Of a DNA stretch of 40,416 nucleotides, positions 1 through 40,416 are shown in pieces. Location of the stretch: positions 1 to 40,416 of the forward strand of contig JAUYSB010000032.1 in the NCBI GenBank assembly GCA_030696525.1, read 5' to 3'. A model generated the notes under the pieces. That model saw only the letters and a program-made list of their open reading frames with translations, did not search any database and was not told where the DNA came from. Each line of letters starts with the position of its first letter. The stretch's first letter is position 1. The translations under genes and the position numbers were made by a program. Source of the stretch: Hydrogenophaga sp. Lineage in GTDB: Bacteria; Pseudomonadota; Gammaproteobacteria; Burkholderiales; Burkholderiaceae_C.

Positions 1-371
1 GTGTCGATGCCGCCGGTGAGTTGCGGCGGCTCCTTGATCTGCGCTGCACTGAGCGCCACCACGTCCGACACCGAATCGACCACGATGCCCACCACCCGCT
101 GGCCCAGGTTGAGCACGATGGTGGCGGTGATCTCGTTGTAGACGGCCTGCTCCAGGCCCAGCTGCAATCGCAGGTCCACGATGGGCACGATCACCCCACG
201 CAGGTTGACCACACCCTTGATGGCCGGCGGCGCGTTGGCGATGCGGGTGGGTTCCTGGTAGCCGCGTATCTCCTGCACGGTCAGGATGGGGATGCCGTAT
301 TCCTCGTTGCCCAGCCGGAAGCTGAGGTATTCGCCGGGCTGGGCTTCGGCCGTGGCAGCTGTGTTTGACAT
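1..371 (-). CDS. cheW: Chemotaxis coupling protein CheW (C-terminus cut by window edge)
   Basis: CheW links chemoreceptors to the histidine kinase CheA in cytoplasmic signalling arrays. The visible 123 residues read as the family's SH3-like beta fold. After a short Ala/Thr-rich start comes [16 protein letters not shown], then [15 protein letters not shown] near residues 54-68, which is the most conserved CheW stretch, then [13 protein letters not shown] near 95-107. The start is the ATG at 371-369, preceded by an AAGGA ribosome site at about the right distance. The reading frame is open to base 1, so roughly the last 40-50 residues lie outside the window. The closest gene upstream on the same strand is an AraC regulator 339 bases away, so the two are probably not one operon. 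A CheW domain within CheV is possible but less likely, because the protein begins directly with the CheW fold. Confidence 0.93.
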
Positions 372-710
372 GCAAAATTCCTTGAAGGTGGATGAAGAGA
401 ATCAGCTACCAGCTTTCAAGGTCCGCGGCTTGGTGAGGCGGCATGGCTTGTCAATGCGGTCACTGAGTGAGCGTGAATGTAGAGAGGTGAACGCCTTTGC
501 TCTTTACATTCGGTGCCAATGACTTTGCATTTCGCGACACTGTTTTGACATTTGTTCGTCATGCCCCGTTCGCGCCCATGCCCGCCATTCGCGTGGCAAG
601 TCAGACTGGTCTGGGCCGGCTGGCGCGCCGCCGGAAGTTGGACCAGGGGGTCTTGGTGTGCGGGCCTGCGCTCAACCCGATGCAATGGACTGAACGCTTG
701 GCAGGTCGAG
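372..710. other. Intergenic region between cheW and the AraC-type gene
   Basis: No convincing coding region is seen here on either strand. Short open frames exist but show no recognisable family. The segment must hold the cheW leader, whose AAGGA ribosome site lies just upstream of 371. I looked for a flagellar sigma-28 promoter and found no good match to both boxes. CTTGAA near 380 and TTCAAG near 415 form a weak dyad of unknown meaning. Confidence 0.5.
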
Positions 711-1715
711 CTACCCTTTGCGCACTATCGAGCGTGCAGAAGCACCGAAAGTGGCCCTGTGCCAACGAGAAAACGCGCTGGGTGCCGAAAACCCAAGCCG
801 CAAGGCTACCTCTGACAACGGCACGCCAGGCTCCGCCAGCAGGCTTTGCAGCAGATACTTGCGCATCGCCTGCAGCACCTCGCTGAAGGTCAAGCCTTCG
901 TCGTCCAGCCGCCGCTGCAGGGTCCGAAGCGGCAGGTCCAGACACTCGGCCACTTGCGCAGCCGACGGTTGTCCCTGGGGCAACAAGACGGCCAGATGCT
1001 CGCGACAGGCCTGTGCGACACTTTTGCGCTCGCTGGCTGATGGCTGCAGGCCGCGCTTGGCAAGGGTCGCCAGCGCAGGGTCTTGCAGCGGCGCAGGGGT
1101 GTCCAGATCCTGACTGGTCAGCACAATGGCATTGAAATCGTGCTCGAACTCGACCGCCCAACCCAGCACCTTGCGGTGGGTACGCAGATCAGCCGGTGGC
1201 GGGTGCTTGAAACACACCCGTCGAGGTGTCCAGTCGCGCCCCAGAAACTGCCGTATCAGCTGCACCACCACGCCCACGGTCCGCTCGGTGGCCTGGCGTG
1301 CATAGGGGGCGCCCGGCAACACGTAGTCCAGTCGCAGCACGGCGATGCCGCCTTGTTCCTCCAGCATCGCCATCAGGCTTGGGTTGAACTCATGCCGCCG
1401 GGCCACCAGCACTTGCAGCGCGCTTCGCAAATCGACCTGCAAGGCCGCAGACAAACCCAATGCTCCCAGACTGGAGAGGCGGCGGCCCTGAGCCATCAAC
1501 AAGCCCACATCCTGACGGCCACTGTGCTTGGCAAAGGCCTCAAGCAGCTGCAGCCCGGTCGCCACGCTGACGCGTGCCTCCGGGTTGTCCAGTTGTCCGG
1601 GTGAGAGGCCGACCTCCTGCATCACGGCCACTGCATCCACCTTGAGTTCGCGCGCCAAACGGGTCACATCCCGCAGGCTGGCGGCACGGACAGTGGGCAG
1701 GGGGGAGCGAGGCAT
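711..1715 (-). CDS. AraC-family transcriptional regulator with arabinose-binding-like N-terminal domain
   Basis: This is a cytoplasmic transcription factor. From the chosen start it has 334 residues, the usual size for regulators with the PF12625-type N-terminal ligand domain. That domain opens with RAASLRDVTRLARELKVDA and continues to about residue 200. The C-terminal 90 residues form the double helix-turn-helix: AAQVAECLDLPLRTLQRRLDDEG is the first, and VPLSEVALRLGFSAPSAFSRWHR, the AraC signature, is the second. The frame stays open to an ATG at 1802, but the extra 29 residues look non-coding and contain a good promoter match, so I prefer the ATG at 1715. Neither start has a strong ribosome site. 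It is divergent from a decayed sensor kinase. No metabolic gene adjoins it, so the regulon is unknown. Confidence 0.88.
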   Translation of the reverse strand: MPRSPLPTVRAASLRDVTRLARELKVDAVAVMQEVGLSPGQLDNPEARVSVATGLQLLEAFAKHSGRQDVGLLMAQGRRLSSLGALGLSAALQVDLRSALQVLVARRHEFNPSLMAMLEEQGGIAVLRLDYVLPGAPYARQATERTVGVVVQLIRQFLGRDWTPRRVCFKHPPPADLRTHRKVLGWAVEFEHDFNAIVLTSQDLDTPAPLQDPALATLAKRGLQPSASERKSVAQACREHLAVLLPQGQPSAAQVAECLDLPLRTLQRRLDDEGLTFSEVLQAMRKYLLQSLLAEPGVPLSEVALRLGFSAPSAFSRWHRATFGASARSIVRKG

Positions 1716-1743
1716 GGGTGGAGGAGCAGGCTCAGCGGCGTGA

Positions 1744-1772
1744 AAGGTAAAGTTCTGGGCGGCAAATGTCAA
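1744..1772 (-). promoter_or_regulatory. Candidate sigma-70 promoter for the AraC-type gene
   Basis: Reading the minus strand, a perfect TTGACA lies at 1772-1767. It is followed after 17 bases by TACCTT (1749-1744), a partial -10 match. It sits 29 bases upstream of the ATG at 1715 and would lie inside the coding region if translation began at 1802, so it also argues for the shorter protein. The -10 box is weak. Confidence 0.4.
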
Positions 1773-1870
1773 GTTGGATGCTTGGAGTGGCGGTGCGGAC
1801 ATTCACTTGCACGGCTGTTCAGCCCCATGTACATGTCCGCGACGCTCTCTGTCAGCCACGCCCGGCCGCC

Positions 1871-2647
1871 ATGCTGCTGGCAGCCTGGATTGGTGCGCGT
1901 TGGCTAGCCGAACCGGTCAGGCGTCTCGCCGAAGCAGGAATCCGGCGCACGCGAGCGCCGCGAGGCCACCCGTGTGATCAAACAGTTGCAACGCCACATC
2001 AGCATGCAACTGGCACAGCGCGATCAGTTAGTGGCCGCCGTCTCCCACTACCTCTGAGCCCCACTCACGCGGCTGGCGCTGCGCTCCGATGCACGGCCCG
2101 ACGCGGGCGCACAGCAACGCTTCGGCAAGGACATCGCGGAGATGGACACTATGATCCGGAGCACACTGGACTACCTTCGTGGCGCCGCCGACCGAGAACC
2201 CATGGTGACGCTGGACTTGGCCGCGCAGCTGGACAGCGTGGTGCAAGACCAAAATGCCTGTGGCTACTCCGTCTGGCTGGCGCAGGCGGCAGCACCGTCG
2301 TCAACTCCCATCGTGCGGGCGCAGACTGTTGCGCTGCGGCGCTGCATCGACAACCTGGTACACAACGCGGTGCTCTACGGCGGTCATGCGGAGGTGGCCA
2401 GGGCCGCAGACGCACAGCAATTGGCCGTGTGTCCGAAAACGGCCCCGGCATCTCTGCCGCCCTACTGGACCAGGTGCTGCAGCCCTTTTTCCTCCTCGAG
2501 AACTCACGCCACCGTCGCACCCGCGGTGTGGGCCTGGGTCTGGCGGTGGTCGACGACATCTCCACCGGCCAAGGCCACCGACTAGAACTGCACAACTGCC
2601 CCGAGGGCGGCCTGTGTGCCGAGCTGACGCTACCTCGTGCGTTCTGA
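1871..2647 (+). pseudogene. Decayed sensor histidine kinase (EnvZ/RstB-like) with stop codon and frameshifts
   Basis: The piece retains the second membrane helix and HAMP start (MLLAAWIGARWLAEPVRRLAEA, split here only for context), a linker with QLQRHISMQLAQRDQLVAAVSHY, the H-box, an N-box and the ATP lid. The H-box reads SHYL-stop-APLTRL: a TGA at 2055-2057 stands where kinases have Arg. The reading frame changes between about 1935 and 1950 and back between about 2395 and 2430. After that, ENGPGISAALLDQVLQPFF and VGLGLAVVDDI (N- and G-boxes) run to a stop at 2647. The N-terminal periplasmic part is missing, and no response regulator is next to it. Every domain downstream of the TGA is out of register, so no functional kinase can be made. 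It is divergent from the AraC-type gene and precedes the LysR gene. Confidence 0.85.
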
Positions 2648-2662
2648 CAACTGGCACTCAAT

Positions 2663-2683
2663 GCCCGTGCCGGGCTTCTTGTT
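2663..2683 (+). terminator. Possible weak intrinsic terminator
   Basis: GCCCG (2663-2667) and CGGGC (2671-2675) form a 5-bp stem with a 3-base loop, followed by TTCTTGTT. It lies 16 bases after the kinase remnant's stop. The stem is short and the tract imperfect, so this is tentative. Confidence 0.35.
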
Positions 2684-2733
2684 GCGATCTGTTCAATAAG
2701 GTCTACAGTCTGTAACTTTGTCGACCAGGCTTC

Positions 2734-2750
2734 AAGTCGCATGTCGACTT
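2734..2750. promoter_or_regulatory. Dyad upstream of LysR gene, candidate operator
   Basis: AAGTCG (2734-2739) and CGACTT (2745-2750) are perfect inverted arms around a 5-base spacer. An outer TTCAAG/CTTGAA pair (2731-2736 and 2753-2758) is nearly concentric with them. It lies 48 bases before the LysR start, where an autoregulatory site would be expected. No binding evidence exists. Confidence 0.35.
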
Positions 2751-2797
2751 ACGCTTGAAAAAACGGCTAGTTAGCACAGATTCAGACCTGTAGTGCG

Positions 2798-3712
2798 ATG
2801 AATATCAAGTTCCTAGAAACATTTGTGCTTGCTGCGCAGTTGGGAAGTTTCAGTCAAACGGCTGAGCGCATGCACACCACGCTGGCAGCGATCTCGCAGC
2901 GGATACAGACGCTCGAGCGTGAGTGGGGTGTGCAACTGTTCATTCGCGAACCGCGACATATCCGGCTTTCCCCCAAGGGGCGCGAAGCCTTGATGCTCGC
3001 CGAACAGCTGATTCGTACCACCAAGAGGCTGGAACTGTTCATGCGTGACGGGGCGTCCTACCGAGGCCGTGTTCGACTGGGCGTGATCGACACGGCGGCC
3101 CACGTTTTGTTGTCGGGATTTTTGCAGGAGATGCATCGGCGGCTGCCAATGGTCGAGGTGGATCTGTACGCGGACACCAGCCGAAACATCCTGGAGCGGC
3201 TCGCGCACGGAGACATTGAACTCGGCATCTTCCTGGAGTCTCCCTTGCCCGTCGGCATGCGTTGCCACTCGTTGTTGAACCTGGCATGCCACTGGATCGC
3301 GCGGCCCAACCTCGTCCAGGAAGAAGGGAAGATCAGCCTGGAAGACCTGGCGCGCTACCCCATTCTGTCGTTTGCCCAAGGCTCCGCGCCCCACCGACAG
3401 ATAGAGGCACTGTTCGAGCCGATCGGTGGGCCACGCCGCATGTACTGCGGCACGTCGCTGGCAACCATGCTCAAACTCGCGCGTGATGGTCTGGGGGTCA
3501 GCGTGCTGCCTGCGGCGTTGCTGCAGGATGAGCTGTTCACCGGTCAGATGAAGCTGATCCAGGCGGACGGCGCTCTACCGACACTTCGCATACAGATCGC
3601 CTACCTCGAGCAGGCAGACGACGCATTGCTCGATGCTCTGGTTCAGATCGGGCTTGATGTTTCCCGCGAGTACTGCCGGAACGCGCTACCGCATCTGGCA
3701 TGGCGCGACTGA
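2798..3712 (+). CDS. LysR-family transcriptional regulator
   Basis: This is a 304-residue DNA-binding regulator, the standard LysR length. Residues 1-60 form the winged helix-turn-helix, with MNIKFLETFVLAAQLGSFSQTAERMHTT and the recognition segment ISQRIQTLEREWGVQLF. A linker helix follows, then a periplasmic-binding-like effector domain from about residue 90 (RVRLGVIDTAAHVLLSGFLQEM) to the end. It is co-directional with and 149 bases upstream of the nitrilase/aldolase/TRAP operon, and a perfect inverted repeat lies in that gap. The likely role is effector-dependent control of that operon. The effector is presumably the transported acid or a breakdown product, which is inference from position only. 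No strong Shine-Dalgarno precedes the ATG. Confidence 0.92.
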   Translation: MNIKFLETFVLAAQLGSFSQTAERMHTTLAAISQRIQTLEREWGVQLFIREPRHIRLSPKGREALMLAEQLIRTTKRLELFMRDGASYRGRVRLGVIDTAAHVLLSGFLQEMHRRLPMVEVDLYADTSRNILERLAHGDIELGIFLESPLPVGMRCHSLLNLACHWIARPNLVQEEGKISLEDLARYPILSFAQGSAPHRQIEALFEPIGGPRRMYCGTSLATMLKLARDGLGVSVLPAALLQDELFTGQMKLIQADGALPTLRIQIAYLEQADDALLDALVQIGLDVSREYCRNALPHLAWRD

Positions 3713-3824
3713 GTCGTGCTTGATCTCTCCCATGAAGTGCAGGCCACTGCGGGGATGCTTAAGAAAATCTTGAGGTAAAGCGCGATTTTTCTCGTTTGTC
3801 TCAGCCTGCGTCGGTAGGCAGACT

Positions 3825-3852
3825 GTGCAACATTCTTTCAACCACGTTGCAC
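3825..3852. promoter_or_regulatory. Inverted repeat GTGCAAC-N14-GTTGCAC before the nitrilase operon
   Basis: Perfect 7-bp arms at 3825-3831 and 3846-3852 flank a 14-base spacer and end 9 bases before the preferred ATG at 3862. The size and position fit a regulator operator, most simply for the upstream LysR protein, or a leader hairpin affecting translation. The spacer is AT-rich, and the arms do not match a canonical T-N11-A LysR box. Confidence 0.45.
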
Positions 3853-3861
3853 GGATCGAAC

Positions 3862-4659
3862 ATGCGAGTCTCAGTTATCCAGAACAACCCCCAAGACAAA
3901 TTGAAGGACAACCTGGCAGAGGTTGTTCAACTCGTCCGACGAGCGGCAGCCGGTGGCGCGGAGTTGATTGCACTCCCCGAATATTACGCATTTATGGGCA
4001 GTGACCCTGTGGCGCACCGAGACAGTGGCCGATGGTTTGCCGAGATCGATGGGGAGATGGCCAACCTGGCCCGTGAACTCGGCGTTGTGGTGCATGCCGG
4101 TAGCCTGGTCGAGGCACGCGATGATCAAACCTTCAACACGACGGTTGTATACGGTATCGATGGTCAACGGCTCGCCCGCTACAGCAAGATCCACTTGTTC
4201 GATGTCGAGTTGCCCAATGGTGTCGTCTACAAAGAGTCCGACATCATCAGCCGAGGCAGCGATGTGGTGACTTACCGCGTTGGGGACTGGACCGTCGGCT
4301 GCACCATTTGTTATGACATTCGATTTCCAACTCTCTACAGGCGCCTGGTGGACCAGGGCTGCGATCTGATCATGGTGCCAGCGGCCTTCACCCTGGCAAC
4401 GGGCAAAGACCACTGGGAAGTGTTGCTCCGCGCCCGTGCCATCGAGACTGGCTGCTACGTAGCCGCACCGGCCCAGATCTTTTCTCATGCTGGCGGTGCA
4501 CGCACTTGCTACGGTCACAGCTTGATTGCCGATCCATGGGGCCATGTGGTGGCCAAGGCGTCGGACCGCGTGGGCATTGCGTCTACCGACATCGATTTGT
4601 CTTTCATCCGGCAGGTGCGTGCCCAACTGCCGGTGCATCGCCACCATGTGCTTGACTGA
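3862..4659 (+). CDS. Carbon-nitrogen (nitrilase-superfamily) hydrolase
   Basis: This cytoplasmic amidase-like enzyme hydrolyses a C-N bond through a Glu-Lys-Cys triad. All three elements are visible: Glu in LIALPEYYAFMG, Lys in YSKIHLFDVELP, and the nucleophilic Cys in VGCTICYDIRFPTLYRR. The second family glutamate is in HWEVLLRARAIET. The preferred start MRVSVIQNNPQ (265 residues) matches family length. An in-frame ATG at 3796 would add 22 unrelated residues and would place the inverted repeat at 3825-3852 inside the gene. The next gene begins within 10 bases, so this is the first gene of an operon with an RraA-like aldolase and a TRAP transporter. It resembles the omega-amidase/deaminated-glutathione-amidase branch, but the substrate is unknown. 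It probably releases ammonia from an amide intermediate of the transported acid. Confidence 0.9.
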   Translation: MRVSVIQNNPQDKLKDNLAEVVQLVRRAAAGGAELIALPEYYAFMGSDPVAHRDSGRWFAEIDGEMANLARELGVVVHAGSLVEARDDQTFNTTVVYGIDGQRLARYSKIHLFDVELPNGVVYKESDIISRGSDVVTYRVGDWTVGCTICYDIRFPTLYRRLVDQGCDLIMVPAAFTLATGKDHWEVLLRARAIETGCYVAAPAQIFSHAGGARTCYGHSLIADPWGHVVAKASDRVGIASTDIDLSFIRQVRAQLPVHRHHVLD

Positions 4660-4668
4660 GGAGTTGTG

Positions 4669-5349
4669 ATGTTTGAAGTTCGAGATTATCCCGAGGCTCT
4701 GTCGTCTGAACTGGTGGCCGTTTTGTCTGAGGTTGAGACCGCCACCATAGGCCATGTGCTACACGACGGCTTTGTGGACCAGGGGGTGCGAGCCATGTTG
4801 CCAGGTAAGCGGGTGGTTGGTGTTGCCGTGACACTGCGCATTCCGGCTATGGATTCGGTACTGCTGCACCATGCTGTGAGCCATGCCCGCCCTGGCGACT
4901 TCCTGATGATCGACCGCTGCGGCGACAACCGACATGCGTGTTGGGGCGGCATGGTCACGCATGCGGCCTCGCTGGCCGGTGTGGCCGGAGCAGCTGTGGA
5001 CGGTCCTTGTACCGACCTGTCAGAAATAGAGCGCTGTCAATTCCCGATCTGGGCGCGAGGTCTGTCACCGATCACGACCAAACAACTGGGACTCGGTGGG
5101 GCGCTCAATGTGCCGGTCAGCGTGGGCGGTCAGGTGGTCATGCCTGGTGATGTGGTACTGGCCGACGAATCGGGCGTTGTGGTGTTGCAGCGTGAACGTG
5201 CGCTCGCGCTGGGGCAACAGGCCATTGCAATGCAACGCTTTGAGGTGGATGCATTGGCGCAGATGCGCAGTGGCGTCAAGCTGTCCCACTTGTCGGGCGC
5301 GACCCGGCGTGTTGAGGAAGCGCTCGCCAAGCAGATGGGGCGTCCGTAA
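4669..5349 (+). CDS. RraA-family protein, putative 4-hydroxy-4-methyl-2-oxoglutarate-type aldolase
   Basis: It has 226 residues, the normal size. In catabolic clusters the RraA fold commonly serves as a metal-dependent retro-aldolase or oxaloacetate decarboxylase that makes pyruvate. The signature region reads HARPGDFLMIDRCGDNRHACWGG, then VAGAAVDGPCTDLSEIE, then FPIWARGLSP. The metal-binding Asp is present, but the usual Arg-Asp pair of the active aldolases is Thr-Asp here, so specificity may differ. GAGGAG at 4658-4663 precedes the ATG at 4669. A GTG three bases earlier is in frame but less likely. The gene is 9 bases from the nitrilase gene and overlaps the next start (TAATG), so it is co-translated with the TRAP subunits. 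It could instead be a regulator-like RraA, but the context favours catabolism. Confidence 0.85.
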   Translation: MFEVRDYPEALSSELVAVLSEVETATIGHVLHDGFVDQGVRAMLPGKRVVGVAVTLRIPAMDSVLLHHAVSHARPGDFLMIDRCGDNRHACWGGMVTHAASLAGVAGAAVDGPCTDLSEIERCQFPIWARGLSPITTKQLGLGGALNVPVSVGGQVVMPGDVVLADESGVVVLQRERALALGQQAIAMQRFEVDALAQMRSGVKLSHLSGATRRVEEALAKQMGRP

Positions 5350-5810
5350 TGCAGCGCGCCTGGCGTTGGAGCGAGAACTTTGCAGCCTTGTGCTTGGCCG
5401 TACTGGTGCTCATCACGCTGGCAAACGTTCTCGTGCGCTACTTCACGGATTCCTCGTTTGCCTGGACCGAGGAAATCTCTGTTTTCATCATGGTCCTCAT
5501 GGTGTTTGCGGGGCTCGTCAATCACGCGGCGTTGGATACACATATCCGGGTCGAGTTCCTACTGGAGCGTGGGTCGTCGCGTCGGCGCGGTGCCCTGCGG
5601 ACCTTCTCTCTGGTGTGCACAGCCAGCACCTTGACCATCGTCGCTGTGCTGACGTCCCGCATGGCGTGGGACGAGTGGTTGTATGGCGAGCTGAGCTCGG
5701 CGCTGGACATTCCCCGCTGGTGGTTCACCGCCGCAGTGGCATGGTTTTTTGGCTTGGCGGCCGTCGGTTGCGTCTACCGCCTCCGCCTTGCCTCCAGGGA
5801 GAAATCATGA
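5349..5810 (+). CDS. TRAP transporter small membrane subunit (DctQ type)
   Basis: This is the small inner-membrane subunit of a tripartite ATP-independent periplasmic transporter, 153 residues with about four membrane helices. The hallmarks are the first helix FAALCLAVLVLITLANVLVRY, then WTEEISVFIMVLMVFAG, the HIRVEFLLER segment and a last helix near WWFTAAVAWFFGLAAVG. Its ATG overlaps the RraA stop by one base, and its own TGA overlaps the DctM start (ATGA), giving an almost perfect translational chain. DctQ stabilises DctM and is needed for sodium-driven uptake. The family is poorly conserved in sequence, but the position immediately before DctM makes the call firm. Confidence 0.93.
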   Translation: MQRAWRWSENFAALCLAVLVLITLANVLVRYFTDSSFAWTEEISVFIMVLMVFAGLVNHAALDTHIRVEFLLERGSSRRRGALRTFSLVCTASTLTIVAVLTSRMAWDEWLYGELSSALDIPRWWFTAAVAWFFGLAAVGCVYRLRLASREKS

Positions 5811-7105
5811 GCGCCGTCATTCTCTTTTCGCTGTTCATCGGGCTCATGGTGGTAGGTGCCCCGATTGCCGTGGCCATGGGCATGAGCGGCATCGCCGCCA
5901 TTGCCTGGGCCAACATGGACCAGCCTTGGTGGGGCTTGCTGGCGGCCGCGCAGAATCTGCTGGCGGGCGTGGCCAAATACCCACTGATGGCCTTGCCGAT
6001 GTTTGTCTTGGTGGGCTCGATCTTCGACCGCTCAGGCGTGGCACAACGCCTTGTGACCTTTGCCACGGCTTGCATTGGCCGAGGACCGGGTAAGCTGCCA
6101 GTAGTAGCAATTGTGGTGGCCATGGTGCTGGGTGGCATCAGCGGATCGGCAGTGGCCAACGCAGCGGCCGTGGGCGGCGTGATGATTGCGGCGATGGCCC
6201 GGGCGGGTTATCCGCCAGCGTTTTCTGCGAGTGTTATCGGTGCGGCAGCTGCCACCGATATCCTGATACCGCCTTCCATCGCCTTTGTGGTCTACAGCGT
6301 CACCGTGCCGTCCGCCAGTGTTCCGGCGTTGTTTGCCGCCGGCATGGTGCCCGGAATCCTGGCCGGGCTTGCGCTGATCTTGCCCGTGCTCTGGCTGAGT
6401 CGCCGCCACGACATGGGTGCGCTGGAGCGCGAACAGCCACGCCCTGCTTTCTGGCCAAGTCTGATTGACGCGTCGTGGGGCCTGACCGCGCCGGTGCTCA
6501 TTCTGGGTGGCATGCGCCTGGGCTGGTTCACCCCCACGGAAGCGGCGGTGGTGGCGGTGGTGTATGGCTTGTTTGTGGGCATCGTCGTGCACCGAACCAT
6601 CCGCTGGCAAGACCTGCCCAATATCCTTCGAGAAGCGGCCAGCACTTCAAGCTTGATCATGGTGGTGATGGCGCTGTCCAGCATCTTCGCCTACAGCGTC
6701 AACACGCTCGGTTTGGCGGACCCGATGGTTGCACTGGTCAGCCACATGGGGCTGGGCAGCTTTGCGACATTGTGTCTGGTCATGCTGCTGCTGATTCTCG
6801 TCGGCATGGTGCTCGACGGCGTGTCCATTTTCCTGGTGTTTCTGCCGCTTCTGGTCCCGCTGATGAACATCTTCGGCTGGGATCCGGTCTGGTTTGGCGT
6901 CTTGCTGACCATGACCATTGCGATCGGTGCCTTCACACCGCCGATGGCAGTCAACCTGATGGTGGCCTGTCGCATGGCCGGTGTCAGTGTTGAATCCACA
7001 GTTCCCTGGGTCATTTGGCTGGTGCTCAGCTTCTGCGCAGCAACCTTTGCCCTGATGTGGTGGCCCGAGCTCGCGCTCTGGTTGCCACGAACGCTGGGCT
7101 ATTGA
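5807..7105 (+). CDS. TRAP transporter large permease (DctM type)
   Basis: This 432-residue inner-membrane carrier is the transport channel of the TRAP system. The sequence is almost entirely hydrophobic helices, with the family segments VVGAPIAVAMGMSGIAAIAW, MALPMFVLVGSIFDRSG, GGISGSAVANAAAVGGVMI, AAAATDILIPPSIAFVVYS and GAFTPPMAVNLMVAC. These are typical of DctM and its elevator-type fold. The reading frame is open from 5096, but the true start is the ATG at 5807 with an AGGGAGA ribosome site. The start overlaps the DctQ stop as ATGA. DctP follows after a 49-base gap. The substrate is probably an organic acid, given two aldolases and a nitrilase in the same operon. Confidence 0.96.
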   Translation: MSAVILFSLFIGLMVVGAPIAVAMGMSGIAAIAWANMDQPWWGLLAAAQNLLAGVAKYPLMALPMFVLVGSIFDRSGVAQRLVTFATACIGRGPGKLPVVAIVVAMVLGGISGSAVANAAAVGGVMIAAMARAGYPPAFSASVIGAAAATDILIPPSIAFVVYSVTVPSASVPALFAAGMVPGILAGLALILPVLWLSRRHDMGALEREQPRPAFWPSLIDASWGLTAPVLILGGMRLGWFTPTEAAVVAVVYGLFVGIVVHRTIRWQDLPNILREAASTSSLIMVVMALSSIFAYSVNTLGLADPMVALVSHMGLGSFATLCLVMLLLILVGMVLDGVSIFLVFLPLLVPLMNIFGWDPVWFGVLLTMTIAIGAFTPPMAVNLMVACRMAGVSVESTVPWVIWLVLSFCAATFALMWWPELALWLPRTLGY

Positions 7106-7154
7106 CCCACATTCTTTTCAAGCACCCATCAACCACTTCGTCAGGAGACAAGCC

Positions 7155-8186
7155 ATGAAGCGTCGTGAATTTTTGATTTCCACCGGTGTTGCCGCATCAG
7201 CGGGCGCAACGTTTGGACCCTTGGCGCATGCACAGGGCAACTACAAGCCCGAGTACAGGATGTCCACCGTGTTGGGTCCAGCGTTCGCCTGGGGCCGAGC
7301 TGCCGAGCAGTGGGCCAAGCTGATTGGCCAAGCCACCCAGGGGCGCGTGGTATCCAAGGTGTACCCGGGCGCCTCGCTTGTCCAGGGCGACGCCACAAAG
7401 GAGTTGTCTGCCATGCGCCAGGGCTCCATCGATCTGGTGTGTGGTGCTCCCGGCAACTGGATTGGCGCCGGGCGGGCGTTGGGCTGCTTCAGCTTGCCAT
7501 TCCAGTTCCCTGACCACAAAGCCTGGGACGCCGTGATGAACCACAAAGGGCTGATGCAGGAGTACTTCGAGGTAGCACGCAGGGCGGGTGTCGAGCCGCT
7601 GGCGCTGGGCGAAACCGGCTTCAGGCAGCTGTCAAACAGCAAACGGGCGGTGCGTCGGCCGGAAGATCTCAAGGGTCTGAAGATCCGGCTGCCGCCCTCT
7701 CCCATGATGTCGGAAACCCTGCAGGAGCTGGGCGGTAATCCGACCGTGATGAGCTGGGCCGACACCCAGCCTGCGCTGGCCTCTGGTGCGATCGACGGTG
7801 TGGAAAACCCGATGGAGCTGTTCTTCGCCGCCAAGATGAACACCTTGGGGCAGAAGTACGTGACACGCTGGAACTACATGAACGAGGTGCTCCTGTTTGG
7901 CGTCTCCAAAAACGCGTGGGACAGCTGGTCGCCCCAGGACCAGAAACTGGTGCGGGACGCAGCCATCGAAGCCGCGCGTCTCAATGTGCTGGAGGTGCGA
8001 AATGCCTACGCGGAGGACATTGCAAACGCCTCCAAGTTGGGTGTTGAGGTGGTTCAGCCAACGGCCGCTGAGCTCAACGCGTTTGTGGTCGCGACACGTC
8101 GTACCTATGCGCGCTGGAAGGCGCAAATCAACCCGACGCTTGTCTCCGCGATTGAACAAATCGTTGTTGACAGTCGCAAGGGGTGA
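7155..8186 (+). CDS. TRAP transporter substrate-binding protein (DctP type), Tat-like signal peptide
   Basis: This 343-residue periplasmic binding protein delivers substrate to the DctQM permease. The N-terminus MKRREFLISTGVAASAG carries a twin-arginine-like RR motif, with probable cleavage after AHA near residue 26. The family features include GAPGNWIGAGRALGCFSLPFQFPD, then EDLKGLKIRLPPSPMMSETLQELGGNP, whose Arg is the conserved carboxylate-binding residue of DctP proteins. WADTQPALASGAIDGVENP follows. AGGAGAC at 7142-7148 precedes the ATG. The conserved Arg points to a carboxylate ligand, a known property of the family. The gene ends 5 bases before the HpaI-like aldolase start. Confidence 0.95.
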   Translation: MKRREFLISTGVAASAGATFGPLAHAQGNYKPEYRMSTVLGPAFAWGRAAEQWAKLIGQATQGRVVSKVYPGASLVQGDATKELSAMRQGSIDLVCGAPGNWIGAGRALGCFSLPFQFPDHKAWDAVMNHKGLMQEYFEVARRAGVEPLALGETGFRQLSNSKRAVRRPEDLKGLKIRLPPSPMMSETLQELGGNPTVMSWADTQPALASGAIDGVENPMELFFAAKMNTLGQKYVTRWNYMNEVLLFGVSKNAWDSWSPQDQKLVRDAAIEAARLNVLEVRNAYAEDIANASKLGVEVVQPTAAELNAFVVATRRTYARWKAQINPTLVSAIEQIVVDSRKG

Positions 8187-8191
8187 ACGCT

Positions 8192-8965
8192 ATGTCACAG
8201 GAAACCAAGCAGGTCAACGATCCCCTGATGGGGTTCTGGCTCACAACGCCCAACTTTCAGTTCGCCGAGATGCTGGCAGTAGCCGGCTTCCGACGCCTAA
8301 TACTCGACGTTGAACACGGTCCTTTTGGGCACGAAACGCTGCACAACTTCATTCCGGCATGCAAAGGCTTGGGACTTGAGGTGTTCGTCAAGGTGCTCGC
8401 GCCCGAGCGCAGCCCCATCCAGACTGTGCTGGATTTTGGCGCCGACGGCGTCATGATTCCCCACCTGCAGAACCTGGACCATGCCCGCGAGGTGTGTGCA
8501 TACGCCAAATTTCCGTCGACCGGGGACCGCAGCTTGGCCGGCGGCCGGGCGATGAGATACCGGATGCCGACCGATGATTGGTTTGAGCAAACCAATCAAC
8601 GAATCCGTTGTTTTGCGATGATCGAAACGGCGGGCGCCCTGGCCGACGCCGAAGGCATTGCCGCGCTGCCGTGCGTGGACGGCCTGTTTCCCGGGCCAAC
8701 CGACCTGTCGGTTCGGCGCGGCAGGGGGATGTACAAACGTACCCCCGACGATTGGCAGGACATCGAGTCCATTGCACACGCCTGCCGAAACAACGGTAAG
8801 GCGCTGGTATTGCCGGCATGGAGCGCAGAGGAGCGCCGACGCGGGATCACAGAGCTGGGCGCTTCGTTCGTGTTCTCTGGTCTGGAGATGCTGGAGATGG
8901 GGCGTCTCGCGCACGAGCTTGCCACGGGCTTGAAGAATGAAGCCACGTCTTTTGCGATGAGCTGA
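8192..8965 (+). CDS. HpcH/HpaI-family aldolase
   Basis: This 257-residue metal-dependent class II pyruvate aldolase splits 4-hydroxy-2-oxo acids into pyruvate or a homologue plus an aldehyde. Visible residues, by comparison with E. coli HpaI, are the base His in LILDVEHGPFG, the metal-binding Glu in FAMIETAGA and the metal-binding Asp in GLFPGPTDLS. The position of the important HpaI Arg70 (VVRP) is Lys here (FVKVLAPE), which may change activity or specificity. AAGGGG at 8178-8183 suits the ATG at 8192. An in-frame GTG at 8183 overlaps that ribosome site and is less likely. It is the last gene of the TRAP operon. Together with the RraA-like enzyme it gives the operon two possible retro-aldol steps. 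Confidence 0.9.
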   Translation: MSQETKQVNDPLMGFWLTTPNFQFAEMLAVAGFRRLILDVEHGPFGHETLHNFIPACKGLGLEVFVKVLAPERSPIQTVLDFGADGVMIPHLQNLDHAREVCAYAKFPSTGDRSLAGGRAMRYRMPTDDWFEQTNQRIRCFAMIETAGALADAEGIAALPCVDGLFPGPTDLSVRRGRGMYKRTPDDWQDIESIAHACRNNGKALVLPAWSAEERRRGITELGASFVFSGLEMLEMGRLAHELATGLKNEATSFAMS

Positions 8966-9434
8966 AAGCGCACGAGCGGACTGTTGGTGATATTTGATCT
9001 CCGTAGGTTGGTCCATCCGAGCGGAATGTCGACAAACAATGGGGGCCACCACCGCCTCAGCCGACGCGTCCATCAGCGGCACGATGTTGGGCCCGATCCC
9101 GTGCGTTAAGACCACATCCACGAAGAGGAGCGCTACGTCGTGCAGCCGTACATGGAAAAAGCAGCAACAACGGCGGGCAGAATCTGGCGAGTCCCGACAG
9201 ATGTGCCGCCGCTCAAGAATGGCTATCCCGAACCAAGTGCCAAACAGGGTTTCGCGCTTGACCGGCAGAGCCGGCAGGCGCTTTTCGCCCTGGAGCCCGG
9301 GCAGTTGCTCGGCGCGCAGGTCAACCAGAAAGCGCATGCCCCGAGGGAACATGGCCGAACACTTCAGCAGCCGCGTGCGCTCCGATTACGGCGCCCTGGG
9401 CAAGCGGATTTAGGACACGACGCACACCTCGGCC
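8966..9434. other. Degraded region with no intact gene
   Basis: Frames here are open but do not resemble known proteins. Near its right end, plus-strand codons at 9351-9410 read MAEHFSSRVRSDYGALGKRI, then a TAG, then DTTHTSAES. This resembles the C-terminal helix of Bug/TctC binding proteins and may be the tail of a destroyed copy. The MITE-like element starts exactly where such a tail would end. The Bug assignment is weak. The remainder of the segment shows nothing I can identify. Confidence 0.35.
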
Positions 9435-9716
9435 GAGAGTGATCCAAACCGAAGGAGGCCTTACGCGGTGTGACGGGCCTGGAAATCGTTCGCGCAGGGC
9501 ACCCGGGAAAGCGCCGCCAGTCGCTGCGGCGTCAGTTCACCGTTCAGCGAAGCGGCACGAACCTGGACGATATAGCGTGCACCTTCGTTGGGCCAGCGCA
9601 TTTGCTGCTTTTTGGCCATTCCTTGGCTCACCAGTTTGACCTGCAGCCTTCCGCTTTCGACCAGCCGTCACGCGAACTCTTCATCCGGGTGGCCTCCCAC
9701 GGTTTGGATCACTCTC
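9435..9716. mobile_element. 282-bp MITE-like deletion derivative of an insertion sequence
   Basis: A perfect 17-bp inverted repeat bounds the element: GAGAGTGATCCAAACCG at 9435-9451, with its reverse complement at 9700-9716. The interior holds only the C-terminal end of a transposase on the minus strand, ending 10 bases from the left repeat as in a normal IS. All earlier transposase codons are gone. Such internally deleted copies can be moved by an intact relative elsewhere in the genome. No target-site duplication is obvious in the immediate flanks. An 11-bp match to the repeat end occurs again at 13308-13318. Confidence 0.7.
9461..9667 (-). pseudogene. C-terminal remnant of a DDE transposase (ISKra4/IS1202-like)
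   Basis: Sixty-eight codons on the minus strand contain MAKKQQMRWPNEGARYIVQV and RAASLNGEL, preceded by VESGRLQVKLV. The KKQQMRW...GA...QVR...LNGEL pattern is typical of the very C-terminus of ISKra4/IS1202-type transposases, where an ES-x-VN segment precedes KKQQM. An in-frame TGA lies immediately upstream (9670-9668), and no catalytic domain remains, so it is non-functional. It lies wholly between the two 17-bp inverted repeats. Confidence 0.7.
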
Positions 9717-9718
9717 CT

Positions 9719-10684
9719 TCACGGCAGCCGGTCATATTTGCATGGAGGAGGAGCGTCTTGCGCTTCAGTGGCCCGGCGTACTCTCTGTCTTTTTTCCAAG
9801 GCCACGAACTTTCGAAACAGCTCCGCCATGCGCTCGGCCGCCATAGACAGAGGCAGACCGCGCGGCGTGAGCAAGCCCAGCGCCAGCGGCGGCAATGCAA
9901 GCGCCAGCGGCACGCGTTCGATCATGTCGCGGTAAGGCGCGGAGCGCAGCAGTTCGGCCGGCGCGACCAGCAGCGCATCGCTGCGCGTCAGCAAGGCCGA
10001 GCTAGTGCCGAAGGAGTGCACCTCGATTACCCGCTCGGGCGGGCGCAGTCCTTGCCCTTTGAGCTGGTCCAGCCAGCGGGCGTGCTGGCTGCCGGGTGCG
10101 ATGTGCATCAGCCATTCGGCGTCCACCACCTCGCTCCATGTGGTGGCCTCACGCAAGGGGTGTCCGCGGCGGCACAACACGGCCATCTCCATCGTGTCCA
10201 GGGGCTCGAAGTCGATGTCCATTTCAAGGTCGGTCGCGATCGCGCCGGCGATGGCGAAGTCCACGCTGCCTTCACGCAGCATCGGCAGGGCCTGAGGCAC
10301 CAGGCCATCGAACAGCGTCAGGCGGGCCTGAGGTAGTGCCTTGCGAAAGGCGGTCACCACGTCGGGCAACACACCCAAGAACACCATGGGCGTCACCGAC
10401 ACAGACACATGGGCGCGGCCATCACCCTGCAGCATGCGGATGTCCTGTCGCGCCAGATCCAGCTGGGCTTGTGCCAGCCGTGCCCGCACCGTCAACTGAC
10501 GCCCGCTCTCGGTGAACACGATGCCGCGCGAACTGCGCACCACTAGCTGAGCATCGACGTCAGCCTCGAGTTCCCGCACCGCCTTGGTGATGGCCGCGGG
10601 GCTGATGCGGAGGTCGCGCGAGGCGCCCCGGATGCTGCCGGACTCAACCAGTTGCAGCCACGCCTTTAGCTGGTGGTCTTTCAT
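9719..10684 (-). CDS. LysR-family transcriptional regulator
   Basis: From the ATG at 10684 the protein has 321 residues. The N-terminus MKDHQLKAWLQLVESGSIRGASRD is the LysR helix-turn-helix, with recognition helix SPAAITKAVRELEADVDAQLVVR. The effector domain follows from about residue 90 (VSVSVTPMVFLGVLPDVVTAFR). The frame is open to 10795, but the extra 37 residues are Arg/Cys-rich and unlike the family. It is divergent from a Bug binding protein and amidase with 161 bases between the starts, the classic LysR arrangement, so it probably controls those two genes. The C-terminal 25 residues, after the conserved fold, are basic and variable. The gene ends two bases from the right inverted repeat of the MITE-like element, so the insertion may have replaced its terminator or the original C-terminus. 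Confidence 0.9.
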   Translation of the reverse strand: MKDHQLKAWLQLVESGSIRGASRDLRISPAAITKAVRELEADVDAQLVVRSSRGIVFTESGRQLTVRARLAQAQLDLARQDIRMLQGDGRAHVSVSVTPMVFLGVLPDVVTAFRKALPQARLTLFDGLVPQALPMLREGSVDFAIAGAIATDLEMDIDFEPLDTMEMAVLCRRGHPLREATTWSEVVDAEWLMHIAPGSQHARWLDQLKGQGLRPPERVIEVHSFGTSSALLTRSDALLVAPAELLRSAPYRDMIERVPLALALPPLALGLLTPRGLPLSMAAERMAELFRKFVALEKRQRVRRATEAQDAPPPCKYDRLP

Positions 10685-10845
10685 GGCCACAAGGTTATCA
10701 GCTGTGAGCCGGCGGCGGCAACGACAACCCCAGGTTAACGCCGCAAAAAACAATCGCCTTATGTGGCGCCATGTCTCTGCATAGACTGATTTCACTGTCC
10801 ACCGAGGGCAGTTAATTACAGGTTCCCATGCCGATGGAGATACAT

Positions 10846-11823
10846 ATGATCCGACATTTTTCGAAGTGGATGCGCGCTACCGTCGCCCTGACGTTGTGCG
10901 CGGCGGCGGGTTCCGCCCTTGCCCAATGGCCTGACAAGCCAATACGGTTCATTGTTCCCTACGCTGCAGGATCTGGCGTGGACGTGGCCATACGCCCGAT
11001 CGCCGACGCCATGGCCCGTCAGCTGGGCCAACCCATGGTGGTGGACAACCGCCCCAGCGCGGGTGGCATCATCGGCTCGCAGGCCCTGGCCGCGGCGGCG
11101 CCCGACGGCTACACCGTTGGTTACGGCAACCTCGTGACGCTGGCGATCAATGCCTCGTTTTTTTCCAAGCTGCCGTACAACCCGGAAAAGGACTTCGAGC
11201 GTGTGGGCCTGATTTCGGGCAACGCCTATGTGCTCGTCGCCCGCAACGAATTGCCGGTGAGCAACTGGCAAGAGTTGTTGGACTACAGCCGCAAACACCC
11301 GGGCAAGCTGTCGGTGGGGTCGCCCGGGGTGGGCAGCGCTGGCCAGCTCGCGGGCGAGCTGCTCAAGAAGGACACCGGCATCACCATGGAACACGTGCCC
11401 TACAAGGCCGGTACGCAGGCCGTGGGCGACATGGTCGGCGGCCAGCTAGATCTGATGATAGACAACGTAGCCGCCCTGCTGCCGATGATCCAGCAGCAAC
11501 GCATCAAGGCCCTAGCCGTGACCAGTCTGGCACGCCTGCCCGTCCTGCCCTCGGTACCCACCTTGAACGAAAGCGGCGTCAAGGGTTTCGACGTGGTGGC
11601 TTGGGGCGGCCTGCTAGCGCCGGCGGGCACGCCCAAAGCCGTTGTGGAGCGCCTCAATGCGGCGCTGCGCAAGGCGCTGGAAGACCCCAAGGTGGTTCAG
11701 ACCCACACCACCTTTGCCATCACCTCCATGCCGTCCACGCCCGATGAGTTTCTGGCCTTGCAGCGCAAGGAGGTGCCCCGCTGGGCGGACGCGGTCAAGC
11801 GCGCTGGCGTCAAAGGCGACTGA
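10846..11823 (+). CDS. Bug-type (TctC) periplasmic substrate-binding protein
   Basis: This 325-residue secreted binding protein has a signal peptide (MIRHFSKWMRATVALTLC, cleavage after ALA near residue 26). Family motifs are WPDKPIRFIVPYAAGSGVDVAIRP, then PMVVDNRPSAGGIIGSQALA, PDGYTVGYG, then MEHVPYKAGTQAVGDMVGGQLDLMIDN and GGLLAPAGTPKAVVERLNAAL. Bug proteins bind carboxylates, amides or other small polar molecules and are expanded in Burkholderiales. GGAGA at 10836-10840 supports the ATG at 10846 over an in-frame ATG at 10828. No TctA/TctB permease is nearby, so it either shares a distant permease or acts in sensing. It is 31 bases from the amidase gene, with the LysR gene divergent. An amide or acid ligand handled by the amidase is a plausible guess. 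Confidence 0.94.
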   Translation: MIRHFSKWMRATVALTLCAAAGSALAQWPDKPIRFIVPYAAGSGVDVAIRPIADAMARQLGQPMVVDNRPSAGGIIGSQALAAAAPDGYTVGYGNLVTLAINASFFSKLPYNPEKDFERVGLISGNAYVLVARNELPVSNWQELLDYSRKHPGKLSVGSPGVGSAGQLAGELLKKDTGITMEHVPYKAGTQAVGDMVGGQLDLMIDNVAALLPMIQQQRIKALAVTSLARLPVLPSVPTLNESGVKGFDVVAWGGLLAPAGTPKAVVERLNAALRKALEDPKVVQTHTTFAITSMPSTPDEFLALQRKEVPRWADAVKRAGVKGD

Positions 11824-11854
11824 TCTTTTCAACCCCGCTGCGAAGGAACCGATC

Positions 11855-13255
11855 ATGTCGCTGTGGTCCATGGACGCCGCCACGCTGGCGCGTTTGATAC
11901 GTGAACGAGAGTTGTCTTGTGGTGAGGTGGTGCGGGACAGCCTGGCCCGGGCCGCGCTGGTCAATCCGCGTGTGGGGGCTCTGGCCGAAGTCTTTGCCGA
12001 ACAGGCACTGCAGGACGCCGCGCATGCCGACCAGATGCTGGCCCGAGGCGAGGCCATCGGTCCACTGCACGGTGTGCCTGTCACCACCAAGGTGAACGTG
12101 GATCAGGCCGGCTGCGCCACCACCAACGGTGTGCTGGCCTACCGCAGCGTGGTGGCCACGCAGGACAGCCCGGTGGTGGGCAACCTGCGCCGGGCCGGGG
12201 CCATCGTGGTGGGGCGCAACAACACGCCCGCCTTTTCCATGCGCTGGTTCACCGACAACGAGGCCCATGGCCGCACCCTCAATCCGCACGATCCGACCCT
12301 CACCCCCGGTGGCTCCAGCGGCGGCGCGGCGGCGGCAGTGGCGGTGGGCATGGGGGCCATCGCGCACGGCAACGACCAGGGCGGTTCGATCCGTCATCCC
12401 GCCTATGCGTGTGGCGTCTATGGCCTGCGCCCCAGCTTTGGCCGTGTGCCAGCCTTCAACCCGAGCGCGTCCGTGCCCAGGCCGACCGTGGTGCAGTTGA
12501 CCTCTGTCCAGGGGCCGCTGGCCCGAAATGTGGCCGATCTGCGCCTGGCCTTGCACGCCATGGCCGCACGCGACACGCGAGACCCCTGGTGGGTGCCGGC
12601 GCCCTTGCAGGCCGAGGATGCTGGTGCGCCGCAGCGCGTCGCGTTGGTCGATGAGCTGCCCGGCCTGGTGATCGACCCGGCGGTGCAACATGCCCTGGCC
12701 CGCGCGGCCAAGGCGTTGGAACGTGCCGGCTACCGTGTCGAACGGGCTTGCCCCCCCCGTTTCCGTGACGCGGCCGACCTGTGGCTCACCCTGACCATGG
12801 GCGAAAGTCGCCTGCTTGTGGAGCCGACGCTGATGCGCGATGGCGACGACGCCATCCGCCGTGCTTACCGTGCCATGGACCACCACGCACCGGTGCTCGA
12901 TGCAGCGGCGTTTGCGCGTGCCCTGGCCTCGCGCACCGACCTGATGCGCGCCTGGGCGGGCTTCTTTCAGGACTACCCGCTGCTGCTGTTGCCCACGTCG
13001 TGCACTGCTCCCTTTGCCGTCGACCTCGACCAGCACGGAGACGAAGCCATGGGTCACATCCTGCAGGCACAGAGCCCGCTGTTGTCGGTGGCCGTGCTGG
13101 GCTTGCCGGGCCTGGCGGTGCCCATGGGCTTGCACGATGGCAAGCCCTCCGGCGTGCAATTGGTGGCCGACCGGTTCCGGGAAGACCTGTGTCTGGCTGC
13201 CGCCGAAGTTCTTGAGAACGAGGTGGGCGCGGTCGCGGTGATCGATCCGCGCTGA
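11855..13255 (+). CDS. Amidase-signature family hydrolase
   Basis: This 466-residue cytoplasmic amidase is within the family's usual range. The Ser-cisSer-Lys apparatus is present: Lys79 in GVPVTTKVNVDQAG, the GGSSGGAAAAVAVG loop near 152-165, and nucleophile Ser178 in GNDQGGSIRHPAY. The more usual motif is G-S-D-x-G-G-S, so GNDQGGS is a small variation. The C-terminal half (FFQDYPLLLLPTSCTAPF and LGLPGLAVPMGL) is typical of amidases related to indoleacetamide hydrolases and GatA. GAAGGA at 11842-11847 precedes the ATG. The open frame upstream to 11642 only overlaps the Bug gene. It forms a two-gene operon with the Bug protein. The substrate is an amide, exact identity unknown. Confidence 0.93.
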   Translation: MSLWSMDAATLARLIRERELSCGEVVRDSLARAALVNPRVGALAEVFAEQALQDAAHADQMLARGEAIGPLHGVPVTTKVNVDQAGCATTNGVLAYRSVVATQDSPVVGNLRRAGAIVVGRNNTPAFSMRWFTDNEAHGRTLNPHDPTLTPGGSSGGAAAAVAVGMGAIAHGNDQGGSIRHPAYACGVYGLRPSFGRVPAFNPSASVPRPTVVQLTSVQGPLARNVADLRLALHAMAARDTRDPWWVPAPLQAEDAGAPQRVALVDELPGLVIDPAVQHALARAAKALERAGYRVERACPPRFRDAADLWLTLTMGESRLLVEPTLMRDGDDAIRRAYRAMDHHAPVLDAAAFARALASRTDLMRAWAGFFQDYPLLLLPTSCTAPFAVDLDQHGDEAMGHILQAQSPLLSVAVLGLPGLAVPMGLHDGKPSGVQLVADRFREDLCLAAAEVLENEVGAVAVIDPR

Positions 13256-13307
13256 AGCGCGGAACTGACTAGACATCATCGTCGCCGCCCTCGGATAGGT
13301 ATGAAGA

Positions 13308-13318
13308 AGAGTGATCCA
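13308..13318. repeat. Possible solitary IS end matching the MITE repeat
   Basis: The 11 bases AGAGTGATCCA recur from the terminal repeat of the element at 9435-9716 and are followed by CCCTGCAG. It lies between the amidase stop and the IS630 element. It could be the remaining end of a lost related element, or chance. Confidence 0.25.
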
Positions 13319-13346
13319 CCCTGCAGAATCCCAATGTCCTGGCGTG

Positions 13347-14438
13347 CTAGTTTCCTGTCCCGCAGATACGTGAGCAAAGTCGATGCAACTTCTCAAGGAT
13401 CGAATCGGCGGTGGCCGTCCACTTGAAGGGCTGGCAGTTCGTGTTGTAGGCGGCGACGAAGTGATCAATGCGCTGCATGAGCTGTTTGACACTGGCGAAC
13501 GAGCCGCGCCGAGTGGCCTTGTCGGTGATCAATGCGAAGTAGCGTTCGACCTGATTGAGCCAGGGACTGTAGGTCGGGATGAAATGCATGTGCCAGCGGG
13601 GCCGACTGGCCAGCCAGGCCTTGATCTTCGGATGGCTGTGCGTGGCGTAGTTATCGCAGATGCAGTGAATGTCCAAATCTGCGGGAACGGCCTTGTCGAT
13701 CTCGCACGGGAAGGCCAGGAACTCCTGGTGTCGGTGGCGCAGTTTGCAGGCTGCCAGCACGGCGCCATTGAGTACGTTCAGCGCCGCAAACAACGTGGTC
13801 GTGCCCTGACTCTTGTAGTCATGGGTGACGCCCTCGACGTAGCCAAAACCCATGGGCAGCATGGGCTGGGTGCGCTCCAACGCTTGGCACTTACTCTTCT
13901 CGACCACGCAGATGACCAGCGCGTTGTCCGGCGGGCTCAGGTACAGGTCAAACACGTCGCGCAGCTTCTCGATGAAGAACGGGTCGTTGGAGTGCTTGAA
14001 GCTCTCGGTGCGAAGCGGCTGCAAGCCAAAGAGCTGGAAGTAGCGCTGCACGCTGGTCTTGGAGATACCCGTCTCGGTCGCCACCGTGCGCACGCTCCAG
14101 TGTGTCGATCCGTTGGCCGGCTTGATGTGCAACGTGGTCTTGATCAAATGCGCCACACGTTCATCATCGATCGTGCGCGGTTTGCCAGAGCGAACGTCGT
14201 CGTACAGGCCTGCAATGCGTCGCTCGACAAACCGGCCGCGCTACTTCCCTACCGCGGCCTTGGTCAGCTCCAGTCGCTCGGCGATGGCGTTGTTGGGTTC
14301 GCCGTCGGCACTGCTCAAGACAATGCGCGCTCGCGCGCTCAAGGCCGCAGGCAGGTATCGACTGCGCGCGAACGACTGAAGCTGCGCGCGTTCATCGTCT
14401 GTAACCAGAAATTCGACCTTCGGTCTTCCTCTTCTCAT
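13347..14438 (-). pseudogene. IS630-family transposase with in-frame TAG and lost catalytic Asp
   Basis: If read through, the gene would give 363 residues, the normal IS630 length. It starts at the ATG at 14438 (MRRGRPKVEFLVTDDERAQL) with a GGAG upstream. The N-terminal helix-turn-helix ends at ERLELTKAAVGK followed by TAG (14243-14241), where relatives have Trp (KWR). The same frame continues with RGRFVERRIAGLYDD. The DDE domain then shows ICVVEKSKCQALERTQP, where relatives have VDEKSQ: the first catalytic Asp is Val (codon 13904-13902). The second Asp (CDNYATHSHPKIKAW) and the Glu (LNQVERYFALIT) remain. Two independent lesions mean this copy cannot transpose itself. A separate ATG at 14156 could start a C-terminal fragment. 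Confidence 0.9.
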
Positions 14439-14512
14439 GGCGGCATCTCCGTTCGCAAGATACCGCATTGGCATGCACGGTTAAAGCCAACAACTAACGG
14501 GACAGCACACTA
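13348..14512. mobile_element. IS630-family insertion sequence (complete ends, inactive transposase)
   Basis: The boundaries are inferred from imperfect terminal inverted repeats: GTTTCCTGTCCCG at 13350-13362, and the complement of 14498-14510 (GTGTGCTGTCCCG), 11 of 13 identical. Both ends are flanked by CTAG, so a TA dinucleotide is duplicated (13348-13349 and 14511-14512), which is the hallmark of IS630/Tc1-type insertion into TA. The element is about 1.16 kb with one transposase gene on the minus strand that runs into the left end. It sits between two convergent operons and interrupts no visible gene. Confidence 0.88.
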
Positions 14513-14585
14513 GCGCGTGAAGTTAAGGCATGCCTTTGGGCAGCTAGGCCGACACTTTTTTGCTCTCATCAGTACATCGTGCCCA

Positions 14586-15242
14586 TCACTTGTTCAGAAG
14601 TTGCATTGCTCGATCGTAGGACAAACCGGGCTGCTGCACGTCGAAATGGACCACCTGCAGGCCGCAGCGCTGTGCCCCCAGAATGTTGCGCAGCTGATCG
14701 TCTACAAACACGGTGTCAGAGGCGGCCACGCCGAGTTGCTCCAGGCAGGCCAGATAAGCAGCCGGGTCCGGCTTGAGCACCCCGGTGTAGGTGGCGTCCA
14801 CGATCACATCAAAGAGTTCAAGCAGGGGCAGGCGCTGGCGGAAGTCAGCGCCATAAAACAGGTCGAGCTCATTGGACAGGATCCCCAGGCGATGGCCAAG
14901 AGCCTTGGCGCGGTAGATCGCCTTGACAGCCTCCGGGCGGATAACGGCCCCCACGTCGGCACCACGGGCGCGCTGCACAAAGGTCTGCATTTCAGTCCAG
15001 TCCTCGCCCACGAGGCGCCCGACTTCACGGGTGCGCTGCTGCCAGTATTCGCGCTCGCTGATCTGGTCGGCTTGCATGGCATGCCACAAGGGATCGCCCG
15101 TCGGATCAAATGGACCGCGCCAAGTCAGCGTGCCGGGCGGCAATCCCAGCGCCGCCTCGCTCAGCTCGTGCGTTTCAAACAAGGTGCGGCTGATGACCCC
15201 GCCGAAGTCGAGCAGCAGCGCCCTGGAAGATGGTGTATTCAC
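14586..15242 (-). CDS. HAD-superfamily hydrolase (subfamily IA)
   Basis: This 218-residue cytoplasmic phosphatase- or dehalogenase-like enzyme carries HAD motif I as LLLDFGGVISRT (nucleophilic Asp), motif II as LGILSNELDLF, motif III Lys in TGVLKPDPAAYLACL, and motif IV as TVFVDDQLRNILGA. The DFGGVI form is common in epoxide-hydrolase-N-like and haloacid-dehalogenase-like members. The start is the GTG at 15242, overlapping the UPF0261 stop as GTGA, with GGGAGG just upstream. An ATG farther upstream would lie inside the previous gene. It is the last gene of the P450/amine operon. The substrate is unknown, possibly a phosphorylated by-product or a repair function. Confidence 0.85.
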   Translation of the reverse strand: MNTPSSRALLLDFGGVISRTLFETHELSEAALGLPPGTLTWRGPFDPTGDPLWHAMQADQISEREYWQQRTREVGRLVGEDWTEMQTFVQRARGADVGAVIRPEAVKAIYRAKALGHRLGILSNELDLFYGADFRQRLPLLELFDVIVDATYTGVLKPDPAAYLACLEQLGVAASDTVFVDDQLRNILGAQRCGLQVVHFDVQQPGLSYDRAMQLLNK

Positions 15243-16480
15243 GGCGCCTCCCTCTTCACCAGCCCACGCGCCAGCCAGTCGTCGAATACCACGAGCGCCT
15301 GCCGCACAAACGCCGCGTCGTTGATGTGAGCATCTATGCGCGAGACCTGAACGCCCCCCCAATCGCAGCGATCCAACTCGTCCATCAAGGCCGACAGCCC
15401 CTCGGGGTCGTGCAGTGGCGCACCGGGCCGATCCCACTCTTCGATGCCACACATGGGCAGCACCAGGTGCACAGGTCCCTGTGCTTGGCGCAAGCGGCCG
15501 GCCAGTTCGCGAGCAAATTCGCGGCGCATGTCAGCGTCAATGCCCACCGATGCGATTAGGCGGTTGTGGTCGTGCGAAGGCCGCCCAGCAAAGCGCTCGG
15601 GCACCCGCCCCCAGGCTGGGTAGTCCACCAGGTCGGTGGCCCCAGGGGCCACGATCATGGGCACGCCCTTGCGGCCTGCACCCATCAATCGATCAGGTCC
15701 GGCGCTTACCACAGACCCCCCCATCTGGTTGACCATTTCCTGCAGGCTGAAGTCCATCACGCAGGCAAACTGCCCCTGTGCAGCCAGCGACTCAAACGCC
15801 CGGCCTCCCATGCCCGTGGTGTGGAACACAGCCAAGTCAAAGCCGCGCTGGTCCAGCTCGGGCTTGAGCTGCACCATGTATTTGAGGCAGCTCGCCCCCA
15901 AAGAAGTCATGCCCACCACGGGCCTCGCGAAGCGCGGTGCACGAGCCACGCGACACGCTCCCACCACCGCTCCTGCGGCCTGCGCCAGGGCCGACTGGCA
16001 CAGGCTGTTGAGGCCATAAAGGCCCCCTGCCCACAAAACCATCACCAAATCCGGTGGCATGCGCTCGGGTGGCAACAGGGGCGAAAACGCCACCGTGGAC
16101 AAGACCACCTTGGGCACCCCCAACGGCAAGCTGTTGGCCACGTCCAACGCCAAGTCGGTGCCCATGGTTCCCCCCAACGCCAGCAAACCATCGATCTGCC
16201 CTTCGCGGCACATCGCGGCCGTCAAGGCACTTGCACCCTGGGCCATTAGGGCCATAGCGCTGTTTTCCTCACCGATGTCCATCACCTGCTGCAGTGTTAC
16301 GCCCGCAGCCTGCGCCACATCCGTGTTGGATACATCGGGTGTCACATGCCCTTTAGCCAGCACCCCCACATCCATGATGAGCGGCTGTCCACCAGCAGCC
16401 AACACCTGCTCGCGCATGAAGCCGATCTCATCGCTCTTGGTGTCGACCGTACCGACGATCAGGATGACAGGAGGCGTCAT
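15239..16480 (-). CDS. UPF0261 / Tm-1-like ATP-binding domain protein
   Basis: It has 413 residues, the normal length. The N-terminal domain opens VILIVGTVDTKSDEIGFMRE, the GT-x-DTK signature of the family. GLLALGGTMGTDLALDVANSLPLGVPKVVLST follows near residues 95-128, and a second domain has VFHTTGMGGRAFESLAAQGQ and GRPSHDHNRLIASVG. The plant Tm-1 protein shares this fold and binds ATP. Bacterial members often sit in catabolic operons without an assigned reaction. The start codon overlaps the aminotransferase stop (ATGA) and the stop overlaps the HAD start (GTGA), so it is translationally locked into the amine operon. I cannot say what it does there. A role as an ATP-dependent or metal-dependent enzyme acting on a late intermediate is speculation. 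Confidence 0.88.
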   Translation of the reverse strand: MTPPVILIVGTVDTKSDEIGFMREQVLAAGGQPLIMDVGVLAKGHVTPDVSNTDVAQAAGVTLQQVMDIGEENSAMALMAQGASALTAAMCREGQIDGLLALGGTMGTDLALDVANSLPLGVPKVVLSTVAFSPLLPPERMPPDLVMVLWAGGLYGLNSLCQSALAQAAGAVVGACRVARAPRFARPVVGMTSLGASCLKYMVQLKPELDQRGFDLAVFHTTGMGGRAFESLAAQGQFACVMDFSLQEMVNQMGGSVVSAGPDRLMGAGRKGVPMIVAPGATDLVDYPAWGRVPERFAGRPSHDHNRLIASVGIDADMRREFARELAGRLRQAQGPVHLVLPMCGIEEWDRPGAPLHDPEGLSALMDELDRCDWGGVQVSRIDAHINDAAFVRQALVVFDDWLARGLVKREAP

Positions 16481-17841
16481 GCGCGGCCCTCCTGCACGGC
16501 GGCAAACGCGGCTTCGAGCACGTCACACATGTAGTCCACCTCCACACGGGTGATGACCAGCGGCGGCGACAAAATCAGGTTCGGCCCAGAGATGCGCACC
16601 ATCACGCCAGCCTTGTAGGCCGCCTTGGCCACCCGCGCCGGGATATCGCTGGTACGGGCCATGGGCGTGCGTTTGGTCTTGTCGCTAACCATCTCGATGC
16701 CGAGCATGAGACCTACGCCGCGGACATCGCCCACAAAACTGCAACTGTCCACCAGTTTGCGCAAACGGGTCTGCATGTGCGTGCCAACGCGCCTGGCGTT
16801 CCCAGGAATGTCCAGCGCATCGATCTGGTCGAGCGTAGCCAGGGCGGCTGCGGCCGCGATCGGGTGGGCGCTGTAGGTATAGCCATGGGAGACCGAGGCC
16901 GCGCCCGTGGTATCTGCATCAAATACCTCCGAGATTCGGCGGTTGATGGCCGTGGCCCCCAGCGGCACATAGCCCGAAGAGATGCCCTTGGCAAGACACC
17001 ACATGTCGGCGTTCACGCCCCACAGGCGCGTGCCGAACAGCTCACCGGAACGGCCAAAGCCGGTAACCACCTCGTCGGCGATCAGTAGGACGCCGTACTT
17101 GTCGCAAATCTGGCGCACCAGTGGCCAGTAGTTGGGGGGCGGGACGATCACACCACCCGCACCCTGCACCGGCTCGGCAATGAAAGCGGCCACAGTGTCT
17201 GGTCCCTGAAATACGATCTCCCGTTCGAGCAACTCAGCGCAGATTTCGCCCAAGCGGACCGGATCGTCCGTGTAAGGGTTGTGGTAGGCCCAGGGCGTGT
17301 CGATGTGGAAGCACCCGGGCAACAGCGGCTCGTAGGCGCGGCGGAAGTTGGTGTTGCCATTCACGCTCATGCCGCCAAAGTGCACGCCGTGGTACCCCTG
17401 ACGCAGGCTGATGAATTTGAAGCGGTCGGCCTGCCCCTTGAGCTTCCAGTACTGGCGCGCCACTTTCAGCGCACCCTCTACCGCGTCCGATCCTCCGTTG
17501 GAGAACATCACGGTGGCCACATCTTCCGGCTGCATCATCTGCACCAGGCGCTTCGACAACTCGATCGCCCGCACATGGGTGGTACCACGAAACACGTTGT
17601 AGAACGGCAGTTCGTCCATTTGCGCCACGATGGCGTCGCGCACCGACTTGTTGCTGTGGCCAAGGTTGCAGGCCCAGAGCCCCCCTACGCCGTCTAGCAT
17701 CTTGTGGCCATCCACATCCCAGATCCAGCAGCCTTCACCTTTAGCGATAATGTTCGGCGTCGACTTTTTCATCGCGCCGGGATGGGCCATCGGGTGCCAC
17801 AGGTATTGCGCGTTGTCGGCCTTGAGTTGCTCGTTGCTCAT
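16477..17841 (-). CDS. Class III pyridoxal-phosphate aminotransferase (omega-amino acid type)
   Basis: This 454-residue enzyme transfers the amino group from an omega-amino acid or amine to pyruvate or 2-oxoglutarate. The start is the ATG at 17841 with AAAGGA upstream. The conserved parts are YLWHPMAHPGAM near the N-terminus, MFSNGGSDAVEGALKVARQYW, QGYHGVHFGGMSVNG, LLIADEVVTGFGRSGELFG (PLP-ring Asp) and the Schiff-base Lys in WCLAKGISSGYVPLGA. It most resembles beta-alanine/omega-amino-acid:pyruvate transaminases. It follows the PuuC-like aldehyde dehydrogenase by 17 bases and overlaps the UPF0261 gene, so it likely deaminates the omega-amino acid produced by the pathway. In the Puu pathway the same position is held by PuuE. 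The substrate chain length cannot be read from sequence. Confidence 0.94.
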   Translation of the reverse strand: MSNEQLKADNAQYLWHPMAHPGAMKKSTPNIIAKGEGCWIWDVDGHKMLDGVGGLWACNLGHSNKSVRDAIVAQMDELPFYNVFRGTTHVRAIELSKRLVQMMQPEDVATVMFSNGGSDAVEGALKVARQYWKLKGQADRFKFISLRQGYHGVHFGGMSVNGNTNFRRAYEPLLPGCFHIDTPWAYHNPYTDDPVRLGEICAELLEREIVFQGPDTVAAFIAEPVQGAGGVIVPPPNYWPLVRQICDKYGVLLIADEVVTGFGRSGELFGTRLWGVNADMWCLAKGISSGYVPLGATAINRRISEVFDADTTGAASVSHGYTYSAHPIAAAAALATLDQIDALDIPGNARRVGTHMQTRLRKLVDSCSFVGDVRGVGLMLGIEMVSDKTKRTPMARTSDIPARVAKAAYKAGVMVRISGPNLILSPPLVITRVEVDYMCDVLEAAFAAVQEGRA

Positions 17842-17858
17842 GTCGTATCCTTTCAAAA

Positions 17859-19343
17859 TCACAGCTGAATCCAGGCCGTTTTCAGGTCCAGGTATTTGTT
17901 CAGGGCGTGCATGGACTTGTCGTGCCCGTTGCCCGACTGCCGCACACCACCCAGCGGCACCGTCACGTCCGGGCCACCATAGGTGTTGACATGCACCACG
18001 CCGGCCTTGATGGCGCGCACCATGCGGTGAGCACGCGAGAGGCTGCTCGTCCACACAGCAGACGCCAGGCCATAGCTTGAATCGTTGGCTAAGCGCACAG
18101 CCTCGAACTCATCGTCAAAAGGCAACACCGCGAGCACCGGACCAAAAACCTCTTCTTGGGCAAGGGTCATGTCAGGCGTCACGCCGTCGAACAAGGCAGG
18201 CGCCATGTAACTGCCGCCTGCCACAGGTTGCAACGCCTCGCCCCCCACACGCAGACGAGCACCCTGCTCTCGCGCGGTCTGCACTGCCGCGAGGTTTTTG
18301 GCCAGCTGCCTCGCGCTGCTGACAGCACCGATATCTGTCGTCACATCGAGCGGGTCGCCTACTCGCAGTTTGGTCGCGATCGTGTGCAAGCGCTCCACAA
18401 ATGCGTCGTGCACCGAGCGCTGTACCAAAAGGCGCGAGCCCGCCACGCACACCTGCCCGCTGTTGCGGTAAACGCCCATGGCCGATACCGTGGCCGCCTG
18501 CGCCAGATCAGGCGCATCCTCGAACACAATGTTGGGCGACTTGCCACCCAACTCCAGATAGACCCGCTTGAGGTTGGACTCGGCCGACGCTTTGAGCAGC
18601 ATGCGCCCCACCGGACCCGATCCGGTGAACGTCAGGATGTCCACATCCATATGGCGCGCCAAGGCCTCGCCCGTCACGGCACCGGTGCCGGTGACGACGT
18701 TGAGCGCGCCTGCGGGCAAGCCCGCGTCCAGGCAAAGTTGCGCCAACCGCAGCAAAGACAGCGAGGCATCTTCCGAAGGTTTGAGCACCACCGAGTTACC
18801 CGCCGCCAGTGCGGGGGCGATCTTCCAGGCACCAATCATCAGCGGGAAGTTCCACGGCACGATGGCCGCTACCACGCCCACCGGCTCCTTGTGGACAAGA
18901 CCCAGTGTGCCCTCGGGCGTGGGGGCAATTTCGCCGTTGATCTTGTCCACACATTCGGCGTAGTAGCGGAAGGTGGCCGCCGCGCTGCCCGGCTCAGCCT
19001 TCCAGGCCATGGCGATCTCAGTGCCGTTGTCGCGCACACCCAGCACGGCCAACTCGGCGTGGTGGGCTTCAATGCGGTCGGCAATGCGGTGCAGCACTTT
19101 TTTTCGCTCGGCTGGCGCCATGCGCGACCATCCGCCCCGCTCGAAATGGCGTCGGGCAGCCTGCACAGCACGGTCCACATCTTCAGCCTCGGCAGCTGCC
19201 AAGGTACACAAGGCACGACCGTCGATGGGCGACACAACTTGCAGCGTTTGACCTGATGCGGCAGCGCCCCACCGCCCGTCGATCAGCAGCCCCTGATCAG
19301 GTATGGGCAAGTGGCGCAGCGCGTCAATCTGTTCTTGTTTCAT
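17859..19343 (-). CDS. Aldehyde dehydrogenase, PuuC-like
   Basis: This 494-residue NAD(P)-dependent enzyme oxidises an aldehyde to its acid. Landmarks are VVAAIVPWNFPLMIGAWKIAPALAAGN (cofactor domain), NVVTGTGAVTGEALARH, general base Glu in LELGGKSPNIVF, and catalytic Cys in RNSGQVCVAGSRLL. The C-terminus, with WTSSLSRAHRMVRAIKAG and SGNGHDKSMHALNKY then LKTAWI, closely parallels E. coli PuuC, the gamma-glutamyl-aminobutyraldehyde dehydrogenase, as I remember that sequence. The start is the ATG at 19343 with GAAGG upstream. The frame is open to 19487, but that overlaps the ferredoxin gene. It sits 8 bases after the ferredoxin stop. It is a natural step after P450 oxidation of an amine, taking the ring-opened or dealkylated aldehyde to an amino acid for the next gene's aminotransferase. 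Confidence 0.94.
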   Translation of the reverse strand: MKQEQIDALRHLPIPDQGLLIDGRWGAAASGQTLQVVSPIDGRALCTLAAAEAEDVDRAVQAARRHFERGGWSRMAPAERKKVLHRIADRIEAHHAELAVLGVRDNGTEIAMAWKAEPGSAAATFRYYAECVDKINGEIAPTPEGTLGLVHKEPVGVVAAIVPWNFPLMIGAWKIAPALAAGNSVVLKPSEDASLSLLRLAQLCLDAGLPAGALNVVTGTGAVTGEALARHMDVDILTFTGSGPVGRMLLKASAESNLKRVYLELGGKSPNIVFEDAPDLAQAATVSAMGVYRNSGQVCVAGSRLLVQRSVHDAFVERLHTIATKLRVGDPLDVTTDIGAVSSARQLAKNLAAVQTAREQGARLRVGGEALQPVAGGSYMAPALFDGVTPDMTLAQEEVFGPVLAVLPFDDEFEAVRLANDSSYGLASAVWTSSLSRAHRMVRAIKAGVVHVNTYGGPDVTVPLGGVRQSGNGHDKSMHALNKYLDLKTAWIQL

Positions 19344-19351
19344 GAACGCCT

Positions 19352-19666
19352 TCACTCGGGGACATGCAGAACGATGCCGTCCAGCGCACTCGTCGCGATT
19401 AGCTGGCAGCTCAAACGGCTGCCGCTTTGGCGCGGCGAGGTGACGACGTCGAGCATGGCGGTTTCCACCTCGCCCATGGGCGGGCAAGCGGCCAGCCAGA
19501 CGTCATCCACATAAACATGACAGGTCGCGCACGACAAGCAACCGCCGCATTCGCCGTGGATGCCTGCAATGCCATTCAGCTGGGCTGCATCCATCAAGTT
19601 GGTGTTTTCGTTGACATCGTCGCTGACGCGCTCGCCATTGGGCAAAATCCAGTGCACTTTGGGCAT
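19352..19666 (-). CDS. [2Fe-2S] ferredoxin, putidaredoxin/adrenodoxin type
   Basis: This 104-residue soluble electron carrier has cluster ligands Cys40, Cys46, Cys49 and Cys87, in the CGGCLSCATCHVYV segment and LSCQL. The CX5CX2CX37C spacing is the same as in putidaredoxin. An extra Cys43 lies within the first loop. AAGGAG precedes the ATG at 19666 at good spacing. The frame extends upstream to 19741, but those 25 residues are not conserved. It sits between the reductase and the aldehyde dehydrogenase. Its role would be to carry single electrons from the FAD reductase upstream to the cytochrome P450 in the same cluster, forming a class I P450 redox chain. Confidence 0.95.
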   Translation of the reverse strand: MPKVHWILPNGERVSDDVNENTNLMDAAQLNGIAGIHGECGGCLSCATCHVYVDDVWLAACPPMGEVETAMLDVVTSPRQSGSRLSCQLIATSALDGIVLHVPE

Positions 19667-19747
19667 GTTCTGCTCTCCTTCAAAGTTCAAAAACAAGGGG
19701 CGTGATTCCGTCCCTCGGAAAAAATGTGTGGTGGCGCTCATGCCCGC

Positions 19748-21064
19748 TCATGGCGCCACGCTGCTGCGTGCTTGAGGCATCCAGTCCTTTATGTGGTGGT
19801 CCTTATTGGCCAACCATTCGGGGGGAGGGTATTGGCCAGTTTCCAACCATTTCTTGCCCGAGACATATGCCACAGGGGCTTGCCACGCATCGACTGCGAC
19901 CAGCCGATCCCCTAGGTAAGACCAGATGCTGTGCCCCTGCCCCCCCTCATGACGCTCCACCCAACGATCGGCCGACTGCCACAAGCCAGCAATTTGCAAA
20001 CGACCGCCATATTGGTCGGACCAGAACCAAGGTACAAAAGGGGATGGTTCTGGTCTGGCCATCATGGCCGCAGCCACCAAAGCGGCTTGGTGGTGGGCGT
20101 TGCCCACCGATTCGATGCGCATCGCTTGGTCCATGTGTCTGGCCACATCCCCCACTGCCCAGATGGCGCGGTCTTGAGTTTGACCCTGGGCATTGACCAG
20201 CACACCATCGCCCACCTCTAAACCACAGTCTTTGGCCAAATCGTCACGGGGTACCGTGCCAATGCCGGCCAACACCAAGTCAGCCTTAAGCTCGCGCAAA
20301 TCGCCCTCGGCGGTTCGGATTCGAACGTTGCTGATTTTTCCCTCCTCGCGCTGCAGCGCGACGACCTGAGCGCCTTCGAACAGCCGCACGCCATGGGACT
20401 GGTGCAGCTGGCGCATCAACCGTGAGGTAGCCTTCGGAGCCACGCGTTGCAAAACACGCGGCGCTTGCTCCACGATGCACACGTCACAGCCCAGGGCCCT
20501 TGCCGTGGCAGCGACCTCCAGACCAATGTAGCCGCCGCCGACGATGACCAGATGGCCGCGGCCCACCATGGCGGCGCGCAAGGCCGCCGCGTCCTCCACA
20601 TCCCGCAACACATGAAGGCCTTCGGCGACGCCCAAAGCGCCGCCGCCATTAACCGGATCGGTCCATGGTCGCGGAGCCGAACCAGTCGCCAAAATGAGCG
20701 CGTCGTAGCCTATGGCCTCGGGGGCTGATGACGATTTCAAGTGCACACGACGCGCCGCACGGTCAATGTGGGTGACCCTGGTTGATACATGGCGTGTCAC
20801 ACTGTTGGTCACGTACCAGGGCTCGGGGCGCAGACTCAGCGATGTCCGATCAGTCCCTTCCAACAGAGCCATTTTGGACAGTGGCGGCCGGTGGTAGGGC
20901 AAGCCAATTTCGGCGGAAATCAGCACCAGCTGACCGGCAAAACCTTGACTGCGCAGCTGCGCCAGCACGGCTACACCGGCATGACCACCTCCGACCACCA
21001 CCACAGTGGCGTCTGGCGCCAGAGGCTGTCTGGGCTCTGTGGTTGATGAAGTGGTCGCGTTCAT
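19748..21064 (-). CDS. FAD-dependent ferredoxin reductase (putidaredoxin-reductase type)
   Basis: This 438-residue flavoprotein has two Rossmann folds: VVVVGGGHAGVAVLAQLRSQG near the N-terminus binds FAD, and HLVIVGGGYIGLEVAATARALG in the middle binds NAD(P)H. LPYHRPPLSK is the typical PdR-family segment, and AIWAVGDVARH is the second FAD-contact motif. The C-terminal domain includes FWSDQYGGRLQIAGL. The start is the ATG at 21064 with AGGAG upstream; the frame is open to 21115 without a better site. The ferredoxin gene follows after 81 bases. A 146-base gap separates it from the GS-like gene upstream, so a secondary promoter is possible there. With the ferredoxin and P450 it completes a self-sufficient electron supply. 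Confidence 0.95.
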   Translation of the reverse strand: MNATTSSTTEPRQPLAPDATVVVVGGGHAGVAVLAQLRSQGFAGQLVLISAEIGLPYHRPPLSKMALLEGTDRTSLSLRPEPWYVTNSVTRHVSTRVTHIDRAARRVHLKSSSAPEAIGYDALILATGSAPRPWTDPVNGGGALGVAEGLHVLRDVEDAAALRAAMVGRGHLVIVGGGYIGLEVAATARALGCDVCIVEQAPRVLQRVAPKATSRLMRQLHQSHGVRLFEGAQVVALQREEGKISNVRIRTAEGDLRELKADLVLAGIGTVPRDDLAKDCGLEVGDGVLVNAQGQTQDRAIWAVGDVARHMDQAMRIESVGNAHHQAALVAAAMMARPEPSPFVPWFWSDQYGGRLQIAGLWQSADRWVERHEGGQGHSIWSYLGDRLVAVDAWQAPVAYVSGKKWLETGQYPPPEWLANKDHHIKDWMPQARSSVAP

Positions 21065-21175
21065 CGCGATCAACTCCTTTGCCACGGGCACGCTGCACGT
21101 GGTCGCTGTGAACAAGCGCTGGATAAGCCAAGGACGCTCTCCCCCGCAATGTCACAACTCATGGTCTCTGGATTT

Positions 21176-21188
21176 TGTCCAATGGACA
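21176..21188. promoter_or_regulatory. 13-bp palindrome in the gap between GS-like and reductase genes
   Basis: TGTCCA (21176-21181) and TGGACA (21183-21188) form perfect arms around one A. It lies in the only sizeable gap (146 bases) of the operon, 112 bases upstream of the reductase start. It may be an internal operator. No clear promoter boxes are seen beside it. Confidence 0.3.
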
Positions 21189-21210
21189 CCAAGGATCGCA
21201 CGGCTTTCCT

Positions 21211-22503
21211 TCAGATAAAACGGATGTAGTAATCCCGAAGCGCAGCGTCTTCTAAAGCAGCCGTGCGTTCAATTTCGTGGCGCTTGATACCTACATGGTT
21301 GGCCACCAGGCCCGCGCCAAGCGCCTGACCCAGTGCCGTGTCGGCTTCGAGCGCGTCCAGCGCCCCGGCCAAGGTTTCGGCCACACTTTGGGTAGCGTCC
21401 TTGCTTTCCAGGCAGTCGCCGGTCTCCATGGGCTGCAGCGGGTAGGCATGGGCCACGCCCATGCGTGCTGCCTGAAGGACGGCGGCGGTGTGGGTATAGG
21501 GGTTAGCCGTGGCATCGCCCATGCGATGCTCAATGCGGGCGCCCGGCCCCGCCTCGGCCGACAAGCGCACGGTGACGCCACGGTGGTCCACCCCCCAGTT
21601 CTGCCAGAAGCCCGAGAGGCTCGCTGGTTTCAGGCGTTGGTACGAATTGGTGCTGGGCGCCAGAAGCCCCGCCAACGCCCGGTGGTGCTGCATCAGCCCG
21701 GCGGTGCAGCCAAGGGTCAGCGCGTTGAACTTACTGGCGTCATTCCCACCCGAGATCGCGTTTTGGCCCTGCGCGTCACGAAGGCTGAAGTTGATGTGCA
21801 CGCCGCTGCCACCCACAGTAAGGATGGGCTTGGGCATAAAGGTCAGCACGATTCCGTGCTGGATAGCCACTTCTCGGGCCAGCAGGCGGAACAGGAAAAT
21901 GTCGTCCACCGCCCTAACCGCCCGGTCGTAGGTCAGCGTGAACTCAAACTGGGGCGCGTCGAATTCGGTGTTCATGCTGTCGATGCGAAAGCCTGCGGCT
22001 GTGGCTCTCTCCCACAGCACATCGGTAAAGCCCCTCGGGTCCGCAAAGGGGCCTGTGGCGTACACATGGGCTGAAGGCGTGTCGTAGGGTTTGAGTGAGC
22101 CATCAGGCTCGATCTGGAAGGCAAAGGCCTCGAGCTCGATGCCCACCATTGGGTCGTAGCCCAGCGCCTGCCAATCGGCAACGGCGCGCTTCAATGCAGT
22201 GCGCCCGCACATGGGCAGAGGCGTGCTGTCGTTGGCTTTCATGTCACCAATGGCGACCTGGGTGAACGGCTGCCAGCCGGCTCGGATGTCTTCGGGCGCG
22301 TAGACGGCCTCCATGTCGGGCAGACCCTCCATGACCATGGCTCCGGGGACGGGTATCAGCTCTTTCTCGTAGGTCACACCAAAGGTGCCTCGGCAAAAAC
22401 GAGCGCCACCGCCCTGACCGGGTTTGAGCGTGATGTATTTGCCACGCGCGATTGCAAGGTGGTCACAGAACAGCACTCGCAGGCGTTCTTGAACATTCGT
22501 CAT
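21211..22503 (-). CDS. Glutamine-synthetase-like ligase (probable gamma-glutamyl-amide synthetase)
   Basis: This 430-residue ATP-grasp-type ligase of the GS fold joins the gamma-carboxyl of glutamate to an amine in its pathway relatives: PuuA for putrescine, IpuC for isopropylamine, TdnQ/AtdA1 for aniline. Metal and substrate residues are present: GIELEAFAFQ (two Glu), NTEFDAPQFEFTL (two Glu), GSGVHINFSL (His) and ARIEHRMGDATANPYTH (Arg-Ile-Glu and NPY). The ammonium-site region differs from true GlnA, as expected for an amine-using member. GAAGGGAA precedes the ATG. It follows the P450 gene by 11 bases. Its presence between a P450 and a P450 reductase, not near nitrogen-regulation genes, argues against a housekeeping GlnA. 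The amine substrate is unknown. Confidence 0.92.
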   Translation of the reverse strand: MTNVQERLRVLFCDHLAIARGKYITLKPGQGGGARFCRGTFGVTYEKELIPVPGAMVMEGLPDMEAVYAPEDIRAGWQPFTQVAIGDMKANDSTPLPMCGRTALKRAVADWQALGYDPMVGIELEAFAFQIEPDGSLKPYDTPSAHVYATGPFADPRGFTDVLWERATAAGFRIDSMNTEFDAPQFEFTLTYDRAVRAVDDIFLFRLLAREVAIQHGIVLTFMPKPILTVGGSGVHINFSLRDAQGQNAISGGNDASKFNALTLGCTAGLMQHHRALAGLLAPSTNSYQRLKPASLSGFWQNWGVDHRGVTVRLSAEAGPGARIEHRMGDATANPYTHTAAVLQAARMGVAHAYPLQPMETGDCLESKDATQSVAETLAGALDALEADTALGQALGAGLVANHVGIKRHEIERTAALEDAALRDYYIRFI

Positions 22504-22514
22504 GGTGTTTCCCT

Positions 22515-23780
22515 TCAGATCAAGTGCATGCGCACGGGCAACCGCTTAATGCCCGAGACGAAGTTGGACCGCAAAAACGTGTGCGCTGCGGTCTGCTCAA
22601 TGCGGTCGACCCGCTTGATCAGCTCCTGCAGCATGACGCGCAACTCCAGACGGGCCAGCCACATTCCCAGACAAGCGTGGGGGCCGCCCTGACCAAACGA
22701 GAGGTGGCGGTTCACGCCCCGGCGAAGGTCGACGGTGAAGGGCTGCTCAAACGCCCGCTCGTCACGGTTGCCCGAGATGAACCAGAGCAGCACCTTGTCG
22801 CCCGCTTTGACCTGTTTACCGTGGTATTCGAAGTCCTCGGTCGCGGTACGGCGAAAGTGCGTGGCTGGGGAAGCCCAGCGGATGAACTCGTCGGCCACGC
22901 CCTCCCAGGCGGCCTCTCCTTCCAAGGCCTTGAGCTGCGCCATCAGACCTGGCTGGTTGGCCAGCGCGTACAGGGCTGCGGCAATCGAATAGCGCGTGGT
23001 GTCGTTGCCCGCGGCCACCAGCAGGCAAAAGAAGTTGCGAAACTCGGTGTCGCTGATCACGTTGCCCTGGGCGTCAGGCTGAGTGATCAGGTGCAGCACA
23101 CCGCTGGTGTCGCCCGCAGAGCGCTTGCGCTCCATCAACTGGGCAGCGTATTCGTACAGTTCCGCACCAGCGGGCGAGCGAAACGGCATGAAGCGGTAGG
23201 CCTCGGTGTCCATCTTGTCGACCACATGGCTGGTGAAATCGCTGTCGGTGTTGGCCATAAGAGCATCGCCCTTGTCGACCAGCCAGTCCAAGTCATCCTC
23301 GGGTAGACCCGCGACGCGCCCGAGCATGCGCATGGGCAACTGGCGAGCGATCTGGTGCGTAGCGTCAAACTCCCCCAGTGTCAGGGCGTGGTCGAGGATG
23401 CTGACACAGAGTTCACGGATCTGGTCTTCGTAAAGCGACATCATGGGCTTGGAAAAAGCCTTGGCCACCAGCATGCGCGTGCGCGTGTGTTCTGGGGGAT
23501 CGGTCTCCTGAAAAGTCCGCCGCGCTAGGTACTCCTCATGCGTTTGGTCCTCCATGCGAATGCCCTGGGCTGAACTCAGGCGCTGGTGGCTTCGGTTGAG
23601 TTCGAGGATGTCGGCGTGGCGCGTCACCGACCAAAAGCCTTTGCCATCAGACCAGTCACACCAAGCCATCGGATCTTCGTCACGCATGCGCTTGAAGGTG
23701 TTGTGAGGCGCGCCGTTCACATAGCTGTCGTGGTCCGACAGGTCGGCATGTCCATCGTCGGTGGGGATCCAAACCGTCAT
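22515..23780 (-). CDS. Cytochrome P450 monooxygenase
   Basis: This 421-residue soluble bacterial P450 needs a ferredoxin and reductase, and both are in this operon. Visible hallmarks are the I-helix oxygen-binding motif LLVAAGNDTTRYS, the K-helix Glu-x-x-Arg in DEFIRWASP, and the heme loop LSFGQGGPHACLGMWLAR with the axial Cys at residue 370. The loop has the longer FGxGGPHxCLG form found in some actinobacterial and proteobacterial CYPs. HTRTRMLVAKAFSKP is the C-helix heme-propionate segment. The start ATG overlaps the amidotransferase stop (ATGA). The likely reaction is carbon hydroxylation next to nitrogen, causing N-dealkylation or ring opening. That is inferred from GS-like, aldehyde dehydrogenase and aminotransferase neighbours. 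CYP family assignment needs an alignment. Confidence 0.96.
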   Translation of the reverse strand: MTVWIPTDDGHADLSDHDSYVNGAPHNTFKRMRDEDPMAWCDWSDGKGFWSVTRHADILELNRSHQRLSSAQGIRMEDQTHEEYLARRTFQETDPPEHTRTRMLVAKAFSKPMMSLYEDQIRELCVSILDHALTLGEFDATHQIARQLPMRMLGRVAGLPEDDLDWLVDKGDALMANTDSDFTSHVVDKMDTEAYRFMPFRSPAGAELYEYAAQLMERKRSAGDTSGVLHLITQPDAQGNVISDTEFRNFFCLLVAAGNDTTRYSIAAALYALANQPGLMAQLKALEGEAAWEGVADEFIRWASPATHFRRTATEDFEYHGKQVKAGDKVLLWFISGNRDERAFEQPFTVDLRRGVNRHLSFGQGGPHACLGMWLARLELRVMLQELIKRVDRIEQTAAHTFLRSNFVSGIKRLPVRMHLI

Positions 23781-24505
23781 TGATTAGCTTCCTTTGCATG
23801 TTCCAAAAACTGCACCATCCATTGCCCAAAAAGCTGCACATCGGCGGCAGTGGTCAGGCTGCCGTGAGCGCGGGCCAGTGTGGCGGCATCGAGCTTGTCG
23901 TTTAGGTAGCCCAGCAAAGCTTGCATGAACACCAGCGGCATCTCGGGGTGGTACTGCGTGGTCCAGATGTGCTGACCGATCTGCATCGAGCCAATGGGGC
24001 AGAAATCGCTTCCACCCAGGCACTCAGCACCTTCGGGCATGAGGGTGACCTGCTCGTTATGGGCGGCCATCAAAGTGGTCCGGCCCTTGAACGGCGTCAT
24101 CCAGGGGCGCGGCGCAGGCCAATTCGTCAGCGCGGCGCCCAGGCCCCAGCCTGCGGCGTTGCGCTCCACCCTCCCACCCAGCGCCCGGGCCACCGCTTGG
24201 TGGCCAAAGCACAGACCGATCAGCGGCTGGCGCGCCGCATCAACAGCCCAGATGAAATCCAGTAGCGGCCCAACCCAAGGCAAGCGGTCGTCGTTGACCG
24301 AGGCCGGACTACCTGTGATGACATAGCCGTCGAAGGCCTGCGGGCTGGCGGGCAGCACGCCGTCCTTGACCGGCACCACCTCAAAAGTCCAACTGGGCCG
24401 CAGCGGTTGCAACAGTTGCACCACCTTTTCCCCGTCGTTCGGAAAACGCGCAGCAAACAGCGAGGTGTCATCGTTGGTCAGTAAAACGGCAATGCGCAGG
24501 TTCAT
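23777..24505 (-). CDS. Class I glutamine amidotransferase-like hydrolase
   Basis: It has 242 residues with a stand-alone GATase-1 fold. The catalytic Cys is in PLIGLCFGHQAVARALGG and the His-Glu pair in TTQYHPEMPLVF; YVITGSPASVNDD is the oxyanion-side segment. No synthetase domain is attached, so it is not an ordinary amidotransferase. In aniline degradation the comparable TdnT/AtdA2 protein hydrolyses gamma-glutamylanilide, and in the Puu pathway PuuD, a different branch, removes gamma-glutamyl. The likely role here is removal of the gamma-glutamyl group from the pathway intermediate or excess conjugate. It is the first gene of the operon. GAAAGG precedes the ATG, and its stop overlaps the P450 start. 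The motif LCFGHQ places it nearer GMP-synthetase-type GATases than PuuD. Confidence 0.9.
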   Translation of the reverse strand: MNLRIAVLLTNDDTSLFAARFPNDGEKVVQLLQPLRPSWTFEVVPVKDGVLPASPQAFDGYVITGSPASVNDDRLPWVGPLLDFIWAVDAARQPLIGLCFGHQAVARALGGRVERNAAGWGLGAALTNWPAPRPWMTPFKGRTTLMAAHNEQVTLMPEGAECLGGSDFCPIGSMQIGQHIWTTQYHPEMPLVFMQALLGYLNDKLDAATLARAHGSLTTAADVQLFGQWMVQFLEHAKEANQ

Positions 24506-24580
24506 CCGGTGCCTTTCAAGTTCGAGCCAATGCTAGGCACAAGCCCGCTCGAGCAGTATCAATATCGGGCACCGTGTACA

Positions 24581-24637
24581 CCGGGTTTTCACTTGGGCAG
24601 CCCCGAAAACCCGGGGGAACCCAGTGAACACGGGTTC
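24581..24637. promoter_or_regulatory. Nested inverted repeats in the leader of the amine operon
   Basis: CCGGGTTTTC (24581-24590) and GAAAACCCGG (24605-24614) are perfect 10-bp arms with a 14-base spacer. A second interlocked pair, CACTTGGG (24590-24597) and CCCAGTG (24620-24626), and a small palindrome GAAC-ACGG-GTTC (24626-24637) overlap it. It lies 76-132 bases upstream of the first operon gene. It may be a compound operator, or the end of a decayed element, since an IS3 remnant lies beside it. Confidence 0.45.
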
Positions 24638-24765
24638 TGTGCGGTGATTTCTGGTGCTCAGGACTCCCAGTTTGACTTTCGACAAGGGCTGGTCTCAGGG
24701 GGTTGTTTGCGCTGCCTACCTGCCCAGCTATGACGACTTGTTCCGCTAACGAAGTGATCACAAGA

Positions 24766-25230
24766 TGGGCCTGCGCCACACTCTGGCGAACCCCGAAGGC
24801 CAGGCGCGAGGCGATCCGGATGGTTATCAGTGAAAGCTCTTTTCACGAACTCGTGTCTCGCCTCTACCGGAAGGCCAACCTGGTCGTGCGCCGGTGCAAG
24901 AAGGGCAAGCGAACTCTCTACGATCACGCACCGCTGCAACTGGCTCGCATGGTCAACAGGGGTGTAGAGCGTGAATTTTGTGAGCGACATCCACTCAGGC
25001 GGACGGCTCTTGAAGTACCTCGCGGTGGCCGACGACTTCAGCCACGAAAGCGTCGGCATCGTGATGGGCTTCCATGCTGTAGACCGGTACGTGACGCCGG
25101 TGCTGGACCGCGCTGCGCTGTTTTGCAGGTATCCGCCGCACCCTCATCCAGGCTGGCGGCCGATGCAATAACGACTATATCGAGAGCTTCAGCGGCGCGT
25201 TCCATGACGAACACTTGAACGGGGGCTGTT
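24766..25230 (+). pseudogene. IS3-family OrfB transposase remnant
   Basis: Pieces in three frames match the IS3/IS407-type integrase. The first is RLYRKANLVVRRCKKGKR and PLQLARMVNRG around 24850-24960. The next is NFVSDIHSGGRLLKYLAVAD then DFSHESVGIVMGF around 24970-25075, where the first catalytic Asp survives. The last is NDYIESFSGAFHDEHLN around 25167-25220, whose Glu is the last DDE residue. Between them there are frame changes and deletions; the second Asp region and OrfA are missing. No terminal repeats were found. It separates the amine operon from the divergent AraC/EutR-like gene, so it may have split an original regulator-operon promoter region. Confidence 0.75.
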
Positions 25231-25374
25231 CTGCGTTGCCCTGCGATACATCACCTCACGTTCGAGGGGCATCATTTTTCAAGTACTGATCAATTTTGCG
25301 CAAATTTTTGGTCGGGTTAACCTGCGATGACGAGCTTAAAGCTGCCATGCAAAATCAAATACCAACCGTCTTCC

Positions 25375-26361
25375 ATGTGCACCGCAGCCTTGTCTTCCAG
25401 ACATCACACCCCCTCCCCAAATTCGCCGTGGGTCCAAGTGCTGGAGACCCAGGACATGGACCAGCACGCCTTGACCCAACAGGGCTGGGCACTGCAGTAT
25501 GAGCAGCTCTCGTCCGGTCAGTTCAAGGGGCATATCCACCAGGTGCTGCTGCCCGAAGTCACCCTGCTGCGCGAAGAAACCAACATCGCGCTGCGCCAGC
25601 GCGGGCGACTCGATGACGGCGTCTACGGCTTTGCAATGGCGCTACAGGACACGCCTGACTTGTTCTTCAACGGCCAGAGAGTTCCCCCTCACGCCATCAT
25701 GTGCGGCAAGGGGGACGAGGTGGACCTGACTACCCCGCCCCACTTTACCTTGATCGCGGTGGTGGTCGAGCGCAACCTGCTCAATCCGCTGTGGGAGCGC
25801 ATGTACCACAAGCCTCTGGCCCATTGGCTGGAAAAACAGCTGGTGCTGCCAACCACCTACATCAAGGCGCACAACCTGCGCAACCTTCAGCTGACCGTGT
25901 TGGGCCAGGCCAGTGCTTTGACACACCGCCAACACGACCCGCAGGCACTGCGTCAATTGCGCGACGAGATCCTGATGGAATGGCTCGAAGCCCTGCCCGC
26001 GCAGGTGGACACCACCGAGCTTCCCAACTTGGAGCGACGCAAGAAACTCGTGGACCAAGCCTGTGAGCTGATGCTGAGCCACGCCGACGAACCACTGTCC
26101 ATCTTGGAAGTTTGCAGCCGTGTGGGCGCCAGCAAGCGCAAGCTCAACTACTGCTTTCAGGACGTGCTGGGTACCACGCCCATCAAGTACCTGCGCTCAC
26201 TGCGCTTGAACAGCGCGCGGCGGGGGCTGCGGCAGGCAGCGCCTGGCGTGACGATACAGGACATTGCCTCGCACTGGGGCTTCTGGCACCTGAGCCAGTT
26301 CGCCCAAGACTACCGACGCTTGTTTGGCGAGCTGCCTTCAGAAACACTTCGCAAACGATGA
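25375..26361 (+). CDS. AraC-family regulator, EutR-like
   Basis: This is a DNA-binding regulator. From the ATG at 25375 it has 328 residues. The segment PWVQVLETQDMDQHALTQQG and then WALQYEQLSSGQFKGHI is characteristic of EutR-like AraC proteins. The C-terminal double helix-turn-helix has LSILEVCSRVGASKRKLNYCFQD and IQDIASHWGFWHLSQFAQDYRR then LFGELPSETL. The start is uncertain: ATGs at 25327 and 25456 are in frame, and the last has a GGAGA at good distance but would remove part of the conserved N-terminus. EutR itself senses ethanolamine plus cobalamin, so an amine-related effector is a reasonable guess. It is divergent from the P450/amine operon and co-directional with the DUF2817/Bug/amidase genes. 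Either could be its target. Confidence 0.88.
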   Translation: MCTAALSSRHHTPSPNSPWVQVLETQDMDQHALTQQGWALQYEQLSSGQFKGHIHQVLLPEVTLLREETNIALRQRGRLDDGVYGFAMALQDTPDLFFNGQRVPPHAIMCGKGDEVDLTTPPHFTLIAVVVERNLLNPLWERMYHKPLAHWLEKQLVLPTTYIKAHNLRNLQLTVLGQASALTHRQHDPQALRQLRDEILMEWLEALPAQVDTTELPNLERRKKLVDQACELMLSHADEPLSILEVCSRVGASKRKLNYCFQDVLGTTPIKYLRSLRLNSARRGLRQAAPGVTIQDIASHWGFWHLSQFAQDYRRLFGELPSETLRKR

Positions 26362-26695
26362 GTACTCACCAGCAAACAGAGATCACCGCCATGCTGATCA
26401 CGTCGGCCGGTTTACTTTTTTTTGCCCCACCCAGATGTCCTGGCAAGACCTGGCCTTGCTGGTTATGGTGGCGTTGGCCGGCTCTTATGGGCCGTACTTC
26501 ATGGTGTTGGCTTTTTCAAGAGCACCCGCCCCGGTCATGTCACCCTACCTGTATTTAGCCATCGGTTTTTCTGCGCTGGGCGACCGGTGGATGTTCAATC
26601 ATCTGACCGATGCCGTCGCCTTATGCGACGTGCTGATGATCGCAGACTTTGGCATGGTGGCAGGCTGGCTTAACCAACAAAGGAACAAACCATGA
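26362..26695 (+). pseudogene. Truncated, frameshifted EamA/DMT-family transporter
   Basis: Only the second half of an EamA (drug/metabolite exporter) protein remains. TEITAMLITSAGLLFFAP is read in one frame. After the run of eight T at 26416-26423 the sequence continues in another frame as MSWQDLALLVMVALAGSYGP then YFMVLAFSRAPAPVMSPYLYL and IADFGMVAGWLNQQ. An intact protein would need about 150 more residues upstream, but the AraC stop is at 26361. The last four bases overlap the DUF2817 start (ATGA), suggesting that the intact ancestor was in this operon. The T-run suggests slippage or, alternatively, a sequencing error. The missing N-terminal half argues that it is truly broken. Confidence 0.75.
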
Positions 26696-27762
26696 CCACG
26701 GAGCTTTTCAGCCCCAACTATCTTGAGTCACGTGCACGCTTTGTGCAGACCACCCGCGCCTGCGGCGCGCAGTTGCACACCTACACCATGCCCTGGCAAG
26801 GAGCACTTGGCGAAGACCTTGCCATGGACGTCGCCATCCACGGTCCAGCCGATGCTTCGCGGGTGCTGTTGACCACGAGCGCAGTGCATGGCGTAGAGGG
26901 TTTTTGCGGCTCGGCCATTCAGACAGGCTTGTTACAAAGCCTCTTGTCGCCGCCCGATGTGGCAGTGGTGCATGTGCATGCCGTCAACCCGCATGGCTTT
27001 TCGCACGCACGGAGAGTTAACGAAGACAACGTCGACCTCAACCGAAACTTCATCGACTACAACCAGCCCTTGCCGGTCAACAGCGACTACGCCCAGATCC
27101 ATGCAATGCTTCTGCCAGAGCACTGGCCACCGACACCTGAACAGTTCGCCAAACTGGATGCACTGACCCAAACCTGGGGCATGCGACGTATGCAGCGAGC
27201 CATCACCAGCGGGCAATACCAATTCCCGCAGGGTTTGTGGTTCGGAGGGTTCGGTCCCACCTGGAGCCACCGCACCTTCCGGCAGGTGCTACAAGACCAC
27301 TTGACGCAAGCCAGCGAGATTGCCTGGATAGACCTCCACACCGGACTAGGCCCGCACGGCCATGGCGAGCGCATCTTTGCCTGCAACGACACCGGAGAAA
27401 CGCTGCAGCGCGCCCGCCAGTGGTGGGGACCGGAAATCACCTCGGTGGACACTGGTACCTCCCAAAGCGTGCCCCTGTCCGGCCCGATCCAGATGGCCAT
27501 CTACGAAGAATGCCCCCAGGCCCAATACACGGGCATCTGCCTAGAGTTTGGCACCTTGCCCCTGTCACAAATGATCCTGGCCATGCGTGCCGACCACTGG
27601 CTGGCCCTGCACCCCGAGGCTCAGACCGAGCTGCGCCATGCTGTCCGCTCCGACATGCTGCAAGCCTTCAACCCACCCTCCCCTGCTTGGCAAGAACAGG
27701 TCTGGCAGCAAGGAGTGCAAGCTGCGCGGCAGGCTATACATGGCTTGGCCCTTCCACGTTGA
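26692..27762 (+). CDS. DUF2817 / M14-like zinc hydrolase
   Basis: This 356-residue protein has a carboxypeptidase-like (M14) fold. Probable zinc ligands are His and Glu in SAVHGVEGFCGSAIQ and a later His in IDLHTGLGPHGHGE. VHAVNPHGFSHARRVNEDNV and DLNRNFIDYN are the DUF2817 signature, and CLEFGTLPLSQM provides the C-terminal Glu. There is no signal peptide, so it is probably cytoplasmic. AAAGGA at 26679-26684 precedes the ATG. Family members are predicted peptidases or deacylases with no agreed substrate. It is encoded between a broken EamA exporter and a Bug binding protein plus two amidases, so cleavage of an amide or N-acyl amino compound is plausible. Confidence 0.9.
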   Translation: MTTELFSPNYLESRARFVQTTRACGAQLHTYTMPWQGALGEDLAMDVAIHGPADASRVLLTTSAVHGVEGFCGSAIQTGLLQSLLSPPDVAVVHVHAVNPHGFSHARRVNEDNVDLNRNFIDYNQPLPVNSDYAQIHAMLLPEHWPPTPEQFAKLDALTQTWGMRRMQRAITSGQYQFPQGLWFGGFGPTWSHRTFRQVLQDHLTQASEIAWIDLHTGLGPHGHGERIFACNDTGETLQRARQWWGPEITSVDTGTSQSVPLSGPIQMAIYEECPQAQYTGICLEFGTLPLSQMILAMRADHWLALHPEAQTELRHAVRSDMLQAFNPPSPAWQEQVWQQGVQAARQAIHGLALPR

Positions 27763-27779
27763 ATCGCCCTTTCTCGGGA

Positions 27780-27806
27780 AAACCCCGCCCAGGGTTTGCA
27801 TTTTTT
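27780..27806 (+). terminator. Candidate intrinsic terminator after DUF2817 gene
   Basis: AAACCC (27780-27785) and GGGTTT (27792-27797) form a 6-bp stem with a 6-base loop. Three bases later comes a run of six T (27801-27806). It lies 17 bases after the stop and 90 bases before the next gene, so it could end or attenuate the upstream transcript. Confidence 0.5.
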
Positions 27807-27896
27807 CGATACCGTCAAACCTATACCTTGTTCAGACTGTGGCCCTGTCCCGGGGTGAGGACCGCCCCTCCACAATGGCTAACAAGGAAGATCACG

Positions 27897-28874
27897 ATGA
27901 TTTCACGCCGAAAGATTTCACACCTGCTCGCAGGCCTATTGGGCAGCCTGATTGTGCTCAGTGCCTCTGCACAGGGGTTCCCCAGCAAGATGGTCACTGT
28001 GATGGTGCCCTTCCCTGCGGGCGGTCCGTCTGACGCTGTGGCACGGCTGGTGCAGGTCGAATACGAAAAGAACCTGGGTCAAAAAATGGTGGTCGAGAAC
28101 CTCGGTGGGGTCAGTGGCGCGCTAGGAGTCCAAAAAGTGCTGGGCGCTCCAGCCGATGGTTATTACCAATTGCTCAGCACCCCGATGGAACTGGTGACGG
28201 CACCGCTGGCCCTGTCGGCAGTGAAATTCAAGCCAGAAGATGTGCGCATGGCGAGCCTGATGGGACGTACCTCGATCGGCCTGGCTGTGCGCAAGGACCT
28301 GCCGGTCAACAACCTGCAGGAATTCCTGGCGTGGGCCAAAGGCAGGCAGGTCAGCTACGCCAGCGTAGGCCCGGGGTCGCTTTACCACATCATGGGCGAG
28401 CGCTTCAAAACACTGACCGGGCTGGATATGCTGCACGTGCCCTACAAGGCCGCAGTGCAAATCTACACCGACCTGGGCGGCAACAGCATCGACATGGCTT
28501 TCGTACCGGTCGCAGGGCCCATTATCGGCATGGCCAAGGACAACCGCTTCAAGATCATCGGCATCTCGTCTACCGCCCCCCACCCACAGCTGCCCGATGC
28601 TGCCCCCATCAGTGCGCACAAGGACATGAGCGATTTCGTCTTTGACATCTGGATCGGTTTGCAAGTGGCCCGGAACACGCCCGATGCCGTGGTGCAAAAG
28701 CTCAACCAGGCCATGAACGAAGCCATCAAGTCAGAGGGTTTCATCAAAGGGATGAACAGCACGGGCAGCCAGGTGCCCGCGAACATGAGCCTCGCTGAAC
28801 TCGACCGCTTCTACGCCCAAGAGGTGAACCGCTACCGCACCCTGTTCAAGGCCGCAAACGTCCAGCCGCAGTGA
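27897..28874 (+). CDS. Bug-type (TctC) periplasmic substrate-binding protein
   Basis: This 325-residue secreted protein has the signal peptide MISRRKISHLLAGLLGSLIV with cleavage after ASA near residue 25. Family segments are MVTVMVPFPAGGPSDAVARL, KMVVENLGGVSGALGVQKV, PADGYYQLL, LHVPYKAAVQIYTDLGGNSI and VVQKLNQAMNEAIKSEGF. AAGGAAG at 27884-27890 precedes the ATG. The frame is open upstream to 27237 but only overlaps the DUF2817 gene. No permease is near it. It is followed by two amidase genes, so its ligand may be an amide or carboxylate used by them. Compared with the Bug protein at 10846 it is only distantly similar, so they probably bind different ligands. Confidence 0.94.
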   Translation: MISRRKISHLLAGLLGSLIVLSASAQGFPSKMVTVMVPFPAGGPSDAVARLVQVEYEKNLGQKMVVENLGGVSGALGVQKVLGAPADGYYQLLSTPMELVTAPLALSAVKFKPEDVRMASLMGRTSIGLAVRKDLPVNNLQEFLAWAKGRQVSYASVGPGSLYHIMGERFKTLTGLDMLHVPYKAAVQIYTDLGGNSIDMAFVPVAGPIIGMAKDNRFKIIGISSTAPHPQLPDAAPISAHKDMSDFVFDIWIGLQVARNTPDAVVQKLNQAMNEAIKSEGFIKGMNSTGSQVPANMSLAELDRFYAQEVNRYRTLFKAANVQPQ

Positions 28875-28971
28875 GGAGCCGTGCACAGCGCATACACGCT
28901 GCCTTTGCGTCCGAGACATGTACCTCACGGTTGCATGTCCGGATTCTTCTTTGGAAATGCACACCGCTGGC

Positions 28972-30444
28972 ATGAGCAATCTGACCTACAACACCGCCAC
29001 CGAACTGCTCACCTGCTTGCGCTCCGGCGAGATCAGCAGCGCGCAACTGCTGGAGCAGCACATCCAGCGTGTGGAGCAGATCGATGGGCACATCAACGCC
29101 GTGGTGGTGCGCGCCTTCGAGGCTGCCCGACAACGGGCATCGGCCGCCGATACGGCGCGCCAGAGGGGCGAAGGCTGGGGGCCATTGCACGGATTGCCCA
29201 TGACCGTCAAAGAATCGTTTGACCTGCCTGGCACGCCCACCTGCTGGGGCTTTCCACAGTACAGAAACAACATCGCGCAGCAGTCGGCCTTGGCGGTGCA
29301 GCGCCTGCTGGACGCCGGGGCTGTGGTGTTTGGAAAAACCAATGTGCCGGTGGGCCTGGGCGACTGGCAGTCGTTCAACCCGGTCTACGGCACCACCAAC
29401 AACCCCTGGGACCTTAGCCGCTCTCCAGGTGGCTCATCTGGCGGCGCCAGCGCGGCGCTTGCTGCAGGGATGACGCCGCTGGAACTGGGCAGCGACATCG
29501 GTGCCTCAATCCGCAACCCGGCGCACTACTGCGGCGTCTACGGACACAAACCCACCTGGGGCGTGGTGCCCATGACTGGCCACCAGCTGCCCGGTGTTCG
29601 CTGCATCGACAGTCTAGACATCGCGGTGGCCGGCCCCCTGGCACGCAGCGCTCAGGACCTTCAGCTGGCCATGGGGGTGCTGACCACTCCGATGCAGAAC
29701 TTTGGTGCGCTGGGCTGGATGCCAGCCCAATGGCGCAACATCGACAAGACTCCTCGGCAATGCCGTGTGGCCATCGTCTACGACGACCCCGAAGCCCGGG
29801 TGGACAGCAGCATCCAGACCCGACTGCACGCGCTGGCCGACTTTTTGCGGGCACAAGGCGTGACCGTGCTGGACAACTACCGTCCGGTAGACAGCGCCCA
29901 GTCGCACCGCGTGTATTCGCACCTGTTGCGCTCAGCCACTGGCGCTTGGCTCGACGATGCGACTTATGCCCGCTTTCAGGATCTGGCCCACCAAAGCGAC
30001 CCGGCGCTGGACACCATGCGTGAGCGGGTCTGGCGCGGCAGCACACTGACACACCGCGACTGGATCGAATTCGACCAGCAACGCGCGCTGCTGCGCGCCC
30101 AGTGGAATGCCTACTTCGATTCGGTGGAGCTGCTGATCACCCCGATAGCCACCTCCCCCGCCTTCTTGCACAACCACCAGGGCGAGCGCTGGGAGCGGAT
30201 GCTGCAGGTCAACGGCCAAGAGCAGCCGCACACCGACAGCCTGTTCTGGGCCGGCTATCCCGGCGTGGTGGGACTGCCCGCCACCGCCATTCCGATCGGC
30301 CACAGCCCCGAGGGTTTGCCGGTAGGCGCACAGATCATCGGTAACAGCTTTGCCGACCCACTGTGCCTGGAAATGGCCCGGTGGCTCGAAACCGAATGGT
30401 GCGGTTTTGTCCCACCGCCCGACCTGCCCATTAGAGCGTCCTAG
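28972..30444 (+). CDS. Amidase-signature family hydrolase
   Basis: This 490-residue cytoplasmic amidase carries Lys80 (GLPMTVKESFDLPG), the GGSSGGASAALAAG loop near 153-166, and nucleophile Ser179 (GSDIGASIRNPAHYCGVYGHKP), which form the Ser-cisSer-Lys triad. WAGYPGVVGLPATAIPIG is the typical C-terminal segment. The start MSNLTYNTATELL fits the family. In-frame ATGs at 28918 and 28957 exist, and no start has a strong ribosome site. The next amidase starts 2 bases after this stop, so the pair are co-translated. It is unlikely to be GatA, as no GatB/C is present. The substrate is unknown. Confidence 0.93.
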   Translation: MSNLTYNTATELLTCLRSGEISSAQLLEQHIQRVEQIDGHINAVVVRAFEAARQRASAADTARQRGEGWGPLHGLPMTVKESFDLPGTPTCWGFPQYRNNIAQQSALAVQRLLDAGAVVFGKTNVPVGLGDWQSFNPVYGTTNNPWDLSRSPGGSSGGASAALAAGMTPLELGSDIGASIRNPAHYCGVYGHKPTWGVVPMTGHQLPGVRCIDSLDIAVAGPLARSAQDLQLAMGVLTTPMQNFGALGWMPAQWRNIDKTPRQCRVAIVYDDPEARVDSSIQTRLHALADFLRAQGVTVLDNYRPVDSAQSHRVYSHLLRSATGAWLDDATYARFQDLAHQSDPALDTMRERVWRGSTLTHRDWIEFDQQRALLRAQWNAYFDSVELLITPIATSPAFLHNHQGERWERMLQVNGQEQPHTDSLFWAGYPGVVGLPATAIPIGHSPEGLPVGAQIIGNSFADPLCLEMARWLETEWCGFVPPPDLPIRAS

Positions 30445-30446
30445 CA

Positions 30447-31889
30447 ATGGCCAACATCACAGATTTCAACGCCAGCGAACTGTCCGAGCTCATTCACCAA
30501 CGTCAGGTTTCGTGCGTCGAAGTCATTCGGAGCTACTTGGTCCGTATTGAAAAGCTGAATCCGCACTACAACGCCATCGTCAACCTGGCACCCGAAGAAA
30601 TGCTGATGGCCCAAGCCAGGCAGTGTGACGAGGAGCTGGCCCGTGGCCAATCACGCGGCTGGCTGCACGGCATTCCACAAGCCATCAAGGACACCGGGCA
30701 TGCGCTGGGTTTTCCCAGCACCCTGGGCAGCCGCGTGCTGGCAAGCAATATGCCTCGTGCCGACAGCATCATGACCGACCGCATGAAGGCCGCCGGCGCC
30801 ATCGTTGTCGGCAAGACGAACATGCCCGAGCTGGGGCTGGGATCCCACACTTTCAACGAATTGTTTGGCGCGACCTCCAACGCCTGGGACCTTTCGGTCA
30901 GCGCGGGCGGATCGAGCGGCGGCGCCGCCGTAGCCGTGGCGCAGCACCTGCTACCGGTGGCCGATGGCTCGGACTTCATGGGCAGCCTGCGCAACCCAGC
31001 CGGCTGGAATCACATCTTCGGCATGCGCCCCTCGCAAGGGCGTGTGCCTTTTGGGCCGGGTGCCGATGTCTGGGCGGACCAACTTGGCACCGAAGGCCCA
31101 ATGGCCCGCAGCGTGCGCGACCTAGCGCTTCTACTGGCCACCCAGTCGGGCCACGATGCGCTGCAGCCACTGTCGATCAACGGGGTGCTGGATGTTTCAG
31201 GCCTGCAATACACGCCCGAGGCGCTACGAGGCCTGCGTGTGGGCTGGCTCGGTGACCTCGGCGGCCACCTGGCCATAGAAGACGGTATCCTGCGCATTTG
31301 CGAAGACGCGCTGCACACCATGCAAAACGCTGGCGCGTTGGTCGAGCCGATGGCTATGGGCTACGACGCGCAGGCGTTGTGGGACTGCTGGCTGGTCTGG
31401 CGCCGCGCCCTGGTCGGTCCCAAAGTGGCGGCCCTGCTGCCCTTGCCCCGGGCATCCGAGCTGCTCAAGCCCGAAGCGATGTGGGAGTACGAGAACTCCC
31501 TTACGCTCTCCTACATGGACTTCCAGAAGGCCAGCGAGCGCCGTACCAGCTTCTACCACCACCTGCTCAAGGTGTTTGAGAAAGTGGATGTGCTGGCCCT
31601 CCCGGTGGCGCAGGTCTGGCCGTTCCCCATCGAACAGCGCTGGCCTCAGCAAATTGGCACGCGCAGCATGGACACCTACCACCGCTGGATGGAATGCACC
31701 ATCTACGCCACGCTGGCAGGCCTGCCCGCCATCAGCCTACCGGCGGGCTTCCACCCGCATAAGCCCTGGCCCATGGGTATCCAGCTGATCAGCAAGCCAC
31801 AGAGCGATTTGGCCTTGCTGCAGATTGCAGCCAGTTACGAGTCCGTGCGTCAGGAGTTGCTGCACCATCGGCCGCCAGAGCCGGCCTGA
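30447..31889 (+). CDS. Amidase-signature family hydrolase (second of a pair)
   Basis: This 480-residue amidase has Lys81 (GIPQAIKDTGHALG), the GGSSGGAAVAVAQH loop near 154-167, and Ser180 within GSDFMGSLRNPAGWNHIFGM. The loop GSDFMGS replaces the usual GSDxGGS, a variant seen in amidases with bulky substrates. C-terminal SLPAGFHPHKPWPMGIQLI is typical. It belongs to a different subgroup from the amidase 2 bases upstream, since they align mainly in the signature region. The tandem pair suggests sequential or differently specific hydrolysis of amides. The last gene of the rightward block, it is followed by 290 bases without a gene. Confidence 0.93.
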   Translation: MANITDFNASELSELIHQRQVSCVEVIRSYLVRIEKLNPHYNAIVNLAPEEMLMAQARQCDEELARGQSRGWLHGIPQAIKDTGHALGFPSTLGSRVLASNMPRADSIMTDRMKAAGAIVVGKTNMPELGLGSHTFNELFGATSNAWDLSVSAGGSSGGAAVAVAQHLLPVADGSDFMGSLRNPAGWNHIFGMRPSQGRVPFGPGADVWADQLGTEGPMARSVRDLALLLATQSGHDALQPLSINGVLDVSGLQYTPEALRGLRVGWLGDLGGHLAIEDGILRICEDALHTMQNAGALVEPMAMGYDAQALWDCWLVWRRALVGPKVAALLPLPRASELLKPEAMWEYENSLTLSYMDFQKASERRTSFYHHLLKVFEKVDVLALPVAQVWPFPIEQRWPQQIGTRSMDTYHRWMECTIYATLAGLPAISLPAGFHPHKPWPMGIQLISKPQSDLALLQIAASYESVRQELLHHRPPEPA

Positions 31890-32179
31890 ACCGCCCCCCG
31901 CACCTCAGGCAGCCGCCGACCGAGCCGCCCGGCCCGTAGACGCTCGTGGAAAGTAGTGGCTCATGTCGAGGCCTGTGGTGCCGGTATGCATACCCGTCCG
32001 GCAAACTCCACCTTGAGCGCAGACATGTTTTGGGAAATTTTCATCAAGATGGTGACCAGCGGATTCAGACAAAACGAACCGACACGTGCCCAAATCGCCG
32101 TAGTCAGCGTGGAGGTGCCTCCAGCCACCACTTGAGTTGTCCGGGTGTCGACATCAAATCTTGTAGAGACGCTCCAGGC
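31890..32179. other. Intergenic region without recognisable gene
   Basis: This lies between convergent genes. Short open frames on both strands match nothing I know. No clear terminator hairpin with a T-run is visible. The base composition and lack of family resemblance suggest decayed DNA or a long 3' region. Confidence 0.45.
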
Positions 32180-32632
32180 TCACGTGTAGATACCCGTGCG
32201 CGCAAATCGGTCTCGGAAGTAACCCCCTGTGAGAGACACAACTATGCCAAAAACGATATGAACGACTAAGCTTGGCACAACCACGGGCCAACCGAGAGTC
32301 CACGGCAGCACATCGCCGAAGTAAATTGGCAAAAGAAGCGCATTGACTGCCACGTAGTACAAAGCGCCATAGCTTGCACCAATCAAAAATGCAGTTCGGA
32401 CCGAGTATTTATTAAGGGACAGAAACGCAAGCGGAACAGCAGATACCCAGCCCAAAACGATGTGCTGCATGAACAGCGCTAAAGGGCCGGGCGATGAGAG
32501 GTATAGCTCCGCAAACTTTGGCCCGTAGTGACCAACGCGCATCTGTAGCGCGCGAAAGAAGAAGCCCGCCGGCATCATCGCAAGCGCACCCAACGTACCA
32601 GCAACAGTCGCTTCGATCAAAAATACGCGCAT
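32180..32632 (-). CDS. Small four-helix inner-membrane protein of unknown function
   Basis: This 150-residue protein has four predicted membrane helices, near residues 5-25 (LIEATVAGTLGALAMMPAG), 50-72 (LFMQHIVLGWVSAVPLAFL), 80-103 (FLIGASYGALYYVAVNALLL) and 113-137 (VPSLVVHIVFGIVVSLTG). A polar stretch RALQMRVGHYGPKFAELYL lies between the first two, with conserved-looking Gly-His-Tyr-Gly. It resembles small uncharacterised membrane proteins but I do not recognise a named family. It is divergent from a TetR regulator with 142 bases between starts, so it is a candidate TetR target. Composition is lower in GC than its neighbours. Confidence 0.75.
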   Translation of the reverse strand: MRVFLIEATVAGTLGALAMMPAGFFFRALQMRVGHYGPKFAELYLSSPGPLALFMQHIVLGWVSAVPLAFLSLNKYSVRTAFLIGASYGALYYVAVNALLLPIYFGDVLPWTLGWPVVVPSLVVHIVFGIVVSLTGGYFRDRFARTGIYT

Positions 32633-32725
32633 AGATGGTGTGTCGAGGCGGACAGGATATGGCTAAATGAGCGCCAGTATCCCAGCAGTTTACTTGTGAA
32701 ATGGTCGTGGTCTACAGTCGAAGCA

Positions 32726-32754
32726 TTGGGATGGAGCATTTCCTCACATCCCAA
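32726..32754. promoter_or_regulatory. Inverted repeat TTGGGATG-N13-CATCCCAA, candidate TetR operator
   Basis: Perfect 8-bp arms at 32726-32733 and 32747-32754, in the divergent promoter region, end 20 bases before the TetR ATG. TetR proteins commonly bind such dyads to control themselves and the divergent gene. An RNA hairpin that hinders TetR translation is an alternative, as no good ribosome site is visible. Confidence 0.5.
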
Positions 32755-32774
32755 CCATCGCTGAAACACCAACC

Positions 32775-33551
32775 ATGGAAGTTACCAAACAGAAGCGTCC
32801 GCGCAAACGGCACGGCAACACAGCCGACCATCAGGCTGTGCAACAAGAGATCCTCGACGCCGCGTTTAGCATAACTCGAAAAAATGGTGGGGTGCAGGCT
32901 CTTTCAATGCGTGGCTTGGCCGCAGAGCTTGGACTGAGTGCCATGGGCATCTACCGATACTTTGATAGCAAGGCTGCAGTGCTCCACGCCATGTGGCAGT
33001 ACATCCTCATTGAGGCCACCGCCGCAACCAGCGGGGCATCGTCTCAAGGCAGCACAGCCCGTGAGCGATTGCGAGCGGGCATCGAGGCCTTCTTGATCTA
33101 TTGGGAGACGCATCCGGAACACTTCAAATTGGTGTTTATGACCGAGGAAATACTGCAGCCTAGCGGTGTATCGAGCTATACCTCGCTCCCGGCGTACAGC
33201 GATGCCGTGAAAGTGGGGCATTGTCTGACGGAGGCTTTTATTGCCGAGGTAGGCGGCGACCCCAAATGCTTGCTCGCAGCTCGCGATCTGCGCATGGCGT
33301 TGATGGTCGGATACCTGCACGCCCGACTGGTCAATCAGCGCTTCCCTTGGCATGATCATGCTGTCTTGCGAAGCAACACCATAGAAGCCATTCTCCTCGG
33401 CATGGAAGCTTGCGTGACCAAGCCTACTTCTGGGTTGACAACGTCGGCGCCCACAGCGGCGAAGAAGTCCGGACGCAGAGGTGGGTCAACGGTGAAGAGT
33501 CCCACTGCAAAAAGGAGTGTCACCAAAAAAGCAAATGCGGCGCACACCTGA
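32775..33551 (+). CDS. TetR/AcrR-family regulator with a histone-H1-like basic C-terminal tail
   Basis: This 258-residue repressor-type regulator has a basic N-terminal arm (VTKQKRPRKRHGN), then the TetR helix-turn-helix near residues 22-68 (ILDAAFSITRKNGGVQALSM, GLAAELGLSAMGIYRYFDSK). The ligand domain, to about 215, includes AFLIYWETHPEHFKLVF. The last 40 residues, from about 217, are Lys/Ser/Thr/Ala-rich (SAPTAAKKSGRRGGSTVK, SPTAKRSVTKKANAAHT), which is unusual for TetR and resembles histone-H1-like or AlgP-like tails that bind DNA non-specifically. It is divergent from the small membrane protein and convergent with the Bug gene at 33566, with only 14 bases between. Ligand unknown. Confidence 0.9.
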   Translation: MEVTKQKRPRKRHGNTADHQAVQQEILDAAFSITRKNGGVQALSMRGLAAELGLSAMGIYRYFDSKAAVLHAMWQYILIEATAATSGASSQGSTARERLRAGIEAFLIYWETHPEHFKLVFMTEEILQPSGVSSYTSLPAYSDAVKVGHCLTEAFIAEVGGDPKCLLAARDLRMALMVGYLHARLVNQRFPWHDHAVLRSNTIEAILLGMEACVTKPTSGLTTSAPTAAKKSGRRGGSTVKSPTAKRSVTKKANAAHT

Positions 33552-33565
33552 AGAACCCAAATTCT

Positions 33566-34543
33566 TTACGGTACCACCATCCCAGCAGCCACCACTTGAC
33601 GAGCCCATCGTGCGCTGTCGTGCTGGATGACATCAGCGAAGGTTTGTGACGAGCTTGGCGCAGGTGTCGATCCCAGGCCTGTGACCCATGCTACAAATTC
33701 GCGCTCTTGCATGACGCGATGCAGGGTTTCCCGTAGGCGCTGTATTCGTGCAGGGGCGGTGCCGTCGGGAGCAACCATGCCTGCCCAGGCACCGACTTCC
33801 ATGTCAGCAATGCCTTGTTCTCGCGCCGTCATCAAATCGGGGAGTGCCGGGTTGCGCTGAGGACCCAACACGGCCAATGCCTTCAATTTGCCGGCTTTGA
33901 CCAACGGGACGGACACCGAACCATATTCAATGGAGAGGTCAGTGTGCCCGGCCATCAGATCTTGCATCGCCTGAGCCTGATTCGCATATTGAACGTACAA
34001 CAACCGAAGGCCCGTGCGTTCTTGCATCATGCGGCCAGCCAGATGCTGGACAGATCGCACGCCAGGGGAAGCAAAGCGCAGCTCGGCAGCAGTCGATGCC
34101 GTCGATGTCATCAAGGTGGGTAGTGAGTTTGGTGCAGTGTGAGGATGCGCCAGCAACAGTGGGTAGCCCCTCGCAATCAGCGAAATCGGCGTGAAGAGTC
34201 GCAGCGGTTCAATCCGTTGTTTCGGGTACATCGCAGGCGTAATGCAGAGCGTGTTGATACCTGTCATCAGCAAGCTGTTTCCATCGGCCGGAGCGCGTGC
34301 CACAGCGTCAATAGCGGGTAGTCCGTCCGCACCTGCACGATTCTCTACAACCACGCTTTCGCCCAACTCACGTCCCAGGCCTGGCGCCAACCGCCGAGCA
34401 TATTGGTCCAACACACTCCCCGGCGCACTGGGTACCACGAGGCGAAGAACACCGTGGGCCGACGTTTGCGCCAACGCTGAGGTGCAGGGAGTCATGAGAC
34501 CGGTGCATGCCACCAACGTGTTGATGTCTCTTCGATTAATCAA
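33566..34543 (-). CDS. Bug-type periplasmic binding protein coupled to a GGDEF-EAL gene
   Basis: It has 325 residues with family segments LRLVVPSAPGSVLDQYARRL, SVVVENRAGADGLPAIDAVA, ARAPADGNSLLMTGINTL, LRFASPGVRSVQHLAGRMM and WAGMVAPDGTAPARIQRL. A signal sequence is present (INRRDINTLVACTGLMTPC, with cleavage after ALA near residue 25). No ATG starts it: the only start that keeps the signal peptide is a TTG at 34543, overlapping the TGA of the upstream GGDEF-EAL gene as TTGA. AAGG lies 7 bases before it. Translation is therefore probably coupled. There is no permease, so a sensory role, presenting a ligand to the periplasmic domain of its partner, is a reasonable hypothesis. It is more divergent than the other two Bug proteins here. 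Confidence 0.88.
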   Translation of the reverse strand: MINRRDINTLVACTGLMTPCTSALAQTSAHGVLRLVVPSAPGSVLDQYARRLAPGLGRELGESVVVENRAGADGLPAIDAVARAPADGNSLLMTGINTLCITPAMYPKQRIEPLRLFTPISLIARGYPLLLAHPHTAPNSLPTLMTSTASTAAELRFASPGVRSVQHLAGRMMQERTGLRLLYVQYANQAQAMQDLMAGHTDLSIEYGSVSVPLVKAGKLKALAVLGPQRNPALPDLMTAREQGIADMEVGAWAGMVAPDGTAPARIQRLRETLHRVMQEREFVAWVTGLGSTPAPSSSQTFADVIQHDSARWARQVVAAGMVVP

Positions 34544-37167
34544 ACAACAGCCTTGTCCTGTCCTTGAACCTCTGTGCCTTGGTTCACGAATGTTTCAAAA
34601 AGGTCGATGGGCAAGGGGCGGCTCAACAGGTAGCCCTGGTAAGCACTGCATCCAAGCGCTGCCAAGAACTCTCTCTGCGACTCAGTTTCAACCCCTTCAG
34701 CCATGACATCAATGCCCATGCTGTCGGCGAGGACCACGACCATCTTCGCGATAGCGGCATCGTTTGTGTCGGTGAGCACATCCCTCACAAAGCCCTGATC
34801 GATCTTCAGTTCGTCCAGTGGCATCCGTTTGAGGTACGCCAGAGACGAGTAGCCGGTGCCAAAGTCATCCAGCGAGAAGCGGACGCCACTGGACTTGAGT
34901 ACGGACATCTTTTCAATGATCTCCTCCACGTGTAGGGCAAGCATGCTCTCTGTCAGCTCAAGCTTGAGTTGTCGAGGGTTGGCCCCTGTACGCTCCAGAA
35001 CGTCCAGCAGTTGCCGAGCGAAGTCAGTTTGGTAAAACTGTCGCGCGCTGACGTTGACAGCGATCGTCAAGCGCTCGAAGCCTGGCTTCACGGACCAGTC
35101 GGCCAGCTGAGCGCATGCGGTTTCAATGACCCATCGGCCCAGTTGAAGAATCTGACCTGTCTCTTCCGCACGTGGAATAAAATCGCCAGGAGGAATCAGG
35201 CCCCTGGTGGGATGGTGCCAACGCAGCAACGCCTCCGCTCCTGACAGATTTCCATCGTTGCCCATCTGCGGTTGGTAGTACAGCCTGAACTGACCCTCGC
35301 CAATTGCTTCACGCAGATCGCGCTCCATCAGCGCATGTTGGTCCACAATGGTCTGCATCTGGGGATCAAAGAAGCGCATGGTGTTGCGACCCAACGCCTT
35401 GGATCGGTACATCGCCAAGTCGGCTTGTTTGAGCAGCTCATCCGTGGTGCACGTCCCACCGCTAAACAGCGTGATGCCGATGCTCGGCGTGCAATAGTGC
35501 GGGTGTCCGGCCAAGACGTAGGGCTCTGTCAGCAAGTTGAGGATTTTCCCTCCTACTGTTTCTGCGCGGTTTGCGGCCAGTGACGCATTTTGACTTTGGC
35601 CTTCGAGAACCACCACAAATTCATCACCACCAAAGCGGGCAACGGTGTCACCCTCGCGCACACAGGTAATGAGTCGCTGGGCCACTTGTTGAAGCAGCAG
35701 ATCACCCACGTCGTGGCCTCTGGTGTCGTTTAGTGTTTTGAAGTTTTCCAAGTCGATGAACATGATGGCACAGCCATAGCCGTGACGTCGCGCGGTCAAC
35801 ATCGCATGGTTGAGCCGGTCGTACAGCAGCCGACGATTGGGCAGCCCGGTCAAGGAGTCATAGTAGGCCAACCGGTGAATTTCTGACTCCGTCACCTTGG
35901 CTTGCGTGATGTCGCGGGCAATTTTGGATGCACCAATGACCTTGCCCGTGTGGTCTAGTATGGGAGAGATGGTGGTCGAAATGTCGATCAGCCGACCATC
36001 TTTGCGACGTCGCACAGTCTCGAAGTGATTGACCTGCTCACCTCGGCAAATTCGCTCCAGGATGGCGGGTTCTTCTTCCGCTCGATCCGGTGGTATCAAC
36101 ATCACCATGGGCTGACCAATCGCTTCCTGCGACGTGTATCCAAAGATGCGCTCAGCTCCACGGTTCCAACTGGTGATGATCCCCGTCGTGGTCTTGCCAA
36201 TGATGGCGTCGTCTGAAGAGTCAACGATGGCCTTGAATTGGAGCAGCTCCATTTTTGCCAAACGCTTCTGCGTTTCCACCACCCACCCAAGCACACTGTT
36301 GAGTCGATCTTGGGGCACCTCTATCGGCGAGAAGAAGTCACCACTGCCCAAGCGCGAAATCGTGTGCTGCAACTCGGGCGCGGAACACCCCAGGATGGCA
36401 TACAGCTGCCGACTGACTGCCCAGAGCAGATAGAGAAAAAACAAACCCAGTGCGGTCAATAGCAGCCGCATCTGAGTGGTGCGCGACTCGGCCTCGTGCA
36501 CAGCGGCCAAAGTGCGTTCGTTGACCAATCGATCGAACTCACTGATAGGGCGCATGATGTCGACCTTGGCACGATGGAAGCCTTCATCGTGCAGCATCTG
36601 TATGGCCCGCAACCGCTTGGCAGGGTCTGGCGGTGTCTCGGCCTCAACAAGGACCATGGCTTCAAACTCTAACCGCGTGAGTTCATCAGACTTTGCCTTG
36701 GACTCTGCCAGCTGAGCAAATTCGCTGTCTGTGAAGCCCGCCTGGCGCATCAGGTCCAACAGGGGCTGTGCGCGCCCCACACTCTCGGGTTGAGCACGCC
36801 CAGCCGCTGCGAAATCCCAGTAGGAAGGGCCATAGTCGAGGGGACGCGGCACGGTACCGTCACGGATGCCAAGCACTGACTGGAACTGTGTCTTGAACGC
36901 AACGTCGCCAGTGATGACATATATGCGTACCAGCCGGGTCAGGTCATTGGAAGACTGTCGCAGCTCTTCGGCCAGCAACAGCGATTTCAGGCGCATGGTG
37001 TGGGCCTGTTGCAGTTTGCCCTCAATCTGTACGTGGGCGTAAAAGGCGCCAACAAAAGCCACCATGGTGCCGAGCATCATCAGCAAGTAGGCACTGAAGC
37101 GCGACATGTTGGACAACGCGTGGCGCCTGCTGGGCTGTGGTGGTGTCATGGACTGTGAGCCGGTCAT
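34540..37167 (-). CDS. Membrane PAS-GGDEF-EAL cyclic-di-GMP protein with periplasmic sensor
   Basis: This is an 875-residue inner-membrane protein. A membrane helix at about 26-47 and another at 233-252 enclose a periplasmic, mainly helical sensor of about 185 residues (LKSLLLAEELRQSSNDLTRL, VRIYVITGD), similar in style to four-helix-bundle sensors. A HAMP-like linker follows (about 257-305), then PAS (about 310-425, SSDDAIIGKTTTGIITSWNR), GGDEF (ARFGGDEFVVVLEG) and EAL (SGAEALLRWHHPTRGLIPPG, ELTESMLAL, DDFGTGYSSLAYLKRMPLDE). The GGDEF and EAL motifs are both intact, so it could make or degrade cyclic di-GMP. Its stop overlaps the TTG start of the Bug binding protein. An alternative start at Met7 or Met21 is possible. 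Confidence 0.95.
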   Translation of the reverse strand: MTGSQSMTPPQPSRRHALSNMSRFSAYLLMMLGTMVAFVGAFYAHVQIEGKLQQAHTMRLKSLLLAEELRQSSNDLTRLVRIYVITGDVAFKTQFQSVLGIRDGTVPRPLDYGPSYWDFAAAGRAQPESVGRAQPLLDLMRQAGFTDSEFAQLAESKAKSDELTRLEFEAMVLVEAETPPDPAKRLRAIQMLHDEGFHRAKVDIMRPISEFDRLVNERTLAAVHEAESRTTQMRLLLTALGLFFLYLLWAVSRQLYAILGCSAPELQHTISRLGSGDFFSPIEVPQDRLNSVLGWVVETQKRLAKMELLQFKAIVDSSDDAIIGKTTTGIITSWNRGAERIFGYTSQEAIGQPMVMLIPPDRAEEEPAILERICRGEQVNHFETVRRRKDGRLIDISTTISPILDHTGKVIGASKIARDITQAKVTESEIHRLAYYDSLTGLPNRRLLYDRLNHAMLTARRHGYGCAIMFIDLENFKTLNDTRGHDVGDLLLQQVAQRLITCVREGDTVARFGGDEFVVVLEGQSQNASLAANRAETVGGKILNLLTEPYVLAGHPHYCTPSIGITLFSGGTCTTDELLKQADLAMYRSKALGRNTMRFFDPQMQTIVDQHALMERDLREAIGEGQFRLYYQPQMGNDGNLSGAEALLRWHHPTRGLIPPGDFIPRAEETGQILQLGRWVIETACAQLADWSVKPGFERLTIAVNVSARQFYQTDFARQLLDVLERTGANPRQLKLELTESMLALHVEEIIEKMSVLKSSGVRFSLDDFGTGYSSLAYLKRMPLDELKIDQGFVRDVLTDTNDAAIAKMVVVLADSMGIDVMAEGVETESQREFLAALGCSAYQGYLLSRPLPIDLFETFVNQGTEVQGQDKAVV

Positions 37168-37206
37168 GGTGGGAGCATGTGTGGCTTGTTCAATCGGTCA
37201 GATTTG

Positions 37207-37230
37207 CAGACTACACCAAATCACAGTCTG
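37207..37230. promoter_or_regulatory. Dyad CAGACT-N12-AGTCTG upstream of the GGDEF-EAL gene
   Basis: The 6-bp perfect arms lie at 37207-37212 and 37225-37230, in the 89-base gap between the chemoreceptor stop and the GGDEF-EAL start, 40 bases upstream of the latter. It could be an operator. No T-run follows on either strand, so it is unlikely to be a terminator. Confidence 0.25.
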
Positions 37231-37256
37231 GAGGCGGATGATCAAGTGGGCGGCAA

Positions 37257-38906
37257 TTAGCCATGTCCCAGCAACGCCATCCTCGACTCGGGTGCTTTGT
37301 TTGTACGCCGCAGAGCGACAGCATCCAGGCGACTGCTGGAGCTATTGTCAATACGGAATACGCTGACAGTGTCAGTTGTGTTTTGTGCGAGCCCTTCCAG
37401 TGCCTGCGCTGATGCAGCTACCTGCTCCACCAACGCAGCATTCTGCTGTGTGATCGCGTCCATTTGGCCTACAGCCGAGTTAATCTGAGCAATGCCGTTT
37501 AACTGCTCAGTGGTGGCATTGCTGATCTCACTGACAAGAGTCGAAACCCCCTGAACGCAGCCCACCACTTCCTCCATGGTTTGCTGAGCGAGCTCAGTTC
37601 GTTTGTGCCCTTCAGCTACCTTTGTCACCGATTCATCAATAAGCTGCTTGATCTCCTTTGCAGCGGTGGATGTGCGCTGCGCCAGAGAACGGACCTCTGA
37701 GGCAACCACCGCAAAGCCTCGGCCTTGTTCGCCTGCACGTGCAGCCTCCACAGCCGCGTTCAACGCCAAAATATTGGTTTGAAAGGCGATGCTGTCGATG
37801 ACTTGGGTAATGTCGCTGATTCGGCCTGACGATGCCTGTATCTCGCGCATGGTTGTGCCCACACCATTGACTGCGCCACGACTGCGATCAGCAACAGCGC
37901 TTGCATCGTGGGACAACTTTTCTGCCTGCCGGGCCGATTCGGCAGTGTTCCGTACTGTGCTGGTTATCTCCTCCATGGACGCGGCCGTTTGCTCTAGGCT
38001 GCTGGCCTGCGATTCAGTGCGCTGAGACAAATCCATGTTGCCGGCAACGATTTCTTGCGTAGCCTGCTGCATTTCCATGCTCTGATCACGCGCGTCTCGA
38101 ACAATCGATTGCAGATTCACATTGAGTTGGCCGAGCGCTTTTTGTAACGCGCCGAGTTGATCGCTGCGGGTAACCACCTGTGTCCGCGTTAGATCACCAG
38201 CCGCCATACGATTCGCGGTACTCACGAGCTCATTCAGCGGCCCCAGCACGGCCGCCACAAGGTAGCGCAAGACGCCCAGCAGCAGCAGCACATCCAACGC
38301 AACCACAGCTGCGCCCTTAAAAGGAACGCCCGCAGGGAATACCGCCTCTAGCAATGGGCCACCCACCGACATGAGCAACAAGGCCAGAAAGAATTTAGCT
38401 ACCAGTCCCAGGCGCAGTCGTTCATACAAGCCACCGATCAGGGTTGCCTTGATCAAGCGCCCGTTTTGTAGTTTGTGCACCAATTTGCCGGACTGTTTCT
38501 CCGCACGCATGGTTGCGTACAGTCCCTCGGCCTGTTGAATCTGCTCACGCGTTGCCTCGGTGCGCACCGACATGTATCCAACAGGTTGGCCATTCTCCAC
38601 CAAAGGTGTGGCGTTGGCCATGACCCAGTAGTAGTCACCGTTCTTGCGACGGTTCTTGACAGGGGCCGACCAGGGCAAGCCTGCCGAAATGCTCGCCCAC
38701 ATGTCACGGAAGGCCTCTTCCGGCATGTCTGGGTGTCGGATCAGGTTGTGCGGCTGCCCAAGCAACTCTTCCTTGGTGAAGCCACTGACCTCTATGAACA
38801 TGGGGTTGCAATAGAGGATTCTTCCCTTGGTGTCGGTGGTGGACACCAGGGTTTTCCCTTTGGGGAACGGGTATTCGGTGGTTGTGACTGGTAGGTTGGA
38901 GCGCAT
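37257..38906 (-). CDS. Aer-like methyl-accepting chemotaxis protein with cytoplasmic PAS domain
   Basis: This 549-residue chemoreceptor has an N-terminal PAS near residues 10-120 ([38 protein letters not shown]), two close membrane helices near 165-222 ([36 protein letters not shown]) and a HAMP ([13 protein letters not shown]). The long coiled-coil signalling domain has hairpin tip [20 protein letters not shown] then [20 protein letters not shown], the CheW/CheA contact. This is the Aer layout (redox or energy taxis), where PAS binds FAD. The C-terminus [20 protein letters not shown] lacks an NWETF pentapeptide. An ATG at 38906 starts the Aer-like [14 protein letters not shown]. Its neighbour cyclic-di-GMP genes suggest a link between taxis and surface life. 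Confidence 0.96.
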
Positions 38907-38982
38907 AGCGTATGGTCGAATTAGTCACGTCCCTGATTGAATTTAGCCTGACAGTGGCTCTATGACCACTTGAGTTTTGGCC

Positions 38983-40416
38983 CTACGTAAGCTGTCCGGT
39001 GGGCAATGACTCGACCGGCACGGGCTTGCTAAAAAGGTACCCCTGGAATCCTTCACAGCCGTATGACACCAGCAGTTCGAATTGCGCTGCGTTTTCAACT
39101 CCTTCAGCCACGACTCCCAATTCCAGGCTGGCCGCAAGGGCCAGAATGGTCTTGGCGATGGCAGCGTCGTTGGGATCGGTCAGGATGTCGTTGACGAAGG
39201 ACTTGTCGATCTTGAACTGGTCCAGGGGCAGGCGCTTGAGGTAGCTCAGGGACGAGTAGCCCGTTCCAAAGTCATCCAGCGAAAACCGCACGCCCAGCCG
39301 GCCGAGCGTGTGCATCTTGGTGATGGTGCCCTCGAGATCCGATTGCAACAGGCTCTCGGTCAGCTCCAGCCGCAAACGCCGGGGATCGGCCCCCGCCCGG
39401 CTGAGCGCCCGCTCCACGTTGGCCACGAACTCAGCTTCGTAGAACTGGCGTGCACTGACATTGACCGCCACGGTCCAGGTCGAACGGATGGGGTCGTCTT
39501 CCCAGGTTCTGATCTGGGCGCAGGCGGTGTCCAGCACCCATTTGCCAATGGGGAGAATCAGGTTGGTTTGTTCGGCCAGTGGTATGAAGGTGGCTGGCGG
39601 CACCAGGCCCCGCTTCGGGTGGGCCCAACGCACCAGTGCCTCGACACCCACGACGTGCCGGCTCTTGTCAACAACCGGCTGGTAGTACAAGCGCATCTGC
39701 CCTTCGTCAAGGGCCAGGCGCAGGTCTCGCAGCAGTGAGGACCGGTTGTTGATGTCGTCCTGCAAGCTGGGGTCGAAAAAGCGCAAGCGGTTACGCCCAG
39801 CCTCTTTGGCCTTGTAGAGAGCGAGATCGGCCTGCTTGAGCAATTCTTCCGGGTCGTCCTGTGTGCCCCGAAACAGCACCACGCCGATGCTGGGAGTGCT
39901 GGTCACGCGTTCGCCATGCAGCTCGTAAGGGCTGGCCAGGGTCTCGCGGATCTTTTCGCCCACGTCGCCCGCGTGCGCGGTGGCGCTGTCCAGGCCACCG
40001 CCGAGGTCGTCCAGCAACACGACAAATTCATCGCCACCGAGACGAGCCACCGTATCCGCTTGCCGCACCGACGTTCGCAGACGCTCTGCCACCTGGCGCA
40101 ACAACTCGTCACCCTGCGCGTGACCCAGGGTGTCATTGATTTCCTTGAAATGGTCCAGATCCATCAACATCAAGGCGCCGTGGTGCTTTTCCCGCTCGGC
40201 GCGAACAATCGCCTGACGGACCCGCTCGCTCATCAGGCGGCGGTTGGGCAAGCCTGTCAGTGCGTCGTGAAAGGCCATGCGCTGGGCTTCCTGTTCGGCT
40301 TCTTTGCGCTTGGTGATGTCCGCGCGGATGGCGATGTACTGCTCGGAAATCCCGTCCTTGCCCACAAAGGGAACGATGGTTGTATAGACCCAGTACAACG
40401 AGCCATCTTTGGCGCG
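38983..40416 (-). CDS. PAS-GGDEF-EAL cyclic-di-GMP protein (N-terminus beyond window)
   Basis: The visible 477 residues start in the end of a PAS domain with its PAC part (DGSLYWVYTTIVPFVGKDG, QYIAIRADITKRKEAEQEA). A GGDEF domain (HDALTGLPNRRLMSERVRQ, VARLGGDEFVVLLDDLGG) and an EAL domain (GVEALVRWAHPKRGLVPP, LELTESLLQSDLEG, DDFGTGYSSLSYLKRLPLDQ, KSFVNDILTDPND) follow. Both catalytic motifs are intact. The stop is the TAG at 38985-38983. It resembles the GGDEF-EAL of the gene at 34540 but is clearly a separate protein, with the chemoreceptor between them. The number of upstream sensor domains is not visible. It most likely acts in cyclic-di-GMP turnover, with sensing by PAS. Confidence 0.95.
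   Translation of the reverse strand, partial: RAKDGSLYWVYTTIVPFVGKDGISEQYIAIRADITKRKEAEQEAQRMAFHDALTGLPNRRLMSERVRQAIVRAEREKHHGALMLMDLDHFKEINDTLGHAQGDELLRQVAERLRTSVRQADTVARLGGDEFVVLLDDLGGGLDSATAHAGDVGEKIRETLASPYELHGERVTSTPSIGVVLFRGTQDDPEELLKQADLALYKAKEAGRNRLRFFDPSLQDDINNRSSLLRDLRLALDEGQMRLYYQPVVDKSRHVVGVEALVRWAHPKRGLVPPATFIPLAEQTNLILPIGKWVLDTACAQIRTWEDDPIRSTWTVAVNVSARQFYEAEFVANVERALSRAGADPRRLRLELTESLLQSDLEGTITKMHTLGRLGVRFSLDDFGTGYSSLSYLKRLPLDQFKIDKSFVNDILTDPNDAAIAKTILALAASLELGVVAEGVENAAQFELLVSYGCEGFQGYLFSKPVPVESLPTGQLT

Follow-up and report, generated by a model that had tools for sequence, protein, structure and literature searches.

Which amine is processed by the leftward operon of this Hydrogenophaga sp. 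window (the whole 40,416-nucleotide stretch of DNA that was analysed), and where does its product go? The preliminary description had read seven of its proteins as a gamma-glutamylation pathway with a P450 system as the oxidant. All seven were found on the minus strand where they had been placed, each above its Pfam cut-off (Table 1).

Layout of the operon and properties of its proteins

Gene spacing in the operon is operon-like. The GATase and P450 genes overlap by 4 bases, as do the aminotransferase and UPF0261 genes, the gap between P450 and the glutamine synthetase (GS)-like gene is 11 bases, and the widest gap in the operon, ~146 bases, lies 5' of the reductase gene. The likely starts of the reductase, ferredoxin, aldehyde dehydrogenase (ALDH) and aminotransferase sit inside their longest ORFs. 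The transcription unit extends past the aminotransferase into the UPF0261 gene and then the HAD hydrolase gene. Related loci were surveyed (82, with one region counted twice, as L021 and L039), and the HAD hydrolase cluster (c7) was present in 33 of the 82 loci and the window counted together. The divergent AraC-family regulator matched EutR (164 bits) and AndR (95 bits) of NCBIfam, each under its cut-off, and adjoined the GATase gene in 24 loci, the window included. The DUF2817/TctC/amidase block recurred next to the regulator in 10-13 loci and possibly represents linked supply genes.

Table 1. Genes of the operon and its flank in the window, with domain matches and predicted roles
Feature	Position	Strand	Domain match and predicted role
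Class I GATase-type hydrolase	23777..24505	-	PF00117, 43.8 bits; predicted gamma-glutamyl-amide hydrolase
Cytochrome P450	22515..23780	-	PF00067, 64.7 bits; predicted hydroxylase of a gamma-glutamylated amine
GS-like ligase	21211..22503	-	PF00120 (Gln-synt_C), 231 bits; predicted to form the gamma-glutamyl amide of an amine larger than ammonia
FAD ferredoxin reductase	ORF 19748-21115, likely start 21064	-	PF07992 (Pyr_redox_2), 204 bits; PF14759 (Reductase_C), 64.6 bits
[2Fe-2S] ferredoxin	19352..19666 or ..19741 (ORF 19352-19741)	-	PF00111 (Fer2), 31.5 bits
NAD(P) aldehyde dehydrogenase, PuuC-like	ORF 17859-19487, likely start 19343	-	PF00171 (Aldedh), 552 bits; predicted arylacetaldehyde dehydrogenase
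Class III aminotransferase	ORF 16477-18054, likely start 17841	-	PF00202 (Aminotran_3), 331 bits; predicted amine transaminase
UPF0261 / Tm-1-like protein	15239..16480	-	PF06792, PF23189
HAD-like hydrolase	14586..15242 or longer, start uncertain	-	PF00702, 67 bits
AraC-family regulator, divergent from the operon	25327..26361	+	PF12833
DUF2817 protein, TctC solute receptor, two amidases	26692..31889	+	Pfam

In the active-site table, the GS-like ligase retained the residues that serve ATP, metal and glutamate in glutamine synthetase (E129, E131, E212, E220, H269, R321, R339, R355, E357 and R359), and its ammonium site was altered, with C, T, V, L and N in place of D50, S53, Y179, E327 and H271, respectively. 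Judged from these residues, retained in the one set and replaced in the other, the ligase should gamma-glutamylate an amine larger than ammonia. Identity with true GlnA was ruled out on the replaced ammonium-site residues. The preliminary description had named a grouping with true GlnA as the result that would speak against it; the tree placed the GS-like ligases apart from GlnA in a clade of their own (support 100/100), although the placement of this clade next to its nearest group was weak (79/53). The Streptomyces GS fell outside the clade. Because the ligase lies outside GlnA and its ammonium-site residues are replaced, gamma-glutamylation combined with oxidation by a class I P450 was the right kind of system to propose, and the operon very probably gamma-glutamylates an amine.

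The best PDB chain for the P450 was CYP125MRCA (309 bits). The protein forms a separate clade with its orthologues, which come from Alpha-, Beta- and Gammaproteobacteria and from Actinomycetota; as the proteobacterial orthologues are 60-93% identical across many genera, the gene set is not due to chance. The haem-Cys, ExxR and I-helix motifs of the P450 and the cysteines of the ferredoxin were identified by eye. The claim of a complete class I P450 chain holds for this operon but not as a general trait, since among the 82 related loci the GS cluster was present in 75 and the ferredoxin cluster in 55, but the reductase cluster in only 3, with a fourth reductase detected by BLAST at L024.

Comparison with known glutamylation systems

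The Puu pathway of E. coli has the same protein roles, but the analogy drawn in the preliminary description is loose. The ALDH shares 50% identity with PuuC, which was also its best NCBIfam match (550 bits, under the cut-off of 850). The hydrolase, however, is not PuuD-like (26 bits and E 4e-4 over 71 residues); its best PDB chain was gamma-glutamyl peptidase 1 (E 5.5e-14), and the active-site motifs GLCFGHQ and QYHPE were seen by eye. The aminotransferase, whose best PDB chain was the 'omega transaminase' 5lh9 (511 bits), is only 27% identical to PuuE. On the PuuD and PuuE comparisons, a Puu pathway with just the oxidase exchanged was rejected. No PuuB-type flavin oxidase was found among the operon genes, and in the Puu pathway it is a diamine that is oxidised, at its free amino end, unlike in the route proposed below.

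The suggestion that this combination may be undescribed did not survive comparison: Paenarthrobacter aurescens TC1 already has GATase, P450, ferredoxin, reductase and IpuC, described as an isopropylamine route, and similar sets occur in Paenarthrobacter sp. AT5 and Sagittula stellata. The Ipu clusters of TC1 (on pTC1) and AT5 share with the window a GS-like ligase, a class I P450 with ferredoxin and reductase, and a GATase-type hydrolase, with an ALDH/SDR nearby; in the window, the ligase, P450, ferredoxin, reductase and GATase genes lie in one operon. The published Ipu order, as given in part of PMC6776027, is ligase, P450, amidotransferase. The Ipu clusters differ in their P450s (28-30% identical), GS proteins (26-30%), hydrolase subfamily and aliphatic substrate, and no HPC (homoprotocatechuate) link was seen for them. 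A route of the Ipu kind, with an aliphatic amine as substrate and an indirect HPC link, would account for IpuC being the top-scoring named ligase (160 bits) and for the same set of parts in TC1. We consider it improbable: the Ipu P450 is not orthologous (28% identical, on a separate branch), BLAST shows no relationship between the hydrolases (E 0.18), and the 44/45 links to HPC and a decarboxylase described below would be left unexplained.

The Sagittula stellata set has the same GS-GATase-P450 triad and the same AraC regulator type (P450 37% and GATase 38% identical), but its GS is only 24% identical and in another clade, and it adjoins salicylyl-CoA and dioxygenase genes. The aniline and 1-naphthylamine systems (TdnQ-TdnT, AtdA1-AtdA2 and NpaA1-NpaA2) likewise combine a GS-like ligase, a GAT-like protein and a catechol-making oxygenase, according to part of PMC11335346; they use a Rieske dioxygenase, whereas the window operon uses a P450. 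No Rieske dioxygenase was found among the window genes scanned, NpaA1 (8wwu) matched the window ligase with only 94 bits, and none of the plasmid matches listed was named TdnQ.

Link of the module with HPC catabolism

Co-occurrence shows that the module is linked with HPC catabolism. Among 292 Rhodobacterales genomes, 45 had the P450 orthologue. The HPC marker HpaH (E<=1e-70) was present in 44/45 P450-positive vs 55/247 P450-negative genomes (43/45 vs 47/247 at the curated cut-off), and a DOPA-decarboxylase homologue (DDC) in 44/45 vs 89/247; the p-values, 2.6e-23 for HpaH at E<=1e-70 and 2.7e-16 for DDC, are overstated because the genomes are related. Orthologues of the aminotransferase and of UPF0261 were each present in 40/40 P450-positive Rhodobacterales tested vs 25/40 genomes with HpaH and no P450; they lay <=20 kb from the P450 in 24/40 and 23/40, respectively, and in P450-less genomes the aminotransferase lay <=20 kb from HpaH in 13/25. 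Across 48 module genomes, HpaH was detected in 43 at E<=1e-40 and above the cut-off in 40. The amine degraded by the operon probably feeds HPC.

The HpaB family was present in only 7/48 module genomes. All 10 Limnohabitans genomes had HpaH and none had HpaB, the usual hydroxylase, and L. parvus has a full HpaR-G-G-E-D-F-H-I operon with no hydroxylase alongside. HpaB was also absent from 50/55 genomes with HpaH and no P450, so its absence fails to single out the P450 as the hydroxylase.

P450-GS pairs adjoin HpaD/HpaE-like genes in Rhodospirillum, Novosphingobium, Nitriliruptoraceae and Streptomyces. The gene order at L053 is HpaE-HpaD-HpaG-ADC-DDC-P450-GS-ferredoxin-reductase, the module adjoins hpa genes and DDC at L059/L100, and it is also contiguous with HPC-type genes in Nitriliruptoraceae (L090), Novosphingobium (L104) and Streptomyces canus (L105). 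The HpaD and HpaE matches in L053, L090, L104 and L105 are under the curated cut-offs (127-139 of 316 and 461-518 of 638 bits), so the substrate of these enzymes may be another catechol. In 20/48 non-beta loci, genes for HPC or homogentisate catabolism or for DDC lay within ~10 kb, and DDC or HpaH lay <=20 kb from the P450 in only 12/40 P450-positive genomes. The window's own genome has HpaH and HpaI above cut-off and weaker HpaG/HpaE-like genes; HpaD was not seen among the ORFs scanned in this 80% complete assembly (L107). The DDC homologue was absent from the betaproteobacterial genomes (0/15).

Counted in the module genomes alone, HgmA was present in 30/48 and in 0/10 Limnohabitans; a homogentisate link was placed second to HPC because homogentisate dioxygenase is missing there. 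The neighbours at L103 are paaABCD, which fits phenylacetate rather than HPC.

The preliminary description had favoured a cyclic or secondary amine such as morpholine or piperidine. P450 and GS pairs do occur in degraders of such amines, and part of PMC9477822 reports GS raised together with PipA-like P450 clusters in Gulosibacter. However, no neighbour in the 82 loci and no co-occurring gene points there, and the HPC genes and the DOPA-decarboxylase homologue point elsewhere; such an amine was rejected as the leading substrate and now seems very improbable.

A candidate tyramine route and its alternatives

The operon may be catabolic for an arylethylamine, most likely tyramine, ending in HPC, a reading that we hold at somewhat under even confidence. 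The ligase would convert tyramine, with ATP and glutamate, to gamma-glutamyl-tyramine; the P450, with ferredoxin and reductase, would hydroxylate the ring to give gamma-glutamyl-dopamine; the GATase would free dopamine; the aminotransferase would yield 3,4-dihydroxyphenylacetaldehyde and the ALDH HPC; and HpaD-E-F-G-H-I, presumably encoded elsewhere in the genome, would carry HPC through meta-cleavage to central metabolites. We infer the substrate, the order of the steps and the position of P450 attack. Every operon gene except those for UPF0261 and the HAD protein receives a role in this scheme, and its sequence of ligase, P450 and amidotransferase has a precedent in the Ipu order of PMC6776027.

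The 3,4-dihydroxyphenylacetate catabolon of Pseudomonas putida U, for tyramine and dopamine, removes the amine by other enzymes. It shares the probable end point, HPC meta-cleavage. No bacterial route through gamma-glutamyl-tyramine or gamma-glutamyl-dopamine was found in the open-licence literature, judged partly by title, and one may exist in print elsewhere.

That the P450 hydroxylates the ring of gamma-glutamyl-tyramine as such is a tentative proposal. More tentative still is the view that in freshwater Limnohabitans and marine Rhodobacterales the P450 replaces HpaB and supplies the HPC pathway, with tyramine hydroxylated to dopamine solely in its masked form, the gamma-glutamyl amide. The nearest solved relative of the decarboxylase homologue acts on L-DOPA; if the homologue does so too, the amine would enter with a catechol ring and the hydroxylation step would be unneeded.

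Alternatively, the P450 could attack gamma-glutamyl-dopamine or -tyramine at the carbon beside the amide nitrogen, so that an arylacetaldehyde and glutamine are set free; the ALDH would then give the arylacetate, and the GATase would only edit unused conjugate. We consider this N-dealkylation unlikely, since it leaves the conserved aminotransferase of the window without a role and the Ipu P450, as published, hydroxylates another carbon. N-acyl carbinolamides are also fairly stable, which counts against it. Consistent with it, L053 and the Streptomyces cluster hold ligase, P450 and ALDH without a recognised GATase or aminotransferase (neither was found at L053 or annotated in the Streptomyces stretch), and an arylacetate as the common product would also fit the homogentisate and paa neighbours. 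The GAT-like NpaA2, too, is suggested in part of PMC11335346 merely to reverse glutamylation.

The same architecture might instead serve another aromatic amine (phenethylamine, tryptamine, octopamine or a methoxylated amine), given that the decarboxylase family spans Tyr, DOPA and Trp decarboxylases, that paa and homogentisate genes adjoin some loci, and that the related Sagittula set adjoins other aromatic genes; with HPC as the tested marker co-occurring in 44/45 and homogentisate dioxygenase absent from 10/10 Limnohabitans, we regard this as unlikely.

This gene set occurs widely among water bacteria, and its chemistry is predicted. The tyramine proposal names a concrete substrate class, testable in culturable strains, for genes annotated only as P450 and 'glutamine synthetase family protein'. 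If it is true, a P450 would act on the gamma-glutamyl conjugate of an aromatic amine, HPC operons without HpaB would have a catechol source, and abundant freshwater and marine bacteria would gain a way of using arylethylamines that has so far gone unassigned.

The operon and its ligase

Pfam searches, with names from NCBIfam, recovered all seven genes of the preliminary description (GATase, P450, GS-like ligase, ferredoxin reductase, ferredoxin, PuuC-like ALDH and class-III aminotransferase) in the order and on the strand claimed, and the operon was found to continue into UPF0261 and then HAD hydrolase genes. The window is contig C63 of a 3.97-Mb assembly that is 80% complete. No gene with a Pfam match was found between the operon and a divergent AraC gene (24.6-25.3 kb). 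Several Limnohabitans carry a full malonyl-CoA decarboxylase gene (cluster c15) downstream of the operon.

Coordinates of features in the window and in related loci (L-handles)
Feature	Positions	Strand	Remark
Malonyl-CoA decarboxylase, both domains	8297-9352	-	weak matches, 24-27 bits
DDE_3 transposase ORF	13347-14156	-	near operon end
UPF0261 (Tm-1-like)	15239-16480
Stretch resembling a decayed IS3-family transposase	24658-25250		between operon and AraC gene; several frames, by eye
UPF0261 orthologue, TM1040	L103:24820-26052
AraC-GS-GATase-P450 set, Sagittula stellata	L117:5775-10227		adjoins salicylyl-CoA hydroxylase and ring-hydroxylating dioxygenase genes

The ligase retained every GS residue checked that serves ATP, metals and glutamate, and carried substitutions at the positions that handle ammonium (D50 to C, S53 to T, Y179 to V and E327 to L), which are also altered in PuuA, IpuC, GlnT and others. 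Judged from the sequence, leucine in place of E327 may suit a hydrophobic amine as substrate. In the tree, the ligase family formed a separate clade (28 rows, support 100/100) that excluded a Streptomyces GS protein and was weakly tied to PuuA and IpuC (79/53).

Related loci and the isopropylamine precedent

The P450 was matched at E<=1e-40 in 11 of 399 same-order genomes, its own included, and exceeded 40% identity in just three: its own, G234 (92%) and G175 (68%). Among the matches listed, the closest relatives were from Limnohabitans (Comamonadaceae; 89-93% identity), and loci were also found in further Burkholderiales, Rhodobacterales, Rhizobiales, Rhodospirillum and Actinomycetota (the last at 49-53%). 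A genome-contig scan with three P450 orthologues gave at least 101 confirmed candidates; 80 loci from these, with L021 and L022, made a set of 82 (81 distinct).

Loci carrying each gene cluster; counts are minima, because clusters were built at 35% identity and contigs are cut
Cluster	Betaproteobacterial (of 34)	Other (of 48)
GS	33	42
GATase	30	27
Ferredoxin	26	29
ALDH	29	22
Aminotransferase	28	17
UPF0261	31	10
Reductase	2	1

With tblastn, distant GATases were found in L090, L094 and L098, and none in L053, L076, L091, L092, L096 or L097. In L091, L092, L096 and L097 (Acidimicrobiales/Microthrix), the P450 orthologue is flanked by FAA-hydrolase/ADC-family genes and an acyl-CoA-dehydrogenase-like gene, with no adjoining GS. 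L023 (CALQKH020000001.1), a metagenome-assembled genome titled Akkermansia muciniphila, carries the entire Limnohabitans-type operon (P450 93% identical), and its title looks like a mislabel.

The suggestion that this combination might be undescribed does not stand: a GATase-P450-ferredoxin-reductase-ipuC set is present on pTC1, a plasmid of P. aurescens TC1, and an isopropylamine route by glutamylation, a multicomponent P450 and an amidotransferase is described in PMC6776027, so the combination is already known in kind. The parts are distant (P450 28% and GS 30% identity), and the hydrolases share no significant similarity.

Association with homoprotocatechuate catabolism

Rhodobacterales loci were flanked by HpaF, HpaE, HpaD (two types), HpaG, HpaH and HpaI-type genes for homoprotocatechuate (HPC), and homogentisate genes and a PLP decarboxylase likewise adjoin them. 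Among the 48 non-betaproteobacterial loci, 14 had HPC-type clusters, seven homogentisate genes and eight the decarboxylase (20 with any of these). In locus L053, the P450 start touches the stop of a decarboxylase that scored 745 bits against P. putida DOPA decarboxylase 7xin (second-best chain, 374); the copy in Marimonas (L075) was less clear-cut (371 versus 342 bits). Compact P450-GS-HpaD/HpaE-like clusters, scoring below the cut-off, also occur in Nitriliruptoraceae, Novosphingobium and Streptomyces. The Sagittula stellata set is perhaps a sister pathway for a different aromatic amine.

Of 292 genomes from Rhodobacterales, 45 carried the P450 (E<=1e-100). The decarboxylase (133 genomes) was found in 44/45 P450-positive (sole exception G638) versus 89/247 P450-negative genomes (p 2.7e-16, uncorrected for kinship), and HpaH (99 genomes) in 44/45 (sole exception G605) versus 55/247 (p 2.6e-23, likewise uncorrected). 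HpaB, the usual hydroxylase, was present in 16 of the 292, including 2/45 P450-positive and 7/99 HpaH-positive genomes, and is thus scarce whether the P450 is present or absent. The aminotransferase orthologue was present in all 40 P450-positive genomes tested (of 45) versus 25 of the 40 tested among 55 with HpaH and no P450 (p 1.2e-5); the UPF0261 orthologue, mostly near the aminotransferase, gave the same counts. Of these 40 P450-positive genomes, 24 had the aminotransferase and 23 the UPF0261 orthologue no more than 20 kb from the P450. In P450-negative genomes, the aminotransferase was within 20 kb of HpaH in 13/25, indicating that the aminotransferase block is linked to HPC independently of the P450.

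All 10 Limnohabitans genomes carried HpaH, and HgmA and HpaB were found in none of the 10; L. parvus has the row HpaR-HpaG-HpaG-HpaE-HpaD-HpaF-HpaH-HpaI. The window's own genome had HpaH and HpaI above the cut-off and HpaG- and HpaE-like genes, with no HpaD among the ORFs scanned of this 80%-complete assembly.

Proposed reaction scheme and amine supply

Tyramine would be converted to HPC by the ligase, P450, GATase, aminotransferase and ALDH in succession, a scheme that would give every operon enzyme a role save UPF0261 and HAD. The main rival, in which the P450 attacks the carbon adjoining the amide nitrogen, would need neither GATase nor aminotransferase and would better fit L053 and Streptomyces. 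For tyramine conversion to HPC, the amine in Betaproteobacteria would be of external origin, because no DOPA-decarboxylase homologue was found in the 15 betaproteobacterial genomes searched; the nearby amidases and TctC receptor could supply it.
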